This document shows positions 1 through 64,000 of a stretch of DNA of 64,000 nucleotides, one piece after another. The notes below the pieces were generated by a model. That model had not been told where the DNA came from and did no database searches. It worked only from the letters and a program-made list of their open reading frames with translations. The position numbers and the translations under genes are program-made. The stretch's first letter is position 1, and every line of letters begins with the position of its first letter. This DNA is from Coriobacteriaceae bacterium (GTDB lineage: Bacteria > Actinomycetota > Coriobacteriia > Coriobacteriales > Coriobacteriaceae), in NCBI GenBank assembly GCA_030525945.1, contig JAUNDT010000006.1, positions 1 to 64,000 of the forward strand, written 5' to 3'.

Positions 1-71
1 CCAGCGACCGGGCTCGAACCGGTGACCCCCGCTTTACGAGAGCGGTGCTCTGCCATCTGAGCTACGCTGGC
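1..71 (-). tRNA. tRNA-Thr (CGU anticodon), 3' end cut by window edge
   Basis: On the minus strand the cloverleaf starts with acceptor strand GCCAGCG at 71-65, and the anticodon stem-loop CCGCT-CTCGTAA-AGCGG gives anticodon CGT, which reads ACG (Thr). The T-loop TTCGAGC is standard. The pairing strand CGCTGG ends at base 1, so the last acceptor base, the discriminator and any CCA lie outside the window. Confidence 0.95.
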
Positions 72-112
72 GACTCCATGGGCGGCACGGCAAACAGCTG
101 CACCGACGATTG

Positions 113-144
113 ATTATAGTACGTGGAAACGCCCCCGTATGCAA
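113..144 (-). promoter_or_regulatory. candidate promoter of tRNA-Thr
   Basis: The minus strand has a perfect TATAAT (113-118) about 40 bases upstream of the tRNA 5' end. The best -35 candidate, TTGCAT (139-144), is 20 bases away, longer than the ideal 17, so the -10 is the stronger part of the call. Confidence 0.5.
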
Positions 145-195
145 GTGCCCGCACGTGCATATCGCAAAAATTTCCGAGCGCCACGCCCTCGCTTC

Positions 196-1011
196 CTACG
201 CGCCCAAACGGTGAATCACGCCGAGCGCGACGTTCTGCGTGGCCTCGGCCGCCGCATCGGCAGCCTCCAGGACCTCGGCGTGGTTGTTGTCCGCGCGGCC
301 CGCCTTGTTCGTCACGAGCGTGAGGCCGAGCACCTCCATGCCCAGCGCTCGGGCCATGATCGTCTCGCACACGGTGGACATGCCCACGTAATCGGCCTCA
401 AAGCTCGCGAGCATGCGGATCTCGGCGGCCGTCTCGTAGGTGGGGCCGAGCAGACCCACGTAGGTGCCCTCGGCGAGCTCCACACCAACCTCAGCCGCGG
501 CATCGCGCGCGAGCTGCGACAGATACGCCGAGTACGCGCCGGCCATGGGCACGAACGGCACGTCGAGCTCAGCCGCGGCGGCGCCCTCCGCACTCGCCAG
601 CGGATTGCGACCCGTCAGGTTCACCTGGTCGGTGATGAGGCCCACCGTGCCGGGCTCGACATCGCGCACCGCGCCGGACGCGCAGCTCAGCATGATGGAA
701 CGGCACCCGAGCTTATGGGCATGGCGAACGAGCGCCGTGATCTCCAGCGCGTCATAGCCCTGGTACATGTGGATGCGCCCAGGGTACACGACCACCGGCA
801 CGTCGTCGATCTCGCCCACAAGCACCTCGTAGCGATGGCCCGCCGGCGGAATGGCCTCGGCCGGGAACCCCTCGATATCCTCGTACGGAATATGGCGAAC
901 GACCCGCACGCGCTCGGCGAGCGCGCCCAAGCCGCTGCCCAGCACGATGGCGAGCGGGTGCTCCAGCGTGGGCTTGCAATGAGCCGCAACGGCCTCAAAC
1001 GACTGATCCAT
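196..1011 (-). CDS. punA: purine-nucleoside phosphorylase (trimeric type)
   Basis: A 271-residue protein, the usual size for the trimeric PNP family. It catalyses phosphorolysis of purine (deoxy)nucleosides to base and (deoxy)ribose-1-phosphate in cytoplasmic purine salvage. Family motifs are in order: phosphate loop GSGLG (25-29), GRIHMYQGY, the GPTYETAAEIR substrate loop, GMSTV, and TNKAG followed by NH near the C-terminus. The ATG at 1011 is preceded by AAGGAAG at good spacing; in-frame starts further upstream lack this. It lies alone, with a hairpin between it and the upstream gene. Whether it prefers 6-oxopurines cannot be proven from sequence alone. Confidence 0.93.
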   Translation of the reverse strand: MDQSFEAVAAHCKPTLEHPLAIVLGSGLGALAERVRVVRHIPYEDIEGFPAEAIPPAGHRYEVLVGEIDDVPVVVYPGRIHMYQGYDALEITALVRHAHKLGCRSIMLSCASGAVRDVEPGTVGLITDQVNLTGRNPLASAEGAAAAELDVPFVPMAGAYSAYLSQLARDAAAEVGVELAEGTYVGLLGPTYETAAEIRMLASFEADYVGMSTVCETIMARALGMEVLGLTLVTNKAGRADNNHAEVLEAADAAAEATQNVALGVIHRLGA

Positions 1012-1125
1012 GGTGAACTTCCTTTCTTGCCACAGGCGACCGGACCCCAGTGCGTGCTGCTGCCGCGCCGCGTGCGTGAGCCCGCGGGGTCCTGCGCCCA
1101 GCCATTTGCCCTTCCAGCATAGCAA

Positions 1126-1174
1126 GACGCCCGCCGTACGCACCCGCAAACTGGCGAGCGGTACGACGGGCGTC
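1126..1174 (-). terminator. hairpin between the SurA-like gene and PNP
   Basis: Arms at 1126-1139 and 1161-1174 pair over 14 bases with one mismatch that is a G-U pair in RNA, around a 21-base loop. On the minus strand it follows the stop of the SurA-like gene by about 50 bases. There is only a weak T tract, so it is a possible rather than a certain terminator. Confidence 0.4.
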
Positions 1175-1221
1175 CCAAACGGAAAAGCTATGCCGTGCGG
1201 CCGAAGCGTCCCCGCGATCCC

Positions 1222-2469
1222 TTAGGCGAACAGGCCGTAGATCTCGATATCGGCGTGAGCGAACAGCTCGTTCACGTACTCGGTCCACTGCTGGCTCGCC
1301 TTGGCGGCCTGGGCGCTGTACTCCTGAGCAACTGCCGTGTAGGCCTGCTTGGCCTGGTCATACGTAGCGGACTCGGGGTTGAACTTCTGGCCGGAGAGCG
1401 CGAAGGCAACCGGGCCGTCCTCGCTCGCCCAGGTCTTCTTCTCGGCATCCCACTCGTCGCCCGCGAGCTTGATGATGTACTCGGCGTACTCCTTGGACGC
1501 AGCGGCGGCGTCGCCGTTCTCGGGCTCGACCGGGGCCTCGGGCATGGCGGAAGGAGCGTTCTTCACGACCTTGCCGTAGAGCATCTGGATCAACGTCTGC
1601 TCGCGCACGATCTGCTTGGCCTGGTCCTCGCTCACCTGATACTGCTCGGCGATGGCCTTGAAATCGGAGGTGCCGAGCTGCTTCTCGGCGGCCTTCTTGA
1701 GCTCCTTGTCGCTCAGCTCGATGCCCTGCTTGGCGGCCTCCTTGAGCAGCACCTGGTTGCGGGCATAGCCGAGCACCATGTCGGCGGAGGGAGACGGGTA
1801 CTTGTCGTCCTGCTCAACGGCGCTCACGCTGTACTGGGTCTCGATGGCCTGGCGCGCGGTGATGTCGATGGTGTCGCCGGCGTACTTCATGGTGGCAACG
1901 GGCGTGTCGAGCTGCTCCTCGCTCATGCTCGTGGCGCCGACGCCCTTGGGCGTGAACGTGCCGGAGCCGGCGCAGAAGCCCAGAACACCCGCGGCGACCA
2001 CGGCAACGACGGCGCCGGCGATGTAAAGCGTGTGGCGCTTGGACATGGCGGAGGCGTGCGGGGCCTCAGGGGCGGCAGCGGACTCAGCCGCCCCTTCGGC
2101 CTCCTCGGCGGCCTCGATCTCGGCAAGGGCCTCATCGTGCGCCACGGGCTCGGCCTCGGCGTCCGCATCGACAACGTCCAGGTCCTCAGCGGCGTCCTCG
2201 GCCTCGGCAGCCTCGGCCTCAACCTCAGCGCCCTCAACCTCAGCACCCTCGTCCTCGACATCCTCGAGCAGCTCGGGATCGGCGGTCAGCTCGCGCTCGG
2301 CCTCGCGCGCGGCGGTCGTGCCGGAGATGTCCTCGGCGGTCAGACCCTCATGGAGCTCGACGACCAGACCGTCCTGATCGGGCTCGGGGCCCTCGCCACG
2401 GCCGATGACCTCGACGCCGTCAACGAACTCGAGGTCCTTGTCCTCGTCCTTTTTCTGAATCAAACCCAT
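1222..2469 (-). CDS. membrane-anchored SurA N-terminal-like chaperone/foldase
   Basis: 415 residues in three parts. Residues 1-145 are very acidic and Ala/Glu-rich. A single membrane segment (about 148-168, YIAGAVVAVVAAGVLGF) follows. The outer part carries a SurA/PrsA N-terminal-like helical region around 235-310, with the typical pattern of a buried helix, an NQVLLKEAAKQG-like stretch and a KELKKAAEKQLG helix. I see no parvulin (rotamase) domain, so a chaperone role for exported proteins is more likely than isomerase activity. The start has AAGGAG 6 bases upstream. The acidic cytoplasmic tail is unusual; its role is unknown. Confidence 0.75.
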   Translation of the reverse strand: MGLIQKKDEDKDLEFVDGVEVIGRGEGPEPDQDGLVVELHEGLTAEDISGTTAAREAERELTADPELLEDVEDEGAEVEGAEVEAEAAEAEDAAEDLDVVDADAEAEPVAHDEALAEIEAAEEAEGAAESAAAPEAPHASAMSKRHTLYIAGAVVAVVAAGVLGFCAGSGTFTPKGVGATSMSEEQLDTPVATMKYAGDTIDITARQAIETQYSVSAVEQDDKYPSPSADMVLGYARNQVLLKEAAKQGIELSDKELKKAAEKQLGTSDFKAIAEQYQVSEDQAKQIVREQTLIQMLYGKVVKNAPSAMPEAPVEPENGDAAAASKEYAEYIIKLAGDEWDAEKKTWASEDGPVAFALSGQKFNPESATYDQAKQAYTAVAQEYSAQAAKASQQWTEYVNELFAHADIEIYGLFA

Positions 2470-2510
2470 GGGGTCTCCTTACATTCAAACGTCCTATGGG
2501 ATTCACCCAA

Positions 2511-2548
2511 GATAAAGAGGATACGCCATAGCCCCGGCGTATCCTCTT
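2511..2548 (-). terminator. rho-independent terminator after isocitrate dehydrogenase
   Basis: A perfect 13-bp stem (2536-2548 with 2515-2527) and an 8-base loop lie 20 bases past the dehydrogenase stop on the minus strand, followed by TATC. It separates the 4.9-2.5 kb gene group from the SurA-like gene. Confidence 0.8.
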
Positions 2549-2569
2549 ACGGATTGCTTATTTTCTTCA

Positions 2570-3658
2570 TTACGCCTGCAGATGCGCGATGATCGCGTCG
2601 GCGAATTCCTGCGTGCCCGCGGCGCCCTCGGTGCTGCCGGTCAGGGCGCGCTTCACGTCGCCCGTCACGTGCGTGCCCTCGGCCAGCGTGGCGCGGACCG
2701 CGGCACGGATGCGCTCGGCGGCCTCGCCCTCGCCCAAGTGGTCGAGCATCATGGCGGCGGAGAGGATCTGCGCCGTGGGGTTGGCGATGCCCTTGCCCGC
2801 GATGTCGGGCGCGCTGCCGTGCGTGGCCTCGAAGATCGCCGCGTCCGCGCCGATGTTCGCGCCCGGCGCCATGCCCAGGCCGCCCACCAGGCCGGCGCAC
2901 AGATCGCTCACGATATCGCCGTACAGGTTGAGGCACACGAGCACGTCGAAGTCGTCCGGGTTCTGAACGAGCCCCATGCAGGTGGCGTCGACGATGCGGT
3001 CGTTGAACTCGATGTCCGGGTAGCGCTCGGCAACCTCGCGCGCAATGCGCAGGTACAGGCCATCGGTGGCCTTCATGATGTTGGCCTTGTGCACGCAGGT
3101 GACCTTCTTGCGGCCGCAGCGGCGGGCGTACTCGAACGCGTACTCCACGATGCGGCGCGAGCGCGCAATGGAGATGGGCTTGATGGAGATGGCGGAGTCC
3201 TCGGCAAAGGGCTTTTGGCCCGAGCGCTCCACCAGCTCGCGCAGCTCGGCGACCTGCGGGGCGCCCTCGTCGAACTCGATGCCGGCGTAGAGGTCCTCGG
3301 TGTTCTCGCGCACGATCACCAAATCGACGTCGCGGTAGCGCGAGCCGTCGCCGGGCTGCGACAGGCACGGGCGCACGCAGGCGTACAGGTCGAACTCCTT
3401 GCGCAGCGCCACGTTCACGCTGCGAAAACCGGTGCCCACCGGCGTGGTGATGGGGCCCTTGATGGCGACCTTGGTGGCGCGCACGGCCTCGAGCACATGC
3501 TCGGGCAGCGGGGTGCCGAACTCGTCCATCACGCCCGCGCCGGCGTTCTGCACGTTCCAGTTGATGGCAACGCCCGTGGCATCCACCACGCGGCGCATGG
3601 CCTCGGAGATCTCGGGGCCGATGCCGTCACCCGGGATCAATACGACGTCGTGAGCCAT
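2570..3658 (-). CDS. NAD-dependent isocitrate dehydrogenase (IDH/IPMDH family)
   Basis: A 362-residue beta-decarboxylating dehydrogenase that oxidises a 2-hydroxy-3-carboxy acid with NAD(P) in the cytoplasm. Visible motifs include PGDGIGPEI at the N-terminus, [19 protein letters not shown] (80-98), [12 protein letters not shown] (117-128), catalytic HKANIMK with Lys191, [14 protein letters not shown], and [14 protein letters not shown] in the cofactor region. The substrate-loop pattern and the FDLYAnVRPC-like segment match mitochondrial-type NAD-IDH better than LeuB, so isocitrate is the favoured substrate; homoisocitrate or isopropylmalate cannot be excluded. The ATG is 4 bases after the upstream stop, with GAGGAG inside that gene's end, indicating translational coupling. 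Confidence 0.85.
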
Positions 3659-3662
3659 GGGG

Positions 3663-4358
3663 CTACTCCTCGTCCTCGTCGGCCGCATCGTCCTTCTTGG
3701 CGCGGGCGCGCTTTTGCGGGCTCTCCAGCTTGAAGCGCTTAACGAGCGCATCGTAGATTTCGCGCGAGCGAACGCGCAGGTAGCTGCCCTTGCCGTTCTC
3801 CGCGTCGAAGTGCAGGCGGCCGGCGAGCTCGGCGGCCACGCTGCCGGCGATCTGACCGTGCGCGAAGGCGAAGAGCAGCGCGAGCATGTCGCGGTACTCA
3901 AGGTCGCCGTGGTAGCACTGGATGGCCTCGTCGACGATGGGCCACACCTTCTCGGAGCGACGGCGCTCGGTGGCGCCCCACACCGTGAGGAACTTGAACG
4001 CCGAAAGGCGCAGCGGAGCGGAGATCTCGTCGAAGAGCGCCGCCTCGGCACCCTCGTACGCGGCGCCGCAGTCCTTGGCGTGCTCGGGCGCGAGCACCGT
4101 CAGAGCATCGAGGATCTCCCAGCGCGTCTGCGCCTCGGGGCGATACAGGGCGTCAATCAGCTGCGCGATAAACGGGACGAGCAGCTCGGGCTCGCGCTGG
4201 GCGAGCAAGTTGATCACGCGCGCGGCAAGCTGGCGCGTGCGGCGGCTCGAGCTCGAAAGGTCTTCCACGAGCGCGGTGAGCGCATCCGTGCTCGCCTCGA
4301 CGCTCGCGAGGCGCGCGGCCTCCTCGGGGGTCAGATCCTGGACGGTTGCTTCTGCCAT
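3663..4358 (-). CDS. HEAT-like repeat protein of unknown function
   Basis: A 231-residue, almost wholly helical soluble protein. Repeated pairs of amphipathic helices (for example the segments around 30-60, 68-95 and 135-165) resemble HEAT/armadillo repeats, which usually bind other proteins. The last 20 residues are Lys/Asp/Glu-rich. No catalytic motif is visible. It sits between a small membrane protein and isocitrate dehydrogenase, whose start is coupled to its stop. I cannot assign a function beyond a possible scaffold role. Confidence 0.7.
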
Positions 4359-4438
4359 ATGTTGGTACCTCGCATCTTTCTAGCCATAGGCGCCTCGGCG
4401 CCCATGACACGGTTCAATAAGGGGCTCGAACGCGCGAC

Positions 4439-4861
4439 CTAGCCGCGCTTGTGCGTCGAGGAGCCCTTCTCGTCGACGGAAATCAGGTCGGGGCCGGCCT
4501 CGCCCGTCTTGCGACGGCGGCGATACGCCTCGCCCGTGCCCTTTTGCGCGACCTTGCGCTGGTGGCGGTTGGTGTTCATGAACTTATCGAGCCACTTCCA
4601 CGGGCCCACGGACTCGCCAAAGCCCATCTTGATGCCGGCGATGCCGCCGGTCAGCATGCCCAACGCGACGATCTGCACCAAGGCGATGCGCACCAGGGTG
4701 ACGAGTGCCACCACGCCCACCAGGGCGGCGGCGTTGCTCAGCCAGTACTCGCGCTCGGTCACGATGCGCTTGCCCCAGTTGTCGCCGAGCAAAAACCCGA
4801 TGTAGACGGCAAAGCCGAACACCATCACGTAGATGATGGCGAATGCCCAATCGCTCGGCAT
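4439..4861 (-). CDS. small membrane protein of unknown function
   Basis: 140 residues. An N-terminal membrane segment (about 6-25) and two hydrophobic segments around 42-80 are followed by a basic cytoplasmic tail rich in Arg and Lys (95-140). The start lies 3 bases after the stop of the upstream hydroxyacid dehydrogenase, so the two are probably co-translated. No motif gives a function. Confidence 0.75.
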   Translation of the reverse strand: MPSDWAFAIIYVMVFGFAVYIGFLLGDNWGKRIVTEREYWLSNAAALVGVVALVTLVRIALVQIVALGMLTGGIAGIKMGFGESVGPWKWLDKFMNTNRHQRKVAQKGTGEAYRRRRKTGEAGPDLISVDEKGSSTHKRG

Positions 4862-4864
4862 GCG

Positions 4865-6019
4865 CTACTCCCCGTGGTGGCCGCAGCGGCACTCGTGGCC
4901 CTCGCCATGGCCGTGACCGCCGCAGCACTCATGGTCCTCGCCGTGCTCATGGCCGCACTGGCACTCGTGCTCGCCCTCGTGATCGTGGCCGCAGCAGCAC
5001 TCGTGGTCCTCGCCGTGGTCGTGACCGCAGCTGCAGCCCTCGTGCTCATCGTGGTCATGGCCGCAGCCGCAGCCGCACTCGTCGTCGTGCGCATGGGCGG
5101 CCGTGTAGAGCGACCAGTCGAGACCCGCGGCAACGGCGTCGCCCTCCTCCTGGTAGAGCAGGGTAATGGCCTGCGTGCCCATGCGGGCACCGCCGATGGC
5201 CTCGAGCATATCGTACAGGGCAAAGGCGGTGTCGGCACCGGGCAGGGCGAACTCCTTCTCCTCGGCCACGGACAGGGCCAGGCCCAGGTCCTTGAGGAAA
5301 TGCTCGACCAAGAAGCCGGGCTTGAAGTCGCCGTCGATCGACTTGGGCGCGAGTGTTGCCATAGCGCCGGTGGAGCCGGTGCCGGAGCAGATCATCTCAC
5401 GCACCTGCTCGAGGTCCAGGTCGTTTTGCTGAGCGAAGGAGAGCGCGTCGGCCATGCCCACCATGGAGCTGGCGAGCGCGACCTGGTTGGCGAGCTTGGC
5501 AGCCTGACCCTTGCCCGCGCCGCCAAAGCAGCAGATCTTGGAGGTGAAGGTCTCGAGCAGCTCGCGGACGGGCTCGATGTCGCGCTCGGTGGCGCCCACG
5601 ATGGCCGTGAGCGTGCCGGCGATCGCGCCGCCCTCGCCGCCCGTCACGGGGCAGTCGAACGCGTGCTTGCCGCACACCTCGGCGGCACCGGCGATGTCGC
5701 GGGCGAGCTCGGGAGCGCTCGTGGTGAGGTCGATGAGGTACGCGCCGTCCTTGGCGGTGGCCAGAAGGCCGGTGCCGGACAGGTAGATCTCCTCAACGTC
5801 GGTGGGGAAGCCCACCATGGTGAAGACCACATCGGCGCCCTCGGCGGCGGCAGACGGGGAATCGGCCCACACGGCGCCCCTGGAAATGAGGTCCTCGGCC
5901 TTCTCCTTGGTGCGGTTGAACACGGTGAGCGGGTAGCCCGCGTCGAGAATGTGGCCGGCGATGGGCGCGCCCATGATGCCGGTGCCGATGAACGCGACGT
6001 TCAGCTTCTTAGATGCCAT
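4865..6019 (-). CDS. beta-hydroxyacid dehydrogenase (GarR-like) with a His/Cys-rich metal-binding tail
   Basis: 384 residues. Residues 1-305 form a complete NAD(P)-dependent 2-hydroxy-3-oxopropionate reductase/3-hydroxyisobutyrate dehydrogenase-type enzyme. It has GTGIMG (12-17) for the cofactor, DCPVTGGEGGA (122-132) for the substrate, catalytic Lys175 in GKGQAAKLANQ, and KDLGLA (243-248). Residues 309-384 are an unrelated extension made of about five 12-13-residue repeats of the pattern CGHDHGEDHEC, roughly half His and Cys, which would bind several transition-metal ions. The family normally ends near residue 300, so the tail is an addition. AAGGAG precedes the ATG. The physiological substrate is not deducible. 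Confidence 0.88.
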   Translation of the reverse strand: MASKKLNVAFIGTGIMGAPIAGHILDAGYPLTVFNRTKEKAEDLISRGAVWADSPSAAAEGADVVFTMVGFPTDVEEIYLSGTGLLATAKDGAYLIDLTTSAPELARDIAGAAEVCGKHAFDCPVTGGEGGAIAGTLTAIVGATERDIEPVRELLETFTSKICCFGGAGKGQAAKLANQVALASSMVGMADALSFAQQNDLDLEQVREMICSGTGSTGAMATLAPKSIDGDFKPGFLVEHFLKDLGLALSVAEEKEFALPGADTAFALYDMLEAIGGARMGTQAITLLYQEEGDAVAAGLDWSLYTAAHAHDDECGCGCGHDHDEHEGCSCGHDHGEDHECCCGHDHEGEHECQCGHEHGEDHECCGGHGHGEGHECRCGHHGE

Positions 6020-6112
6020 ATGCGTTTCTCCTTATCGAGTTTGACGACGTGTTGCCCGGCTCGTGTGAATGACCTGCCCGAGCGCCGGGAGAGCTCACAG
6101 CAGGTACGGTTG

Positions 6113-7069
6113 TTATTCCCCGCGCACGCGGTTGGCGATACGGTCGGTGAGCGAGATCTTTTCCGAGCGGTCCTTGCCCCAAAAGATCAGCGCGACCATA
6201 CCCGGCCCCACGTGCGATCCGATGGTCGGCCCCACCGACCCGCGCAGGATCGTTAGATCCGCACAGCCCGGCTCCTTGCGCACCGCGGCCTCGAGCCAGT
6301 CGGCGTCCTTCTCGGCGTCGGTGCTCACAATGGCAATGGGCAGCGCCGGGTCCAGCTCGTAGCTGTCTTTGAACGACTTGACCAGGGCCTTGAGCGCCTT
6401 CTTGCGCCCGCGGTTCATGCCGATGAGCGTCAAGGAACCCGCCAGGTCAAAGGAAAGCTCGGGCTTGATGTCGAGCTTGGACGAAAGCGACGCCGCCGCC
6501 GGGGGGATGCGGCCGCCCGCGGCGAGGGCATCGAGGCTCTCAAGCGTGAAGTAGCCGTGCACGTACGTCTTGGCCTCGTTCGCCCATTCGGCCAGCTGGC
6601 GCGCGGACAGGCCCGCGGCGCGCTGGCGCACGGCCTCCATGGCAAGCAGCTCTCCGCATGAGCACGGCAGCGCGTTGTCCACCACGTACAGCTCGAACTC
6701 GGGGTGCTCCTCGCGCACCATTTCGGCGGCACGACACGCGGAGTTGTAGCTCGAGGACAGGGCGCTCGTGAAGCACAGGTAGACCGTGGGCGTGCCCTCC
6801 TCGGCGCATTGGGTGAAGAACTCCAGGTACCGGCCGAGCGAAACCGCCGAGGTCGAAGCCTTGGAGCCCGCGCGCAGCTTGTCGTAGAACTCCTTGGGAG
6901 TGATGGAGCTCCAGATATCGTCGGTGAACTCCTCCCCATCGAGAATGTAGGGGAACCCCAGGATATCCACGTCGAGCGTCGCCGCGATCTCGGGCGAGAG
7001 GTCGGCGCATGTGTCGATCACAATGCGGCACATGCCGGGTGCATCCATCGTGTTGCTGGCGTTGGCCAT
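6113..7069 (-). CDS. DegV family fatty-acid-binding protein
   Basis: A 318-residue two-domain DegV/FakB-type protein. These proteins bind a fatty acid between the domains and, in some bacteria, present it to a fatty-acid kinase. Visible features are an IVIDTCADLSPEIA start strand, the TSALSSSYNSA loop (family TS-Ser motif), AGGRIPPAAA (equivalent of the GRIS loop) and a C-terminal HVGPG turn. The ATG at 7069 has AAGGGA just upstream, which favours it over an ATG 17 codons earlier. No fatty-acid kinase gene lies nearby. Confidence 0.88.
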   Translation of the reverse strand: MANASNTMDAPGMCRIVIDTCADLSPEIAATLDVDILGFPYILDGEEFTDDIWSSITPKEFYDKLRAGSKASTSAVSLGRYLEFFTQCAEEGTPTVYLCFTSALSSSYNSACRAAEMVREEHPEFELYVVDNALPCSCGELLAMEAVRQRAAGLSARQLAEWANEAKTYVHGYFTLESLDALAAGGRIPPAAASLSSKLDIKPELSFDLAGSLTLIGMNRGRKKALKALVKSFKDSYELDPALPIAIVSTDAEKDADWLEAAVRKEPGCADLTILRGSVGPTIGSHVGPGMVALIFWGKDRSEKISLTDRIANRVRGE

Positions 7070-7086
7070 ACCGTCCCTTCCATGCC

Positions 7087-7118
7087 AAAAGGCGGCCATC
7101 CGCACTGAGATGGCCGCC
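7087..7118 (-). terminator. rho-independent terminator after hpf
   Basis: A perfect 10-bp stem (7109-7118 with 7091-7100, GATGGCCGCC type), an 8-base loop and a TTTT run at 7090-7087 on the minus strand, 28 bases past the hpf stop. It leaves the DegV gene with its own promoter or only read-through. Confidence 0.85.
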
Positions 7119-7145
7119 ATCCAAAATCATGCGATGGACGCTATT

Positions 7146-7730
7146 TTACTCGCCTTCGACCTCATACTTGGGCTTGATGATGCCGTATCCACCATTCTTG
7201 CGGTGATACACCACATTGATGAGGCCGGTCGCGCTGTTCTCGAACACATAGAAGTCGTGCCCCAGCAGGTCGGTCTGGACGAGCGCCTGCTCCTCGGTCA
7301 TGGGCGTGAGCTCGATCTCCTTCACGCGCACGAGCTGGTCGTCCTCCTCCTCGGGGATGAGCAGGTCGGCCAGGTCCTCGACGGGCTCGATCGGAGCGAC
7401 CTCGGCGGCGGAGAGGCCCTGCTGGCGGTTGTCGATCACGCGCGTCTTGAACTTGCGCAGCTGGCGGGTGACCTTCTCGCCCGCAAGGTCGATGGCGGCG
7501 TACATATCGGCGCCGTGCTCGGCAACGCGGATCACCGAACCGCGCGCGTGGACCGTGACCTCGACGATGGCGGGATTGGGGTTGGAGGGGTTCTTCTCGT
7601 AACGCAGAACGACGTCGGCGGTCATGGGCTCGATGTCGAACACTTTGAGGGCTTCGCCGACCTTCTCGTCGACATGGGCACGCAGAGCATCGGTGACGGT
7701 GGTCTTGCGACCGGTGACCTTGATTTCCAT
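7146..7730 (-). CDS. hpf: ribosome hibernation-promoting factor, long form
   Basis: A 194-residue long-type HPF. The N-terminal domain (about 1-100) is the S30AE fold that occupies the decoding region of idle 30S subunits. After a linker, the C-terminal domain (about 140-190, GHDFYVFENSATG and a YHRKNGGYG-like segment) mediates 70S-70S dimerisation into 100S particles. The ATG at 7730 has GGAG 6 bases upstream; a TTG four codons earlier is not needed. It is monocistronic, with a strong terminator behind it. Confidence 0.95.
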   Translation of the reverse strand: MEIKVTGRKTTVTDALRAHVDEKVGEALKVFDIEPMTADVVLRYEKNPSNPNPAIVEVTVHARGSVIRVAEHGADMYAAIDLAGEKVTRQLRKFKTRVIDNRQQGLSAAEVAPIEPVEDLADLLIPEEEDDQLVRVKEIELTPMTEEQALVQTDLLGHDFYVFENSATGLINVVYHRKNGGYGIIKPKYEVEGE

Positions 7731-7946
7731 ACGTGACTCCAATCTATCCGGGGATAGGACTCTACTGGAGTTGTACCCAAGAATGCGACGGGCACACGCG
7801 TCGTTTGCGTATGCCCGTTAGCTGAATAATGTGCGCCAGTCGCCGAATTGTCGTGGCTGGCGTTGTCACTGTGCGATAGTAAAGCGCCGCACGGTCGACG
7901 AGCGCCCAAGGCGCAGGTACACGCGCTGACAGGCGCGTGCGAGCGG
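7731..7946. other. intergenic region with hairpin upstream of hpf
   Basis: 216 bases without a gene. Arms at 7789-7799 and 7807-7817 (CGGGCACACGC / GCGTATGCCCG) pair over 11 bases with one G-U. A smaller palindrome ACGCGC/GCGCGT flanks a 6-base loop at 7921-7938, just past the stop of the next gene. Either could terminate the lipoprotein gene on the minus strand, but neither has a clear T tract. The hpf promoter must lie here; I see no strong -35/-10 pair. Confidence 0.4.
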
Positions 7947-8948
7947 CTAGTCGAGCGCGTTCAGATCGCCCGAGATGGCCAACTCGCCATCGGAGGCGTC
8001 GGATTCAGATGAAGAAGACGTGTTCGAACCCGTGCCCGCGCTCTCCTTGGTGTCGTCCTCGCCCACCTCGGACAGCGTGACGCCCTCAAGCAGGGCATCG
8101 GAGAGAGACAGGGGCAGTCGGCCGTACCACTGGCGGTGCAGCGCGTCGATGATGCCCTGGTCGAGAAGCTCCTCGAGGGTCGAGGTCACCTGCGAGGAGA
8201 CGTTTCCGGCATCGCTCGAGAACACGATGGAAAACGCCGTGGCGTCCGAGACGGTGGACACGAACTCAACGCCCGGGTACGCGCGGGCAAGGTAGGACCC
8301 CGCCGTGGCATCGCAGGCAACGTAGTCGGCCTCGCCCGCCTCAAGGGCATCGAAGCACTGGTTCACGTTCGAATAGGTCTTGAGCTCGGCGTCGACCCCC
8401 GCCTTTGCCAGGGCGTCCTGGGAGGCGGATCCCGACTGAACCGCCACGGTCGCGCCGGAGAGGTCGTCGACGCTCAGAGTGGGCGCCTCTCCCTCAACGC
8501 GGCCGAACACGGCGCACGCGTTCTCCAAAATGGGGCTGGTGGCAACGAGCTCTTCCTCGTCGTCGCCGGCGGCCTTCTCGCCAATGTAGAGATCCGCCTC
8601 GCCCTCGGCGAGGGTCTCCTCGGCGTCCGTGGAGGAAACCACGGTGATGTCCAGGCCCTGGCGCTCGGCGATGGCCCGGGCGACGTCGATGTAGTACCCG
8701 GTGTGATTGCCCTCGTTGCCCTGCATGACCTGCGGGGCGTCCGAATCGTCCACCGCGACGGTCAGCGTGCCCTCGCTCACCAGGTCGTTCGCCGTCAACA
8801 CGCCCTGAACGCGCTCGGGCTCGACCTCGGCGCGCGTGGGCGTGGTGAGCGCGCAGCCGCCGAGCCCCAACGTGCCCGCAATCATGCATGCGCAAAGCGT
8901 CATGCGAACGGTTTTTGCCCGCAGCTCAGCACCCGTGCATCCACGCAT
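7947..8948 (-). CDS. amino-acid ABC transporter substrate-binding lipoprotein
   Basis: 333 residues. The N-terminal signal ends in lipobox L-G-G-C with Cys32, so it is a lipoprotein on the outer face of the membrane. Residues about 50-285 are a family-3 (SBP_bac_3) periplasmic-binding-protein fold, with a segment GNHTGYYIDVARAIAERQG typical of polar amino-acid receptors. The last 45 residues are Ser/Thr/Asp/Glu-rich and probably disordered. No permease or ATPase gene adjoins it, so it is an orphan receptor that must work with a transporter or sensor encoded elsewhere. GGAGG precedes the ATG. Confidence 0.85.
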   Translation of the reverse strand: MRGCTGAELRAKTVRMTLCACMIAGTLGLGGCALTTPTRAEVEPERVQGVLTANDLVSEGTLTVAVDDSDAPQVMQGNEGNHTGYYIDVARAIAERQGLDITVVSSTDAEETLAEGEADLYIGEKAAGDDEEELVATSPILENACAVFGRVEGEAPTLSVDDLSGATVAVQSGSASQDALAKAGVDAELKTYSNVNQCFDALEAGEADYVACDATAGSYLARAYPGVEFVSTVSDATAFSIVFSSDAGNVSSQVTSTLEELLDQGIIDALHRQWYGRLPLSLSDALLEGVTLSEVGEDDTKESAGTGSNTSSSSESDASDGELAISGDLNALD

Positions 8949-9391
8949 CGTCTTGCCTCCACAATCGCAACAGGCGCGCGGCAACACAAAGCGCGCCCTC
9001 CCCCAACGCCCGCGCTCATGCAGCGCACGCGGGCGATCGATTTCGCCGTTCCCCCAGCTGACCTGGTTTTTGACCCCACACCTGCGCACTGGGACGTTTG
9101 CTCCGCCGCCGCAACGGCTTCACGACTAGCCCGCTCGCCCGCGAGACACCTATTGCCTCAAAAAGAATAAGACGGACGGTGCGACTGACCTCTAGGACGC
9201 GCCATGATCGCCTCTGCGCGCACGCATTGGCTTACGTGGATCCCTTTGACCGCGTCTGTCCTGGACTAAGACGCGCGAAGGCGCCGGGCGCCCGCACGTC
9301 CGCAACCACAGCCTGGAAGGAACTAACGGGACAGTATACCGCAGGTTGCAGGGGTAGCGCGCAGGGAGACCGCACGTGTTTGGGCGGTTTA
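8949..9391. other. 443-base intergenic region
   Basis: No convincing gene on either strand. The only promoter-like signal is a TATACT on the minus strand near 9330 without a good -35 partner; if used, it would give the lipoprotein gene a leader of almost 400 bases. The short CCAGGTCAG near 9060 is not embedded in an SRP RNA fold. Confidence 0.3.
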
Positions 9392-10213
9392 TCAGCCCCA
9401 CACGCGCGCGTACGCCACGCCGTCCACGCGGCGCGCGCCGGCGCCCTTGAGCGCCTGGGCCGCCGCCGTGAGGGTCGCGCCCGTGGTGATAACGTCGTCG
9501 AGCAGCAGCACGCGGCGGCCCTCGACGAGCTCGGGTGCCACGACGGCATACACGTCGAGCGAGCGCTCGATGCGCTGCTCGCGGCCGAGTTCGCGCTGGT
9601 CAACGCTGCCGCGCTTGGCGAGGGCGTCGACTAGAGGCAGGCCCGTTTCCTCGCAAAAGGCGCGGGCGATGAGTTCCATGTGGTCGAAGCCGCGGCGGCG
9701 ATACGCCGAGGCGGTGGCTGGCACGAACACCACCGCATCGGCGGCGGAGAGCAGGCCCGAGAAGCGCTGCGGGTCCCGCTCCTCGGCGTTGCGGGCGGCA
9801 TGCGCCATGGCCTGGGCGATGAGCGCGCCGAGCCGACGCTCGCCCGCGTCCTTGTACGCGCGCACGATGCGCGAAGGCGGCCCGTCGAACACCGCCGCGG
9901 CCACGCAGCGGTCGAGCACGGTGGAAGTGCCATCGCACTCGGTGCACAGCATGCGGCCAAAGGGAGCGCCGCAATGGGCACACGCCTCCTTGGGGTCGAT
10001 GAACATCGTCTCCGCAAGGCACCGCTCGCAGATGAGCTCCCCTGCGCGCTCGCAGCTTGCGCACCGCGTGGGTGAGATCAACTCGAGCGCCTCCTCGCAC
10101 ATGCGGGTGGCCACGCGGGCCAGGCGAGTTTTCCACCGGCTCTCACCCGTTTCCACCGTAGCGGTCACATCTGCCCTGGTTCTGCTCATAATCTGCCCCA
10201 AATCTGCCGGCAT
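9392..10213 (-). CDS. ComF family phosphoribosyltransferase-like protein
   Basis: 273 residues. Two CxxC pairs in the N-terminal half (C..C..C..C, then CAHC and CTEC) form zinc-ribbon-like elements. The C-terminal half is a type-I PRTase fold with the PRPP loop VLLLDDVITTGATL near residue 245. ComF proteins are linked to natural DNA uptake and, in some bacteria, to helicase partners; the exact reaction is unknown. The ATG at 10213 has GGGGAGGG 8 bases upstream, better than the ATG at 10189. It follows ricT and holB in the same direction. Confidence 0.85.
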   Translation of the reverse strand: MPADLGQIMSRTRADVTATVETGESRWKTRLARVATRMCEEALELISPTRCASCERAGELICERCLAETMFIDPKEACAHCGAPFGRMLCTECDGTSTVLDRCVAAAVFDGPPSRIVRAYKDAGERRLGALIAQAMAHAARNAEERDPQRFSGLLSAADAVVFVPATASAYRRRGFDHMELIARAFCEETGLPLVDALAKRGSVDQRELGREQRIERSLDVYAVVAPELVEGRRVLLLDDVITTGATLTAAAQALKGAGARRVDGVAYARVWG

Positions 10214-10295
10214 GAAAAACGCCCTCCCCTGCATGTGCGGGTGGAGGACGCATACGCGATATGTTCGCGGGCGCCTGAGCACAAGGCGCGCACGG

Positions 10296-11891
10296 TTACT
10301 CGGCAGACGGGGCACCGGATTCGCCGCCGCCCTGCTTGGGCTTGCGACGAGAGCGGCGACGGCGCTTCTTGGGCTCGCCGTCGTTCGCGCCCGACTCAGC
10401 GCGGGACTGCCCGTCGTGCGGGCGCGTCTGCGCACCGCCGCCATCTCCCGGACGGCGGCGCTGGACCTTCACCTCACCGGCGGCCAGCTGATCGGCAACC
10501 GAAGGCGTCTCGGGCTTGTGCGAACGGGCGCGCGGCTGCGACTTGGGCGCCTGCGGCTCGTTCGCCTGCGCGGAAGACGTGTGCCTGCGGCGACGGCTGC
10601 GGCCGGGCGCGGCGTCGTTCGAGCTCGGAGCTGCGGCGGCGTTCTCGCGCGCTGTGCTCTCCGCGGGCTTTGCGGTAGCCGAGGCACCGGAGCGATGGCG
10701 ACGGCGGCGCGACGGGGCCTGCTCGGAAGCGGCCTCGGCCTGAGGTGCGGGGGCTTCCGCATCGGAGCGGCGACGGCGACGGCGCGGGGCGTTGGCAGGT
10801 TGATCGTCCTCAGCCTGAGCTGCGGCTTTACGCGAGCGTCCACCGCGGCTGGAGCCGGAGCCCTCGAACTTGGCGGCCTCCTCCTCGCGCATGCGCTTGC
10901 GGCGCGGCGTGGGGCCACTCGCCACGATGCGGTCGGCGGTGGACAGGCCGTCGCCCACGTCCACGCCGTTCTTGCGGTCGAGCTCCATGAGGGCGAGCTG
11001 CAGGTCGGGCGAGTCGAGGCGCTCGAGCACATCGCGCGTCACGCAGTCCGGGCGGCAGGAGCACTTCTGCTGCTCGCAGCGCTCCTTGTTCTCGTCGGTG
11101 CAGCTCATGTCCGACAGGTTCACGCGGAACACCTTGCCGCTTTCGAGGCGCAAAACCAGCTGCTCGCGCGGGGTGTTGTACTCCACGATGCGCGCCTTGC
11201 CGAGCGGCGTGTCGATGAGCGTCTTCTTTTTGGGAGCGCGGCTCTTAAAGTCCTTATAGGCCTCGAACTCGTAGCGCAAACAGCACATGAGGCGGCCGCA
11301 CACGCCCGAGATCTTGGCGGAATTGAGCGGCAGATCCTGCTCCTTGGCCATGCGGATGGAGACGGGCTCGAACTGCCCGCCAAAACGCGTGCAGCACAGC
11401 TCCTGGCCGCAGGTGGCGTAACCGCCCTGCAGACGGGTCTCGTCGCGCACGCCGATCTGGCGCATGTCCACGCGCACGTGGAAGTGGGCGGAGAGATCCT
11501 TCACGAGCTGGCGGAAGTCCACGCGGTCCTCTGCGGCGAAGTAGAACACGGCCTTCTCGCCACCGAACAGGTACTCGACGCCCACGGGCTTCATGTCGAG
11601 GTCGTTCTTCTCCACCAGGCGGCGGAAGTCGAACATGGCGTCCTCGCCGGCGTCGGCGAGCTCGTCGGCGCGGTCAAGGTCGGCATCGGTTGCAATGCGC
11701 AGGACCGGCTTGAGCGGGGCGGCGAGCTCCTCGGGCTCGACCTCAAAGGGATCGGCCACAACCAAACCGATCTCGGTGCCGCGCTCGGTGGAGCACACGG
11801 CGTGATCGCCCTCGAGGATGTCGAGATACTGCGGGTCAAACCACAGCTCACGAGCCGCAAAAGCGAACTTGACGGGTACGACTACGGGCAT
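10296..11891 (-). CDS. ricT: PSP1/RicT-family protein with long Arg/Ala-rich tail
   Basis: 531 residues. Residues 1-270 contain a PSP1 domain with the cysteine motifs CGQELCC and CGRLMCCLRYEFE, and a KSRAPKKK-type basic segment. In B. subtilis the homologue YaaT/RicT forms the Ric (Y) complex that binds Fe-S clusters and stimulates RNase Y processing. A further CxxC-rich stretch (EQQKCSCRPDC) follows. Residues about 320-531 are low complexity, with clusters of 5-6 arginines separated by Ala/Pro/Ser, probably an RNA-binding disordered tail. The start overlaps the holB stop by 10 bases, as in the widely conserved holB-ricT pair. Confidence 0.88.
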   Translation of the reverse strand: MPVVVPVKFAFAARELWFDPQYLDILEGDHAVCSTERGTEIGLVVADPFEVEPEELAAPLKPVLRIATDADLDRADELADAGEDAMFDFRRLVEKNDLDMKPVGVEYLFGGEKAVFYFAAEDRVDFRQLVKDLSAHFHVRVDMRQIGVRDETRLQGGYATCGQELCCTRFGGQFEPVSIRMAKEQDLPLNSAKISGVCGRLMCCLRYEFEAYKDFKSRAPKKKTLIDTPLGKARIVEYNTPREQLVLRLESGKVFRVNLSDMSCTDENKERCEQQKCSCRPDCVTRDVLERLDSPDLQLALMELDRKNGVDVGDGLSTADRIVASGPTPRRKRMREEEAAKFEGSGSSRGGRSRKAAAQAEDDQPANAPRRRRRRSDAEAPAPQAEAASEQAPSRRRRHRSGASATAKPAESTARENAAAAPSSNDAAPGRSRRRRHTSSAQANEPQAPKSQPRARSHKPETPSVADQLAAGEVKVQRRRPGDGGGAQTRPHDGQSRAESGANDGEPKKRRRRSRRKPKQGGGESGAPSAE

Positions 11892-13222
11892 TTGAGCGCC
11901 TTCCTTATATCAAAGAGCATGACCTCGACGGCCAGCTGGGGAGTGACGTTGCGGGCAATGCGTTCCTCGGCCGATGACACGGCGTCGAGCGCGCGCAGGA
12001 CGCCCGCGGTCGTGGCGCGCGCGGCAAGGCGGCCCACCACGTCGGAAACGTCTTCGTTGACGGGTTCGGCGGCGCCCTCGAGCTGCATGAGCACGTCACG
12101 CAGCAACGAGCGGACGCTCGCCAGAGCTTCCATCATACCCGAACGCTCGCGGGCATTCAGCTCGCGCTTGTTACGGTCTTCCAGCTGCTTTAAAGCACCA
12201 CGGGACAGGTAGTCCTGGTTTTGCTCGAGGACGGCCTGCTGGGTTTTTTCGACGTCGGCAAGCGGGGCCTTGATGGCGAGCATGAGCTCCTTGGCGCAAG
12301 CGAGGATGTCCGCCTCGTCCGCATGGGCCAAAGCGTCGATGGCGCGGACCATAGCGCGACGCGCCGCCACACGGTCGGCGGACTTGAGGAACTCGACGGC
12401 GCGCGCGGGGCTGCCCGCCACCGACACCGCCATGCGGCAGCGCGCGGCCGGCTGGCCCGTGGCATGCTCGACCGCGGAGGTGGACTCCTCGAGCGAGAGT
12501 GGGCGGAACGGCACGCACTGGCAGCGGGAGACGATGGTGGGGAGCATGACCTCGGCGCTCGTGCCCAGCAGGATGAACGTCACGTTCGCCGGGGGCTCTT
12601 CGAGTGTTTTGAGCAGCGCGTTCGCGGTGTTCGCGCGCAGCTGCTCGGCGCGGTCGATGATGTAGACCTTCGCCCGGGCGCGGATGGGTGAGAGCGCGAC
12701 GTCCTCGAGCAGGTCGCGCGTCTGCGCGATGAGGTAGCCAGTCGCCGACTCGGGGGCGAGATAGTGCACGTCGGGATGCGTGCGGCGGGCCACGCGACGG
12801 CAGTCGTCGCAGGCTGTGCATGCGCCCGGGCCGAGCGGGGTTGCCGCAGGGGTAACGGTGCCCGTTTCAACAACGACGTCACTTGAGGCGTTGACGGAAC
12901 CGCCGGCCTCCCCCGCGGCGCCGGGGCCCGATTTCGGTTCACAACCGAAAGAAACTTTTGGATTTGAGGGGGTTTTGCTTCGGTTGTGAACCGCTTTTTC
13001 GGAGTCGGACGCCCCATGCGGCTCCGAGCCGTTCGGACACAGCAGCGCTTGGGCGAGCGCCCAGGCGGCGTCGAGCTTTCCCGAGCCCGGCATGCCGAGG
13101 AACAGATACGCGTGGCTCGTTCGACCGCCCGCGACCGCCCGCACAAAGTAGTCGCGCACGCGCGGCTGCGTGTCGAGCTGCGCCAGCAGGCTGTTGGGCG
13201 CGATTCCCCTATGCTTGCCCAC
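11882..13222 (-). CDS. holB: DNA polymerase III subunit delta prime
   Basis: 446 residues of the clamp-loader AAA+ fold. It shows a phosphate-loop-like GMPGSGK, a zinc module ending in CTACDDCRRVA, the sensor strand VYIIDRAEQL, and TANALLKTLEEPP and SRCQ (SRC) motifs. I chose GTG at 13222 because GGGAGGGG sits 5 bases upstream; the ATG 6 codons earlier has no ribosome-binding site. Between the P-loop helix and the zinc module is an insertion of roughly 65 residues not expected in the family. It contains a DNA palindrome pair and has lower GC. It remains in frame, so the gene is probably functional. Confidence 0.9.
   Translation of the reverse strand: MGKHRGIAPNSLLAQLDTQPRVRDYFVRAVAGGRTSHAYLFLGMPGSGKLDAAWALAQALLCPNGSEPHGASDSEKAVHNRSKTPSNPKVSFGCEPKSGPGAAGEAGGSVNASSDVVVETGTVTPAATPLGPGACTACDDCRRVARRTHPDVHYLAPESATGYLIAQTRDLLEDVALSPIRARAKVYIIDRAEQLRANTANALLKTLEEPPANVTFILLGTSAEVMLPTIVSRCQCVPFRPLSLEESTSAVEHATGQPAARCRMAVSVAGSPARAVEFLKSADRVAARRAMVRAIDALAHADEADILACAKELMLAIKAPLADVEKTQQAVLEQNQDYLSRGALKQLEDRNKRELNARERSGMMEALASVRSLLRDVLMQLEGAAEPVNEDVSDVVGRLAARATTAGVLRALDAVSSAEERIARNVTPQLAVEVMLFDIRKALKCP
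12932..12993. repeat. palindrome pair inside holB
   Basis: Two copies of a small palindrome, TTTCGGTTcacAACCGAAA at 12932-12950 and its inverted copy at 12979-12993, form a perfect 15-bp inverted repeat around a 29-base A/T-rich spacer. It lies wholly within the coding insertion of holB, in frame, and looks like a small inserted element. Confidence 0.7.
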
Positions 13223-13303
13223 GCGATCCCCTCCCGATTCCAACCGCATCGTTCGTTCGCATTTCATCATACTCAAAATGAGGGGATGCACCGACACGCG
13301 GAG

Positions 13304-15085
13304 CTATCCCCGCTCGAAGACGCGCTTGCCGGCCACGTAGGTCGCCTGAACCTGCGCCGCCTGAATCTCGTCGGGCTCGCATGCCGTAATGTCTCGGTCG
13401 AGCACCGTAAAGTCCGCCAGGTAACCGGGTGCGATACGTCCCAGTTCCCGCTCGCGACCAACGGCGGCGGCACTGCCCGCGGTATAGATACGCAACGCCT
13501 CAGCAGCGGAAATGCGCTCGCTCGGCAGCCATCCACCCCGCGGCTCGTGCGTGAACGGATCCTGTCGTGTAACCGCGCAGTAGATCACGTTCATGCTGTT
13601 CACCGCCGTGATAGGCGAGTCGGTACCGAACGCCTGGTCAACACCGTGCGCCGCATACGTTGCGAACGGCCACATCACGCGGCTGCGCTGCGGCCCCAAA
13701 TCTCGCTCGGGACCGCCCGGGTCGAGCGTGATGTGCCCGGGCTGGGAGCTAGCCAGCACGTCCAGCTCACGCAGACGGTCGATATCACCGGGCAGGAGAT
13801 TCTCCAAATGCTCCAGCGTGTTGCGGCCCTGCTGCGGTGCGCCGAACCGGGCGCGGGCCTCCTCAAAGATGCCGAGCGCCTCGTGAATCGCGCGGTCGCC
13901 AATTGCATGGATGCGCACGGAATGGCCCCGCTCGGCGGCTGCGAGCACGAGCGCGCGCATGCAGTCAGCGGGCACCGTGGGGCGGCCGCAATCGCCGGGA
14001 GTGCGCGCGTTGGCATACGGGTCGGTGAGCCACGCCGTGTGCTGGCTGCTCACGCCGTCGAAGAACTGCTTGAAGCCCGGCGCGCGCAACAGGGGAAACT
14101 CGGCGCCGGCGTAGCGCGCCTGCAGCGCTTCCAGCCGCGACTGATCGTCCAGCAACGTGGGATACAGGTGGGCGCGCAGGGTGAGTTTGCCGGCGCGCGA
14201 AAGAGCCTCGTACACGTCGTCGCGGATGAAGTCGCAACCCGGATGCGGCATGAGCGCCATGTCGCAGATGGACGTGATGCCCTGCTCCGCCATGCGGGCC
14301 ATCTGGACCTCGTACGCGCGGGCGATGTCGGCCTCGGTGAGCCACTCCAGGCAGCGGGGCAGCAGCTCCATCGCCGCCGCCTCGCGGATAATGCCCGTGA
14401 GCTCGCCGTTCTCATCGCGGTCGTAGCTGCCGCCCTGCGGAGGCACCGAGTCGCGCGTCACGCCCAGCGCCACGAGCGCACACGAGTTCACCCACAGGGT
14501 ATGGCCGTCGCCCGAGTACATAACGCACGGACGATCGGGGAAGGCCTCGTCGAGCGAGCGCTTGGTGGGCGGCACGGACGGGTCCCAGCGATAGTCGCGC
14601 CAACCTTGGGTAACCACCCAGGCATGGCTCGGCAGCCCCGCCGCGAACTCGCGCGTGCGCGCCACCAGCTCCGCCTCGCTCGCGCCCATGTGCATAAGCA
14701 GATAAGGAGACTCGCCGAGCGCCGTGTGGAAGAAATGCAGATGGGCGTCGTGGAAACCCGGGCAGATCAAGGCGTCGCCGTAGTCGAAAACCGACGTGGA
14801 TGCGGGGCAGGCCGCCTCCACATCTGCGCGCGAGCCCACAAGGACGATGCGGTCCTGCGCCACGGCAAACGCCAACGGACTGGCCGCGCGTTCGCCTGCC
14901 GAGCTGGTGAACACACGCGTCGAGGTAACGATGTAGTCGGCGTTTTGGCTGGTTGCGCCTCGGGTGCTCGTGATGCGGTCGCCCACACCTTTGCGCTGTG
15001 TGGTCGAGCGGTTTACGCCTCGACCTCCCGCGCACTGGCAACCCGTGCCCTCAGCCGTTCCGCCCGACGTGCTATCCGCGTTCAT
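13304..15085 (-). CDS. YtcJ-like amidohydrolase (metal-dependent, composite domain)
   Basis: 593 residues of the amidohydrolase superfamily, YtcJ/N-substituted formamide deformylase-like. It shows the first metal motif HDAHLHF after a beta-sandwich half (LICPGFHDAHLH), GWRDYRWD, HAIGDRAIHEAL, HLENLLP, FGTDSP (metal Asp), and the typical C-terminal IAPGYLADFTVLDRD. Such enzymes hydrolyse amide or related C-N bonds; the substrate is unknown. The N-terminal 45 residues are Gly/Ser/Thr-rich and may be unstructured. AGGAGG precedes the ATG. The start overlaps the end of the upstream nuclease gene by 14 bases, so it may be translated from the same mRNA, although it looks functionally unrelated. Confidence 0.85.
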   Translation of the reverse strand: MNADSTSGGTAEGTGCQCAGGRGVNRSTTQRKGVGDRITSTRGATSQNADYIVTSTRVFTSSAGERAASPLAFAVAQDRIVLVGSRADVEAACPASTSVFDYGDALICPGFHDAHLHFFHTALGESPYLLMHMGASEAELVARTREFAAGLPSHAWVVTQGWRDYRWDPSVPPTKRSLDEAFPDRPCVMYSGDGHTLWVNSCALVALGVTRDSVPPQGGSYDRDENGELTGIIREAAAMELLPRCLEWLTEADIARAYEVQMARMAEQGITSICDMALMPHPGCDFIRDDVYEALSRAGKLTLRAHLYPTLLDDQSRLEALQARYAGAEFPLLRAPGFKQFFDGVSSQHTAWLTDPYANARTPGDCGRPTVPADCMRALVLAAAERGHSVRIHAIGDRAIHEALGIFEEARARFGAPQQGRNTLEHLENLLPGDIDRLRELDVLASSQPGHITLDPGGPERDLGPQRSRVMWPFATYAAHGVDQAFGTDSPITAVNSMNVIYCAVTRQDPFTHEPRGGWLPSERISAAEALRIYTAGSAAAVGRERELGRIAPGYLADFTVLDRDITACEPDEIQAAQVQATYVAGKRVFERG

Positions 15086-18000
15086 CACGTTCTTCCTCCT
15101 TGTGCTCAAGCGTCTTTGCGTAGAGCTTAGCCCGGTTCTTTTGGGCGGGTGTCCAATGCGCGAAGAGCCAGCACTCCTCGCCGGCGATGGTCGTCTGCTC
15201 GTAGTGCGCGGCTTCGCGACCCTCGGGCTTGCGGCGGCGCAGTAGCGGACGATCGAGCCGCAGGTATCTCTGCGCCCACCTGATGTTGTACGCCATCTCG
15301 ATATCGTCAAGGTGGCTGAGGATGTTATCGATGCTGGCGCGCGTTGCCTCGTCCAGGTCGAACAGCGTCGACTTCTTGCGCTTCTTCTCGGCCTTTTGCT
15401 TGGGAAGGCTCGCTTTTTTGACCGGCTTTGGTGCCTGGGGAGCAGGGATGTCCTTCTCCGCAGCGTTGTCCAGCGCGGCGGCGCGCCCTTGCTCGGCGGC
15501 GCGCTTCCGTTCCGCGGCACGCTCCCGTTCCGCGGCAAGCCTCTTCTTGTGGCCTCGCTTGAACTTTCGCGCCGATGTTGGAGGTTGAGGGGCGCCATCG
15601 GTATCTTCCGGTGAAGCGGCGCCCGGCTGGGCAGTCGAAGCGACCGGCGCGTCCACCTGGGCAGTCGAGGCAACCGGCGCCCCCTCCTGCGCTGTCGCCG
15701 CCAAACCCTCGTCCAGCCAGACCGCCACATCGCCGGGAGCGTTCACCTGTGCAGCCGAGACCGCGCGCTCGACCGGCGCGCCTGCCATGCCCGCAGACAC
15801 ATCCGACATGTCCATCGCGCTGGCAGATGTCTCCCCATGCGCCATCAATGCAGTAGCTGCCCCGAATCCTGTCGGCGCAACAGCCGCATCCGCCTGCACC
15901 GCAACACCCACCTGTACCACCGGATCCGCCGCGCTCGACACCTCCACAACAGCGGCAACCTCAGCAGCGGAAGCCTTCACAGCCGGATCACCCGCCGCGC
16001 CAAGCTCCGCACGGTCACCCAGGGTCAATTTGGCGCCAACCTCGTTCGTGGGCACCTGCACTGCGCCTCTCCCGCCAGCGCCATCCGCGACAGCGACCTT
16101 GACAGCCGCAGCCCCAGAAGCAGCCTCAACGGCAACCGCGCTCAAAGCCGTCACCTCAACAGCGGACATCTCGGCAGCAGGCGTTCTTAAACTCGTTCCG
16201 CCAACGGTGGCTGCCTCAGCAGGCGCCACCTCGGCAGCGGCAACCTTCGCGCTCAGCTCTGCAGCCTCCACAGCAGCGCCCTGCGCGCGCATATCATCGG
16301 TGTCCTGCGCCCGCATGCTGGCAACGCCACAAAACACCTCGGCAAAAACCGCATCGAGGCAGTCGGTCTCCGCATTGAGCACCGCCACGCCCGATCGCGG
16401 GCCAAACCCGCGCGTCATCGCCCACGGGGACGACTCGGCATATTGCACGGGAGCGTACTTTTGCTTGCCGGCGACCAGCCACACGGACGACACACGCTCG
16501 CCCGACGAGCCCATCACGTCCATGCGGTATTTGAGCGTGCACTCCGCAAACTCACCGCCCTTGGGGTACCCCATGAACAACTCGTGGGACTTGCGATACT
16601 TCGCGTCGACCACGTGATACGTGCGCACGCCCACCGGATCCGTCACCTCAATGAGGTAGTCCGGCGTCCAGTAATTCTGCATGCGCACGCCCTCTTTGTA
16701 GGACAGACGGTGCAGGACAACGCCCTCCTCCTCGAGCATATTCGAGCGGAAGATGGGCTGATAGTAGAGCTTCACTCCCAGCACACCGTCGCTGCCGCAG
16801 CGCTCCAGCTCGTACACGCTCGCCACGCCCGTCTCGGGCTTGAAGAACCCTTCCGGCTGGTAGGAACCGCAGCGCACCGCGCGCTCAACGGGCCCTGCGG
16901 GCGCGAACCCGCGTGCGTGGAGCCAGCCGAGCATACGGTGGAGCACGAAGTACTCGTACAGCTTGTCCAGCTTCGCGGCCTGAAGCGCGAGGCCCTCTTT
17001 TGCCAGGGAGAAGTCGCCGAACGCGAGCCATTCCTGCATGCAGCCGAATATGCGCATGTAGGGGTGCACCTCGGTGAAGATCTTGGTGCGGCGAACGCTG
17101 TATCCAAACGCCTCCTGCACGTCGGGCATGAACGCCCCGTACACGCGCCGCAGCTCGCGCGCACGCGATGCGCATGTATCGAGCCTATCTAAGAACGCGC
17201 GCTCGCGCGTGGCGTACGCGCGCACGATGGTGAGCGCCGGCAGCATGGAGGCGTCGCTCGAGATGCCCTGCAGCCGGTCCTCCATCGAGCGGACCTCGTG
17301 CGACGCCCGCTCAAGCGCCGTGTGAAGCAGCGAGGACACGCGCGCGATTTGGGTGAGAAATCCCAAGATCCGCTGGTTCTCGTAGCTGTTGTACGTCCTC
17401 ACGCGAACGGAGGTCTCCACCTTGCGAGGCATGTACCATCTGCCGTTGTAGTACACGCCCTCGCGCTCGGGGCACTCGGCCAGCACGCCCGTGTTGCGCG
17501 ACAGCCACATGAGCTCGTTGCGCCCCGCGTTGCGCACCGCCCCCAGCGGAACCGTGCGGTGCTGCTGGACAATGCGGCTATGCGCGCCCGAGCGAAAGAA
17601 GCTCCGGTGCCGCTCGTATTCCGCCAGCGAGCGCTCAATCAGCTCGACCATCGACGTGATCGACTTGGCGGAATGCTCGGCAGCCTGCCCGTCCATGATG
17701 GAATACGGGCCCGAGCCGTCGCGAGCGCAGCCGAACATCCAGCTCGACGGCACGTCGTCGGAGTCGAGCAGCTCGCTCAGCATGCCCTCGACGTTGGCGG
17801 AGTCCACCGGGTTTTGCGAACGGCACGGGATGTCACGCGTGGTGAGCAGGAGCGGCTCGGGCGCGCCCTCCAAGAACAGCTCGACCTCAACGCGAGCGAA
17901 CCCGTACGTCATTTTGAAGTACTGGGCAACGTGCTTGTGCTCGCCGGGATGCTTATGGTCCACGAGCGACATGCGAAACGCCGCGCAGTCGGCCTCCCCC

Positions 18001-18239
18001 TCCACGAGGGAGGTCTTGGTGTGCACGAGCTCCACCGGCTCGCCGCCGTTGATGCCCACGAACGCGCGCGTAGGTGCAAGCGAAGAGCTCAAGTGCAGGC
18101 ACAGCTCGTATGTGGCCGCATCGAGCACGCTGCCGCCCTCCGCCAGCCGCATGGCGTTGGGCACGTCCTCGACAGGAAACAGGTCAAAGGCGGCCCGCTC
18201 CTGCTCGTCGCGGCCCACACCCGCAAAGCAGATGCGCAT
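15072..18239 (-). CDS. DUF2357 / PD-(D/E)XK nuclease, partner of the McrB-like ATPase
   Basis: 1055 residues. Residues about 1-370 match the DUF2357 type of N-terminal region that precedes a PDDEXK_7 nuclease. The nuclease core is around 490-600, with TPDYLIEV (Asp526) and VVDAKY (D-x-K, 545-547) as the catalytic D...DxK set, and a conserved Tyr/Arg helix after it. Residues about 640-900 are an Ala/Val/Glu-rich low-complexity linker. The end is Lys/Arg-rich, then has a folded-looking segment from about 970 to 1040 with DIEMAYNIRWAQRYLRL. The start is 4 bases past the ATPase stop; a GTG 13 codons upstream is an alternative. By analogy with McrC it should be the cutting subunit driven by the ATPase. 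Confidence 0.8.
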   Translation of the reverse strand: MRICFAGVGRDEQERAAFDLFPVEDVPNAMRLAEGGSVLDAATYELCLHLSSSLAPTRAFVGINGGEPVELVHTKTSLVEGEADCAAFRMSLVDHKHPGEHKHVAQYFKMTYGFARVEVELFLEGAPEPLLLTTRDIPCRSQNPVDSANVEGMLSELLDSDDVPSSWMFGCARDGSGPYSIMDGQAAEHSAKSITSMVELIERSLAEYERHRSFFRSGAHSRIVQQHRTVPLGAVRNAGRNELMWLSRNTGVLAECPEREGVYYNGRWYMPRKVETSVRVRTYNSYENQRILGFLTQIARVSSLLHTALERASHEVRSMEDRLQGISSDASMLPALTIVRAYATRERAFLDRLDTCASRARELRRVYGAFMPDVQEAFGYSVRRTKIFTEVHPYMRIFGCMQEWLAFGDFSLAKEGLALQAAKLDKLYEYFVLHRMLGWLHARGFAPAGPVERAVRCGSYQPEGFFKPETGVASVYELERCGSDGVLGVKLYYQPIFRSNMLEEEGVVLHRLSYKEGVRMQNYWTPDYLIEVTDPVGVRTYHVVDAKYRKSHELFMGYPKGGEFAECTLKYRMDVMGSSGERVSSVWLVAGKQKYAPVQYAESSPWAMTRGFGPRSGVAVLNAETDCLDAVFAEVFCGVASMRAQDTDDMRAQGAAVEAAELSAKVAAAEVAPAEAATVGGTSLRTPAAEMSAVEVTALSAVAVEAASGAAAVKVAVADGAGGRGAVQVPTNEVGAKLTLGDRAELGAAGDPAVKASAAEVAAVVEVSSAADPVVQVGVAVQADAAVAPTGFGAATALMAHGETSASAMDMSDVSAGMAGAPVERAVSAAQVNAPGDVAVWLDEGLAATAQEGAPVASTAQVDAPVASTAQPGAASPEDTDGAPQPPTSARKFKRGHKKRLAAERERAAERKRAAEQGRAAALDNAAEKDIPAPQAPKPVKKASLPKQKAEKKRKKSTLFDLDEATRASIDNILSHLDDIEMAYNIRWAQRYLRLDRPLLRRRKPEGREAAHYEQTTIAGEECWLFAHWTPAQKNRAKLYAKTLEHKEEERDERG

Positions 18240-18243
18240 CGCC

Positions 18244-20868
18244 TTAGATGAAGTACTGGTAGTAGCCACTGTCCTCACCGTACTTCTTCATGTTCTCCAG
18301 CAGATCCGTGGTCACCTTGAGGCTCTGGCATTCCTGCAGTAGCTCGTCCACCAAGGGCGCCACGATCTCGCGCGGGCCAGCGATCGCGGGCAGGACCTTT
18401 TGGGCAAAGGCAAAATCGAGGGCGGCGTATGCGCCCGAGGCCTCGTTTGCCGCCATGAGCGGGGCGGCGGAGGCAATGTAGCGGCGCATCATGAGCAGCG
18501 AGCGATGCGAGATCGGCATGCCGTTGCGCTTGCACACATTCGCCAGCGAGGTGAAGAGGGTCTCGAGCGCATCGTCGCGCATATCGGTCGCCGTGCCGCC
18601 AAAGACCTCGAGCAGCTTGCCGTAGGAATACGGAATGCCCTGGCCAAAGGCCGCGTCGGTGTCGAGCGCGCCCATTTCGGTCATGGGGTCGGGGGCGCCC
18701 AGCGTGATGACCCAGCTTCGGTCGAGGAAGCGCGGGGAGAGCGCCTCGGTGGTGTGGTCGTAGTTCACCGTTGCCATAAAGCGCATGTGCCCGGGCAGGC
18801 GCCAGTCCTCGTCGCGGCCGAGGGCGAGCTTGCCGCCGCACGTGCGGAACGTGTCGCACGCGTGCATGAACGGCCCCCAGTAATGCTCGATGGGCGACAG
18901 GTTCGCCTCGTCGAGCAAGAACAGGTAGGGCGCCACCGGGCCCTCGCCCGTGCGCTCGCCCGCCAAGCGCTTCATCGCGTCGAAGACCTGCGGGATCGTT
19001 TTTTCGTACGTCTTGGCGATGGGGTTGTGGTAGCCGATGTAGTCCTTGTACGAGGTCCAGCCGTTCTCCACGTCGATTTCGGTGAAGCGGGACAGGTCGG
19101 GATTGGTGTTCGTGAGGCCCAAGGCGCCGGCCACAATGCGGCACATGCTGGTTTTGCCCGTGCCGGGCATGCCGGCGAACGTGGTGATATAGCCCTGCAT
19201 GAGGCACGTGACCATGTTCACCACCTCGTTGCGGCTGATCGAGCGGCCGCCCATGTTCGTCACGCGCGAGGCGATCTCGTCCACCAGCTCGGTGGGCGTC
19301 ATGGACTCCGCGTCGTCGCGAACGGGCACGGCAACGGGCGCCACGGCCGCGCTTTGCTTCTCCTCCAGGTCGAGGTCGTTCACCGCGCGGACGACCTTGC
19401 GCAGGATCTCGTTCTCCAAGATCTTGCCCGTGGTGGTCGCCTCGTTGTTCAGGTTGCTCAGGATATGGTCGATCTGCTCCTCAACGGCGAGCTTGCTGTG
19501 GACCGCGCGCTCGTAGCGGGTCTGCGCCTCGGCGACCGCGGCGCGGCGCTCGTTGATTTCGGCGTCGAGCTGCTTGATTTCTCCCTGCTTGCTAGCAAGC
19601 GCGTCGGCGATGGTCTTCTCGGCGTTGGCGCGCGCCTGGGCCTCCTCCTCGTGCGCCGCCTGGCATGCCTCACGGGCCGCCTCTTCTTCCTTGAGCAGGC
19701 CGTCGCGCCGCTTACGGATGTCCTCCATCTCGCGCTCGAGCTCGTAGCGCTCCTCGTCCAGGCGCTCCTTGACGCTGGCGCTTTTGAGCAGGCGATCCTT
19801 GACCTTGGGATACACCTCGTCGCTCGCCATGATGTGGCCCAGGCGCTCGTCGTCGATGCGGGTCAGGATCTGCTCGAGCACCTCCTTGTTGAACAGGACG
19901 GCGTCCTCCATGCCGTCCACCGCGTCCTCCAGGCGCTGGCGGCGCTTGTCGTCCAGGCTCGCGGTGTTCGCGGACCGCGCGTAGTCGTAAATAGCGCTTT
20001 TGAGGGAGTTGAGCAGGGTTTTGTCGAAGGTCTTCAGCTTTTCGGAGCCGTTGATGATGCTACGGAACAGCTCGCTCATGCGCTCGTCCGGCAGCCAGTC
20101 GTAGCTTTCGTTTTTGTCGGTGTTGTCGATGAGCGTGTCGATGTAGTCGCGGCGCAGGAACGTGGCGATATGCGCGTGGCCGCCCGCCGCGCCCTTGTTG
20201 AGCGAGAGGCGCTCGGCCACCGGGATGCTCGTGAAGCGGTATACGCGGAAGTCGAGGTTGTCAATCGCGGACAGGTGCAGGAAGCCCTGCTGGTCGGTGC
20301 GATACGTGAACGGACCGTAGTAGGCGGGGCCGTTGGGTGTTTGCTCCTGCAAAAAGATGCGGGGGCAATGCAGCTCGCCAGCGTCGGAGGCGAGGCGGAT
20401 GGGCGTCTTGAACGGGCGGGTGAAGTCCAGTTTGGCGGACTCGGGCAGCTTGAAGATCTGATAGAGACCGGCGGCGATTGGGGACTCCATCAGGGGTTCC
20501 ATGCGCAAATGCGAGCCGCCGCGCATGTCCGGATCGAAGAACGCCAGGAGACGATCGGCGACGCCCGACATGCCGTATCTGTTATTGGGATTGAAGGGCA
20601 TCATGACGGTTGCCGTAACCACATTGCCATAGCGCTGGGAGATTTCATCAATGCCAATCGATGCCCAACGGTTGACGGGCATGGCGGTAAAGGCACCGTC
20701 GTCGGGGAAAAGGGTTTCATCCACGCGTTCGAGCGTGCCGTTTTCCTCGGCGTACAGCGGATACAAGCTAAATGCGCGCGCGTCTGGGTCGTTTGGATAT
20801 GAGGCCCAACAAATAAGGTTTGTTTTTATATAGCGGTCGGCATCGTTGTAATCGTGTCCGTAGCTCAT
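18244..20868 (-). CDS. McrB-like AAA+ ATPase with coiled coil
   Basis: 874 residues. Residues 1-320 are an unrecognised N-terminal region, possibly target-recognition. Residues about 366-472 form a long charged coiled coil with heptad-like Glu/Arg/Ala patterns. The AAA+ core has Walker A GMPGTGKTS (566-574), Walker B YLFLLDEAN (648-656), and a sensor/arginine-finger segment MATVNYDH...SPRFLDRS (698-717) like that of McrB. Together with the downstream nuclease it resembles McrBC-type (type IV) restriction and the coiled-coil nuclease tandem group. GGGAGG precedes ATG 20868; an in-frame ATG 31 codons upstream is less well supported. Confidence 0.82.
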   Translation of the reverse strand: MSYGHDYNDADRYIKTNLICWASYPNDPDARAFSLYPLYAEENGTLERVDETLFPDDGAFTAMPVNRWASIGIDEISQRYGNVVTATVMMPFNPNNRYGMSGVADRLLAFFDPDMRGGSHLRMEPLMESPIAAGLYQIFKLPESAKLDFTRPFKTPIRLASDAGELHCPRIFLQEQTPNGPAYYGPFTYRTDQQGFLHLSAIDNLDFRVYRFTSIPVAERLSLNKGAAGGHAHIATFLRRDYIDTLIDNTDKNESYDWLPDERMSELFRSIINGSEKLKTFDKTLLNSLKSAIYDYARSANTASLDDKRRQRLEDAVDGMEDAVLFNKEVLEQILTRIDDERLGHIMASDEVYPKVKDRLLKSASVKERLDEERYELEREMEDIRKRRDGLLKEEEAAREACQAAHEEEAQARANAEKTIADALASKQGEIKQLDAEINERRAAVAEAQTRYERAVHSKLAVEEQIDHILSNLNNEATTTGKILENEILRKVVRAVNDLDLEEKQSAAVAPVAVPVRDDAESMTPTELVDEIASRVTNMGGRSISRNEVVNMVTCLMQGYITTFAGMPGTGKTSMCRIVAGALGLTNTNPDLSRFTEIDVENGWTSYKDYIGYHNPIAKTYEKTIPQVFDAMKRLAGERTGEGPVAPYLFLLDEANLSPIEHYWGPFMHACDTFRTCGGKLALGRDEDWRLPGHMRFMATVNYDHTTEALSPRFLDRSWVITLGAPDPMTEMGALDTDAAFGQGIPYSYGKLLEVFGGTATDMRDDALETLFTSLANVCKRNGMPISHRSLLMMRRYIASAAPLMAANEASGAYAALDFAFAQKVLPAIAGPREIVAPLVDELLQECQSLKVTTDLLENMKKYGEDSGYYQYFI

Positions 20869-21100
20869 AGCGCAGCAACCTCCCTTGCGTTGGGAGCCGC
20901 CCTTGGGCCGCAAGGACGACTCCGCCCCATTGAAGTACACCTTACCAGTACGTGCGGACATGGGCTGCGCCCTTTCGGCGAGCGGGCGCGCGGAGGCTGA
21001 GGGCGCTCGCATCAGGCTGGCACGGCGTCAAGCGATTCGCGGCCGACCTCGCGTTCACCTGAAGCGGTCCCTTTAAGCGGATCCACCGCAACGAACGGGC

Positions 21101-21485
21101 GGGTTGGTCAAATTGGTCCACGACTGGGCCTCTTGCCCCTTCCGACAACCCTTTTTGGGAGGCATTATCCGACAAAAAATGCGCTCGCTGGTCAAATCAC
21201 CCCGTGACTGGGTGCTTCGAGCCGCGGCGGCGAGCCGCTAGACCAGCCCGTTGCAACCAAAAAGGCCCAGTCACGACCCGGTTTGACCAACTCACGCTGA
21301 ATTTACCCGTCACCCTCGCCTCTCCAGAGCCATGCAGCGCCTCGTACCCTTCTCAAAGGGCCCAGTCGCGGCGTAATTTGACCAACCCCCGTCAAATTTG
21401 CGCGCACACCCTGCCTCTCTGCGCTACACGGCGCCCTGATTTCATCTCAAGAGGCCCAATCGCCAGGCCGCATGACCGCAGCGGA
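21101..21485. repeat. divergent array of five ~28-base motifs upstream of the McrB-like gene
   Basis: The motif GGCCCAGTCRCG, six variable bases, then WTTTGACCAA occurs on the minus strand at 21101-21130 and 21189-21215. On the plus strand it occurs at 21263-21290 and 21358-21385, with a degenerate copy at 21452-21480. Plus copies are 94 bases apart, and the DNA between them is also weakly similar, so they are degenerate tandem ~94 bp repeats. The rest of 20869-21485 has no gene I can support. Confidence 0.75.
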
Positions 21486-21517
21486 CAAAAATGGGGCTCG
21501 CCGTAGCGAGCCCCATC
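21486..21517 (-). terminator. rho-independent terminator after 3-hydroxyacyl-CoA dehydrogenase
   Basis: A perfect 10-bp stem (ATGGGGCTCG at 21491-21500, partner at 21507-21516), a 6-base loop and TTTTT on the minus strand at 21490-21486, about 35 bases past the dehydrogenase stop. Confidence 0.9.
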
Positions 21518-21552
21518 AAAGCGCAGCAGTCCACGCTGCCCGCAGGACAATC

Positions 21553-22494
21553 CTACTTGTTATAGCTGTAGAAACCCTTGCCAGCGGCAACGCCGGTCTC
21601 GCCCGCGTCGATCTTCTCCTTGAGCAAAGCCGCGATCTTGGACTCGATGGAGTTCGGGTCCTTCGCACCCGGCTTCATGAGCGTGATGTTATAAGCAGTG
21701 GTAAGGCCAACAACGTCGAGAATCTGGAAGGGGCCGAGCGGCGCGCCGGTGCCGAGCTTCCAGGCGGTGTCGATATCCTCAACGGAGCCGATCTCGGCAG
21801 CCCACAGTGCCTGAGCGGCGGACAGGAAGGGCACGAGCAGGCTGTTGAGCAGGTAGCCCGGCTGCTCCTTGTTCACGCGGATCGGAATCATGCGAATGGA
21901 GCGCGCGAAGCCCATGGCAACGTCGATGTTTGCCGGGTCCGTGGCGGCGTGCGGCATGACCTCAGTGAGCGGATGGGCCCAGATGGTGTTGGCAAAGTGC
22001 AACGCCAGGTACTTCTCGGGGCGGCCGGTGTGCTCAGCGAACATGGACGGCAGCAGCGTCGACGAATTGGTGAGCACCACGGCGTGCTCCGGCAGATGCT
22101 TTGCCATCTCGGTGTAGAAGGCGACCTTCTCCTCGGGGTTCTCGGCGATGGACTCAATCACCAGGTCGGCGTCCTTAAAGGCCTCCTCGTAGCTGGCCAC
22201 GAGGCGCAGGTTCTCGTAGGCGGACTCGACCTTGGCCTTGGCGGCCTCGCAGGCCTCGGGGGTGACGTCCTCTGCGGGCAGCAGGCCGTAGGCATAGGCG
22301 GACTTGTCGGTCTTCATGGCCTCGAGCGTGGCCAGGTACGTCTCGCGCAGGTTGTCGATCTTGGGCTGGCAGCGGCCGATGGAGCCCTCGGAACGCAGCC
22401 AAATGGTCACGTTGTAGCCGCTGTAGGCAGTCTGAAAAGCGATCTGGCTTCCGAGCACGCCGCCACCGGCAACAACCACGTTCTTGATTTCCAT
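21553..22494 (-). CDS. 3-hydroxyacyl-CoA dehydrogenase family protein
   Basis: 313 residues with the NAD-binding start VVVAGGGVLGSQIAF, the VIESIAENPEEK segment and the HFANTIWAHPLTEVM strand that carries the catalytic His of the family. The C-terminal helical domain (about 190-310) has PGYLLNSLLVPFL and GTGAPLGPFQILDVVGL. It should interconvert 3-oxoacyl and 3-hydroxyacyl thioesters with NAD(H). The sequence around the catalytic His deviates from the usual HFxNPxxxMxLVE, so the substrate may not be acetoacetyl-CoA. There are no thiolase or crotonase neighbours. AAGGAAA precedes ATG 22494, favouring it over a start 12 codons upstream. Confidence 0.85.
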   Translation of the reverse strand: MEIKNVVVAGGGVLGSQIAFQTAYSGYNVTIWLRSEGSIGRCQPKIDNLRETYLATLEAMKTDKSAYAYGLLPAEDVTPEACEAAKAKVESAYENLRLVASYEEAFKDADLVIESIAENPEEKVAFYTEMAKHLPEHAVVLTNSSTLLPSMFAEHTGRPEKYLALHFANTIWAHPLTEVMPHAATDPANIDVAMGFARSIRMIPIRVNKEQPGYLLNSLLVPFLSAAQALWAAEIGSVEDIDTAWKLGTGAPLGPFQILDVVGLTTAYNITLMKPGAKDPNSIESKIAALLKEKIDAGETGVAAGKGFYSYNK

Positions 22495-22680
22495 GGGTTT
22501 CCTTTCGCAAGGATGGACACGAACGCGCAAAGCATATCGCCTTGCATTACACGGGATCCGCGAGCAGAACGCTCAATCCACAGGTGGTTTGTTTTTATCG
22601 GTGAGCGTGAGGGCGCGCGGCGCTCAAGGGCAAGAGGGTAGAATAGCCGCATGGAGACCGCGCGGGCTGAGAGGTGCGTC

Positions 22681-23040
22681 ATGCGACTCATTGGCAACAT
22701 TATTTGGATGCTCTTTGGTGGGATTATCACTGCTGTTTACTGGTTTTTGGTGGGGTGTTTGTTCTGCATCACCATCATTGGGATTCCGCTGGGGCGTCAG
22801 GCCTTCAAGATGGCATCGCTCACGCTGGCGCCGTTTGGCAAGACCATCGAGTACGGCGGCGGCGCGCCGTCGCTGATTGCCAATATCATTTGGCTGCTGT
22901 GCGCGGGTCTTCCCATGGCGATTTCGTACGTGATCGCCGGCGTGGTCAACTGCATCACCATCATCGGCATCCCCTTTGGCCTGCAGGCGTTCAAGATGGC
23001 GAAGCTCTCGCTGCTTCCGTTCGGCGCGCAGGTGCGATAG
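22681..23040 (+). CDS. YccF family inner-membrane protein
   Basis: 119 residues with two tandem YccF units. Each is a membrane segment followed by the conserved CITIIGIPxGxQAFKMA pattern (about 24-40 and 89-105). The family is widespread and of unknown function. The ATG at 22681 has GAGAGG 6 bases upstream, better than an ATG 10 codons earlier. It is the first plus-strand gene in the window and stands alone, with a TAGAAT that could serve as a -10 about 45 bases upstream. Confidence 0.9.
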   Translation: MRLIGNIIWMLFGGIITAVYWFLVGCLFCITIIGIPLGRQAFKMASLTLAPFGKTIEYGGGAPSLIANIIWLLCAGLPMAISYVIAGVVNCITIIGIPFGLQAFKMAKLSLLPFGAQVR

Positions 23041-23088
23041 GCGCTGGGGGCGGATTTATCGGGGGCGGAGGGGGTTGTACTTTCCCGC

Positions 23089-23412
23089 CTATCGGCGCTC
23101 CTCGCTCAACACCGCGGCGGCGTAGTCTTGCGAACGATGGAATACATGCAGGATATGAACTGTTTCGTCCTTAATGCTATAAATGGCGATGTATTCCTTG
23201 ATTCTAAATGACCTGTAACCTCGCGCAGCTAAAAACAAATCGCTGCACAGCGGGCGGCCTTTTGGGAATGCTCTAAGGAAATCTACTCCCTTTTCCAGCT
23301 CATCGAGGAAATCTGCCGCAGCGACTGGAGATGCAAGGGTGTCTTTGATGTAGGCGTAGATCCCAGCAATATCGATGGCGGCTTTTCTGGTCACGACAAC
23401 CCTAGTTGCCAT
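23089..23412 (-). CDS. ParE/RelE-family toxin
   Basis: 107 residues of the RelE/ParE superfamily. The N-terminal helices AAIDIAGIYAYIKDTL and the later strands PLCSDLFLAARGYRSFRIKEYIAIYSI, then VHILHVFHRSQDY, match the ParE-type fold. Such toxins poison gyrase (ParE) or cleave mRNA on the ribosome (RelE); which one applies cannot be told. The start overlaps the antitoxin by 11 bases with GAGG inside the antitoxin gene, so the two are coupled. Confidence 0.9.
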   Translation of the reverse strand: MATRVVVTRKAAIDIAGIYAYIKDTLASPVAAADFLDELEKGVDFLRAFPKGRPLCSDLFLAARGYRSFRIKEYIAIYSIKDETVHILHVFHRSQDYAAAVLSEERR

Positions 23413-23671
23413 TCTGGGACCTCAATCCAGAAATGAAGGCATCAAAGTCCATGACATCGCCGCTTTCAATGTCACGCTCTGCCTCCTGGAGATGCTCGTA
23501 AAGCTTTGCTTTGGCCGCATTGAGGCGGATTCCCTCATACACCTCGTTTGACATTGCAACAAAAGCGTCGTAACCGTTCCTGGTCACCGTGACGGGAGCA
23601 TCCGAATTATTGAGAACCTCGATGAACTTGGTCGTGTCCTTCACATCCCTAACGGGAACGCAGACCGGCAT
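23402..23671 (-). CDS. Phd/YefM-family antitoxin
   Basis: 89 residues. The N-terminal half (VPVRDVKDTTKFIEVLNNSDAPVTVTRNGYDAFVAMS) is the Phd/YefM DNA-binding fold. The C-terminal 35 residues are a charged helix that would wrap the toxin. It neutralises the downstream ParE/RelE protein and normally represses the shared promoter. GGAGG lies 6 bases before the ATG. Confidence 0.9.
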   Translation of the reverse strand: MPVCVPVRDVKDTTKFIEVLNNSDAPVTVTRNGYDAFVAMSNEVYEGIRLNAAKAKLYEHLQEAERDIESGDVMDFDAFISGLRSQNGN

Positions 23672-23680
23672 AACAGGCCT

Positions 23681-23730
23681 CCAATAACGTCACAGAATTA
23701 TGTCACATCAATAATATTACCAGTCATAGC
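23681..23730 (-). promoter_or_regulatory. toxin-antitoxin promoter/operator region
   Basis: Just upstream of the antitoxin ribosome-binding site is an A/T-rich stretch with a CATAAT-type -10 on the minus strand, and a direct repeat GTCACA at 23689-23694 and 23702-23707 (13 bases apart), a plausible Phd/YefM operator. Boundaries are approximate. Confidence 0.45.
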
Positions 23731-23824
23731 AGTGCGTCAAATGCTCTAAACAACTTGCCGTAATCGCCCGCGAATATGGGGTATCAAAAATCCACTCAGG
23801 CAAACCGCTTCTTCTCGAGTGGCT

Positions 23825-23872
23825 TGAGGTAGTTCTTTTTGAGCGAACGCTCATTCAAAAAGAACTACCTCA
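23825..23872. repeat. 18-bp perfect inverted repeat
   Basis: Arms 23825-23842 (TGAGGTAGTTCTTTTTGA) and 23855-23872 are perfect inverted copies around a 12-base loop, which itself can pair GAGC with GCTC. It lies between the toxin-antitoxin genes and the truncated DUF3800 gene. It could be a terminator for the latter or the end of a lost mobile element. Confidence 0.7.
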
Positions 23873-23890
23873 GATTTGCTCAGGCTGGAA

Positions 23891-24025
23891 TCACTTCGTT
23901 TGGCGGAAATCAGCTCGAGTGTGCAACACATCGTGAAATACGAGCGTCATGATGTAATGCGGAACATGAGACTCATATAGTCCGAAATCGCCTGATTCAT
24001 CGATGGGGATGCTGGATTCGGACAT
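23891..24025 (-). pseudogene. DUF3800 protein, N-terminal remnant
   Basis: 44 residues. The first 32 (IDESGDFGLYESHVPHYIMTLV region) are the typical start of a DUF3800 protein, an RNase H-like fold of about 200-250 residues often found in mobile or defence regions. After residue 32 the sequence no longer follows the family and stops. GGAGGCG before the ATG shows the original start is kept. It is probably a decayed fragment, with the 18-bp inverted repeat beyond its end. Confidence 0.65.
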
Positions 24026-24042
24026 CGCAACGCCTCCGAAAA

Positions 24043-24070
24043 GAAAAACGGCGGAGAAAAGTCCCCGCCC
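24043..24070 (-). terminator. terminator after the SPFH/virion-core remnant
   Basis: On the minus strand GGCGGGGA and TCTCCGCC pair around CTTT with one mismatch, followed by GTTTTTC. It is about 90 bases past the stop of the upstream remnant and just ahead of the ribosome-binding site of the DUF3800 fragment. Confidence 0.65.
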
Positions 24071-24159
24071 TTGGGTGGACCAGGGCCTTGCTGCCAGCCC
24101 AGGATTTAAGCTTAGCCATCTTTGATGGCATTGGTCAGTATGATCTGCCGGTGTTTTCC

Positions 24160-25002
24160 CTATTGGGAATTGAGTAACGTCGGAGGAACCGGAGGCATTC
24201 CCGGGTCTGACGTGCCGCCGGCAAAAAGAGCGGCGAGATCCGCAACGCTTCCTGCAGAGGCCCACTCGCTCATGCCCGGTTTCCACACCAGGGACCCACG
24301 CGTGAGCTGGCCAGCCGCAGCCATCTGGGCAAGCGCCGCCATGTCAAACGGACCGGTCGCCACACCATTAACCGCAACGTGATACATCGGCTGCGGCACA
24401 GGCGGTGGAACAGGGATTCCAGCAGCAGGCACCTGGCCACCCAGTCCGCCCACCATGCCGTTCATCATGCCGGCGATGTTCTGGCCCACGGCACCGCCAA
24501 CGGCCATGCCCGCCATCATCGCCGCAGGATCGAACCAGCCGCCTGCGCCGCCGTCAGAACCACCACCGCCGGGATTGCCCACCTCGGTGGCTCCATTGGC
24601 GCCCATCTGCCCGAGCGCCTCCGCGCCCGCAACGCCAACCTCGGCTTGTTTTTCAAGCTGGAATGCACCGATGTTGGTGGTCTCAGTCGCCATGCGCTGG
24701 GCTCGCTGAGCCTCCTCACGCTGGTTACGCAGCGTTTCCTCGAGGTTCTCGATATTGACGCGCTGGCGATCGTGAATGTCCTTGACGCTCGCCTCGGTCT
24801 GAGCCTGGACCGTCTGGGCCTCGACATCGCGCGTGACGGCCATAAGCTGACGGTAGCCGTCGCTCAGCTTGTCGGGCTCAATGGCGGAAATGTCAAAACC
24901 CGACACCTCAACGCCGAACTTGGAAGAGAGGCGCTCTGAAAGCTCGGGCTCGAACTGGTCATGTATGGTTTCGGTTCCCCACCTGGTAAAAAGGAGAGAG
25001 CC
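24160..25002 (-). pseudogene. SPFH/virion-core-type protein, C-terminal remnant with GYF_2-like domain
   Basis: The open frame continues upstream of the GTG at 24906 to a TAA at 25005-25003, with no ribosome-binding site at any in-frame start. The readable part has DQFEPELSERLSSKFGVEV (end of an SPFH band), a charged coiled-coil segment, a Gly/Met-rich linker and a C-terminal GYF_2-like domain (MYHVAVNGVATGPFDM...W). Full-length relatives carry the whole SPFH domain before this, so about 200 N-terminal residues are missing. The cut coincides with the terminator hairpin of the neighbouring small-gene pair, suggesting a recombination junction. Confidence 0.7.
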
Positions 25003-25017
25003 TTAATTGGCTCTCTC
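24986..25017 (-). terminator. terminator of the small acidic/basic gene pair
   Basis: A perfect 9-bp stem GAGAGAGCC / GGCTCTCTC (25009-25017 with 24994-25002), a 6-base loop and CTTTTT on the minus strand, 6 bases after the stop of the 54-residue gene. Confidence 0.85.
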
Positions 25018-25022
25018 GATTA

Positions 25023-25187
25023 TTATCGAAATTCAAATCCCGTTTCTTTTCGAAGCGCTTTGAGAGTCTTATCCTTGCGAAACTTTCTGCCATTAGCTTT
25101 TCTCAGCGTGCCTTTAGGCATGCCGTGCTTCTTCTCGTATGTTCCCACCGTACAATCACTTCGGGTCTTCCTCACAAGTCCAAACAT
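25023..25187 (-). CDS. very small basic protein, second of a pair
   Basis: 54 residues, about one third Lys/Arg, too short for standard gene cut-offs. It has an internal duplication: RSDCTVGTYEKKHG (about 9-22) aligns with RKDKTLKALRKETG (about 38-51), with a Gly/Pro hinge between. AGGGA is 7 bases before the ATG. It starts 10 bases after the acidic 61-residue gene and is followed at once by a strong terminator. Position, ribosome-binding site and terminator support a real gene. I do not recognise the family; nucleic-acid binding is a guess from charge. Confidence 0.65.
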   Translation of the reverse strand: MFGLVRKTRSDCTVGTYEKKHGMPKGTLRKANGRKFRKDKTLKALRKETGFEFR

Positions 25188-25197
25188 CTATCCATCC

Positions 25198-25383
25198 CTA
25201 CCAATCCTCATCATCATCGTCCGAAAAATACTCCTTATCCATATCGGCGATAGCCTCGGCCACTTCGCTGCGATCAGATGAACTCAGAGAATCGTACTTC
25301 TCGTCAAAACCTTCGTAACCCAAATTCCAAAGATTGTCTTTCAGCTCCTGAACCAACTCTGGGTTATTTTTACGCCTTCCCAT
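25198..25383 (-). CDS. small acidic protein, first of a pair
   Basis: 61 residues, helical and acidic, ending in a run of Asp/Glu (DDDDED). GGAGG lies 4 bases before the ATG. It is followed after 10 bases by the 54-residue basic protein and a shared terminator. The opposite charges suggest that the two bind each other, as in antitoxin-toxin or chaperone-client pairs, but there is no family match I can name. Confidence 0.65.
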   Translation of the reverse strand: MGRRKNNPELVQELKDNLWNLGYEGFDEKYDSLSSSDRSEVAEAIADMDKEYFSDDDDEDW

Positions 25384-25418
25384 TAGTCCTCCAACTCGTC
25401 AACATCCGTATTCCTGTT

Positions 25419-25565
25419 TTACCCGAAATAGGCAGCCATTAGCGCGTGGACGTTGCCATAAATCAATAGATACTCGTTCGTAAAAAACCTCCTCACGGTT
25501 TTCAATACGAAACTACCATCAACCCCAAGATACCGACTAATCTCGATATCCGACATGGACTTCAT
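25419..25565 (-). CDS. possible 48-residue helical protein
   Basis: An open frame with SDIEISRYLGVDGSFVLKTV, which resembles a helix-turn-helix, ending 36 bases before the acidic small gene. No clear ribosome-binding site precedes the ATG, and the frame extends a few codons upstream to a TTG. It may be the tail of a decayed regulator. Confidence 0.3.
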   Translation of the reverse strand: MKSMSDIEISRYLGVDGSFVLKTVRRFFTNEYLLIYGNVHALMAAYFG

Positions 25566-25972
25566 GGCAGAATTTGTGAACAACTACTTAAAGAACGACT
25601 AGCTGAGACCATCACCCTTCCGCTTGCCAACATAATCAAAAAAGCAACAGCTCCCGAACCCTGTTTCAAGTGCGAGCCATTTTCCCAATCCTGTCAGAAT
25701 CGCAACACCTGTTGTCCAGCCATTCAACCCATGAACGGTCTCGCGAAAAACGCAGCCCCTCTTACGACGAAGCATTCCGCTCGTCACGGAAATCCGTCGT
25801 AGGAGAGGCCAACCATGAACAACCGAATAGGGAATCAAAGCCCCGGGCAAAAGGCCGGGGTCACGCACGCGCGCACAGCACCGACACCACCCATCCGCTC
25901 ACCGCCGCACGCACCCGCGCACTTGCTGTTCAACGCTTGAACAGCTTTGGTAGGAGCTGTAAGGGGGTGGCA
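25566..25972. other. intergenic region with MerR operator candidate
   Basis: 407 bases without a supported gene; an open frame that runs through it into the MerR gene has no start signals. A GC hairpin CCCCGG/CCGGGG lies at about 25841-25860. A perfect palindrome has 9-base arms GCTGTTCAA and TTGAACAGC with a 3-base centre (25925-25945), ending 27 bases before the MerR ATG. It is a likely binding site of that regulator. Confidence 0.5.
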
Positions 25973-26587
25973 ATGCGCGATTGCGAAACAACGCAAGGCT
26001 GGAAGATTTCTCAGGTCGAGCGCCTGATTGATTTGCCGCGCCGCGATATCCAGCGCGCATGCTACGACGGGCAAGGCGGCGCCTGCATCCTGGAGCCCGC
26101 CAACAGCACATGGGGCAAGCGTTTCTACAGCGCGAGCGACATCGCACGGCTAATGCTGGTCAAACTCTACAAGGATCAGGGCTACTGCCTACCGGAGATT
26201 CGCGATCTGCTCAATGGGCCCGACGGGCACGCCAGCACCAAAGCGGAGCTAGCCATATGGAAGGCAAGACTCGAAGAGGAACTTATTGAGGTAGAACTCA
26301 AGCTCAATCGCGTTGTCGCGCTCCTCGCCACGCTGCGAAACGACAGCTCAGAACATGTCGACGCGTCTGAAAAGCACCTTCGGAACCAGCTACCGAACGA
26401 TGTCATCGAGACCCTTCGGGACATCCTGTTCAAAGAGAACGCCCCGCGCCCAAGCCAGCAAATAATTCAGTCCCTTATCAGCCAGCTAGACAAACCGGGC
26501 ATTGACTTAGCCATCGACCTCTGGGCGGGCCCAGGAAGCTACGACCGCCTTGTTGATGAAATTTGGAATACGAGCCAGCCAGATTAA
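25973..26587 (+). CDS. MerR-family-like transcriptional regulator
   Basis: 204 residues. The N-terminal 75 are a MerR-type winged helix: WKISQVERLIDLPRRDIQRACY, a wing, then RFYSASDIARLMLVKLYKDQGYCLPEIRDLL. A coiled-coil dimerisation segment (about 88-118) and a helical C-terminal domain (120-204) without Cys/His metal sites follow. AAGGGGGTGG sits just before the ATG. The adjacent perfect palindrome suggests autoregulation. The next gene starts 12 bases after the stop, so the regulator heads an operon with the DUF4230 protein and the 29-residue peptide. Confidence 0.8.
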   Translation: MRDCETTQGWKISQVERLIDLPRRDIQRACYDGQGGACILEPANSTWGKRFYSASDIARLMLVKLYKDQGYCLPEIRDLLNGPDGHASTKAELAIWKARLEEELIEVELKLNRVVALLATLRNDSSEHVDASEKHLRNQLPNDVIETLRDILFKENAPRPSQQIIQSLISQLDKPGIDLAIDLWAGPGSYDRLVDEIWNTSQPD

Positions 26588-26599
26588 GGAGAGAACTGA

Positions 26600-27259
26600 A
26601 TGAAGCTGCTCAACCTTGTTAAACAGATTTCCCCAGGAGGCCGCATTGCAATCGCCTTAGCAGTCGGCCTGATTGTTGGATCTCTGGGAACCGTCGCGTT
26701 CCAGGCCTACAACCCAAAAGACGTTATTGCCGAAGGCCCCAAGGAAAGCGTCTCTGCAATCTTCGGACGCATCGTCAACCAAAACAAGATGATTTCGGCA
26801 TCACAGGATTACACATTTGTTGAAAAGGCCGTCGACAAAAACAGGCTTTTCGACATTGTCGACATTCCATTCACTGAGAACAGTTTCTGGTATCGGTACA
26901 CGGGAACTATCGAGGCAACCGTCGACTTGAGCGACGCTTCGCTCGTGAAAAAGAACGAAACCACCTTGGTAATCTCCTTGCCGGAGCCCGTTCTTAGCAA
27001 CAAACCCAACATGGATCTTTCCGGCGTGCTCGAGGAGCGAAACAACCTCCTGAATCCTATCCATGTTTCCGATGTCGACGAGCTCCAGCGCGACTGCATC
27101 GCCATGAGCAACAACGAGGCAGAAAAGAACGGGCTGCTCAAGGCGGCCAAGGAAGCCACCGTGTGCAACCTCCAGCAAATGTACGACATTGCCCTCGGAG
27201 AAAACGAATACAAGGTTGAGGTCGAATGGATTGACAACGCGGAGGTAGACAAGAAATGA
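26600..27259 (+). CDS. DUF4230 membrane-anchored protein
   Basis: 219 residues. An N-terminal membrane anchor (about 15-35, IAIALAVGLIVGSLGTVAF) is followed by an extracytoplasmic DUF4230-like domain with the pattern FWYRYTGTIEATVDLSDASL and LVISLPEPVLSNKPNMD. The family is of unknown function and is often found as small operons. AAGGAG precedes the ATG. Its TGA overlaps the ATG of a 29-residue membrane peptide. Confidence 0.8.
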   Translation: MKLLNLVKQISPGGRIAIALAVGLIVGSLGTVAFQAYNPKDVIAEGPKESVSAIFGRIVNQNKMISASQDYTFVEKAVDKNRLFDIVDIPFTENSFWYRYTGTIEATVDLSDASLVKKNETTLVISLPEPVLSNKPNMDLSGVLEERNNLLNPIHVSDVDELQRDCIAMSNNEAEKNGLLKAAKEATVCNLQQMYDIALGENEYKVEVEWIDNAEVDKK

Positions 27260-27345
27260 AACCCATCATGATTGTCGCCCTTGCCATTGGCGTCCTGCTA
27301 ATCGGCTTCTTCCTCATCAACAACTTGGTCCTGTCCTGGTACTAA
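27256..27345 (+). CDS. 29-residue single-pass membrane peptide
   Basis: MKPIMIVALAIGVLLIGFFL followed by INNLVLSWY: one membrane helix and a short aromatic end. The start overlaps the DUF4230 stop (ATGA), with GGAGG inside the end of that gene, so translation is coupled. It is too short for automatic gene calling. It probably assists or caps the DUF4230 protein in the membrane. Confidence 0.65.
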   Translation: MKPIMIVALAIGVLLIGFFLINNLVLSWY

Positions 27346-27381
27346 ACAGCGTCCTGTCGCATTTCAACGTTAGGAGTAAAC

Positions 27382-28173
27382 ATGAAACGTATTTCCGCAG
27401 CTCTGCTTTCCTGCCTCGTCGCATTATCGCTCTCGGCATGTGGCCAGCCGGCGAAAGACCCCGGTCCAGACTACGCTGATGACGAGGCCATGGAAATCAT
27501 CGCCGATGCATTTGAAGCTCGCCAAGACGTCATCTTCAAAGTTGAAGAAAAGGACCCCAGCAACGCGCAATCAATGAAGAACATGCGCTCCTATGTTGAA
27601 GCCGAGCTTGAAGTCGCCGATAAACTCCGCACGCGAGTGTTTGAAGACAGCGAGATGCAAGAGCTCGTTTTGAAGTACCTGAACACACTTGACAACGCCC
27701 TTAAAACCCTTGAGGAATATCCCGTTACCAGTACGGAGTTCCTCGATGAATGGAATGAGCGAGCAGACATCCGTGCGACCCTGCTCAAAACATTCGCTGA
27801 TGAATATGGCCTAACGGTTGAAGAGAAATATCAAGACATCTTCGATGAGGTCTTGGCAAATGGAGCGGCTGCCGCCAAGGAGAGCCAAACCGAAGAGGCA
27901 CTTCAGGGCGTTCTCGATGCGATCGTTTTCGAGAAGGTAACGGAATATAGCTTCACCACATATTCGGCGGTTGTCGAAAACACGACTGGCGTTGACTTTG
28001 GGGATTGCGCCTTTGACGTTGCCCTGTATGACGCCGAGGGAGTGAAGTTGGACGACAGGTACGTTTTCACCAGCGGCTGGGCATCCGGCGAAAAGGTCCG
28101 CTTCGAGTTTACGTCTGAGGTCGATACCGATCAGATTAAGCTGTCGATCGACTACTACAACCTAGCTAAATAA
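27382..28173 (+). CDS. lipoprotein with C-terminal FxLYD-like domain
   Basis: 263 residues. The signal peptide has lipobox LSAC (Cys20). A helical, acidic middle (about 35-185) is followed by a beta domain (about 190-260) with SFTTYSAVVENTTGVDF and DVALYDAEGVKLDD, the pattern of FxLYD/DUF domains that pack on the cell surface. The ATG has TAGGAG upstream and lies 36 bases after the 29-residue peptide, so it may belong to the same operon. Its role is unknown; a cell-envelope stress or binding function is a guess. Confidence 0.75.
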   Translation: MKRISAALLSCLVALSLSACGQPAKDPGPDYADDEAMEIIADAFEARQDVIFKVEEKDPSNAQSMKNMRSYVEAELEVADKLRTRVFEDSEMQELVLKYLNTLDNALKTLEEYPVTSTEFLDEWNERADIRATLLKTFADEYGLTVEEKYQDIFDEVLANGAAAAKESQTEEALQGVLDAIVFEKVTEYSFTTYSAVVENTTGVDFGDCAFDVALYDAEGVKLDDRYVFTSGWASGEKVRFEFTSEVDTDQIKLSIDYYNLAK

Positions 28174-28228
28174 ACGCCCAAGCAAAAACCTTACCCATAG
28201 ACCGTCTATCCGTTTACCGAAAAGCAGA

Positions 28229-28274
28229 ACGATTCCCCCATCAAAGATGACAGTATCTTCGATGGGGGAATCGT
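28229..28274 (+). terminator. long hairpin between the lipoprotein and GTPase genes
   Basis: Arms of 20 bases (28229-28248 and 28255-28274) pair with a single mismatch around a 6-base loop, followed by CTTTCG. It is about 55 bases after the lipoprotein stop and 18 bases before the GTPase start. It may terminate one operon or fold in the leader of the next. Confidence 0.65.
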
Positions 28275-28292
28275 CTTTCGAAAGGACTTATT

Positions 28293-29465
28293 ATGGACAA
28301 AGGAAACATTCTCGTCATTGGTAATTCTGGCGTTGGCAAGTCGACACTCGTCAATGCAGTCCTCGGCGAAGAGAGAGCAGAAACAAGCCGCGGAATCAGC
28401 GGTACCACCAAGGAGCTCAAGATTTACAGTAGCGACTCTGCTCCCTTCAATATTGTAGACTCCGTTGGCTTTGAACCGTCTTGGCGCAAACGCACCCAAG
28501 CGATTAATGCCGTTAAAAAATGGTCTAAAGAGGGCGCCAAGGGCAACGAGCCAGAAAAGCGAATCGATGTTATTTGGTTTTGCGTCGATGGCACTGCGGG
28601 CAAGCTATTTCCCCAAACCATTGAATCTCTTTCTCGTGCCACAAAAATGTGGGCGTCAGTCCCCGTTATCGTTGTAATTACCAAGTCCTACGCTGAACCA
28701 GAACGAAAAGAAAACACTCAGATTGTCTACAATGCTTTTGCAAGGCAGAAAAAGTTCTCAAAGAACCTAAAGGCAGTTATCCCGGTGGTCGCATGGCCGT
28801 ATCAAATCACAGATGACTACGCCGTTCCTCCGCAGGGGATCATCGAGCTCATCGATACCACAGTAGAGCTACTTCCAGAGGGAAGGAAAGCCGCTGACAG
28901 GGACATTGCTTCCTTCAAGCTAAAGCGTAAAAGAGCTCTTTCCCATGCAACCTCCGTCTCCTTCAGCACTCTTGGTGCCGCCGTTGGAGCGGCTCCCCTT
29001 CCATTTGCCGACGCTGCACCTCTTTGTGCAATTGAAACAGCAGAGATTAAAGCCATCTCCGCTATTTACGAAATCAAATCTAACGATGATTCTTCTCGGC
29101 TGATCGAGTCTCTTATTGAAGTTGGCACCGTAAGTCTTGCCGCAAAAAGTGCCATTAGCGCTCTCAAGCTAATACCGGGTATCAATATTGCTGGAAGCGT
29201 GTTGAATGCAACCATTGCCGCATGCATCGTCATGGCTGTTGGAGAAGGCTCGCGATTCATCTTCGAAAAAGTTTATCTTGGCGAAGCATCTGTTTCCGAT
29301 TTGGAATGGGCAAAGAGATTACTGGAGTCCCGACTTGCTGATAATTTCATTTCTAAGGCTACCGAGGCAATTGAGGCAGTCTCGGAACGTGGCACCTCTA
29401 GCAATGTAAGTCAAATCATCTCCGACATCGTCTCGGCTATTTTCAAAGACGAAACACCCAGGTAG
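28293..29465 (+). CDS. P-loop GTPase with C-terminal membrane-active (DUF697-like) region
   Basis: 390 residues. The GTPase domain (1-190) has G1 GNSGVGKST (10-18), a conserved Thr in SGTTKE, G3-like DSVGF, and VVITKSY in place of canonical TKxD. The second half (about 215-330) has two long Ala/Gly-rich hydrophobic helical stretches (SFSTLGAAVGAAPLPFADAAP; SLAAKSAISALKLIPGINIAG) as in DUF697 proteins, which associate with membranes. Related standalone GTPases occur in accessory and defence islands. AAAGGA precedes the ATG. Its base composition is clearly lower in GC than the flanking core genes, indicating transfer. Confidence 0.78.
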   Translation: MDKGNILVIGNSGVGKSTLVNAVLGEERAETSRGISGTTKELKIYSSDSAPFNIVDSVGFEPSWRKRTQAINAVKKWSKEGAKGNEPEKRIDVIWFCVDGTAGKLFPQTIESLSRATKMWASVPVIVVITKSYAEPERKENTQIVYNAFARQKKFSKNLKAVIPVVAWPYQITDDYAVPPQGIIELIDTTVELLPEGRKAADRDIASFKLKRKRALSHATSVSFSTLGAAVGAAPLPFADAAPLCAIETAEIKAISAIYEIKSNDDSSRLIESLIEVGTVSLAAKSAISALKLIPGINIAGSVLNATIAACIVMAVGEGSRFIFEKVYLGEASVSDLEWAKRLLESRLADNFISKATEAIEAVSERGTSSNVSQIISDIVSAIFKDETPR

Positions 29466-29490
29466 TTCTTCACTGCTAAAAAGTTATGCA

Positions 29491-29527
29491 TAAGGCGGAT
29501 CATGGGAAGCACTCGCGATCCGCCTTA
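29491..29527 (+). terminator. hairpin after the GTPase gene
   Basis: Perfect 11-bp arms TAAGGCGGATC (29491-29501) and its inverse (29517-29527), with a 15-base loop, 25 bases past the stop. There is no strong T tract, so termination is probable but not certain. Confidence 0.5.
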
Positions 29528-29656
29528 GATTTACCCGTATTTAGAAGCTCTTGCCTAAACAGGCGCGCACAAAAGGAAAGCTGCCCGAGTCCTTGTATTA
29601 AAGCACGAATGTGAACGCAACTCACATACCCGCAACTACCTGCGGATTTCCCGTAC

Positions 29657-29716
29657 TGAGTATTTTTACTCATTGTACTGAGTAAAAATACTCAGTACAA
29701 TGAGTAAAAATACTCA
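29657..29716. promoter_or_regulatory. 60-bp palindrome with three phased 16-bp units
   Basis: TGAGTATTTTTACTCA at 29657-29672, its inverse TGAGTAAAAATACTCA at 29679-29694 and again at 29701-29716 are spaced exactly 22 bases. Together they form a palindrome that is perfect except for the central A/T run. It ends 17 bases before the start of the AAA_14 gene and overlaps where its promoter must lie, so it is likely an operator. Confidence 0.75.
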
Positions 29717-29733
29717 ATAGGAGCTGAAGGCAT

Positions 29734-30927
29734 ATGTACCAGCGTAAACAAGTTGAGACTATCACTCAAAGGATGCTCGAGAGCCGCAATCCCCTTATCC
29801 AGGTCGTGGTTGGACCTCGCCAGACCGGCAAAAGCACCATGCTCTCGCAGGCAGTCGGCAACGCGGGGCTTGACTGTCACTTCGTCAGTGCCGACGATCC
29901 CCTCGTCCCCACCGCCGAGTGGCTCAGAACAGAATGGCAGCAAGCACGCAATCTCACACGGGGAAACACCCGCCCCGCCGCGCTCATTGTCGATGAGATT
30001 CAAAAGGTCCAGCAATGGTCCAATACCGTCAAATCTCTTTGGGATGCAGACCGGCGCTCTGCCTCCACCCTCAAGGTCTTTCTAAGCGGATCCTCCTCTC
30101 TGCTTCTCCACCATGGGCTCGAAGACTCCCTGATGGGCCGCTTTGAACTCATACGGTCGCCGCACTGGTCGTATTCCGAATGCAGGGACGCCTTTGGGTA
30201 CTCACTCGATGATTATCTGTATTTCGGTGGTTACCCGGGAGCAGCTCGCTTTACAGAAGACCCCCAGCGCTGGGGATCTTATATCCGCGATGCCGTTGTC
30301 GAGCCGACGATTTCGCAAGACGTCCTTGCGCTGGAAGACGTTCGCAAGCCCGCCCTCATGCGCGCGCTCTTCCGCCTGGGGGCAGCGTACTCCGGCCAAG
30401 AGCTCTCGTACACAAAAATGGTTGGCCAGCTGCAGGATGCCGGAAACACGGTCACCGTGGCCCACTACCTCGACCTTTTGGGCAAAGCCGGCATGATCTG
30501 CGCGCTCCCCAAGTTTGACAACAAGGAGCTCGTCCGCCGGCGAAGCAGCCCGCGGCTCATGGTGTTCGACACCTCGCTCATAACAGCCCTTTCGGCCAAA
30601 GGACGCGAACGGCTCATCGACGACCCCGAGCAGCGCGGCCACATCGTGGAATCCGCCGTAGGCGCGCGCTTGCTTGCGCGATCCAGCGCGGAGGGCTTTG
30701 ACGTCCTTTGGTGGCGAGAAGCCAATGAAGAGGTGGACTTCGTCCTTCAAAAGGGTACCGCACTGACAGCCATTGAGGTGAAGAGCGGACACGAAAGCGC
30801 GCAGAGCGGAATGGCCACGTTCCTGGCCAAGCATCCCGAAGCCAAGCGCATAGTCGTGGGTGGATCATCCGCCGGAGCATGCGCCGTCGAGGATTTTCTT
30901 CTCGATGAGATTGAGCTGTTCTACTAG
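29734..30927 (+). CDS. AAA_14/DUF4143 ATPase
   Basis: 397 residues. The AAA_14 domain has Walker A GPRQTGKST (27-35), Walker B ALIVDEIQK and a sensor LSGSSS. The C-terminal DUF4143 half has a PD-(D/E)XK-like core EVDFVLQ...AIEVKSG near the end, with the Asp and E-x-K intact. The family is very common in bacteria and archaea, often in many copies per genome. Its function is not established; it has been proposed to act on DNA. GAAGG precedes the ATG. The 60-bp palindrome upstream is probably its control site. Confidence 0.88.
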   Translation: MYQRKQVETITQRMLESRNPLIQVVVGPRQTGKSTMLSQAVGNAGLDCHFVSADDPLVPTAEWLRTEWQQARNLTRGNTRPAALIVDEIQKVQQWSNTVKSLWDADRRSASTLKVFLSGSSSLLLHHGLEDSLMGRFELIRSPHWSYSECRDAFGYSLDDYLYFGGYPGAARFTEDPQRWGSYIRDAVVEPTISQDVLALEDVRKPALMRALFRLGAAYSGQELSYTKMVGQLQDAGNTVTVAHYLDLLGKAGMICALPKFDNKELVRRRSSPRLMVFDTSLITALSAKGRERLIDDPEQRGHIVESAVGARLLARSSAEGFDVLWWREANEEVDFVLQKGTALTAIEVKSGHESAQSGMATFLAKHPEAKRIVVGGSSAGACAVEDFLLDEIELFY

Positions 30928-30936
30928 CCCTCAGCC

Positions 30937-32253
30937 CTACGCCACCTCGAAGTCGACGCGGTCGAGCTTGGGGACGTCCAGGCGAATGAGAGCCTCGGCC
31001 TCGCAGCGCTCCTCGGCGGCGAGCTTCTCGCTCGTGGTCACGGTCGCTACGAGCTGCTCGCGCATGAGGACGTCGGGCTCGCCGTGCTCGCGTGAGACAC
31101 CCGAGCCTGCAGCTCCGGCAGCGTCCGCGTCGCCCGAACCGTCACCGGCGGCCTCCGCAGCGTCCGCGTCCGCGCCACCGCCGACCTCCGCCTCGCCAGC
31201 CGCAGCCCCCGCATCGCCATTCGCGTCGCTTGCCTCGCCCGCAACCTGCACGCCGACCTCGTACCCCACAAACCCGGGGCACGTCACCGCAAGCTCCTCG
31301 CTCGTCTCGGCAACGCCGTAGCGGTCAACCGTGCTCGGCGCCTCCGCCGTGGCCTCGCGCACCGACTGCACGGTAAAGATCACGCACGGAATCGCGAACA
31401 CGACCGTGCCCATAAAAATCCGGCGCCTGATCTTGTGCGAAAGCGCAGCCGCGATGATCTCTTCCTCCTGCGTCACCACGCCGTCGTCGTTCAAGTCGCG
31501 GTCGAGCGGCACACGCAGCAAAATCAGCACGAGCGTGGCCGAAAGCGCGATGAACACCACGTTGATGCCGAACTCGTAGAGCGCCGACAAAAACAGCGCC
31601 CCGCTCGCCGAGGCCAGGCCGTACCCCGCCGCGCACAACGGCGGCATGAGCGCCGTTGCCACCGCAACGCCCGCGATTACCGTGGCGGGCTCCTGGTCAC
31701 GCGAGTTCCCCAATCCGCCGGCGAAACCGCCCACCAGCGCCAGCAGCAAATCCCACACCGTGGCACTCGAATTGTCCAAAATCGCCGGCGTAGTGCCCGC
31801 CATGGGCGTGAACACAAAGTACAACGTTGACGTGACCAGGCAAAACGCCATCTGCAGCAGCAGACCGCCCACCGCGCTCACCGTAAGCGAGCGATCCATT
31901 GTGGCCACGCTGTACGCGATCGCCAGCACCGACCCCATGATGGGGCAGATGAGCATCGCGCCCACGATGGCGATGTCGGAATCCGTATCCAAGCCGATGC
32001 AGGCGATGAGCATCGCCACGACCAGAATGCACAGATGCGTGCCGGTCAGGCGCGCGCCGTTCACAAAGCGCTTGCGGATCACGTGGTACGGCGCGCGGCC
32101 CTCGCGGATGTTGAACGTTCGACGCAGGAGACCCTGCGCATCGCGCAGGGCCCGTTGCACCGGCGGCCGCTCTCCATGGCGCCGCCGGTGCCGATCGATG
32201 TACTTTTGCCTCAGGGCCTCGCGCGCGGAGGCCGACTCTTGGTTAGAAACCAC
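30937..32253 (-). CDS. DUF389 membrane protein with EF-hand-like loop
   Basis: 438 residues. A basic N-terminal 70 is followed by about six membrane segments (around 72-305) with the family's AIVGAMLICPIMG and ATVIAGVAVATALMPPLCAAGYG motifs. Between two membrane helices is DLNDDGVVTQEE, which fits a calcium-binding EF-hand loop exactly (D-x-N-x-D-G-6x-E). The C-terminal region after about 320 is Ala/Asp/Gly-rich, then folded. The GTG start overlaps htrA by 11 bases. DUF389 proteins are thought to be transporters or channels, without a proven substrate. Confidence 0.82.
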   Translation of the reverse strand: MVSNQESASAREALRQKYIDRHRRRHGERPPVQRALRDAQGLLRRTFNIREGRAPYHVIRKRFVNGARLTGTHLCILVVAMLIACIGLDTDSDIAIVGAMLICPIMGSVLAIAYSVATMDRSLTVSAVGGLLLQMAFCLVTSTLYFVFTPMAGTTPAILDNSSATVWDLLLALVGGFAGGLGNSRDQEPATVIAGVAVATALMPPLCAAGYGLASASGALFLSALYEFGINVVFIALSATLVLILLRVPLDRDLNDDGVVTQEEEIIAAALSHKIRRRIFMGTVVFAIPCVIFTVQSVREATAEAPSTVDRYGVAETSEELAVTCPGFVGYEVGVQVAGEASDANGDAGAAAGEAEVGGGADADAAEAAGDGSGDADAAGAAGSGVSREHGEPDVLMREQLVATVTTSEKLAAEERCEAEALIRLDVPKLDRVDFEVA

Positions 32254-33667
32254 CGTTACCCAAGAACTCCTCGAGATAGCGCAGGAACTCTTCCTCGGTC
32301 ATGCCACTGCCGGAGCCGTTGCCGTCGCTCGTGTCCTCCTGCTCCGCCTGCAGAGCCTCGTCGGACCCGAGCTCGACCTCGATCTCCTTATCCTTGGTGC
32401 CGCGCACCACGGTGAGCTTAACTGTATCACCCACCTCGTGCTCGCGCAGCGCGATAATCAGGCCGTCCGCGGAGGCGATCTGCGTGCCCTCCACATCGAT
32501 CACGATGTCGCCCTTCTTGATACCGGCCTTGTCGGCGGGGCCACCTGGCGTGACCTCGGCAACATACGCACCGTGATCGACCGCGAGGTTGTTCTGGCGG
32601 GCAACGTAGGCATTCACGCTCGTGAGGGACACGCCCAGGTACGGGTGAACCGGCGTCTTACCGTCGATGATCTGGTTGGCGATATCGATCGCGTAGTTCA
32701 CGGGGATGGCGAAGCCCACGCCCGAGCTCGAGCCGGAGTAGGACTCGATAACCGAGTTGATGCCGATGAGCTCGCCGCGGTCGTTCACCAGGGCGCCGCC
32801 GGAGTTACCGGGGTTGATGGCGGCGTCGGTCTGGATCATGTTCGCGTAAATGGAGGTGCCGCTCGCGCTCGGCAGCGCGGTGGAGCGGTAGAGCGCCGAC
32901 ACGATGCCCGTGGACACGGACTGCTCGTTGCCGAACGGGCTGCCGATCGCCATGACCCACTCGCCGACGGCGATCTCGTCGGAGTCGCCCACCTCGATGG
33001 GGGCGAGCTCGGCCTTGTCGGCGTCCTTGATGCGAATGACGGCGAGGTCGCTCGACGGATCGGCGCCCACCAGCTCGGCCTCGTAGCTCTCGCCGGCGTC
33101 GGTGTTCACCACGAGCGTATCGGCGTTCTCGATCACATGGTGGTTGGTGAGGATATTGCCGTCCTCGTCCAGAATCACGCCGCTGCCGATGCCGCCCTGG
33201 CCGTCCGCACCGCCCTGCGCGGTAATCGACACCACCGACGGCAGGCTCTTGGCGGCGACCGCCTCGGAAAGTGAGGTGTCCTCGGGGTCGATCTCGATTT
33301 TTTGCGAGGAGGCACCCGTCGCCTCGACGTCGGTGTCGGTGATGCGGAACGCGCCGGTCATGACCAGCGCGATCACCAGCACGCCGCCCGCCACCAGGCC
33401 GAGCAGCGACGCCAAAAAGATCGGCAGCTTCTTGCTCTTGGTCTTGACCACGGTTCGCGTCTCGGTGTGCACCGCGGGCATCGAGCTCGTGGGCGCCGAG
33501 GACGTTGCGGCGGGGTCGGAGCCCGCCTCGTTCTTGTACGTGTAGGAATACGAGTAATCCCCCGGCTCAACGGGCGTGGGCTCGACCTCAACGCGCGGCT
33601 GCGAACTCGTGCGCTGCTGGTCGTCGGGCAGCCCGTCGGGGCGCTGAGGAGTCTTCGAATCGCTCAT
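32243..33667 (-). CDS. htrA: HtrA-like membrane-anchored serine protease
   Basis: 474 residues. A disordered cytoplasmic N-terminus (1-78), one membrane segment (81-105), a trypsin-like domain with catalytic His177 (NHHVI), Asp207 (SDLAV) and Ser289 (GNSGGAL), and one PDZ domain (about 345-440, LGVSLTS...GGPADKAGIKKGDIV). It ends in an acidic, Gly/Ser-rich tail. It degrades or refolds damaged exported proteins. AAAGGA precedes the ATG. The downstream DUF389 gene overlaps it. Confidence 0.95.
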   Translation of the reverse strand: MSDSKTPQRPDGLPDDQQRTSSQPRVEVEPTPVEPGDYSYSYTYKNEAGSDPAATSSAPTSSMPAVHTETRTVVKTKSKKLPIFLASLLGLVAGGVLVIALVMTGAFRITDTDVEATGASSQKIEIDPEDTSLSEAVAAKSLPSVVSITAQGGADGQGGIGSGVILDEDGNILTNHHVIENADTLVVNTDAGESYEAELVGADPSSDLAVIRIKDADKAELAPIEVGDSDEIAVGEWVMAIGSPFGNEQSVSTGIVSALYRSTALPSASGTSIYANMIQTDAAINPGNSGGALVNDRGELIGINSVIESYSGSSSGVGFAIPVNYAIDIANQIIDGKTPVHPYLGVSLTSVNAYVARQNNLAVDHGAYVAEVTPGGPADKAGIKKGDIVIDVEGTQIASADGLIIALREHEVGDTVKLTVVRGTKDKEIEVELGSDEALQAEQEDTSDGNGSGSGMTEEEFLRYLEEFLGNGGF

Positions 33668-33934
33668 CGGTTGGTCCTTTCAACGGTTTCAATCCCCTAC
33701 GTTGTACCCCAACCAACCCCGCGGCTGCACCGCAGACCAAAGACCTTAAACAAGTCGTAAGGCTTCCTTGGGATTTCGTTAAGCCTTCCCGCGCCTTACG
33801 TGCGGTGCCTGGATCAGCCCCCATGCTAAGCGGGTCGTCCAAGTGCCGCAGATCGGCGTGAAAGAGGAGGGTACCGCGCCTCACATGCGGCGCCCGACGA
33901 TTGAGGGGCAAGGTGCGGTGCCTGGATCAGCCCG
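33668..33934. repeat. intergenic region with 20-bp direct repeat
   Basis: TGCGGTGCCTGGATCAGCCC occurs at 33801-33820 and again at 33914-33933, 113 bases apart. The second copy touches the stop of the GlnR-like gene. No gene is supported here; the htrA promoter must lie in the left part. Confidence 0.7.
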
Positions 33935-34597
33935 CTACTTTTTGAAGAGGTAGCCTACGCCACGCACCGTATCAATATGCGCGGCGATCTGCGGGCCCAC
34001 CTTGCTGCGAATGCGACGAATGTGCACGTCAACGGTGCGCGTGCCGCCGCAGTACTCGAAGCCCCACACGTTGTGCAGCAGCACCTCGCGGCTGTACGCG
34101 CGGTTGGGATGGGTGGCCAAAAAGCTCAGCAACGAATACTCCATAAGCGTCAGGTCGACCGGCTCGCCGTCGAGGGACACCTGGTACGTGGCCAGATTGA
34201 TCGTGAGGTTATCCACCGTGAGAATCTCGCCCGAGACCTCTTCCTCATCGGGGCCCAGCAGCAGGCGCACGCGTGCCTCGAGCTCGGAGGGGCTGGCGTC
34301 GGAGCAGATGAAGTCCGCGCGCACTGCCTCGGGCAAGTGCAGGTCGGACAGGCTGATCTCATCCACGATGAGCAGCATCGGAATATCACCGCGGGCATTC
34401 AGCCACGACGCCATCGCGTCGATGCGGTCGGGTCGAACGCCGTCGGCGTCGAGCACGAGCAGCGCAAAATCGCGCGCCGCGCCCGGCGAATCGGGCGTGG
34501 CGGAATCGACCTCGATCCCCAACGTGGTATTCAGCGTACCTACAAACTCACGCAGCCGCGTGGTGCGAGCCATGAACAAAATGGACGGAGCAGACAT
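33935..34597 (-). CDS. glnR: GlnR-like orphan OmpR-family regulator
   Basis: 220 residues. The N-terminal receiver is degenerate: the acidic pair of strand 1 is absent (PSILFMARTTRL), there is no conserved Lys, but Asp50 is kept, as in actinobacterial GlnR, which works without phosphorylation. The C-terminal winged helix has LTLMEYSLLSFLATHP, then CGGTRTVDVHIRRIRSKVG, very close to GlnR. GlnR controls nitrogen assimilation genes; glnA lies directly upstream in the same direction, with 30 bases between the genes. GGAGG precedes the ATG at 34597. Confidence 0.8.
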   Translation of the reverse strand: MSAPSILFMARTTRLREFVGTLNTTLGIEVDSATPDSPGAARDFALLVLDADGVRPDRIDAMASWLNARGDIPMLLIVDEISLSDLHLPEAVRADFICSDASPSELEARVRLLLGPDEEEVSGEILTVDNLTINLATYQVSLDGEPVDLTLMEYSLLSFLATHPNRAYSREVLLHNVWGFEYCGGTRTVDVHIRRIRSKVGPQIAAHIDTVRGVGYLFKK

Positions 34598-34627
34598 ACC
34601 CAACCTCCAAAAGCGCAGCGATCACAA

Positions 34628-35965
34628 CTAGGAATTTGCCAGGTACCGCTTGAGTTCCCACTCGGTAACCGTCGAGTTGAAGCGATCCCATTCGTCGCGT
34701 TTCTTTTTGAGGAAGAAGGCGTGGATGTGCTCGCCCAGCGCGTCCTTCATGAAGTCGGAGCTCTCGAACACGTCGAGCGCCTCGTCGAGGTTGCGCGGCA
34801 GCGGGTCGATGCCGCGGGCGCGCAGCTCGCGCTCGGGCAGGCGCAGCAGGTCGGAAGTCGCCTCCTCGGGCAGTTCCAGGCCGCGCTGGATGCCGTCGAG
34901 GCCGGCGGCGAGCGTCACGGTGTTCACCAAGTATGGGTTGGCCATGGGGTCGGGGCTGCGCAGCTCGATGCGGGCCGCCAGCTGCTTGCCGGGCTTGTAG
35001 ATGGGCACACGGATCATGGCGGAGCGGTTACGCAGGCCCCAGGTGGCGTAGCGCGGGCCGTTGCCCACGCCGGCGCTCAGGCGCTTGTACGAATTGACTG
35101 TGGGGTTGGTGATGGCGCTGATCTCAGAGGCATGCGCTAGGATGCCCGCCATGTAGCTCTTGGCGATCGGCGACAGATGGTAGTCGGCGTCCTCGCCCCA
35201 AAACACGTTGTTGCCCTCGCGGTCGAACAGCGACTGGTGCAGCAGCATGGCCGACGACGAGCCCTTGGCCAGCGGCTTTGGCATGAACGACGCGTGGATC
35301 CCGGCCTCGTAGGCAGTCGTGCGGATCACGTGCTTGGCCGTCATGATCGCGTCGGACATAGTCAGCGCCTCGGCATGGCGCATCGAGATGCCGTTTTGCG
35401 AATGACCGGAGCTGTGGAACGAGTACTCGACCGGAATGCTCATCTTTTCCAGCATGAGGACGGTCGAGCGGCGCAGGTCGCGCGCGGAATCGGACGGCGT
35501 GAGGTCAAAGTAGCCCACCTGGTCGAGCGGCTCGGGCGTATGCTCGTCCTTGAAGTAGTAGAACTCCAGCTCAGCGCCCACGTTCATGATATAGCCGAGC
35601 TTTTCGGCACGGGTGAACATGCGGCGCAGCGCCTCGCGGGAATCGCCGGCGAAGTGCTGGCGGTCGGGCGTGCACACGTCGCAGAAGATGCGCGCGGCGC
35701 CGTCTTGCTTGGGGCGCCAGGGCAGGATCTGGAACGTGGAGGCATCGGGAAACGCCAGCATATCGGCCTCGTCGGGCGTGGTGAAGCCCTCGATGGCCGA
35801 GCCGTCGAACCCGATGCCCTCCTCAAAGGCGACCTCAAGATCCTCGGGCGAAATCGCGAAGCTCTTGAGGCGGCCCAGCACGTCGGTGAACCACAGGCGG
35901 ATGAAGCGGATGTCGCGCTCCTCAACGCTCCGAAGAACGAAGTCGATGTTCTGCTGACGATCCAT
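34628..35965 (-). CDS. glnA: glutamine synthetase type I (alpha subtype)
   Basis: 445 residues, the length of the short GSI-alpha subtype that is feedback-regulated rather than adenylylated. It makes glutamine from glutamate, ammonia and ATP in a dodecamer. Motifs: GFDGSAIEGFTTPDEADM at the N-terminal domain, the VGAELEFYYF metal site, HSSGHSQNGISMRHAEAL, NPTVNSYKRLSAG, and NRSAMIRVP (substrate arginine). AAGGAG precedes the ATG. The putative GlnR box upstream and glnR downstream point to nitrogen control. Confidence 0.95.
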   Translation of the reverse strand: MDRQQNIDFVLRSVEERDIRFIRLWFTDVLGRLKSFAISPEDLEVAFEEGIGFDGSAIEGFTTPDEADMLAFPDASTFQILPWRPKQDGAARIFCDVCTPDRQHFAGDSREALRRMFTRAEKLGYIMNVGAELEFYYFKDEHTPEPLDQVGYFDLTPSDSARDLRRSTVLMLEKMSIPVEYSFHSSGHSQNGISMRHAEALTMSDAIMTAKHVIRTTAYEAGIHASFMPKPLAKGSSSAMLLHQSLFDREGNNVFWGEDADYHLSPIAKSYMAGILAHASEISAITNPTVNSYKRLSAGVGNGPRYATWGLRNRSAMIRVPIYKPGKQLAARIELRSPDPMANPYLVNTVTLAAGLDGIQRGLELPEEATSDLLRLPERELRARGIDPLPRNLDEALDVFESSDFMKDALGEHIHAFFLKKKRDEWDRFNSTVTEWELKRYLANS

Positions 35966-36010
35966 GACGAGCTCCTTCGCGGCAGGAATTCATATATGCT
36001 CGCCTATTTT

Positions 36011-36037
36011 CTCACACCTGTGTTTCGGTGCGGTTTC
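36011..36037 (-). promoter_or_regulatory. candidate GlnR operator upstream of glnA
   Basis: On the minus strand the elements GAAAC (36033-36037), GAAAC (36022-36026) and GTGAG (36011-36015) are spaced exactly 11 bases, matching the known 5+6 base periodicity of actinobacterial GlnR boxes. An A/T-rich CATATAT that could be the -10 lies between this and the glnA start. Confidence 0.55.
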
Positions 36038-36260
36038 ACGACCGGGCGCCGACGTTGCGCCCGAGTTTCTCGGCCGTGCGGTCCAGGCCCTCGCACGCGG
36101 GGCAGCTCGTGCGCTTGGACGGCGTGCAGCTCGAGCACGCGCCTCCGCACGAGCCGGCCTGCGCGCAGTCCCCGCACGTGCCTTTTTTGCGCACGCGCAG
36201 CACCACAGCCGCGAACGCCACGGCGATCAGCACCAGTATCACAACGTCGATTATCGACAT
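36036..36260 (-). CDS. FeoB-associated Cys-rich membrane protein
   Basis: 74 residues: a membrane helix (about 4-22) then a cytoplasmic Cys cluster CGDCAQAGSCGGACSSC and one CPAC. This is the small companion found after feoB in many Gram-positive bacteria. It is thought to help FeoB assembly or iron handling. The gene starts 40 bases after the feoB stop. GAGGAG precedes the ATG. Confidence 0.88.
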   Translation of the reverse strand: MSIIDVVILVLIAVAFAAVVLRVRKKGTCGDCAQAGSCGGACSSCTPSKRTSCPACEGLDRTAEKLGRNVGARS

Positions 36261-36300
36261 GGGACTCCTCTCTATAGGGCCAGCTTAATTGTGCAGCACC

Positions 36301-38640
36301 TTACGCCTTGCGTGAAGCCGCCGGCGCAGGCGCGCCCGAGGCCGGTGCCGCGCTCTCGTCCCACGCGTAGGCCGGCATGGGGCGGAAGAGCTGGAACAAC
36401 ATGAGTGCGGCAAACGCCACGGCAACAACGGTCCACACGCTGAACACGCCGGTGGCTGCCAGGTAGAACTGGTTGATCATAAGGCCGATCACCCACGCGA
36501 ACCCGCACTCGTAACCCAATGCGATCGCCGTCCACTTGGCGGAGTTCATCTGAGCGCGGATCGTTCCCATGGCCGCGAAGCACGGGGCGCACAGCAGGTT
36601 GAAGGCGCCGAACGCCGCAATGGCGCCCGCGCTGGGGAACAGCGCCGCAAACGCGGACCACAGGCTCGGGTCGGTCTCGGTGGCGTCGGCCAGGTGCAGC
36701 AGGGAGGCCGCCGTGGCCATCACGTTCTCCTTGGCAACGAGCCCCGTGACGGACATGGCCGTGGCCTGCCAGGTGTCAAATCCGAGCGGGGCAAAGATCC
36801 AGCTCACCGCGCCGGCAATGGCCGCAAGCAGGGAGAAGTCCGTGTACTCCTCGGGCACACCGGCCATGGAGGGCAGGTAGCCGAACGCACCCTCGAACAC
36901 GCCGAAGCTCGACAGGAACCACACCACGATGGTGGACGCGAAGATGATCGTGAACGCCTTTTTAACGTATGCGCTCACGCGCTCCCATACGTGCAGGGCC
37001 CAGCTGCGCGCGCTCGGCATGTGGTAGGCGGGCAGTTCCATGACGAACGGGGTGGGGCGGCCGGCGAACAGGCGCGTCTTTTTGAGCATGATGCCCGAGA
37101 CGATCACCGCGAACACGCCCAGGAAGTAGAAGAGCGGCGCGATCCAGCTGGACTCCGCGTCGCCGATGAGGGCGCCCATAACGAGCGCGATGACCGGCAG
37201 CTTGGCGCCGCAGGGGATGAACGTGGTGGTCATAACCGTCATGCGGCGGTCTTTCTCGTTCTCGATGGTCTTGGTGGCGAGCACGCCGGGCACGCCGCAG
37301 CCCGTGGACACGAGCATGGGGATGAACGACTTGCCCGAAAGGCCGAAGCGGCGAAACACGCGGTCCATCACGAATGCGACGCGCGCCATGTAGCCGCAGT
37401 CCTCGAGGAAGGACAGGAGGATGAACAGCACGAGCATCTGCGGGATAAAGCCGAGCACCGCGCCCACGCCCGCCACGATGCCGTCGCACACGAGGCTGAT
37501 GACCATGTCGCTCGCGCCCGCGGCGGCAAGCCAGCCCTCGAACATCGCCGGCACGCTTGGCATCGCGGTTCCGAAGAACTCCCAGCCCTCGCCGAAGAGA
37601 CTGTCGTTCACCCAGTCGGTCATGGCGGTGCCGAAGGTCGAAATGGCCAGGTAGTACACGCCGAACATGATGACGGCGAAGATCGGCAGGCCAAGCCAGC
37701 GGTTGGTCACGATGCGGTCGATCTTCTCGGACGTGCTCATTTTGGCGGGCGCCTTGGTGAGACACTCGTCCACGATGTGCGCGATTACGCCGTAGCGCTC
37801 GCCCGTGATGATGGACTCGGCGTCGTCGTCGCAGTCGCGCTCGCATGCCGCGATGAGGCTCTCCAGGCTCTCGGCGGCGCTGGCGGGCAGTGCGAGCTCG
37901 GCCATGATGGCGGCGTCGTGCTCGAACAGCTTGACGGCGTAGTAGCGGCGCTTGCGCGCGTCGATGGTTTTGGGGAGCAGCGCCTCGACCTGGGCGAGGA
38001 CGTCCTCAATGGCGCGGTCGAATGTCTGGCAAGGGGCGGCGGGGCGGGTTGCGGCGGCCATGGGTCGGGTGGAGGTCGCGGCGACGTTCGCGGCTGCGGC
38101 GGCGGCCATGGCGGGACGGGCGTCAGCATTCGCAGCGGCGCTGGAGGCGGCCGTCTTCCTCGCAACCTCGATCAACTCGTCCACACCGCTGTTCTTGAGC
38201 GCCGAGATCGACACGACCGGGCATCCCAAGCGCTTCTGCAGGGCGGGCACATCGATGGCGTCCCCGCTTTTTGCCAGCAGGTCAGCCATGTTCAACGCCA
38301 CGACAACCGGCAGGCCTGTCTCGATGACCTGCAGCGCGAGATACAGATTGCGCTCGAGGTTCGTGGCGTCGAGCACCTGGATCACCACGTCCGGCTCGCC
38401 GCTCATGAGGTAATCGCGCGACACGCGCTCCTCGGGGCTGTACGGAGACAGCGAGTAGATGCCGGGCAGGTCGGTGACGACCACGCCCTTGTCGCGCGAC
38501 AGGAGCGCTTCCTTTTTCTCGACTGTAACGCCGGGCCAGTTGCCCACGTAGCCATTGGCGCCGGTTATAAGGTTGAACAGGGTGGTCTTGCCGCAATTGG
38601 GATTGCCGGCAAGGGCGATGTGCAGTGTTTGATCCGCCAT
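36301..38640 (-). CDS. feoB: ferrous iron transporter FeoB
   Basis: 779 residues. The N-terminal G domain has G1 GNPNCGKTT (12-20), G2 around 33-40, G3 DLPG (57-60), G4 NMAD (117-120), followed by a helical insertion that includes an Ala-rich low-complexity segment (about 165-205). The membrane part has two Gate/nucleoside-recognition repeats, with STGCGVPGVLATKTIENEKDRR and FIPCGAKLPV. It imports Fe(II) across the cytoplasmic membrane. Two feoA genes precede it and a Cys-rich companion follows. Confidence 0.97.
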   Translation of the reverse strand: MADQTLHIALAGNPNCGKTTLFNLITGANGYVGNWPGVTVEKKEALLSRDKGVVVTDLPGIYSLSPYSPEERVSRDYLMSGEPDVVIQVLDATNLERNLYLALQVIETGLPVVVALNMADLLAKSGDAIDVPALQKRLGCPVVSISALKNSGVDELIEVARKTAASSAAANADARPAMAAAAAANVAATSTRPMAAATRPAAPCQTFDRAIEDVLAQVEALLPKTIDARKRRYYAVKLFEHDAAIMAELALPASAAESLESLIAACERDCDDDAESIITGERYGVIAHIVDECLTKAPAKMSTSEKIDRIVTNRWLGLPIFAVIMFGVYYLAISTFGTAMTDWVNDSLFGEGWEFFGTAMPSVPAMFEGWLAAAGASDMVISLVCDGIVAGVGAVLGFIPQMLVLFILLSFLEDCGYMARVAFVMDRVFRRFGLSGKSFIPMLVSTGCGVPGVLATKTIENEKDRRMTVMTTTFIPCGAKLPVIALVMGALIGDAESSWIAPLFYFLGVFAVIVSGIMLKKTRLFAGRPTPFVMELPAYHMPSARSWALHVWERVSAYVKKAFTIIFASTIVVWFLSSFGVFEGAFGYLPSMAGVPEEYTDFSLLAAIAGAVSWIFAPLGFDTWQATAMSVTGLVAKENVMATAASLLHLADATETDPSLWSAFAALFPSAGAIAAFGAFNLLCAPCFAAMGTIRAQMNSAKWTAIALGYECGFAWVIGLMINQFYLAATGVFSVWTVVAVAFAALMLFQLFRPMPAYAWDESAAPASGAPAPAASRKA

Positions 38641-38724
38641 GCGAACCTTCTTTTCTCTTGGCTTTGAAACGTATTCGTTGCTGAGTTGGCCCGTGCCCGA
38701 ATTGCTTCCGCGCGCGTATCATTT

Positions 38725-38740
38725 GTTAGACATGGCTAAC
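38725..38740. promoter_or_regulatory. palindromic operator candidate upstream of feoB
   Basis: GTTAGACATGGCTAAC, a perfect 5+5 palindrome with a 6-base centre, 85 bases before the feoB start in the feoA-feoB gap. Its half sites resemble those of DtxR/IdeR-type iron-dependent repressors, although the spacer is longer than the classical one. feoB may therefore have its own iron-regulated promoter. Confidence 0.5.
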
Positions 38741-38772
38741 TCTACCGATAGAACTATGCTCGTTGTAGCGCA

Positions 38773-38994
38773 TTACGCGACCTCAACGATCGCGGCCTCC
38801 TCCTTTCGGATGGACAGTTCGTAGCCGCGCACGGTGATTTCGACCGGATCGCCCAGCGGCGCCACCTTCACGACCTTGAACGGCGTTCCCTTAATGAGAC
38901 CCAAGTCCATGAGGTGACGGCGCAGCGCGCCCTCGCCGTGGAGCTTGACGATGGTGGCGCTCTCCCCCACCTTCACGTCTGCCAGCGATTTCAT
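38773..38994 (-). CDS. feoA: FeoA domain protein (second copy)
   Basis: 73 residues, an SH3-like FeoA fold with the LMDLGLIKGTPFKVVKVAPLGDP core and the end YELSIRKEEAAIVEV. It assists FeoB at the cytoplasmic face. GGGGAGG before ATG 38994 fixes the start, 11 codons inside the open frame. Confidence 0.92.
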   Translation of the reverse strand: MKSLADVKVGESATIVKLHGEGALRRHLMDLGLIKGTPFKVVKVAPLGDPVEITVRGYELSIRKEEAAIVEVA

Positions 38995-39045
38995 GCTTCC
39001 TCCCCTCTGTGCTCGATTGGCGTGCATTCCACGCGCAGTACCCGG

Positions 39046-39279
39046 CTAGGCTGCCATGATGTGCTGCGCGACCTTGGCGTCCAGCCCAAAGCGCGCGCCC
39101 TTGACAAGCACGATGATGTTCGCGCTCGACGAGGAGACCACGTGCACCTCGGCGCCGTCAACAAAGCCGATTTCCTGCAAGTGACGCTTCATGTCCTCGT
39201 TGCCGCGTACGCGGCGAACCGTGACGGTGTCGCCGGCTCGAACCAGCGACAGCGGCAGGACCTGACCCATGTTCTGCAT
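39046..39279 (-). CDS. feoA: FeoA domain protein (first copy)
   Basis: 77 residues with LVRAGDTVTVRRVRGNED, HLQEIGFVDGAEV and FGLDAKVAQHI, a second FeoA-type SH3 domain. A perfect AGGAGGTG lies 7 bases before ATG 39279, so the ATG nine codons earlier is not the start. It is followed after 51 bases by the other feoA. Two separate FeoA proteins plus FeoB is a known but less common arrangement. Confidence 0.92.
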   Translation of the reverse strand: MQNMGQVLPLSLVRAGDTVTVRRVRGNEDMKRHLQEIGFVDGAEVHVVSSSSANIIVLVKGARFGLDAKVAQHIMAA

Positions 39280-39466
39280 GAAAAGCACCTCCTGTGGAAT
39301 GTTCACCAGAGTAAACTACCACAGGAAAAGTGCTTGGCGATTGAGAAGTTCGCCTTTATTTACTTTTTGCACGAATATCAGGGCGGCGGACGATCTGGCT
39401 GGCAACTCGAACGTAGGGTGCACCTGGGGCATCCGGGATGACCATGGCATTCGTCTTGTGTGGGCG

Positions 39467-39507
39467 GGGCGCGTCCGAGGCGGGAAGAGCCCGCCTCGGG
39501 CGCGCCC
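39467..39507 (-). terminator. strong hairpin between the thiamine ABC genes and feo
   Basis: 18-base arms (39490-39507 with 39467-39484) pair with one G-U around a 5-base loop, about 85 bases past the ATPase stop. It lacks a T run, but its strength suggests termination or mRNA 3' end protection. The remainder of 39280-39591 holds the feo promoter; I see no clear box. Confidence 0.6.
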
Positions 39508-39591
39508 GTCACCGACCCGGATCAGCTCAGGTCCCTCATCGCTCGCCTTCATCCATCCCGTCCGGCAACAGGCATGAAACGGCGAGCTCGC

Positions 39592-40347
39592 TTACCTACT
39601 CAACATATCGAGCACCCGACGCTTGTGCACCAGGAACTCCTCGGTAAGCTCAAAGCCCGCTCGCTCGCCGCGTGCACGCATGATGCGCTCGCGCCCCGCG
39701 ATGCACGTTGGCTCGCCGCGCTGCGGGTTGCCGCGCATGACATACACCGCATCGGCAAGCATGAGGGCCTCGTCGATGTCGTGCGTGACCACGAGCGCAG
39801 TTGTGCCCATGCGTTCGACCACGTCGAGAAACCAAGTGTGCATGTCCGCCTTGGTAAAGGCGTCCAACGCCGAGAACGGCTCGTCGAGCAGCATGAATTC
39901 ATGGGAAAACAGGTAACTGCGCAAAAGGGCGGCGCGCTGGCGCATGCCGCCCGAGAGCTCGCTCGGCCAGCGCATGGCGATTCCCTCAAGCCCGAAGATC
40001 CCGAAGAGCTCGAGCGCCTGGGCGCGGGCTTCCTGTGCGGGGACTCCGCGCAGCACCAAAGGCAGCGCGACGTTGTCCACAATGCGCTTATGCTGCAGGA
40101 GCAGGTCTTTTTGCAGCATATAGGACAGGTGGCCCGGGCATCCGGTGATGTCCTCGCCGTCCAAGAGGACGCGGCCCTCGCTTGGCGCGGCAAGCCCGGC
40201 GATCACGTGGAACAGCGTTGTTTTGCCGCAGCCCGAAGGTCCGAGCAGGCACGCGATGCGCCCCGACTCGACCGTAAGACTCACGCGATCGAGGATTTTC
40301 TCGGTTCCAAACTGCTGCGAAACCGATTCGACTTTCAAACACGCCAT
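39592..40347 (-). CDS. thiZ: ABC transporter ATPase, thiamine-precursor uptake
   Basis: 251 residues with Walker A GPSGCGKTT (36-44), Q-loop YMLQKDLL, signature ELSGGMRQR, Walker B FMLLDEPFSALD and switch His in VVTHDIDEAL. It belongs to the SsuB/TauB/ThiZ group that powers uptake of sulfonates or pyrimidine precursors. The TPP riboswitch and NMT1-like receptor in the same operon point to a thiamine precursor. GAGGGG precedes ATG 40347. A repeat element separates it from the receptor gene. Confidence 0.88.
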   Translation of the reverse strand: MACLKVESVSQQFGTEKILDRVSLTVESGRIACLLGPSGCGKTTLFHVIAGLAAPSEGRVLLDGEDITGCPGHLSYMLQKDLLLQHKRIVDNVALPLVLRGVPAQEARAQALELFGIFGLEGIAMRWPSELSGGMRQRAALLRSYLFSHEFMLLDEPFSALDAFTKADMHTWFLDVVERMGTTALVVTHDIDEALMLADAVYVMRGNPQRGEPTCIAGRERIMRARGERAGFELTEEFLVHKRRVLDMLSR

Positions 40348-40419
40348 CAGGCGCCCCTCTCTACCGCAGCCGCCACCCGCAAACAGCCTAGCAATAGAGG
40401 CCGTTTTCCATCCTTCCAC

Positions 40420-40647
40420 AAACCTCCCCCGCATTGGGGGTGGTTTAGGGCATCGCATTTTAAACCTCCCCTTCATTGGGGGAGGTTTGAGGCACGCAAA
40501 CGAGATACCCCGAATAAGAATCAACAAAACCGCAGGATTCCGTTGCACGAAATCGCCAGTGAGCCCCCGAGTTACTCAAAACCACCCCCAATATAGGGGA
40601 GGTTTTCTGAGCGAGGCCCCAAACCAGCCCCAATGCAGGGGAGGTTT
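40420..40647. mobile_element. ~228 bp palindromic repeat element, copy 1 (MITE-like)
   Basis: Four hairpin units of the type AAACCTCCCC, NNCATT, GGGGGTGGTTT: direct at 40420-40447 and 40462-40489 (42 bases apart), inverted at 40578-40606 and 40621-40647 (43 apart), around an 88-base centre. The same layout recurs at 49732-49961. It has no coding capacity and lies within the thiamine transporter operon. Confidence 0.7.
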
Positions 40648-40761
40648 GGGGCGCACGCGCAAAATCGCCGTGCGCGACACGAGAGACGCATACGGCTGCA
40701 CGCAAAACTGCATTCCTCTGGCGTGCAGACCGCCTCGCAGCCCAAGACGCCAAATCGCTTC

Positions 40762-41814
40762 CTATGCCACGAACTCTTCGGTCATACCGGCGCCGGGCTC
40801 GATCTTAGGCGCAAACCCCTGGTCGCCCACCCATTCAAAGAAGGCATCCCAACGGTCCCGGTCAATGACGCCCCAAGCCTCGGCATCCGCCTGATATTGC
40901 TCGGCCAAGTAGCGCTGACTTGCCTGCACGAGCTCAGGTTCGAGCTCCGGAGCGGCCTTGAGCAAGACCTCCGCCGCACCCTGCGGATCCTTGATGCAGT
41001 CCTCGTAACCGCGACGTGTTGCATCCATAAACGCCTGGACCATCTTGGCGTCATCGGCGATCACATCGTTGTTCGCAATGATAACCGGCGTATAGAAGTC
41101 AAAGACGGGGTCGATATCGGCAAAGGCGAAGTAGTTCGTGTCGAGCCCCGCGAGCTTGCACTTCTCGCCCGCCCATGCCCAGTAAATCCAAATGGAGTCA
41201 ACCTGGTTAGTGGAAAGCGCCGTGACCTCATCTGTCACGGTGGAGGGAATCATCTCGACCTGGGAGAAGTCGCCGCCATCGGCCTCCACGCAGCGCTCGA
41301 TAACGCCCTGCTCAATGGGCATCTCCCACGTTGCGTACGTGTGGCCCGCCATGTCGGCCGGGCTGTCGATGCCCTTCTCCTTCATGCTGATGATGCCCGA
41401 CGTGTTGTGCTGGATAATCGCGGCAATGGCCGTGACGGGCAGGCTGTCCTTGCCCGACACGTACGACGCCATGGTGTCCTGAAAGCTCACGCCGAACTCG
41501 GCGTCGCCCGCGGCCACCAGCGCGTCGGCGCCGTTCTCGGGCGCCTGGACGATCTCGACCTCGAGACCGGCCTCTTTGTAGTAGCCGCGCTCCGCCGCAA
41601 CGTAAATGCCCGTGTGGTTGGTGTTGGGTGTCCAGTCCAGCGCAAACGTGACCTTACGAAGGCCCTTGGCGCCCGAGGCGCTGCCAGCGGAGCCGTTGCC
41701 ATCGCCCGCGCCGCAGCCCGCAAGAGCGCCCGCGCCGGCAAGGCCCAGGCCGGCCGCACCGGCGCACAGTACGGAGCGACGGGAAACCGAATAATGACTG
41801 TTGTTTGCAAACAT
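40762..41814 (-). CDS. thiY: NMT1/THI5-like substrate-binding lipoprotein
   Basis: 350 residues. The signal has SRRSVL (Tat-like twin arginine) and lipobox LAGC with Cys34. The mature part starts with KVTFALDWTPNTNHTGIYVAAERGYYKEAGLEVEI, the hallmark of the NMT1/THI5-like family that binds formyl-aminopyrimidine or HMP. It captures a thiamine precursor on the cell surface for the ThiX/ThiZ transporter. GGAAG precedes ATG 41814. It follows thiX in the operon, 118 bases downstream. Confidence 0.9.
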   Translation of the reverse strand: MFANNSHYSVSRRSVLCAGAAGLGLAGAGALAGCGAGDGNGSAGSASGAKGLRKVTFALDWTPNTNHTGIYVAAERGYYKEAGLEVEIVQAPENGADALVAAGDAEFGVSFQDTMASYVSGKDSLPVTAIAAIIQHNTSGIISMKEKGIDSPADMAGHTYATWEMPIEQGVIERCVEADGGDFSQVEMIPSTVTDEVTALSTNQVDSIWIYWAWAGEKCKLAGLDTNYFAFADIDPVFDFYTPVIIANNDVIADDAKMVQAFMDATRRGYEDCIKDPQGAAEVLLKAAPELEPELVQASQRYLAEQYQADAEAWGVIDRDRWDAFFEWVGDQGFAPKIEPGAGMTEEFVA

Positions 41815-41932
41815 GAAAACACTTCCTTTTGAACTTCCGCCGCAGGTAGATTGCCCTGCACGACGGATCATGGATATCGAAGAATCGAATTGCGGACGGT
41901 TGGCGTCCGTGTGGCGCACTCTTGCTGCGCGT

Positions 41933-42940
41933 CTATCCCTTGCTCGTCCGCGAGCAGCGCTCCCACGGTATGGCGACGCGCCTCAACGCATCAACCGCCC
42001 ACATAAGCGCCAGGCTCAACGCGGAAATCAGGAAGATCACCGCGAACATCTTGTCGAACGAATACGCCTTACGAACGCGCGTCATATACACGCCCAGGCC
42101 GGAGAACCCGCCGAGCCACTCCGCGATCACGGCGCCCACGATGGCGTATGCAGCCGAGATCTTGAGGCCGCCGAAGAGCTGCGGCAACGCGGCGGGCAGC
42201 TTGACGTGACGCATGATCTGCCAGCGCGTCGCCCCCATGGCCCGCATGAGGTCCATCTCGTCAGGGTCGACGGAGCGCAGGCCCTCGAGCAGGCCGACCG
42301 TAATGGGGAAGAACGTGGCCACCACGATGAGCACGACTTTGGGCAGCATGCCGTAGCCGAACCACAGCACCAAAAGCGGCGCGATCGCCACCGTCGGTAT
42401 GGTCTGCGTGAGCACCACGATCGGGTAGAACGCGCGGTATAGCAGCTCAAAGCGGTCCATCAGCACGGCGGCGATGAACCCGAGCGCAACGCCCGCGCCA
42501 AGTCCCAGCCCCGCCTCGGCAAGCGAAGTGGCGGCATGGGCGGCGAGCAGCGGCCAGTCGGACACCAGCGCCTGCACCACCGCCGCGGGGCTCGGTAGCA
42601 TAAAGCTGGGTACCAAGCCGGCGCTGCACACGAGCTGCCAGGTGGCGAGCATTGCCACGATGGCGACCGGGGCGGCAAGGCGCAGCGCCACGCGAGCCGC
42701 GTGAGACGTGCCTTGGGATGCCTGACGCACGTTCCGGGTCAACTCGCGAGCCGCGCGGGCCGACTCGCGCGCGCACGTTGCCGATTTGGACGCATCTCCG
42801 CCATGAGAATGGCGAATCCGGCATTGCGATGACGCGCATGTATCCGAATGGCGCTGGGGGCGCTCTCCGCGGTCGGGGCGGTCATCGCAGCCCGCGGCCT
42901 CCGTATGAGCCGCGCGCTCAGGGGAGCCCGTGTTACGCAT
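41933..42940 (-). CDS. thiX: ABC transporter permease, thiamine-precursor uptake
   Basis: 335 residues if started at ATG 42940, which overlaps the stop of the DUF77 gene by 8 bases. The first 80 residues would then be hydrophilic and unusual; a GTG at 42730 is an alternative that gives the normal permease length of about 265. Six membrane segments follow, with the inner-membrane EAA-like loop MDLMRAMGATRWQIMRHVKLPAALPQLFGGLK. It forms the membrane channel with ThiZ. Confidence 0.85.
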   Translation of the reverse strand: MRNTGSPERAAHTEAAGCDDRPDRGERPQRHSDTCASSQCRIRHSHGGDASKSATCARESARAARELTRNVRQASQGTSHAARVALRLAAPVAIVAMLATWQLVCSAGLVPSFMLPSPAAVVQALVSDWPLLAAHAATSLAEAGLGLGAGVALGFIAAVLMDRFELLYRAFYPIVVLTQTIPTVAIAPLLVLWFGYGMLPKVVLIVVATFFPITVGLLEGLRSVDPDEMDLMRAMGATRWQIMRHVKLPAALPQLFGGLKISAAYAIVGAVIAEWLGGFSGLGVYMTRVRKAYSFDKMFAVIFLISALSLALMWAVDALRRVAIPWERCSRTSKG

Positions 42941-43241
42941 CGTTCTCGTGGTACTTGGTGATTTTTTCCTCCGTGGTGAGGACGCCTATCTCGGGGGCGA
43001 AGAAGATCTTGACGTACGTCGCGACCTCGGGGGCGCCCGCCTCGACGCAAATGCGATTCACGCCCGCCACGACCTCCATGCACTGGTCGTAATCACCCTG
43101 GATGGTCGTCTCAAAAGGCCCCACGTAGGCGTCGGGGAACTTCGATTGGATGTAAGCGATCGCCTCGTCGACGATGCGGATCACCTCGTCGTTCCCGTCC
43201 ACATGCTGCGGCAGGACCTGGATTGCCACGCTTGCTTCCAT
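42933..43241 (-). CDS. thiamine-binding/MTH1187-YkoF family protein
   Basis: 102 residues of the DUF77 (MTH1187/YkoF-like) family, with VAIQVLPQ, IVDEAIAYIQSKF, VGPFETTIQGDYDQCMEVV. Members bind thiamine or a related compound and are often encoded with HMP transporters. It is first in the riboswitch-controlled operon. AAAGGA precedes ATG 43241. Confidence 0.88.
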   Translation of the reverse strand: MEASVAIQVLPQHVDGNDEVIRIVDEAIAYIQSKFPDAYVGPFETTIQGDYDQCMEVVAGVNRICVEAGAPEVATYVKIFFAPEIGVLTTEEKITKYHENDA

Positions 43242-43261
43242 GGCCGTTCCTTTCTGGGCCC

Positions 43262-43295
43262 AAAAAGCGGGCCCCGTAACCGTAGGGGCCCGCTT
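43262..43295 (-). terminator. riboswitch expression-platform terminator
   Basis: A perfect 11-bp stem AAGCGGGCCCC/GGGGCCCGCTT (43285-43295 with 43265-43275), a 9-base loop and TTTTT at 43266-43262 on the minus strand. It lies between the TPP aptamer and the first gene, so thiamine pyrophosphate should cause early termination. Confidence 0.9.
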
Positions 43296-43326
43296 GGAGC
43301 GCATGCAAACAAGCAAGGTTTTCGGT

Positions 43327-43443
43327 ATCCCTACGCCGGCATTACCCGGATCAGGTTGCGGGTCGAAGCGGTGCTGCGCCGCGCTCGCACAGCCGAGCGC
43401 GCAGCGGGCTTCCTCTCAGCCGGCCTCCGCCAGCTCCCCGTTG
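43327..43443 (-). promoter_or_regulatory. TPP riboswitch (THI element) aptamer
   Basis: On the minus strand it runs from ACGGGGAGC through the conserved GGCTGAGAGG, a GC-rich variable stem, then ACCCGCAACCTGATCCGGG and GTAGGGAT. CTGAGA and ACCTGATC are the two diagnostic TPP-binding segments. A -10-like TATACT lies at 43455-43460 just upstream. It controls the downstream DUF77-thiX-thiY-thiZ genes. Confidence 0.95.
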
Positions 43444-43530
43444 TCTCGTTCACGAGTATAGCGCGAGTTACCTGCCAAACGGCAGCGCGCCCAAGAAAAA
43501 AGGCCCATCAAGATCGCTCCCAATAGGCCC

Positions 43531-43571
43531 AAAATGCGTCATTTAGGGTCTGACCCTCAATGACGCATTTT
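43531..43571. repeat. ~40 bp gene-end palindrome, copy 1
   Basis: AAAATGCGTCATTTAGGGTC, a one-base centre, and its inverse with a single mismatch (CTCAA for CTAAA). It forms a bidirectional terminator-like hairpin with A/T ends, and provides the TAA stop of manA. Confidence 0.85.
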
Positions 43572-44502
43572 ACAGATGCGAAGTGATGACCGTCATGGTG
43601 CCGGTGAGCTCGAGCGCATCGCAAGCGGAAAGAGCCAGCAGGTGAGAGCCCTTCTTCACGGGCTTGCCGTTCACGGTGCCCTCGCCCTCGATCACGCTCA
43701 CGCAGGTGAAGGGGTACGGCGTCGGGAAGGTGAGCTCGCCCGCCACGCTCAGGCGCTCAACCGTGTAGCAGTCGGTGGTCACGAGGGTGGTCACGCCGTC
43801 GACCTCGGGCGCGGTCACAGCGCCGGACTCGGGCGCGGCCATGCCGTAGTCGATCACGTCGAGCGACTGCGCCAGGTGCAGCGGGCGCAGCTGGCCGTCA
43901 TCGCCCGGGCGGTCGTAGTCGTACACGCGGTACGTCACGTCGCTGGATTGCTGGGTCTCCAAAATAACCGTGCCGCCCTTGATGGCATGCACGCAGCCGG
44001 GGTCGATCTGGAAGAAGTCGCCCGTGTGAATGGGAATCACGTTGAGCAGCTCATCCCAACGGCCCTCCTCCACCATCTGCGCGAACTCCTCACGCGAGGA
44101 GGCGTTCTGACCCACCACGATGGTGCCACCCTCCTCGGCGGAAAGCACGTACCAGCACTCCTTCTTGCCCAGGCTGCCGTTCTCATGCTCGCCCGCGTAG
44201 GCGTCGTCGGGGTGCACCTGGATGGAAAGGTCGTCGTCGGCGTCGATGATCTTGACGAGCAGCGGGAACACGTCGCCCTCGCAGTTGCCGAACAGCTCGC
44301 GATGCTCGGCCCACAGCCACGAAAGCGTCTTGCCGGCGTACGCTCCGCTCGCAATGACGTCGTCGCCGTTCTCGTGCGCCGAAATCGCCCAGCACTCGCC
44401 CACGGGACCTGCGGGAATCTCATAGCCGAACTCGGTCTCGAGACGACGTCCACCCCAGATCTTGCCCTTGAAATCGGGTACGAGCTCAATGATCGAATCC
44501 AT
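43570..44502 (-). CDS. manA: class I mannose-6-phosphate isomerase
   Basis: 310 residues, the short Bacillus-type ManA. It interconverts mannose-6-phosphate and fructose-6-phosphate. Zinc ligands are seen in QVHPDD (His97), KKECWYVL (Glu115) and GCVHAIKGG (His172), and the cupin strands PGDDGQLRPLHL and the C-terminal GEGTVNGKPVKKGSHLL complete the fold. GAGGGAG precedes the ATG. The stop codon lies in the repeat palindrome. Confidence 0.95.
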   Translation of the reverse strand: MDSIIELVPDFKGKIWGGRRLETEFGYEIPAGPVGECWAISAHENGDDVIASGAYAGKTLSWLWAEHRELFGNCEGDVFPLLVKIIDADDDLSIQVHPDDAYAGEHENGSLGKKECWYVLSAEEGGTIVVGQNASSREEFAQMVEEGRWDELLNVIPIHTGDFFQIDPGCVHAIKGGTVILETQQSSDVTYRVYDYDRPGDDGQLRPLHLAQSLDVIDYGMAAPESGAVTAPEVDGVTTLVTTDCYTVERLSVAGELTFPTPYPFTCVSVIEGEGTVNGKPVKKGSHLLALSACDALELTGTMTVITSHL

Positions 44503-44526
44503 CGAAAACTCCCTCTCGTCAAATGA

Positions 44527-44562
44527 ACAATGCCGCTGCCAAAACTCCTGGCAACAGCATTG
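44527..44562 (-). terminator. hairpin between the response regulator and manA
   Basis: CAATGCTGTTGCC on the minus strand pairs with GGCAGCGGCATTG (two G-U pairs) around an 8-base loop, followed by TTC. It could end response regulator transcription, about 190 bases after the stop, or fold in the manA leader. Bases 44563-44753 hold nothing else I can identify. Confidence 0.5.
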
Positions 44563-44753
44563 TACTCACTTATTCGCGCCGAGGCGCGCCTGCTTGCGCG
44601 GGTGCCCGGAGCACGGTCGGGACGGGTATGGAAAGCCGGTGGCGGCGGGGTTCTGATACGCCAGCAAGCTGGTAAATCATGGCGAACTGCACGCGCTGCC
44701 CTGTTCGGTGCAACACCGCGGCTGCAAAGAGGCAGAATATGCCCTTCTACCTG

Positions 44754-45467
44754 CTACTTCTCGATCGTGTACCCCACGCCCCAGATGTTCTTGATGAAGC
44801 GCGGATTCTGCGCGTCGTCGCCGAGCTTCTCGCGCAGGTGGCGGATATGCACCATGACGGTGTTGTTCGACCCCGCCATGAACTCCTCGTCCCACACGGC
44901 GCGGAACAGCTCCTCGACCGGGACGACGTGTCCGCGGTGCTCCGCCAAATACAGCAGAATCGCATACTCCAGCGGCGTGCAGCGCACCGCCTTTTCGTCC
45001 ACCGTGACTGTGCGCGCGTCCTTGTTAATTACAAGACCATTGAACGAGATAATCGGGCCCGCGACCTCCGCCTCGGCGGCCTGCTCGCGGCTGCCGTAAC
45101 TCGTGTACCTGCGCAGCTGCGCCTTGCAGCGCGCCACCAGCTCGAGCGGTCGGAACGGCTTGACCATGTAGTCGTCCGCGCCGAGCGAAAGCCCCTGGAT
45201 CTTATCGGCCTGGCTGTCGCGCGCCGTGAGCATGATGACCGGGTAGGTGCGCTCCGTGCGGATCGTGCGCAAAAGCTCAAAGCCGTCCACGTCGGGCAGC
45301 ATGATGTCGAGCACGGCCAGGTCGAATTCGCGCTCCAAGATGAGGCGTGCGGCGTCGGCGCCCGTATAGGCGAGCGTCACGTCGAAGCCCTCGTTGCGCA
45401 GGTAGATACCCACGAGGTCCGTGATGGTCTTTTCGTCATCCACAACTAAAATGCGCGGCGTGTCCAC
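44754..45467 (-). CDS. OmpR/PhoB-family response regulator (orphan)
   Basis: 237 residues. A complete receiver has the acidic pair in VVDDE, phosphorylation Asp54 (AVLDIMLPD), Thr (MLTAR) and Lys in MVKPF. A winged-helix domain follows (about 140-237) with GSNNTVMVHIRHLREKLGDD, most like VanR-type regulators. No histidine kinase gene adjoins it. It is transcribed divergently from a D,D-carboxypeptidase, a typical target of VanR-like regulators. The GTG at 45467 has AAAGGAG upstream. Confidence 0.9.
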   Translation of the reverse strand: MDTPRILVVDDEKTITDLVGIYLRNEGFDVTLAYTGADAARLILEREFDLAVLDIMLPDVDGFELLRTIRTERTYPVIMLTARDSQADKIQGLSLGADDYMVKPFRPLELVARCKAQLRRYTSYGSREQAAEAEVAGPIISFNGLVINKDARTVTVDEKAVRCTPLEYAILLYLAEHRGHVVPVEELFRAVWDEEFMAGSNNTVMVHIRHLREKLGDDAQNPRFIKNIWGVGYTIEK

Positions 45468-45860
45468 AAAACGCTCCTTTCGCCCCTCTCCATTATGGCG
45501 AAGACGCCCGTGCTCCGCAGCTTTTGCACGGGCATTAAGCAAATGCTAAGGAGCACGGGGTGTCGGCGGGGTCGCGGGGGCGGCGGTGGGAGCGCATGGG
45601 CGTCGGTGCACAGCGGCTCGCGAAATCGACCGAATCTCGCGTCCCTCGGTCCAGCGCACCCGATCCCTCGGCACCGCATCTACAACCCTTCGACCCCGCA
45701 GCGGCGCAGCCCACGCCCTCTGCCCCGCGTCTCGCGCTCCGTCGCAGCACAGCACCGCACACCGCACGTGCCCCGAGCGCTGGCAACTCCCCACGTGCGG
45801 CAACGTCCGCACCAGGTGGTACACTCTGGCTAATCTTTCCGAATCCCATGAAAGGCCCGT
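45468..45860. other. divergent intergenic region
   Basis: 393 bases between the response regulator and the carboxypeptidase. No gene is supported. The plus-strand end has TACACT about 40 bases before the carboxypeptidase start as a possible -10. Both promoters must lie here, but I see no clear repeated operator. Confidence 0.4.
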
Positions 45861-47171
45861 ATGAAAAAGCGTGTTCCCGTTATAGCCGCCGCGTCTTTTG
45901 CCCTCGCGCTCCTCGCCCCCGAAGGCGCGCATGCCGAGGTTCGCACCGGCGACCTCATCTTGGGAACCTCCGCCATCGAGCGCGGCATCGACGCCTCTGA
46001 GCTGCCCGACATTTCCGCCCCGCACGCCATCGTCGTTGGGCCGGACGGACGCGTGTACTACGAGCGAAACGCCAGCGATCCCATCAAGATCGCCTCGACC
46101 ACCAAGGTGATGACCACGCTTGTTGCCCTCGAGCACTGCGAGCTTTCCGACATCGTCACCGTCGACCACGCTGCGGCGACGGTGGGCGAATCCTGCGTGG
46201 GCCTGCTCGAAGGCGACACCCTCACCATGGAAGAGGCGCTCACCGGCCTCATGGTCATGAGCGGTAATGACGCGGCCACGGCAATCGCGACGACCGCCGG
46301 CGCCAAAATCGATCCCTCGAGCGACGACCCCTACGGCGTGTTCATCGACGCGATGAACGCCAAGGCAGCTGAGCTCGGCTGCACGGACACGGTGTTCGAG
46401 AACCCTCATGGCCTGGACTTCGACGCCTGGGTGGGCGATATGCACTCCACCGCGAGCGACATGGCAAAGATTTACAACGCGGCCATGGAAAATGACGAGT
46501 TTCGTGCCATCAACACCACGGACCGCACGTCAATTGAGGTGACGTCCGCCGACGGCTCCGCCCGCACGATCGATTTGGCCGTGCGCAACGAGATCCGCGG
46601 CAAGAGCGGCAACATCGGCGGCAAAACGGGCACCACGTACGAGGCGGGCAACTGCTTCATTGGCACGTATGTGCAGGACGCCGGCGGCGAGGTCACCATC
46701 GCGGTATTCGGCTGCGAGGACAACGAGGCGCGCTGGGCCGATAGCCTTGCGCTTTCGAGCTGGTACTACGGGCATATTTCCACCGTGCCGATGGCGAATT
46801 CGCCGCGCGAGCGCGGAGGAGCGCCGGTAATCGCAGAGGCGCCCTGCACCAGCTGGACCGACAGAACTGCCGACGTCACACTTAGCGATCCCGACGCAAC
46901 GATGCACGTGTTCAACTTGGGCGAAGAGCTCGAGCAGAAGGTTTCGCTCGATGAGCTGAGCGGCGCGGTTGAAAAGGGGCAGAAGGTCGGCACCATCTCC
47001 TACCTGCAAGATGGCGAGGTCGTGAGCGAGGCGGACCTGGTCGCCGCCGAGAACGTCCCCGCGCCCAGTCCGCTCGAGTGGGCCATGGTGCAGTTCGACC
47101 GCCTGATCCGCTTCTTCACCGGTGAGCCCGGGGTCGCCGAGACCCGCGTGCTCAACAAATGCGTCATTTAG
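45861..47171 (+). CDS. D-alanyl-D-alanine carboxypeptidase (class A PBP, S11 type)
   Basis: 436 residues. Signal peptide (1-25), then a serine peptidase S11 domain with STTK (Ser79-Lys82), SGN (134-136) and KTGT (255-258). A C-terminal beta-rich domain (about 315-400) follows, and a hydrophobic/amphipathic end FDRLIRFFTG that may touch the membrane. It trims the terminal D-Ala of peptidoglycan stem peptides outside the membrane. The last five codons (NKCVI) and the TAG come from the gene-end palindrome, so the repeat has altered its C-terminus. Confidence 0.93.
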   Translation: MKKRVPVIAAASFALALLAPEGAHAEVRTGDLILGTSAIERGIDASELPDISAPHAIVVGPDGRVYYERNASDPIKIASTTKVMTTLVALEHCELSDIVTVDHAAATVGESCVGLLEGDTLTMEEALTGLMVMSGNDAATAIATTAGAKIDPSSDDPYGVFIDAMNAKAAELGCTDTVFENPHGLDFDAWVGDMHSTASDMAKIYNAAMENDEFRAINTTDRTSIEVTSADGSARTIDLAVRNEIRGKSGNIGGKTGTTYEAGNCFIGTYVQDAGGEVTIAVFGCEDNEARWADSLALSSWYYGHISTVPMANSPRERGGAPVIAEAPCTSWTDRTADVTLSDPDATMHVFNLGEELEQKVSLDELSGAVEKGQKVGTISYLQDGEVVSEADLVAAENVPAPSPLEWAMVQFDRLIRFFTGEPGVAETRVLNKCVI

Positions 47172-47196
47172 GGTCAGACCCTAAATGACGCATTTT
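47157..47196. repeat. ~40 bp gene-end palindrome, copy 2
   Basis: A perfect inverted repeat with arms AAATGCGTCATTTAGGGTC and a short centre, located between two convergent genes. Its left arm gives the TAG stop of the carboxypeptidase, and its right end gives the TAA stop of the 118-residue membrane protein gene. It should terminate both. Confidence 0.9.
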
Positions 47197-47551
47197 ACTC
47201 GCCGCGGCGCTCTTTGGTGAGCTTCTTCGCCTGATGGCGGGAGGCGAACCACACCACGAATGACGTCAAGAACAGAACCGTGAACGCGATGCTGCATACC
47301 TGCGCGAGCTGCAGGTTGTTTTGGCTGGTAAACAGCTGCGCAAGCAAGAACATCGCGAATGTGATAACAATGAGCACGCCGAAAACGCGCGTAAGAGGCA
47401 GGCTGCGATGCAGTTCGTTGTCGATGGGCGCGGGACCGGCAGCCGCCTTGCGACGCTCGCGTAGCTCACGAGCCGCCTCCATGGCGCGCGCGTCTTCCTC
47501 CGCCTTGGCGACCTTATCCTGCTTGAGCTGCTTGTTCGTTTTCTTGCTCAC
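47195..47551 (-). CDS. small membrane protein of unknown function
   Basis: 118 residues. A charged N-terminal helix (1-45, Lys/Glu/Ala/Arg-rich) is followed by two membrane segments (about 58-78 and 86-106) and a basic end. The start is GTG at 47551 with AAGGAG 6 bases upstream. It follows tatD in the same direction. No motif suggests a function. Confidence 0.75.
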   Translation of the reverse strand: MSKKTNKQLKQDKVAKAEEDARAMEAARELRERRKAAAGPAPIDNELHRSLPLTRVFGVLIVITFAMFLLAQLFTSQNNLQLAQVCSIAFTVLFLTSFVVWFASRHQAKKLTKERRGE

Positions 47552-47604
47552 CAAAAACTCCTTGCGTGGTGTGGGGAATGCCCCGCCGATGCCTGCTTGA
47601 CCTT

Positions 47605-48654
47605 CTACCCAAAGAGCGCGATCGAAGACCGCCAAATCGCTTGGGCGATATCGCGCGGCAGCTCGCCCGTGCGGTCCGCGCGGTCATAAATGAGCACGTC
47701 TGCCGTCTGGGCGATCATGGCGGGCTCGCATTCGAGGCCGCGGATGGGCTCGGGCGCCATGTAGGGGCAGTCCGTCTCGAGCAGCAGACGATCGAGCGGG
47801 CATGCGGCAAAGGCCTCACGCACGTCATCGTTGCGCTTGAACGTTGCCGCACCGCCGAAGGCGATATGGCAGCCGAGGCGCACGAACCGCTCCATGGTGG
47901 CATGGTCTTCGCCAAAACAGTGAAGCACGCAGCCCGCCGCGGGCACGCCGACCTGCTCGAGCACGCGCGCAGCATCCGCATGAGCCTCGCGTGCGTCGTC
48001 GCCGTTGTCGTTGCGCAAATGCAACTCAACGGGCACATTGTGACGGACTGCAAGCTCGAGTTGGCGAGCCATGGCGTGCATTTGAAGGTCGTGCGGAGCC
48101 GCCTCGATGTTGTCGTCCGCATCGAAGTGGTAGTCCAAGCCGATTTCGCCCACGCCGGCGCACAGCGGATCTGCCAGGGCGTCCTCGACCTGCGCGTGAA
48201 TGGCGTCCGTGTAGTCGGGGGCACCATAAGGATGCACGCCCACCAGGTAACGCACGGGAATTATCGCCCCGCGCGCGGCAGCGGCGCCTGCCACGCCCTG
48301 TAGCCACGCGGAGAACGCCGCGGCATCCGGCGTCTCCTCGCTTTTGTCGGCGATGGGGTCGTAGAGCGTCACCAAGCCGCGGACGCCCGCCTGGTACGCC
48401 CGCACCAGTACGTCGACGGGATTCTTGTCCTCGCCCCAAAAGGAGCGCAGGTGCGCATGGGTGTCGAACAGAAGCGCTTGTGGGCGCGGCAGCTCGAGCA
48501 CCTTCTTTTTCTTGGCAAACGTCAGGGGCTCCCAGTCCGCAAGATCGTCCAGCACCGCAGTTCCCGTAAGAGCATCCGGCTCCGGGCACACCGTACCTGT
48601 CGTCTGCGGATCCGCATGGACAAGACTGGCGCGCACGTCAGCGTTATCTGTCAT
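47605..48654 (-). CDS. tatD: TatD family metal-dependent DNase
   Basis: 349 residues: a 60-residue N-terminal extension then the TatD barrel. It has DTHAHL (metal pair His66, His68), GEIGLDYHF (metal Glu), LHLRN (His), HCFGE and ETDCPYMAPEP (Asp). TatD acts as a 3'-5' exonuclease and a repair/quality-control nuclease. AAAGGATG precedes the chosen ATG; an ATG three codons earlier overlaps the ribosome-binding site. It is part of the conserved metG-tatD-rsmA group, here ordered rsmA-tatD downstream of metG. Confidence 0.93.
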   Translation of the reverse strand: MTDNADVRASLVHADPQTTGTVCPEPDALTGTAVLDDLADWEPLTFAKKKKVLELPRPQALLFDTHAHLRSFWGEDKNPVDVLVRAYQAGVRGLVTLYDPIADKSEETPDAAAFSAWLQGVAGAAAARGAIIPVRYLVGVHPYGAPDYTDAIHAQVEDALADPLCAGVGEIGLDYHFDADDNIEAAPHDLQMHAMARQLELAVRHNVPVELHLRNDNGDDAREAHADAARVLEQVGVPAAGCVLHCFGEDHATMERFVRLGCHIAFGGAATFKRNDDVREAFAACPLDRLLLETDCPYMAPEPIRGLECEPAMIAQTADVLIYDRADRTGELPRDIAQAIWRSSIALFG

Positions 48655-48680
48655 AAGGATCATCCTTTCGCGCAGCGTGC

Positions 48681-49667
48681 CTACGCGCTTGCCCTATCAG
48701 CGCTCAACGCGCCGGCGAGCTGAACGAATTCGCTGGTTGAGAGGGTCTCGGCTCGAGCGGTCGGCGCGATGCCGCACTGCTCGAACGCCGCGTCGAGCGC
48801 CGCCTTGTCAAAGCCGTTCGAGCTCATGGAATTACGGATGGTCTTGCGTCGCTGGGCAAAGGCGGCATCGACCACGCGGGCGATATCCTCCGAGGTCAAG
48901 GGGTTAGCACCCTCACATGCTGCCGATGCGAGCTCAGGGCAGTCAGCGCCGGACTCGGAAGCGCCCACGGCGGGGGCGTTCGGCGCCGGGGCGGCCTTCT
49001 CCCCCACACGAGGCCCCCTGTAGGCAGAAGATGCCCCCACGCGGTCGATGCGCACCACCGCGGAGTCCACGTGCGGCGCTGGCATGAAGCAGCGCGGCGG
49101 AACCTCAAAACGCCCCGTGACCTCGCCGTACAGGGAAAGCTTGACCGTGTAGGCACCGTAGGCCTTGGTGGCGGGCACGGCCGCGATGCGGTCGGCAACC
49201 TCCTTTTGCACCATAACCACCGCTCGACGCAGGCTCGGCATGGTTTGGAAGAACTGTAGGATGATCGTTGCCGCGACGTTATAGGGCAGGTTGGCTACGA
49301 GCACCTCCGGTTCGCCGCCGAGAGCCTCGGCGATCTGCGCAGGCGGCACCGCAAGCGCGTCGTCCATAATAAAGTTGAAGTTCGCATGGTCAACCGCATG
49401 TGCACAGAGCACCGGCTCGAGCTCCGTATCCATCTCAATCGAGGTCACGCGGCCCGCGTCTTGCACGAGTGCGAGCGTGAGCGTGCCGATGCCCGGGCCG
49501 ACCTCGAGCACGCGCTCGGACCCCGTAAGCTCGGCCAGGTCCATGATGCGCTCAATAACATGGTTGTCGATGAGGAAATTCTGGCCCAAACGATGCTTCG
49601 TTGCCAGGCCAAAGGCCTCGAGCATCTCACGCGTGGCGGTCGGATTTGCAAGCGGAGAGGTTGTCAT
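48681..49667 (-). CDS. rsmA: 16S rRNA (adenine1518/1519-N6)-dimethyltransferase
   Basis: 328 residues. GQNF (28-31), SAM-binding EVGPGIGTLT (55-64), SIEMD, and catalytic NLPYN (126-130) are present. It dimethylates two adjacent adenines of the 3' hairpin of 16S rRNA during 30S maturation. A Pro/Ala/Gly-rich insertion of about 45 residues lies in the C-terminal domain (about 235-280). AAAGGAG precedes ATG 49667. Confidence 0.95.
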   Translation of the reverse strand: MTTSPLANPTATREMLEAFGLATKHRLGQNFLIDNHVIERIMDLAELTGSERVLEVGPGIGTLTLALVQDAGRVTSIEMDTELEPVLCAHAVDHANFNFIMDDALAVPPAQIAEALGGEPEVLVANLPYNVAATIILQFFQTMPSLRRAVVMVQKEVADRIAAVPATKAYGAYTVKLSLYGEVTGRFEVPPRCFMPAPHVDSAVVRIDRVGASSAYRGPRVGEKAAPAPNAPAVGASESGADCPELASAACEGANPLTSEDIARVVDAAFAQRRKTIRNSMSSNGFDKAALDAAFEQCGIAPTARAETLSTSEFVQLAGALSADRASA

Positions 49668-49731
49668 GCGCGAATCTCCTTTGTGACGTGTGAACAAGCG
49701 GGCCGTCGGCGCCGCAAGGGGCGCCGCGCAC

Positions 49732-49961
49732 AAACCTACCCCGCATTGGGGGTGAATTAGGGGGTTCCGAAATAAACCTATGCTGTATTGGGGGTGGTTT
49801 ACGAGCAATTCAACGCATCGCCGAACATTTTTTCAACAAAATGCCTGTTGGCAAAAGAGCAAAAAGTCGATTCACACCGAATGCCCTCGGATTTCACCCC
49901 CAATGTAGGGGAGGTTTTTCCAGCGACCCCTCAAACCTCCCCCAATGCGCTATAAGTTTGG
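49732..49961. mobile_element. ~230 bp palindromic repeat element, copy 2 (MITE-like)
   Basis: The same four-unit plan as at 40420: direct units at 49732-49760 and 49774-49801 (42 bases apart), inverted or degenerate units at 49891-49919 and 49932-49961 (41 apart), around an 89-base centre. Unit sequences are more degenerate than in copy 1. It lies between rsmA and metG. Confidence 0.65.
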
Positions 49962-49980
49962 GCGAACCCGCAATTCCGAG

Positions 49981-51582
49981 CTACTGCAGACGCGGGAAAA
50001 GCGCCTCGCCCTTCTCGACCGGCAGGCCAGCGGCGAGCTGGCCCCAGGTGCAGGCGGAAGCCATGTCGTCCGTGGCGGCCTCGGCCTCGCAGCCAATGCG
50101 GCGCAGGGCCTCGGCGCTGGTGGACGGCATGAGTGGCATGAGCAGGTGCGCGGTGATGCGGATGCACTCGAGCAGATTCCAAATCACGTTGGCAAGCTCG
50201 CCGGCCTTGGCGGGATCCTTGGAGAGCGTCCAGGGCGCGGACTCCTCGATGTAGAGGTTCGCGGCGTGCACGAGCTCCATGACCTCCTTGGCGGCGTCGC
50301 CGTAGGCGAAGGCCTCCATCTTGGCGGCGTAGCGGTCGAACAGACCCCCGGCCACGGTGGCCAGCGGGTTCTCGGCGCAACCGGCCGCGTTCGCGTCGCG
50401 CTCGGGCGTGGCGCCCTCGAAGTACTTGATGCACATATTGGTGGAGCGCGAGATCAGGTTGCCCCAGCTGTTGGCGAGGTCGGCGTTGTAGACCTGCTCC
50501 ATGCGGCCGAAGCTGATGGCGCCGTCCGTACCGGGGGTGACGTCGGTCATGAAGTAGTAACGGTAGCCCTCGACGCCGAGCTTTTCGATAACCTCGCGCG
50601 GAGCGATGGCGTTACCGCGGGACTTGGACATCTTCTCGGCCTTGCCGGTCTCCTCGTTCTTAACGGTAAGGAAACCGTGCGCGAACACGTGCTCCGGCAG
50701 GGCCTCGCCCAGCGCCATGAGCATGGCGGGCCAGATCACGCAGTGGAAGCGGATGATGTCCTTGCCAACGATGTGAGTCTGCGCAGGCCAGCGATAGGCG
50801 AAGTCTGCCGCGGCCTCGTCGCCCTCGGCACCGTAGCCCACGGCAGTCATGTAGTTGGTGAGCGCATCGAACCACACGTAGGTCACGTGATCGCCGTCGA
50901 AGGGCACCTCGATGCCCCAGTCGAAGGAGGTGCGGGACACGGACAGGTCGTTCAGGCCGCCCTCGACGAAGGAGCGTACCTCGTTCATGCGGAAGTCGGG
51001 CTGGACGAAGTCCGGGTGCTCGTCATAGAGCTTGAGCAGCTTGTCCTGGAACGCGGAAAGCCTAAAGAACCAGCTCTCCTCCTTGACGCGCTCGAGCGGA
51101 CGGTCGCAATCGGGGCACAGGTGCTGTCCCTCGGTACCGCGGGCCTCGTCTGCCTTCTCAACCTGGGTCTCGGTGAAAAATGTCTCGTCCGGCACGCAGT
51201 ACCAGCCGTCGTAGCTGCCCTTGTAGATGTAGCCGGACTCCTGCATGCGCTCCCACAGGTACTGAACGGCGCGGTGCTGGCGCTCCTCGGTGGTGCGGAT
51301 GAAGTCGTCGTTCGAGATCTCCAGCTCCTCCCACAGCTCGTGGAAGTGCGGGGCCTGGGAATCGCACCACTCCTGCGGGGTGAGGCCGTGCTTCTCGGCA
51401 GCCTCGGCGACCTTCTGGCCGTGCTCGTCCATGCCGGTGAGGAACTTGACGCTGTAGCCGGCGGCGCGGCGGTAACGCGCCTGAACGTCGGCGATGATGG
51501 TGGAGTACGCGGTACCCAGGTGCGGGTCGGCGTTGACGTAGTAGATGGGCGTGGTGATGTAATAGGACGGCTTCGTGCTCAT
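49981..51582 (-). CDS. metG: methionyl-tRNA synthetase
   Basis: 533 residues. The class I signature is HLGTA (21-25), the second signature is KMSKS (317-321), and one zinc knuckle with CPDC (156-159) lies in the connective peptide. It charges tRNA-Met for initiation and elongation. The C-terminal dimerisation (tRNA-binding) domain is absent, as in short MetG forms. AAGGAAG lies upstream of ATG 51582. Confidence 0.97.
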   Translation of the reverse strand: MSTKPSYYITTPIYYVNADPHLGTAYSTIIADVQARYRRAAGYSVKFLTGMDEHGQKVAEAAEKHGLTPQEWCDSQAPHFHELWEELEISNDDFIRTTEERQHRAVQYLWERMQESGYIYKGSYDGWYCVPDETFFTETQVEKADEARGTEGQHLCPDCDRPLERVKEESWFFRLSAFQDKLLKLYDEHPDFVQPDFRMNEVRSFVEGGLNDLSVSRTSFDWGIEVPFDGDHVTYVWFDALTNYMTAVGYGAEGDEAAADFAYRWPAQTHIVGKDIIRFHCVIWPAMLMALGEALPEHVFAHGFLTVKNEETGKAEKMSKSRGNAIAPREVIEKLGVEGYRYYFMTDVTPGTDGAISFGRMEQVYNADLANSWGNLISRSTNMCIKYFEGATPERDANAAGCAENPLATVAGGLFDRYAAKMEAFAYGDAAKEVMELVHAANLYIEESAPWTLSKDPAKAGELANVIWNLLECIRITAHLLMPLMPSTSAEALRRIGCEAEAATDDMASACTWGQLAAGLPVEKGEALFPRLQ

Positions 51583-51692
51583 GACGCGCGGCTTCCTTCC
51601 TGCTAGATGTTCATGCAACTCTTCATTCTAGCAGGAACGTCATGCCGAATGGGCTTTGATCGCATGGGGCTCGTGGTCGTAGCGGGCGTGCG

Positions 51693-51770
51693 GCTGCGCC
51701 GACATAATTCCCTCGGGTGTGGCTCCGCTTCGCTCCACAAAAACACCCTACGGAAATATGTCGGCGCAGC
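51693..51770. repeat. 78-base imperfect hairpin between metG and rsmI
   Basis: The outer arms GCTGCGCCGACATA (51693-51706) and the inverse (51757-51770) are perfect over 14 bases. Inside, TTCC pairs with GGAA and GGGTGT with ACACCC, separated by 3-base bulges. It could be a structured RNA in the metG leader or a repeat element. Confidence 0.6.
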
Positions 51771-51822
51771 TTCAGCGGGCACGTTCCAGCAAGGAGCGAC
51801 GTGCGATCGAGACTTATTGCTG

Positions 51823-51862
51823 AAATGCGTCATTTAGGGTCAGACCCTAAATGACGCATTTT
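51823..51862. repeat. ~40 bp gene-end palindrome, copy 3
   Basis: Identical in its core to the copy at 47157-47196 (arms AAATGCGTCATTTAGGGTC). It is about 30 bases after the rsmI stop on the minus strand, where it would end transcription. Confidence 0.9.
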
Positions 51863-51890
51863 GTGGCGAGGGAGGGCGCGTTGCTGGCGC

Positions 51891-52883
51891 TTATTGCTGC
51901 AGGTCGAGCACCATGGCGTAGACGTCTCGTTTCTTGCGCGAATACTTTTGGGCGAGGCGCTTTGCCAGGGCGTTGGCCGGCTCCCCGGCTGCCAGGGCAT
52001 CCGCGATGTCGGCGCGCAGCAGGTCATCGGGGTTGGCATCGTCATTCGGGTGCATGCCCGACGTCAGGGCGGCAGCATAACGGTCGAGTTCCGCCTGAGT
52101 GGGCGGCGCCACCACGATGACCATCTCCCCCTTGATCTCGCCTCGAGCCTGGACCTGCTCGTAGAGATCAGAGGCGGTTGAGCGCAAAACTTCCTCGTGG
52201 AGCTTGGTGAGCTCACGGCACAAAGCAACGGTACGCTGGGGAAATACCTCGGCAATTGCCTTGAGCGAGGCCTCGATGCGATGCGGGGACTCGTAGAAAA
52301 TCAGAGCCCCGGGAACAGGTGCGAGGCGCTGCAGGCGACGCACGCGCTCGCCATGCTTGCGCGGCAAAAAGCCCTCGAAGAAGAACTGGTCACTAGGGAT
52401 TCCCGAGAGCACGAGTGCCGTTACGCACGCCGAAGGCCCAGGTATGACCTCGACCGGTGCGCCCTCGCAGCGCGCCAGCTCCACGAGCACCTGACCAGGG
52501 TCGGAAACGCTCGGCATACCCGCATCGGAGGCGAAGGCGATGCGCTCGCCCTCCAACACGCGGCTCACAAGCTCAGGCGCGCGGCGATCGATCACGTTCT
52601 CGTCACAGCGAATGAGCGGCTTTGAGATGCCGAGGTGCGCGAGCAGCTTGCCGGTCACGCGCGTGTCCTCGCAGCAAACAGCGTCCGCGGCACGGAAGGT
52701 TTCCGCAGCTCGGGCCGACAGATCACCGAGGTTTCCGATAGGCGTGCCCACCAAAGAGAGCATGCCGTCCTGACCACGTTGCGGCGCGAGTCCCTTGCAG
52801 AGGACGCCGGATCGATTGCCAGCAGAAGCGCCCTCTTGGCAGCTCACGACGCTCGAAATGTTCTCTAATACAGTTTCTCCCAT
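51891..52883 (-). CDS. rsmI: 16S rRNA (cytidine1402-2'-O)-methyltransferase
   Basis: 330 residues of the tetrapyrrole-methylase-like fold. LSLVGTPIGNLGDLS, CCEDTRVTGKLLAHLGI, FASDAGMPSVSDPG, and ALIFYESPHRI are the family's SAM and substrate motifs. A long N-terminal extension of 40 residues precedes the first motif; the ATG at 52883 has GGAG 9 bases upstream, but an internal start cannot be excluded. It lies 7 bases after the GH5 stop. Confidence 0.94.
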   Translation of the reverse strand: MGETVLENISSVVSCQEGASAGNRSGVLCKGLAPQRGQDGMLSLVGTPIGNLGDLSARAAETFRAADAVCCEDTRVTGKLLAHLGISKPLIRCDENVIDRRAPELVSRVLEGERIAFASDAGMPSVSDPGQVLVELARCEGAPVEVIPGPSACVTALVLSGIPSDQFFFEGFLPRKHGERVRRLQRLAPVPGALIFYESPHRIEASLKAIAEVFPQRTVALCRELTKLHEEVLRSTASDLYEQVQARGEIKGEMVIVVAPPTQAELDRYAAALTSGMHPNDDANPDDLLRADIADALAAGEPANALAKRLAQKYSRKKRDVYAMVLDLQQ

Positions 52884-52889
52884 GCGAGC

Positions 52890-53951
52890 CTACTCCATCA
52901 TCGCGCGCTCGAGCGGGGCGAGCGCAACGCGCGCATCCCATGCCGGAAGGCGGCGCTCGGTTTTCCACGTTTGGAAGAACCAGCCGTCCGCGGCGTCAAA
53001 CGTCGCCAGCTGATTGGACACGAACACGCGCTCATAGGCGCGACGCCCCTCGGGCGTCACGGATGACCCGGCGAGCACCGCAGCTCCGGACCACTCGCCC
53101 ACCAGCACTGAAAAGCCGAGCTTCTTCGCCTCGCGAATGAGCTCCTTGTTGCGATTGAGCGCAGACGAAAGCCCCTTGGGCGTGGTGATGTCCTGGGCGG
53201 TCTCGTCGCGATAGTGATACAGGTGCATGTCCATCACGATGTTTTGATACTGGTCGCCCGCCATAAAGCGCTTCCACGCGCCGGGGTGGCCGGAGTCGGA
53301 AAACACGACCATCTTGCGCGCGGGCATGTGACGGCGAATGACCTCGTATGCATCACGGTAAAAGTTTCGCAGGTAGTGGCTGGGGATTCCCTCAGTCATG
53401 GCGAAAAGGCTCTTGCGCACGCTCATAACGGGAGAATCGAGCAACTCGATGCCGAGAAGCGCGTCCTGCTCTCCATAGCGCTCCGCCAGGCGCTCAAGCG
53501 TGGCGAGGGCCGCCGCGCGCCCGCTCTCCGACGAGTGCCAGTCGGCGACGTCGGGCGTGGTGGGAGAGCTATTCGAATCCCCCTGCCCACCGGGAACGGT
53601 CGCCAGGTCAAGCAGCACGAACATGTCATATTTGGATGCCCACTCCATGGCGCGGTCGACATAATCGATGCAGGAGATATACGTCGCGTGCTCGTTTTGC
53701 ACGCCAAAGGCGTACCATGGCAGGGGGATGCGCACGGCATTGAGCCCCATAGCCGACATGCGCTTGAAATCCGCCTCCGAGATAAACGTCTCGTAATGCT
53801 CGCGAATGCGCTCGTTATAAGCCGCGGACCCCAGTATCTCCTGAAGCTCCGCATCGTTGGAAGCACCCGTTGCGGCGAACAGCGACGGCGTGACCCACGG
53901 CTCGAGGATGAACCAGCCAGACAAATTGACGCCGCGAATCCTGTCGATCAT
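52890..53951 (-). CDS. glycoside hydrolase family 5 homologue lacking the acid/base Glu
   Basis: 353 residues, an (alpha/beta)8 barrel related to exo-beta-1,3-glucanases. GVNLSGWFILEPWVTP at the start, VRIPLPWY, DMHLYHY (His243) and nucleophile-type VGEWSGA (Glu286) are conserved. Where active members have the N-E-P acid/base motif (LLNEP), this protein has L-D-S-P (171-174), so the catalytic acid/base is Ser173. There is no signal peptide. It is probably non-hydrolytic, or uses another mechanism, and intracellular. GGGAGG precedes ATG 53951. Confidence 0.82.
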   Translation of the reverse strand: MIDRIRGVNLSGWFILEPWVTPSLFAATGASNDAELQEILGSAAYNERIREHYETFISEADFKRMSAMGLNAVRIPLPWYAFGVQNEHATYISCIDYVDRAMEWASKYDMFVLLDLATVPGGQGDSNSSPTTPDVADWHSSESGRAAALATLERLAERYGEQDALLGIELLDSPVMSVRKSLFAMTEGIPSHYLRNFYRDAYEVIRRHMPARKMVVFSDSGHPGAWKRFMAGDQYQNIVMDMHLYHYRDETAQDITTPKGLSSALNRNKELIREAKKLGFSVLVGEWSGAAVLAGSSVTPEGRRAYERVFVSNQLATFDAADGWFFQTWKTERRLPAWDARVALAPLERAMME

Positions 53952-54041
53952 GAGAGCCTCCCGCAAACTCCCGCATTACTCGTATCCTCCAAGGATACCG
54001 TTCTTGCAAAGCGCAAACTGTGCGAGAGGCTTCGACGCAAA

Positions 54042-54067
54042 GAAAAACCCTCCATTTCTGGAGGGTT
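54042..54067 (-). terminator. terminator of tRNA-Phe
   Basis: A perfect 8-bp stem AACCCTCC/GGAGGGTT, a 6-base loop and a T tract (TTTC) on the minus strand, 12 bases past the tRNA 3' end. Confidence 0.85.
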
Positions 54068-54078
54068 CTCAATTCAAA

Positions 54079-54154
<76 letters not shown>

Positions 54155-54186
54155 ACTATGTTGCGCTGTGGTTAAGCGCGGGGATT

Positions 54187-54214
54187 AATATACCAAAGAT
54201 TTAAGTCATGGCAA
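54187..54214 (-). promoter_or_regulatory. promoter of tRNA-Phe
   Basis: On the minus strand TTGCCA (54209-54214), 16 bases, then TATATT (54187-54192), placing the start of transcription about 25 bases before the tRNA. It is the clearest sigma-70-type promoter in the window. Confidence 0.75.
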
Positions 54215-54290
54215 GCGAGTTTTTCAACTTTGTTGAAATTATTTGCTCGAGGCGATGATGAGCGGACCTCCCTCCCGGACGACGACCCCC

Positions 54291-54803
54291 TCACGATGGC
54301 GATACGCGAACAGCACTTCCAGGCGAGATGAGGGCATTTGCGCACGTAGCGCCCGCTCGAATCACAGGTGGCACGACGCTGCGGATAGACGGGCTCGCTA
54401 CTCGCGACCCCAAACCGACCTCTCGCGTATGCCCACATCGAACATCCAACGCCGGACGCTCGAGCGCCATAAAGGCCTCCCTGCAGGCAACAACACGGTG
54501 CGGGACAACCGCCTCGTGCAAGGTAATCACCCGACCTGCGCGATCGGCGAACGCAATGTCAAGCGGATATGACATGCCGAACGTGTGGACGCTGCAGCAC
54601 AGGGGAAACACAAGTACGTGCGCCGATCCCACCTCATCAGCTGGAGGCATAACAAGAAAACCCGTTAAGCGCTTCCAAAACGTATCCATCATCCGAACAC
54701 TTCCGAACCATCCCAGCTCGGCGCAAGCGTGGCGGGCTGCCTCATCTGCCCGGGCGCAATCGCCGGCACCCGCGCTCCTGTCGAGCAGCACACCTCCCCT
54801 CAT
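54291..54803 (-). CDS. DUF192 domain protein
   Basis: 170 residues. The central part (about 40-115) has MDTFWKRLTGFLV, FPLCCSVHTFGMSYPLDIAFAD and ALERPALDV, the DUF192 fold. The family occurs mainly as small exported or cytoplasmic proteins of unknown function. The ATG overlaps the TGA of the upstream TadE-like gene (ATGA), so it is the last gene of the Tad operon. Its C-terminal 50 residues are not conserved-looking. Confidence 0.78.
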   Translation of the reverse strand: MRGGVLLDRSAGAGDCARADEAARHACAELGWFGSVRMMDTFWKRLTGFLVMPPADEVGSAHVLVFPLCCSVHTFGMSYPLDIAFADRAGRVITLHEAVVPHRVVACREAFMALERPALDVRCGHTREVGLGSRVASPSIRSVVPPVIRAGATCANALISPGSAVRVSPS

Positions 54804-55279
54804 ACGATCACCCCGGGTTTCCAGGGATCGACCGTTACGGGCCGCTCGTGCTTCAGCTCAAACGGCGCACCGAGGTCAACACCCGCGATGGAAAAACCCT
54901 GAGGCCACGGTTTGTAGGTGAACGAGCATCGATATGTCCGCAATGCGCCCACCAAACTCAACATAGACTCCTCCCCTTCTCCGAACGATCCCTCTTCGCA
55001 GGTCACTTCAACTTCAACGCCATACCCCTCCATTGCCGCCGATAGTTGCCGTTCTATCTCCTCGCATCCCTGTGCCCCTGAGCTCTGCCCCTCCACGCCT
55101 GCAGGCGACACGCCATGCGCCAGGACAACATCAGGTGCGATGCGGTCGAAACGGGCCGTTGCCGCAAGGAACAGCATCAAGTTGAAGGTGATGAGTGCGA
55201 GAACAAGCAAAACGGGTACGACGATCGCCATTTCGACCGTTGCTTGAGCCCGCTGCTCTCCCAACAACCCGCCCATCAT
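54800..55279 (-). CDS. TadE-like minor pseudopilin
   Basis: 159 residues. A short leader, then RAQATVEMAIVVPVLLVLALITFNLMLF: the Glu after a Gly/Ala and the hydrophobic helix mark a TadE-type prepilin cleaved by a TadV-like peptidase. The rest is extracytoplasmic. The start overlaps the stop of the TadG-like gene. Confidence 0.8.
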   Translation of the reverse strand: MMGGLLGEQRAQATVEMAIVVPVLLVLALITFNLMLFLAATARFDRIAPDVVLAHGVSPAGVEGQSSGAQGCEEIERQLSAAMEGYGVEVEVTCEEGSFGEGEESMLSLVGALRTYRCSFTYKPWPQGFSIAGVDLGAPFELKHERPVTVDPWKPGVIV

Positions 55280-57390
55280 GGCGAGCCCTCCTTTCCCAGC
55301 GCCCCCACGATATCTCTCAGCCGAATCGTGAGGGGAATCGTTCCACCACCGGGCAACGGGATCTCAGCGATGGTGAATTCCATGGAGGCAATGTATTCAC
55401 CCGCCTCATACCCAAGCGCCTGAAGCAGCGCGGCAGGGTCGGTCGCGCCCACGGGCAGGCTGCGCACAAGCGCCTGCACATCCCCGAGGGCGGGCACGTC
55501 TGAGCGGGCGATCACCTGGGAGCTATCGGTGAGCACCGGTTTTTTCTGCCGCATGTCGACCGGCTGGATATCAAGCGCCGAGACCGCCCCGCTTAATACG
55601 TCGCGCAGCCACGAGGCAACAGGCCCCAAGCCCCAACTCTCCAGGCCTGCCGTCAAGTCGGCGAACGCGCTGTCGAGGCCATCGGCAGCATCGCCATACC
55701 CAACCAGAAGCTTGCCCCATAGATCCATGACCCCATCGATAAGCCCCACAGGGCCGTCCGCCCCCGCGCGCTCCTCAAGAGAGCTGAAGAAGGCGGAAAG
55801 CACGTTGTTCTCCCGCGTTGCCTCGTCGGGAGCGAGAACAGCCGCGGACACCGCCCCGCGCTCAGGGACAAGTGCCGCTTTCGCGAACTCCGAATCGATC
55901 TCCTCCGGCGTCTCCGAACCCGACGCGGCAACCACCGCAACGCAGCCATATCGTCCGGGCGGAGCAATTCGGGGGCGCTTGCCGCTGAGCGCCGACAATG
56001 CCTCCGCGAACGCATCGCCCGCCTTGCCGGCCTGCTCCTTTGCCTTCGCCTCGAGGTCGAGCTCCTGTTGCCGAGCTGCGACATACGAATCGAGCGCTTT
56101 GGTGAACGCGCGGAGATGGTACTCGAATCCGTTGTCAATCGACGTCGACGCCGCAGGCACCTTGCCCACATCCCCGATGCTGAAGCGGCATGTTTCGCAT
56201 TCTCGCGCGCCTCCCGAATCGATTGCCGAGAGCGGCAGCAGAGGGCCCGATGGCCCCGTGGCGCCCGGGCACGAGGCGGAAAAGTGCAGCGTCAGGCCAC
56301 CTGCCTCCGAGCTCGACGGCCAAGAGGCATCGGTGTAGAGCGGCGTTGCGCGCATTTCCTCGGTGTTCTTGGGCAGCAGTTCAAGTGTTGAGGTGACCTT
56401 TCCCCCTTTCTCAGACACGCGCGCGTCTTTTAGCTCGCTCATTGCGAACTCGTAAAACGCGTGGCGAGCCGCCGCATCGGCACGGGCTTCAACACCCGAC
56501 CCCTCGGGCGCGTCGTTGTCGTACCTCCATTGGTAATACGCCCGTGCCCGATCGAGTGCCACGTTCGGCTCCCACGTAAGGCTCGAGGCGAAGTCCGGAT
56601 TGAGGCTCTCCGGCAGGCCAGACAGCTTACCCACGCGCTCCTGCATGTTGCGCCCATCGCTTCCGCAGTCGGCAAGCCATGCCTGCTCCTTGGCGCGGGC
56701 GGTCTCCTCAGATGCCCGCGCAAGATCGGCGGCCACCTCCTCGAGCTCGCCCGCAGCTCCCTCAAGACCGTCAACATCAATCTGATCCCCATCAATCGCC
56801 GGAAACTCCGAGGCCGAGGCCGCGGGAACAGCAAGGGCCGTTCCCGTATATGCGCTCCTATCCGTCGATTGAGCGGCGCACGCACGCGTAGCATTTGCCG
56901 CCACCAAATAGGGCAATGACTTCTCGAGCGTATTGAGGCCACGGGAGGCAGACCGGGCAAAGGAATTGCGCATCTTGAGTATCTTGATGGCGCTGTCGAT
57001 CGTCTTCGCGGACATCGCTTGCGCACCCGGGACCAGCGTTCCCACCAGCCCCACGCCCGCCATCGCAAACCCCGTCAAACCCAGGCTCAAGACGCTCGCA
57101 TCCACCACGGTCGCCGCCGTGTGATAGGAGGAGACCACGTTTGCCCCCGCCATTGCAGAAGCGTCCGCACTCACCTGCACGTCGCTCGCGCGTCCTGCCG
57201 ACCACACCGCAATCGCCGCCGAAAACAGCAGGGCAAGAACCATGAGCATCGCCGTCGCTGCCGCTACGGTGGTGTATGCCCCGTCTTCTATGAAAAGGTC
57301 TATGCCAGCGCGGAACGCAGCGCCCGAACGACCACTCCGCTGCCGGTGCCCGCACCGCATGCGATCACCACGCCTCAACCCAGGATACAT
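55276..57390 (-). CDS. TadG-like pilus-assembly membrane protein
   Basis: 704 residues. Basic N-terminus, one membrane helix at about 38-64 (TTVAAATAMLMVLALLFSAAIAVW), then a large extracytoplasmic part starting with the TadG-like pattern VQVSADASAMAGANVV. There are several Cys pairs (for example CETC) and Ala/Glu-rich helical stretches. It anchors or controls pilus assembly at the surface. Its size is about 1.5-2 times that of typical TadG. GGAGGG precedes ATG 57390, which overlaps the upstream gene by 26 bases. Confidence 0.75.
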   Translation of the reverse strand: MYPGLRRGDRMRCGHRQRSGRSGAAFRAGIDLFIEDGAYTTVAAATAMLMVLALLFSAAIAVWSAGRASDVQVSADASAMAGANVVSSYHTAATVVDASVLSLGLTGFAMAGVGLVGTLVPGAQAMSAKTIDSAIKILKMRNSFARSASRGLNTLEKSLPYLVAANATRACAAQSTDRSAYTGTALAVPAASASEFPAIDGDQIDVDGLEGAAGELEEVAADLARASEETARAKEQAWLADCGSDGRNMQERVGKLSGLPESLNPDFASSLTWEPNVALDRARAYYQWRYDNDAPEGSGVEARADAAARHAFYEFAMSELKDARVSEKGGKVTSTLELLPKNTEEMRATPLYTDASWPSSSEAGGLTLHFSASCPGATGPSGPLLPLSAIDSGGARECETCRFSIGDVGKVPAASTSIDNGFEYHLRAFTKALDSYVAARQQELDLEAKAKEQAGKAGDAFAEALSALSGKRPRIAPPGRYGCVAVVAASGSETPEEIDSEFAKAALVPERGAVSAAVLAPDEATRENNVLSAFFSSLEERAGADGPVGLIDGVMDLWGKLLVGYGDAADGLDSAFADLTAGLESWGLGPVASWLRDVLSGAVSALDIQPVDMRQKKPVLTDSSQVIARSDVPALGDVQALVRSLPVGATDPAALLQALGYEAGEYIASMEFTIAEIPLPGGGTIPLTIRLRDIVGALGKEGSP

Positions 57391-57835
57391 AGTCGCCCTC
57401 CAACCACGTCGGCCTCCCCTCATACGACGCCTCAACGCTCATGCGCACGTCCCCTCGCGCATTCACATCTCCAAAGCTCTTTGCGAACGCCCCCAGCACC
57501 GGCAAAGGCCGCACGTACCCCTCAATCGACACACTCACAGCGCCACCCGTGTCAGTGGCCCGCGAGAAAGAGATGTCCCATGACTGCGAACCTCCCGCAT
57601 GGAAGATCGAGACATCCGGCACGGCGGCAAGGCGCCTGAGGGCGAAGGCGCGGTATGCATCCTCGCCCTCAGAGGAGGCCGTCACCATGAGGCGCGCCGT
57701 CTCGGCAGCCGTCGATTCCATAACCGCCCTGGTGTAGAGCAAGCACACCGGCTGCAGCGCCAAGAGCAGCAAGAGCAGGAACGTCGGCAGCAGAAACGCC
57801 GCCTCGACCGTCGCCTGCGCGGAGCAATCCCGCAC
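57365..57835 (-). CDS. TadE-like minor pseudopilin
   Basis: 156 residues from GTG 57835. SAQATVEAAFLLPTFLLLLLLALQPVCLLY is the TadE signal/anchor, and the C-terminal 110 residues form a beta-rich surface domain. The start is uncertain: the GTG sits one base past the upstream stop (TGAGGTG) without a clear ribosome-binding site; an ATG at 57871 inside the upstream gene is an alternative. Confidence 0.75.
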   Translation of the reverse strand: MRDCSAQATVEAAFLLPTFLLLLLLALQPVCLLYTRAVMESTAAETARLMVTASSEGEDAYRAFALRRLAAVPDVSIFHAGGSQSWDISFSRATDTGGAVSVSIEGYVRPLPVLGAFAKSFGDVNARGDVRMSVEASYEGRPTWLEGDYVSWVEAW

Positions 57836-57836
57836 C

Positions 57837-58163
57837 TCAGTACAAAGCGATGTCCACCGCCCCCTCGGCATCGAGCGCGTGAGACGCGGCCTGCTGGACC
57901 AAGTGCGCGAACGAGCCGTCTGACGACGCCCGCCACACCGCGGCAAACCCAATGACCATCGCCATGAACGCCACCAGGACCAGGGCGTACTCCAACGTCG
58001 CCTGGGCGCTATCCTCCTTAAACGACGCGTGCTTCCCGCGTGCATTCCCGCCCGGCCGCCTCGCTCGCCCGTCCAAAGACAACCTGCGCAAACCAGATAA
58101 AAAGGCAGCACGCCATTCTTTCCACGGTGCGCTCGTCGCGGATTCCGTTGCCTCACCAAGCAC
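57837..58163 (-). CDS. Flp/TadE-like small pilin
   Basis: 108 residues. A hydrophilic 58-residue leader, then SAQATLEYALVLVAFMAMVIGFAAVW, a class IVb prepilin helix with Glu5-type residue, and only about 25 residues after it. The long leader is unusual for a pilin. The GTG at 58163 has GGGAGGAGG 5 bases upstream, a very strong site. Confidence 0.75.
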   Translation of the reverse strand: MLGEATESATSAPWKEWRAAFLSGLRRLSLDGRARRPGGNARGKHASFKEDSAQATLEYALVLVAFMAMVIGFAAVWRASSDGSFAHLVQQAASHALDAEGAVDIALY

Positions 58164-58182
58164 GCCTACCTCCTCCCGTCTT

Positions 58183-58776
58183 TCAAAACTCGCTTTCGGC
58201 CCACATGCGCACCACCCGAACGGCGCTTCGATCACCTTCCCTCGCGCTCGTGATGACCAAATCGCACCAGTCAGGCGTTCCCTGCACCAGCGCGCACCAC
58301 ACGTCGCCCGCCAAATCCACGTACCCGCTCATGACAAGCGATGCCCCGCCCGCCGCAACGTACCGGTCGAGCGCACCCTTGGCAGCAGCGGGCAACGACG
58401 CATCCGTTTCCCACTCGACCGCCCATGTGCTGCTCGAACCTTTTTTCGCAGCGTTCAAATCAGACAGAAACGCTTTCGGCGAGCTTGCATGCGGACTTTG
58501 GGACATAAGGCCACGCAGGGCATCGAGGGCGGACCCGTCCTCCCAGGCACCTTGCCCGCCAGCATCGCTCAGTGCGCGCTCGCCGTCGTGGCCAGCAGCA
58601 TCTTCCGCGCTCGGGACATGAACCGAAGGAGCACGCCGGGGAGCCAGCACCGCCACAAGCGCAACCGTGGCGCATACGAGGGGAATGGCATACACCAGCC
58701 AACCGCCACGTGCCGCACTCTCCTGAACGCGAGTTCGCGCTACAGGCTGTTGATACCGCTTGAAATCGAATCCCAC
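58183..58776 (-). CDS. Tad-operon membrane protein of unknown function
   Basis: 197 residues from GTG 58776, which overlaps the end of flp by 37 bases; AAGGTG precedes it at 9 bases. One membrane helix (about 24-46, LVYAIPLVCATVALVAVLAP) and an extracytoplasmic domain of about 150 residues follow. It is not a typical prepilin: there is no TxxE before the helix. An internal GTG would shorten it by about 25 residues. Confidence 0.65.
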   Translation of the reverse strand: MGFDFKRYQQPVARTRVQESAARGGWLVYAIPLVCATVALVAVLAPRRAPSVHVPSAEDAAGHDGERALSDAGGQGAWEDGSALDALRGLMSQSPHASSPKAFLSDLNAAKKGSSSTWAVEWETDASLPAAAKGALDRYVAAGGASLVMSGYVDLAGDVWCALVQGTPDWCDLVITSAREGDRSAVRVVRMWAESEF

Positions 58777-58985
58777 AGCTCGCTCACCTTGTCCCTGAAC
58801 GCGATGATGGCAACAATTGCGATCACAACGAGAACGCCGACCAAAATGGCGTACTCGGTCGTTCCTTGCGCGCGCTCCTCCTTTGCCATGCGCGCAAGCT
58901 CGGCTCTCGCCCGAAGCCCCAGCTCGCACGCTCGCTCACGCGCGTCCTCGTAGGCCTTGCTCAGATAAACGCTCAACGCGGTCAT
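58740..58985 (-). CDS. flp: Flp-type major pilin
   Basis: 81 residues. A 40-residue leader, then QGTTEYAILVGVLVVIAIVAIIAFRDKV, the class IVb/Flp pilin core with Glu after the cleavage Gly/Thr and the Tyr next to it. It is the likely main subunit of the Tad pilus. It starts 9 bases after tadC. Confidence 0.88.
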   Translation of the reverse strand: MTALSVYLSKAYEDARERACELGLRARAELARMAKEERAQGTTEYAILVGVLVVIAIVAIIAFRDKVSELWDSISSGINSL

Positions 58986-58994
58986 ACCGCCTCC

Positions 58995-59669
58995 TTACAA
59001 CATCCCGCCAGCAGCAAGCAGCGGGCCCAATATGGATAACAACAGCGCGGGAAGAATCAACGTGCCCGTAGGGATAAGCAGCTTGACGGGTGCACGCTCA
59101 ATCAGACGCTCCACCTCGGCCCGGTGCGCCGCGCGGATCTCGCGGCTCTGGCCGTCAAGCGTCTCGGCGAGAGGCGCTCCCAGCTCAAGGGCCTGCCCCA
59201 CCGCAACCGCAAATGACTCCAGCGCTCGAACTCCCATGTCGTCGGCAACGGCGAGCAACTCGCGTTCGCGCGTTGAAACCCCCGTTTGCCACATCAACTG
59301 AGCGCGCTTGAGCCGCAATGCCAACGGACCGTCGTCGCCATCGCAATACATCCCCAAGGCAGCGTCGAATGACAATCCCGCCGAAAGCCCCAGGCGAACG
59401 ATGTCGATCATCTCGGACACCGTTCCCAAGCTCACACTCGGCGAGGCTCGAGCGCCGGAGCCAAGTAGCGCACCCATGCGCTCGCCCACGTGCATGAGCG
59501 CCCGCATAAGTAGCCTGCATTCCGCGCACACGGCACGTGCGGCGGCGAGCAGCGCTCGGTCCCGCTCCTTTTGATCCCATCCCAAAAAGATCCAACTTGC
59601 CGCGCACACCAGGATTGAGATCAGCAAAGCTTCGAGCTCGACTGCACCCGTAAGAGTCGCGCCGCGCAT
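58995..59669 (-). CDS. tadC: Tad pilus inner-membrane platform protein TadC
   Basis: 224 residues. An N-terminal membrane helix (about 12-33), a cytoplasmic T2SSF domain (about 85-205) and a C-terminal membrane helix LLIPTGTLILPALLLSILGP. It forms the assembly platform with TadB. Its ATG overlaps the tadB stop (TGATG). Confidence 0.9.
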   Translation of the reverse strand: MRGATLTGAVELEALLISILVCAASWIFLGWDQKERDRALLAAARAVCAECRLLMRALMHVGERMGALLGSGARASPSVSLGTVSEMIDIVRLGLSAGLSFDAALGMYCDGDDGPLALRLKRAQLMWQTGVSTRERELLAVADDMGVRALESFAVAVGQALELGAPLAETLDGQSREIRAAHRAEVERLIERAPVKLLIPTGTLILPALLLSILGPLLAAGGML

Positions 59670-60439
59670 CACAGACCCACTTTCATAATCGAACGGATAA
59701 TCGCCCACGCAACCGCATTGAGCAGCAAAGCGCCTACCACCGAAAGCAAGCCTGGCATCGTGGCAACACCGGCTCGAAAATCCTCGGAGCACAGCGTCAG
59801 GAACCCGACCATAATCAGGGGCATCCCCGCGACGAGCCGAGCCGACATACGCACCTGCGCGGTTTTGACATCCAGGCGCCGTGCAAGCTCAATGCGGTCC
59901 CCCACCAGGCCCGCCGCCTCGGACAGCAAGCCCGCGAGCGGCGCCCCCGTTCGCTGGGAGACTTTAAGCGCCAGCGTGACCAGCCCCAAACCCGGGGCCC
60001 GCAACCGCGCCGTAAGCTCATCGAGGGCCTCATGCGCAGACACGCCGCACGACATCAGCGCCGATGCACGCAAAAACTCACCTCGAACGGGCTCAGGAGC
60101 ATGTCCGCCCACGTATCGCATTGCCTGCGGAAGCGACAGTCCCGAGGCGAGCGAGAGGGCCAACGCCCCAAACGCCTCGGGCATCTGGGCCTCAACGCGC
60201 GAGCGCTCTGCACGTTTGCGCGGGGTGAGAATGCCGCGCGCCTCCAGCTGTGCCTCCGCACGCTCGAAGCCTGCCGCCACCCAGCACACAAGCCGCTCCG
60301 CCTCCAAACGCAAACGGCGCGCATCCCACGGGGCAACGCCAGGTGCCCCGTCAGGCGACCCCAGGCGGCCCGCACCGAGCAGCAACGCCGATGACCCGCC
60401 CGCCAACATCCCGACTACGCAGGGCACGACGACCTCCAT
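59669..60439 (-). CDS. tadB: Tad pilus inner-membrane platform protein TadB
   Basis: 256 residues with a membrane helix at the start, a T2SSF cytoplasmic domain (about 90-190, LALSLASGLSLPQAMRYVG; LALKVSQRTGAPLAGLLSEAA) and two membrane segments at the end. GGAGGT precedes ATG 60439. The start overlaps tadA by 25 bases. Confidence 0.92.
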   Translation of the reverse strand: MEVVVPCVVGMLAGGSSALLLGAGRLGSPDGAPGVAPWDARRLRLEAERLVCWVAAGFERAEAQLEARGILTPRKRAERSRVEAQMPEAFGALALSLASGLSLPQAMRYVGGHAPEPVRGEFLRASALMSCGVSAHEALDELTARLRAPGLGLVTLALKVSQRTGAPLAGLLSEAAGLVGDRIELARRLDVKTAQVRMSARLVAGMPLIMVGFLTLCSEDFRAGVATMPGLLSVVGALLLNAVAWAIIRSIMKVGL

Positions 60440-61758
60440 CTCTGTACCTCCTCTCGATCCAATGCACCGGAATGCACCGCCCGCTCAATGAACGCAGGTT
60501 CGCGCACGAGCGTCCACGAGTGCTCCGCCTCATCGAAGGACACGTATTCCTGCAGCTCAACCCCGCCTCCCGACGCGCGCGACACACCTGTGTACGACGA
60601 CACGTACCTGCTTCCCGAAGCGGTTCTCATAGACATCACCACGCCATCGAGCGCCATGGCGATCTGCTCCTCAATCAACTCGCTCGACAAATCAACGCCG
60701 TACCGGGCCAGCAGCGTCAGGCGCACAATGGCCTCGGGCGCGCTGCCGGCATGGAGCGTGGTGAGCGAGCCGTCGTGCCCGGTATTCATCGCCTCGAGCA
60801 TGTCGATCGCCTCACGGTTGCGCACCTCGCCCACCACGATTCGGTCTGGCCTCATACGCAGCGCATTCACCAGCAAGTCATGGATGGATACCTCGCCTTC
60901 TCCCTCAATCGATGCATCGCGCGCCTCGAGGCGCACCACATGCGGGTGGCTGGAGAACTTGAGCTCCGCGGAATCCTCGATGGTGACGATGCGCTCCTCC
61001 TGCGGAATCTCACACGAAAGCGCGTTGAGCAGGGTCGTTTTCCCCGATCCCGTGCCCCCGGCAACCGCCAGGTCCTCCCTCAGGCGCACGGCAAACGACA
61101 GCAGCTGGGCATACCAATCTGGAAGCGAACCCAAGGACACCAAATGCTCGAGCGTGCTGATACGGTCGGAGAACTTGCGAATCGTCACCAACGGGCCGTC
61201 GATGGAAACGGGCGGGATCACCGCGTTCACGCGAAAGCCGTTAGGTAGGCGCGCATTCACCATAGGGCTCCGCTCATCCACGCGCCTGCCCAAAGGCGAG
61301 ATAATGCGGTCGATAAGGATGCGGATTTGCTCGTCGGTTTCAAAGAGCCTCCCCAGCGGACGAAGCATGCCATCGCGCTCGATAAACGTGCTGTCGCGCC
61401 CGTTGACCATGACTTCCGTTATGGAATCGTCCTCGAGCAGCGGTTGCAGCGGCCCTAACCCCACCACGTCATTCAGCACATCGCGTATCACCCGCTCGCG
61501 CTCCTGGTCTGCCAGGTCCACAGACCCGTTCGCGTTCAGCACGGCCTCGAGCGCGGGCCGCAGCTCGCGGCGCGCCCGGGCGCCATCGCCCATGCGCGCC
61601 ATACGCGCCACTTCGTCAAAGCCCACGCGCTCCATCACAGCGCGCTTGGCATCCCCTCTTAGGGCACGCAGGCGCCCATCGGACAGCCACGCGTACACGC
61701 TCGAGTCGTCGTCATCCTCCTGGCTGGAAACCTGCTCCACTCGTTCATACAAGCTCAT
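60415..61758 (-). CDS. tadA: Tad pilus secretion ATPase TadA/CpaF
   Basis: 447 residues. An N-terminal helical domain, then a VirB11/CpaF-type ATPase with Walker A GGTGSGKTT (234-242), the Asp box TIEDSAEL, Walker B PDRIVVGEVRNREA and the His box TGHDGSLTTLHAGS. It powers pilin polymerisation at the inner membrane. Its ATG overlaps the tadZ stop. Confidence 0.95.
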   Translation of the reverse strand: MSLYERVEQVSSQEDDDDSSVYAWLSDGRLRALRGDAKRAVMERVGFDEVARMARMGDGARARRELRPALEAVLNANGSVDLADQERERVIRDVLNDVVGLGPLQPLLEDDSITEVMVNGRDSTFIERDGMLRPLGRLFETDEQIRILIDRIISPLGRRVDERSPMVNARLPNGFRVNAVIPPVSIDGPLVTIRKFSDRISTLEHLVSLGSLPDWYAQLLSFAVRLREDLAVAGGTGSGKTTLLNALSCEIPQEERIVTIEDSAELKFSSHPHVVRLEARDASIEGEGEVSIHDLLVNALRMRPDRIVVGEVRNREAIDMLEAMNTGHDGSLTTLHAGSAPEAIVRLTLLARYGVDLSSELIEEQIAMALDGVVMSMRTASGSRYVSSYTGVSRASGGGVELQEYVSFDEAEHSWTLVREPAFIERAVHSGALDREEVQRWRSSCPA

Positions 61759-63353
61759 GAGCCCTCCTCCGATCCTCGATGCCAGGGCAAGCGGAACTTG
61801 GCACGCGACTCGTCCGGCGGCGGAGCAGCCTCCATGAGCCGTGCGTCAAAGCGGCAGCCCAGCTCTTCCAGCACCTTGGCGGTGCACGAGCGAACGCTGC
61901 TGGCAAATGCCCCGTCGCCCGCCATGAGCGCGTCCAGGTGCCCGAACGAAACCATGTTCTGTACGTCGCGCCCACCGTCCGATATGCGCAGCCGTGAGTG
62001 CAGGGATGCCCCCATCTCAAAGCGCATGGCCTCTTCCTCGCCGCAACCGGCGGCGCCGAATCGGTTGAACACGCTTGTCATCCGCGTTGCGGGAACTCCG
62101 AGCCGTGTGGCAAGGGCAACAGCGCGCGTTGCGGATTCCCCAGAGGTCTGTCCACCGCTTCCCACCACGAGGCATCGATCGCAAAGCGCGACCGCAACCG
62201 CGACCGCGTCTCCCCAAAACCCGGACGTATCGGCAAAGATCACGTCGGCTGCCCCGCGCAGCAAACCGATGAGCTGTTCCACGGGCGCTCCGTAAAACTC
62301 CGCGCGCTCCGCGTGAGACAGCGGCCCCCATAAGGTCAGCCCCGGGCCAACGCGCATGGCGGACCCCTCGACATTGCGTTCAACCAGCTCATCGCCCAGC
62401 TCATGACCAACCAGCCTCTCGAGCCCTTTCGGCGCATCGACGCCCAACAGGGACGGCAAGTCGCCGAACATCAAGTCAAGATCGAGCACGGCGGCGCGTA
62501 AGCCCGCACGGGCAGCCGCACTCGCCATTGATGCCACGAGCGTCGTTTTTCCAACGCCGCCACGGCCGGACACCACGGTAATCAAAGGGGCATGCGGCGC
62601 CGTGGCCGCCACCTGCTCAGCGTGCTCCCGAGCGGCGGCCATCGTGACCTCCAGGGAACGGGGCATCGAAGCGCTGGCCCCATGCAACGCCTCTCCCCCT
62701 GAGCCCTCACAGAACGCCGAGGAATCGGCCATACGCAACCCATCCCCCTGGCGACCTGAACAGCACGCCCGTCCGCTTCCGCCATCCAAATCGCTCCGCG
62801 CGTATCCCGCAGCGCCGATCCGGATCTCCCCCGTCTGCGACGGATCCGGGCAGACAGGAGGCGAAATCTCATCGTCTGGTTCATCAAGCGGAGTCCACAG
62901 CTCTTCAATCGGTGTGAGGTCATCGCAGCAAGGCGGAAGCGAATGGTCCACCGCACCGTCGCAAGCGTTTTCCCTATGTGCCTCACAAGCGGTGTCACGA
63001 CCTTCATCGAGGCCGACGCGTTCGCACCCGCCCACTGCGATAACCTCGCTGGCTCCCGCCGCAAGCAGCCATTGCACGCACGACGGATTCGCACCCGTCA
63101 CGCGCACAACGCAAGCGGCGAGCATTGCGGTGCACCCCAGCCTCCCGATTGCCTCGGCAGCAGCTCGAGCGCCCTCATCGCCCACAGCGTCCACCATCAG
63201 GCGCACATCGCCGCCGCCCAACAGCCCGGCAACGCCATCGAGCTCATCAAGCTCGGCCCGTACAACGGCCGCATGCTCACCGCGCATCGCGATTTGGCCG
63301 CGTGCCCACGCGTACGCGCCGTCATTGCAGCAAACCACCCAGCAACCACTCAT
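61755..63353 (-). CDS. tadZ: TadZ/CpaE-like ParA-fold ATPase
   Basis: 532 residues. An N-terminal receiver-like or degenerate domain (1-115), a low-complexity linker (about 120-235) and a MinD/ParA-fold ATPase with deviant Walker A SGRGGVGKTT (262-271) and LDLDLMFGDL. TadZ positions the pilus machine at a cell pole. Its ATG overlaps the cpaB stop. Confidence 0.85.
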   Translation of the reverse strand: MSGCWVVCCNDGAYAWARGQIAMRGEHAAVVRAELDELDGVAGLLGGGDVRLMVDAVGDEGARAAAEAIGRLGCTAMLAACVVRVTGANPSCVQWLLAAGASEVIAVGGCERVGLDEGRDTACEAHRENACDGAVDHSLPPCCDDLTPIEELWTPLDEPDDEISPPVCPDPSQTGEIRIGAAGYARSDLDGGSGRACCSGRQGDGLRMADSSAFCEGSGGEALHGASASMPRSLEVTMAAAREHAEQVAATAPHAPLITVVSGRGGVGKTTLVASMASAAARAGLRAAVLDLDLMFGDLPSLLGVDAPKGLERLVGHELGDELVERNVEGSAMRVGPGLTLWGPLSHAERAEFYGAPVEQLIGLLRGAADVIFADTSGFWGDAVAVAVALCDRCLVVGSGGQTSGESATRAVALATRLGVPATRMTSVFNRFGAAGCGEEEAMRFEMGASLHSRLRISDGGRDVQNMVSFGHLDALMAGDGAFASSVRSCTAKVLEELGCRFDARLMEAAPPPDESRAKFRLPWHRGSEEGS

Positions 63354-64000
63354 GAGCGCTCCTTTTTCGCATTATCCTCGGCAGGCTTTTCCGAGCCTTC
63401 CGCTCCAGCCTTCTTTGCGTCCTTCTTATTGGCAGGTGCATCTTCCTTGCTGTCATCCGCGCGCGGTGCCGACTCATTGGAAACCGCCAGCGTCACCATC
63501 CCGCGTGAAGTGGCGGCGAGCAGCTCGCGCACCGCACTGGGGCGGACGGCTAGCGTGACCCACGTTAAATCCCCGCCGTTCTCAGCCAAGGTGCTGGTGT
63601 CGACCACCTCGGCACTCATGAGCTTGTCGGCAACGCTGTCTTTGGATGCGTACACATCCACCTCCTGGCCGCGCGCCAAAACGCCGCCCACCGCATGCTC
63701 TGCGTCGCTGGCCACGCTGACCGCGACCTTGCCGCGCGGCACCTCCAGCGCACTGTCCGCGCGCTCGAAGTACGCTTCCGAAAGAGGCGTGTGGGCAGGT
63801 ATGTGAGAGGTGGCAACACGGCCTGATACCTGCGACAGGCTCGTCATGGCATCCTCGGGCAGCATGGTCGAAACCCATTCGAGCACCTCGGTGTTTCCCT
63901 CGTCGATCTTCTCGCCCGGTTCAATCGCCCGCCGCGCCACGCACACGCCAACCAAGTCTCCACCGTATCGAGCAGCCGCCTCGCGCTTGGCAGCCTCAGC
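63350..64000 (-). CDS. cpaB: Flp pilus assembly protein CpaB/RcpC, N-terminus beyond the window
   Basis: The open frame continues to base 64000, so the start is missing. The readable 216 residues have an SAF domain (VGVCVARRAIEPGEKI...SQVSGRVATSHIPAHTPLSEAYF) and a C-terminal RcpC-type domain, then a Lys/Ala/Glu-rich tail (last 40 residues). CpaB/RcpC is a periplasmic-side Tad component. It is the first gene of the operon within the window. Confidence 0.88.
   Translation of the reverse strand, partial: AEAAKREAAARYGGDLVGVCVARRAIEPGEKIDEGNTEVLEWVSTMLPEDAMTSLSQVSGRVATSHIPAHTPLSEAYFERADSALEVPRGKVAVSVASDAEHAVGGVLARGQEVDVYASKDSVADKLMSAEVVDTSTLAENGGDLTWVTLAVRPSAVRELLAATSRGMVTLAVSNESAPRADDSKEDAPANKKDAKKAGAEGSEKPAEDNAKKERS

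Follow-up and report, generated by a model that had tools for sequence, protein, structure and literature searches.

Two adjacent genes on the minus strand of a Coriobacteriaceae genome raise the question of whether they encode a defence system of the McrBC kind and, if so, what such a system would recognise. McrBC systems are widespread, but detailed understanding is limited to the kind that reads methylcytosine. The two genes form a tight unit within the window, by which we mean the whole stretch of 64,000 nucleotides that was analysed, on a contig of a 1.88-Mb genome. Judged from its sequence, the pair meets the description of McrBC homologues and is quite probably an McrBC-like, type IV-like anti-phage restriction system. 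The first gene (18244..20868, minus strand) encodes an McrB-like AAA+ protein of 874 amino acids, identified by its homologues, the invariance of its motifs, Pfam AAA_5/AAA matches, the PADLOC model PDC-M26A and an hhalign comparison with E. coli McrB; a ribosome-binding site, aagggaggttgctgcgct (20869..20886, minus strand), read from the sequence and containing GGAGG, lies upstream of its ATG start at 20868. The second gene (15072..18239, minus strand) encodes an McrC-like nuclease of 1055 amino acids when read from the ATG at 18239, assigned on the basis of Pfam, an AlphaFold model, Foldseek and its catalytic residues. Both ORFs are intact, with high third-position GC along most of their length. 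The ATG at 18239 lies 4 nt past the ATPase stop, as the preliminary description of this DNA had it; with an alternative GTG start at 18269 the two genes would overlap by 26 nt, and the same overlap is seen at the mechanically called nuclease starts of three relatives (L023, L028 and L043). Which start is used is uncertain, and conservation cannot decide, because the stretch that encodes the shared TSTS residues is also, in another frame, the conserved end of the ATPase gene.

A GC profile gave about 0.60-0.66 for the pair itself, with no sign in its GC content of recent import. The flanking genes in the window are 3-hydroxyacyl-CoA dehydrogenase-like and amidohydrolase-like, and the pair has no defence gene as an immediate neighbour there. 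The operon is a two-gene unit with unrelated neighbours, in which neither a second nuclease or RNase nor a CnuH helicase was found, and no methyltransferase gene was recognised in the neighbourhood of the pair in the window. Further along, at 22500-27000 (as far as profiled), the GC content dips to 0.49-0.62 as against ~0.65-0.70 leftward, and the region 22500-30000, which adjoins the pair, is possibly an acquired island; it holds a toxin-antitoxin-like couple (23089-23671, minus strand, by eye), a Der/TrmE-like GTPase (28293-29465, plus strand) and a DUF4143-type ATPase (29734-30927, plus strand, by eye).

The AAA+ core of the ATPase (residues ~545-874; 18247..19236, minus strand) was delimited by motif alignment, which placed Walker A at residues 566-573, Walker B at 651-656, an NxD motif at 702-704 and arginines at R713 and R717. 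The protein matched the Pfam AAA_5 and AAA models, and its profile matched E. coli K-12 McrB with an E value of 7.8e-7 (hhalign), Walker A, the DExN Walker B and the sensor Asn and Asp being common to both. The initial reading of the protein as an AAA+ ATPase with intact Walker A and B motifs and an McrB-like sensor was thus confirmed, and G566xPGTGKT, D653-E654-A-N656 and N702-Y-D704 are invariant across 37 ATPase homologues. The shortened NxD motif is what marks out the NxD branch among McrB GTPases, a branch in which no GTPase has been characterised so far (PMC11090510); on its motifs the core belongs to this branch, and the ATPase is predicted to be a GTPase. The residue after NxD is His instead of the usual Glu or Asp. 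Walker B and the Asn of NxD are 49 residues apart in 37/37 ATPases, and between Walker B and NxD there is no type I-A helical insert, nor any insert relative to K-12 McrB. The coiled coil that had been suggested ahead of the core is supported at residues ~352-476 (19441..19815, minus strand) by coiled-coil profile matches and, weakly, by a 3.5-residue periodicity (p ~0.02). PDC-M26A matched the ATPase with 82 bits (E 6e-24) over the coil and half of the AAA+ core, and it matches 37/37 ATPases of the family. Lon and beclin, which appeared as PDB matches of the ATPase profile in a sequence-only comparison, were put down to P-loop and coiled-coil similarity and discounted.

The predicted sensor is the beta-rich domain at the N-terminus of the ATPase (residues ~1-260; 20089..20868, minus strand), defined with AlphaFold, Foldseek and hhalign and here called the GPF domain after its YYGPF motif (residues 183-187), within which GP is invariant. 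Residues 1-320 had been noted as an unrecognised region, and indeed no Pfam model matched them even at E 10; the DUF3578 (ADAM) methylcytosine domain was likewise not found by Pfam up to that value. Structure prediction, a step proposed for both proteins in the preliminary description, gave for ATPase residues 1-335 (35 homologues) a confident model (mean pLDDT 83, pTM 0.80) of two beta-rich units (~15-140 and ~165-260) followed by helices. Against PDB structures this model matched nothing at E<=0.001, and a fold search against viral structures gave nothing significant. Its best sub-threshold Foldseek matches were OB-fold nucleic-acid binders, namely CTC1, Csl4, HIN-200, RPA and Pot1, the exosome Csl4 match having a probability of 0.8, and an OB fold in the model is only suggestive. 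The domain is homologous to the N-terminal regions of relatives on gammaproteobacterial plasmids and prophages (hhalign E 2.6e-15, 252 columns) and is therefore a real, old domain family. It can be called novel in so far as it is absent from family libraries, although its conservation in at least six phyla means that it is not unique to this genome. Carried on a coiled-coil arm, the GPF domain is by analogy an obvious candidate for target recognition, a role that is a guess because its fold matches nothing significantly.

The nuclease partner begins with a predicted beta-sandwich (residues 1-142; 17814..18239, minus strand), recognised from AlphaFold secondary structure and from weak Foldseek matches of the nuclease model, which include immunoglobulin-like folds. 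This prediction is consistent with the IG-like domain of NxD McrC proteins, a common feature of NxD McrC homologues that is also present outside CoCoNuTs (PMC11090510). A DUF2357 stalk or bundle (~194-450) and a PD-(D/E)XK nuclease domain (~450-663) follow (16251..17660, minus strand; Pfam and Foldseek). The single protein matched Pfam DUF2357 at 5e-5 and PDDEXK_7 at 0.03, and at E <= 0.1 these models matched 32/34 and 25/34 nuclease members of the family, respectively. The sole PDB match of the nuclease model at E<=0.001 was E. coli McrC in the McrBC complex (6hz4_M, Foldseek E 5.3e-6, probability 1.00), and the description of the 1055-residue protein as DUF2357-like holds. Compared with K-12 McrC alone, the nuclease profile gave a weak match (hhalign probability 7.5), and it is linked to McrC through the McrC of a second, different McrBC locus of the same genus (L068; E 5.6e-6); the fold match and this bridge carry the identification as McrC. 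The catalytic residues E429, D527 and D545-A-K547 are kept in 33/33 complete nuclease homologues, so that the motifs are intact as first described, although the Asp given then as residue 526 is D527. PADLOC models gave no match to the nuclease at E<=1, and across the 34 nuclease members the only match was PDC-S15, in a single member, at 0.0098.

Beyond the catalytic domain, the long low-complexity linker pointed out earlier (residues ~671-890; 15570..16229, minus strand) comprises ~220 residues, of which 29% are Ala, is rich in Ala and Val and is predicted to be disordered (pLDDT ~30); that this stretch is genuine coding sequence follows from the conserved, folded domain that lies behind it in frame. 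This compact C-terminal domain (residues ~961-1055; 15075..15359, minus strand) spans 95 residues modelled with a pLDDT of ~94, carries the motif P-L-L-R-x3-P-x-G-R-E-A-x2-Y in the alignment, and matched nothing in the PDB or among Pfam profiles. This tail of linker and C-terminal domain is confined to the Coriobacteriia members of the family, and in a few genomes of the order small ORFs encode the domain by itself; at one of these places (L091, 1435-2272) the stand-alone protein adjoins a gene that by eye resembles DUF488. The nuclease on an Acinetobacter indicus plasmid (L071, 9138-11837; 899 amino acids) carries a low-complexity linker and a C-terminal extension of its own, which look unrelated, and such tails may therefore have arisen more than once.

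The architecture of both proteins brings type I CoCoNuTs (CnuB-CnuC) to mind, and if the pair were one, its N-terminal domain would be an RNA binder of the CSD or OB type and the system would sense or cut RNA in abortive infection. The NxD motif, the coiled coil fused to AAA+, the predicted IG-like nuclease N-terminus and a two-gene layout like that of types I-A and I-C (PMC11090510) agree with this reading, as do the weak OB-fold matches of the N-terminal model, several of them to RNA-binding proteins, and a serine/threonine kinase and a VWA gene beside the pair in one relative (L060), like CoCoNuT TerY-P. The N-terminal fold, however, has no significant cold-shock or YTH match, the invariant 49-residue spacing leaves no room for the type I-A insert, no CnuA, CnuH, CnuE or HEPN gene was found, the nuclease is intact and not inactivated, and His stands where Glu or Asp usually follows NxD. 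We consider a CoCoNuT rather unlikely; the NxD motif and the coiled coil were found, the type I-A insert and tandem nucleases were not, and the pair is not demonstrably a member of that group. VWA-domain genes lie near the pair in Akkermansia-type loci and one spirochaete locus (L057, 1-1619; L059, 3766-5273; L060, 3275-5401); the kinase in L060 was matched by the PADLOC mad6/PD-T4-6 models and its VWA gene was recognised by eye, as was a PP2C-like gene in L057. These neighbours recall the TerY-P modules that are linked to CoCoNuTs.

The pair is an accessory trait of its host group. Rather than being conserved in all relatives it is present in 1/45 genomes of its genus and absent from the other 44, and the ATPase occurs in 13/299 genomes of the order, every one of which (13/13) also encodes the nuclease. 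A scan of genome contigs found 41 homologous loci in Actinomycetota, Spirochaetota, Bacillota, Pseudomonadota, Planctomycetota and Verrucomicrobiota. The nuclease lies directly downstream of the ATPase in 37/41 of them, usually with a gap of -59 to +38 nt; this count comprises 35 loci called automatically together with L033, in which the ATPase frame is broken, and L037, in which the nuclease is cut at the contig end. The remaining loci belong to four Planctomycetaceae genomes, each of which encodes the nuclease elsewhere; three have no adjacent nuclease and the fourth locus stops inside the ATPase gene. Their ATPase loci (L048, L049 and L051) and nuclease loci (L104-L107) are thus separated, which is unusual for a restriction pair. 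The strongest sign that ATPase and nuclease act together is that pairing is obligate even when they are unlinked. In an ATPase tree of the family sequences, one NxD McrB and K-12 McrB, host families are mixed within Coriobacteriia and phyla are mixed elsewhere, so that the tree is incongruent with host families and transfer has occurred. In termite-gut Treponema a few sites recur as the location of the pair (by eye, next to bioY-ecf, recG or carAB-like genes), a pattern suggestive of vertical retention as well. Tracing of the flanking genes in 44 same-genus genomes, some of them aligned, gave no clean empty site, because 12-14 kb separates the amidohydrolase gene from holB in L062 and L063, the two aligned relatives with both genes, and the dehydrogenase gene is elsewhere. 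The window and Citrobacter ATPases had no match among phage genomes (tblastn), and the satellite and Klebsiella pairs had none among E. coli genomes (megablast).

The Treponema sites and the unlinked genes of Planctomycetaceae could also be expected of a housekeeping or genome-maintenance AAA+/nuclease pair with no part in defence. Such a role is improbable for a pair that is missing from 44/45 genomes of the genus and 286/299 of the order, that travels on plasmids, a P4-type satellite and prophages, and that has BREX, CRISPR and restriction-modification neighbours in relatives. In L023 the pair lies inside a BREX operon, between BrxC and PglZ; in L022 it is beside Cas3e/Cas8e/Cas1e of a type I-E CRISPR operon; and in L025 it is beside a type III restriction system (all by PADLOC models). 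By annotation, the Acinetobacter plasmid relative adjoins a type II MvaI/BcnI restriction system and the Klebsiella relative stands amid IS and integrase genes. Among viral contigs, a P4-type satellite (L078) carries the pair between integrase and P4-type primase, and a P2-like prophage (L082) carries it between integrase and a CII-like regulator, placements that resemble the antiviral hotspots adjoining the integrase in P4- and P2-like elements (PMC9122126). The term defence operon, applied to the locus at the outset, fits the defence and mobile neighbours of its relatives, although the neighbours in the window itself are not defence genes.

For the preferred reading, an McrBC-like restriction system, a mechanism can be proposed by analogy with McrB. 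The AAA+ subunits would assemble into a ring, from which the coiled coil would hold the GPF domains away so that these could recognise the target. With its DUF2357 stalk the nuclease would enter the ring and stimulate hydrolysis of NTP, probably GTP, through the NxD motif, and the complex would pull on nucleic acid, which the partner's PD-(D/E)XK domain would finally cut. What keeps the host safe would probably be the nature of the target, a modified or otherwise phage-specific nucleic acid as in type IV logic, and not protective methylation; such a target is likelier than an unmodified DNA sequence, since no methyltransferase is encoded nearby. The Coriobacteriia nuclease would have acquired a small globular domain on a flexible tether, with which it may make an additional contact, either to nucleic acid or to a host factor. 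We tentatively propose, leaning somewhat against it as it stands, that the GPF domain, built of tandem OB-like barrels, represents a nucleic-acid sensor of a new class, which would define a distinct, mobile, cross-phylum subclass of NxD McrBC with a target other than methylated DNA (e.g., phage RNA, single-stranded DNA or a replication intermediate); in Coriobacteriia, by the same proposal, the tethered C-terminal domain of the nuclease would provide a second module for recognition.

McrBC-type modules can also combine sequence-specific recognition of unmodified DNA with a protective methyltransferase, as in LlaJI. That the N-terminal domain here reads such a sequence while a methyltransferase protects the host is very improbable, since, for all that such use is documented for LlaJI and a DNA cytosine methyltransferase accompanies another NxD McrBC in two genomes of the genus, no methyltransferase was recognised by the pair in the window or, on inspection, in most of the 41 loci, and the type III methyltransferase of L025 belongs to its own restriction system.

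Set against known systems, the pair shares with E. coli K-12 McrBC the McrB-McrC gene order, the DExN Walker B with sensor Asn and Asp, and DUF2357 with PD-(D/E)XK in an McrC fold. It differs in having the GPF domain and coiled coil in place of the DUF3578 methylcytosine domain, NxD (37/37) in place of NxxD, and a nuclease with the predicted IG-like domain, the linker and the C-terminal domain that the K-12 protein lacks; with the methylcytosine domain and NxxD both absent, it is not a classical McrBC. Type I CoCoNuTs share NxD, a coiled coil on the McrB-like protein, a beta-rich N-terminus and, as predicted for the pair, an IG-like N-terminus of the McrC-like protein (Bell et al. 2024, PMC11090510), whereas here there is no helical insert (I-A), no CnuA (I-B) and no demonstrated CSD or YTH (I-C), and the nuclease is intact without an RNase partner. 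The closest ATPase matches in the same genus are the NxD McrB proteins of genomes G044 and G030, which belong to the different McrBC loci beside a DNA cytosine methyltransferase (L068, 6293-11493; L069, 5679-10879). L068, the best PDC-M26A match (180 bits), shares NxD, a DUF2357/PDDEXK_7 partner and 24% identity over the aligned AAA+ core, whereas both loci differ in the methyltransferase, another N-terminal region and the lack of an added coiled coil. The ATPase matches PDC-M26A of the candidate system PDC-M26, whose second gene was not found. Similar in design are the plasmid and prophage pairs of Acinetobacter, Citrobacter and Klebsiella and that of the P4-type satellite, with the same two-gene layout, GPF domain, coiled coil, NxD core and adjacent DUF2357-like nuclease; identity in the AAA+ core is 28-37%, and their nucleases lack the Coriobacteriia C-terminal domain. 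The family is thus a compact two-gene set spread over six phyla and mobile elements; the type of machine is already known, and what is new is its predicted sensor as a named domain, conserved across at least six phyla and without a library model.

Follow-up and report, generated by a model that had tools for sequence, protein, structure and literature searches.

What are the two non-coding elements, each built of short palindromes that face each other across a fixed gap, in a 64,000-nucleotide stretch of a Coriobacteriaceae genome (hereafter, the window)? Intergenic repeats are usually classed as decaying mobile DNA, and an earlier note on this sequence had offered two candidate identities, a miniature transposon (MITE) and a structured RNA gene. 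The analysis described below favors a different answer: with a probability of about one half, the element would be a double-stranded DNA site for a putative fast-evolving protein that bridges or wraps both arms, and not a gene or an RNA.

Layout of the two elements

Each window copy consists of four 27-bp imperfect palindromes in the order > > centre < <, with the unit consensus AAACCTCCCC-TATATTG-GGGGAGGTTT and start-to-start unit spacings of 42, 117 and 42 bp that are identical in both copies (Table 1). The paired geometry reported in the earlier note is confirmed, and so is the assignment of both copies to one element family, given that the geometry is identical while the sequence between the units differs, and that further copies exist in the genome. 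The window contains 16 matches to CCCCNNNNTTGGGG with at most one mismatch vs 4.6 in shuffled sequences, and none of the 100 shuffles reached 16. The elements have no sensible coding capacity, as originally proposed.

Table 1. Units and central cores of the two elements in the window
Feature	Position	Strand	Basis
Element 1, unit 1	40420..40446	+	unit pattern match
Element 1, unit 2 (inner)	40462..40488	+	unit pattern match
Element 1, central core ACAAAACCGCAGGATT	40524..40539	+	exact core match
Element 1, unit 3 (inner)	40579..40605	-	unit pattern match
Element 1, unit 4	40621..40647	-	unit pattern match
Element 2, unit 1	49732..49758	+	unit pattern match
Element 2, unit 2 (inner)	49774..49800	+	unit pattern match
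Element 2, variant core ACAAAATGCCTGTTGGC	49836..49852	+	by eye, weaker evidence; central position as in element 1
Element 2, unit 3 (inner)	49891..49917	-	unit pattern match
Element 2, unit 4 (outer half degenerate)	49933..49959	-	17/21 scored positions match

Copies in the same genome and in relatives

The genome that contains the window (1.88 Mb in 23 contigs; hereafter, the own genome) yields 47 forward and 46 reverse matches to the 27-bp pattern with at most three mismatches, and none to the reversed-pattern control; the sites are fewer than the matches because one palindromic site can be counted once per strand. There are 17 complete elements, so that both of the original copies are real but their count was too low, and one inside-out unit pair at C10:125871. 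The latter (L065 3072-3140; G000:C10:125871-125939) consists of two units back to back (< >), 42 bp apart, without a centre or core. The inner unit is exactly 42 bp from the next unit in 33 of 34 cases and 41 bp in the remaining one, and the inner gap is 117 bp in 10 elements, 118 bp in six and 127 bp in one. Unit spacing, on which the claim of a single family had been staked, is thus conserved in further copies, and the claim survives. Extra, decaying units extend outward at intervals of about 42 bp in the copies at C1, C8:99022, C22:118 and C10:183316.

The window's own family is present in one of the 43 genomes of the genus. In the 12 genomes examined for the gap between metG and rsmA, the own genome carries its own element, other inverted repeats are seen by eye in G037 and G016, and a gap of 111-151 bp without an element is found in G015, G027, G022, G006, G009 and G038; the gap is 470 bp in G017 and 368 bp in G014, and metG of G029 could not be aligned. 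We make no claim of positional orthology between the window family and other arm families because flanking-gene matches among the relatives are at about the chance level (a rough estimate rather than a computed one). A regulon of neighbor genes was rejected since, by rough gene calls, the genes beside the 18 places are unrelated, and so was a phage origin: the exact paired pattern has no matches in viral contigs, and its four matches in genome contigs all have other spacing and are probably due to chance.

Sites and distances are conserved, spacers are not

Conservation was assessed in 16 copies, leaving out C23:72694 as a near duplicate of C23:65807. Pairwise identity is 0.88 for the inner units and 0.79 for the outer units, compared to a random expectation of about 0.26, with the half of the unit toward the centre being the more constant one (in the profile and in the sequences). 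By contrast, the spacers (0.38 and 0.31) and the 33 bp beside the inner units (0.31) are close to this baseline. Within an element, left and right units resemble each other no more than shuffled partners do (permutation, P 0.35 and 0.72); a weak same-element similarity was detected in the outermost spacer (P 0.010, one of six tests). Both strands of both window copies fold better than 200 of 200 shuffles but, because the likeness of units within an element does not exceed that of shuffled partners, arm-arm pairing is under no visible constraint despite the strong folding. With the units conserved, the spacers and centre near background and no same-element likeness of units, the constraint is on sites and distances, not on a paired RNA hairpin.

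A central core common to different arms

The centre of most own copies contains the core CAAAACCGCAGGATT or a variant thereof, in either orientation, and some elements carry the core twice. With at most three mismatches, the core matches 149 times across 42 genomes of the genus vs 7 times for the reversed pattern (manual sums). Among 58 of these 149 loci that were fetched, a non-random choice, 36 have flanks that form an inverted repeat with a score of 16.5 or more, compared to a null from pairs of flanks of different genomes with a mean of 9.1, a 95% level of 11.5 and a maximum of 47; the high null scores probably come from genomes with a common arm family. The arms around the core at the fetched genus loci fall, by eye, into at least six sequence families, and additional arm families surround the core in the own genome as well. 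The exact core is found in 43 of 297 genomes of the order, mostly in two families, with no match for the reversed control. At 18 further loci (one from the own genus) with 19 exact cores, the flanking inverted repeat exceeds the 95% null level in 17 cases and the 99% level in 8. By eye, direct units in other genera are 42 bp apart in L266 and 21 bp apart in L271. The core is thus flanked by inverted arms of quite different sequence, both throughout the genus and in further genera of the order; it is not obligatory, because some elements of the GGTC family described below lack a clear core. Another arm family provides a separate observation: an ATPase-like gene lies between two nearly identical elements in L104 (G014:C12:365700-372100).

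Parallel change at orthologous loci of a related family

The related GGTCAAAATACCC (GGTC) family occupies four places in the own genome, C21:1073, C21:5597, C21:38936 and C10:17489, that are syntenic, by neighboring proteins, with elements of G037, G015 and G027; for C21:1073, the synteny is with G037 alone and less close, and for C10:17489, both arms are readable in G037 alone. At one locus (three comparisons), the orthologous interiors are 155 and 156 bp long, with an identity of 0.47-0.54 vs 0.51-0.52 after shuffling, and at a second locus, both are 166 bp long, with an identity of 0.55 vs 0.54. Thus, at two of three loci, the interior length agrees within 1 bp whereas the sequence is at background; at the third, the arm-to-arm distance is 231 vs 191, a change of about 40 bp. 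The orthologous loci that show this retention of length all belong to the GGTC family and none to that of the window.

In the arms at these orthologous loci, the outer 13 bp are nearly invariant. All 7 own arms counted have T at position 19, where all 34 arms of the relatives have G, and position 14 shows no overlap either, with G or A in own arms and T or C in those of the relatives (the degenerate right arm of C21:1073 is left out of these counts, and the 34 arms include the orthologues). At several loci, the sites therefore differ in the same way between species, whereas the interior shows no such parallel change. Short-tract gene conversion is a possible cause, but selection imposed by an altered binding protein seems the likelier one. 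A clustering of this family around the terminus was considered and dropped: the elements of G037 lie at 985-1562 kb and dnaA at 2034 kb, which puts them on one side and not around the terminus. Orthologues compared by eye show no sign of inversion of the centre.

Arm distances that depart from the modal value do so by +10.5, +40.5 and -21.5 bp in the GGTC family and by +10 bp in the window family. In turns of 10.5 bp, these are 1.00, 3.86, -2.05 and 0.95 (P 0.002 against random steps, for four values that were hand-collected and de-duplicated after being seen). The off-modal distances thus differ by about whole helical turns, and the elements pair conserved, helically phased sites with spacers that lack conservation, as a protein-binding DNA array does.

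RNA and terminator alternatives

A structured RNA, in the form of a long hairpin with an arbitrary stem and the core as a conserved loop, is kept as a rival because long inverted arms fold well as RNA, in this case far better than shuffles, and because a conserved loop on a variable stem is a usual RNA pattern. We nevertheless consider it very unlikely and rejected it as the main reading. No Rfam family matched the window elements or 20 further loci, and the units of an element do not covary between left and right, so the idea of a structured RNA gene is not supported. In addition, the spacers and interior have diverged, the core occurs in both orientations and at times twice, and the length changes by whole turns. 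Less probable still is that the copies are bidirectional transcription terminators or insulators between genes: the copies are indeed intergenic GC-rich hairpins, and C21:38936, an own-genome element of another family, has by eye a hairpin and a T run in its centre, but most copies lack a T run after the stem (by eye), and a terminator needs neither a phased second array nor a fixed 90-bp centre.

Past movement and the transposon alternatives

In G031, a TCTAATAC element located at an unrelated locus resembles the others up to its outer ends and no further, leaving sharp edges and unrelated flanks. Likewise, in two own copies 6.9 kb apart, near-identity extends to about 57 bp beyond unit 1 and about 22 bp beyond unit 4 before giving way to unrelated flanks; the two represent a recent duplication. 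The elements thus did disperse as discrete units, on our reading either long ago or repeatedly.

Transposase ends with multiple sites are known in IS21, Mu and Tn7 relatives, so that the elements could be non-autonomous, MITE-type transposons, the arms of which are such ends and the centre filler, with the transposase lost or elsewhere. The elements share with IS-derived MITEs the small size, lack of coding capacity, terminal inverted repeats, several copies and dispersal as a unit, and by eye, IS21 elements of the genus also carry repeated, inverted sites at both ends. We regard this explanation, too, as unlikely. Ends in common with an autonomous transposon were not found in the own genome or in samples of 42 genomes of the genus, where the relatives' arms form tight inverted pairs or single arms and not the ends of a full-length element, and the only own units beyond the 17 elements are the pair at C10:125871. 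No target-site duplication was seen by eye in two cases, in which the edges are inexact and a clean filled/empty pair is lacking. Moreover, dead insertions are not expected to retain their length while the interior diverges, whereas the related family is fixed at orthologous loci with its length retained. Of the MITE proposal in the earlier note, then, movement and duplication as units stand, but neither the autonomous partner nor the target-site duplication was found. IS21 specifically was rejected as the arm source: unlike IS21 elements, those described here have no transposase between the ends, the own genome encodes no IS21 transposase, and the ends differ. An IS21 is instead inserted in a TCTAATAC-type element between the core and the right arm in L220 (G032:C8), where, by eye, a 7-bp duplication is apparent.

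REPINs, as described in PMC3116915, consist of two conserved ends in inverted orientation and a spacer whose main constraint is its length. The elements match this description as an inverted pair of short palindromes with an unconserved spacer of conserved length; they are likewise intergenic and lineage-specific in sequence, and the own genome encodes one RAYT-like Y1 protein (259 aa), so that a REPIN-like nature, with movement by a single-copy RAYT (Y1) transposase of the genome, has to be considered. We find this very unlikely and rejected it. The palindromes do not flank the Y1 genes: none of 20 Y1 loci (the own one and 19 others) is flanked by any of the arm families described here, save for a two-mismatch string of one family at one locus, and two-mismatch core-like strings occur in four of the 20. 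The sole RAYT-like Y1 gene of the own genome (L295 2212-3133; G000:C2:99650 region) is flanked by a different inverted palindrome, ATTTAGGGTCAGACCCTAAAT. Compensatory hairpin changes, reported to be common in REPINs, are not seen among the units (unit permutation), and by eye, the consensus AAACCTCCCC..GGGGGAGGTTT has no GTAG or CGTC tag at the unit end. The elements further differ from REPINs in having at least two directly repeated units per side, 42 bp apart, and a core common across lineages.

A putative DNA-protein structure

Returning to the DNA site, we infer a binding protein, a loop or wrap and a role as follows. A putative sequence-specific protein would bind the 27-bp units, probably as dimers, given the imperfect palindromic symmetry of each unit. 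Units on the same side are four helical turns apart, which would place the bound proteins on one face, and with the inverted arrays at a helix-fixed distance, the proteins of the two sides could meet and enclose the centre in a small loop or wrap; there, a second factor, common to the order, would read the core. We read the element as a rigid, dyad-symmetric putative protein-binding site that selection appears to have preserved in at least one related family. The likeliest inferred role is at the chromosome level (its organisation or segregation, or the control of a mobile system); regulation of neighbors seems less likely because the neighboring genes form no regulon.

Phased protein-binding arrays are found in plasmid parC and looped operators. 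The elements resemble these in the direct repeats in helical register on both sides of a centre but differ in their many chromosomal copies, species-varying site sequence and central core. A search of literature listings found no description of such elements, and we know of no such DNA-protein system in the clade; sites facing each other across a fixed gap, with variant arms around a common core, suggest an undescribed DNA-protein structure. In the related family, sequence at background between sites of near base-pair constant spacing contrasts with the view of such repeats as decaying. If confirmed, this would imply a new DNA-binding protein that forms a rigid complex at some dozen or more sites along the chromosome, and it would offer a test bed for how a protein and its sites across the genome co-evolve.

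More tentatively, and with the odds against it, there could be an order-wide DNA-protein system in which the core is conserved, protein specificity and genome sites change together between species, and the arm distance stays helix-locked beyond the survival of neutral sequence. Centromeres and PRDM9 hotspots are rapidly co-evolving site systems, and the order-wide system, if true, would be their bacterial counterpart.

Elsewhere in the window, Rfam models identify a raiA RNA (RF03072; 9049-9321, minus strand, 144 bits) and a DUF3800-XI RNA (RF02975; 24054-24101, minus strand). The latter lies at the edge of a lower-GC stretch at 24-32 kb (GC 0.55 vs 0.62-0.68 elsewhere), possibly an acquired segment.
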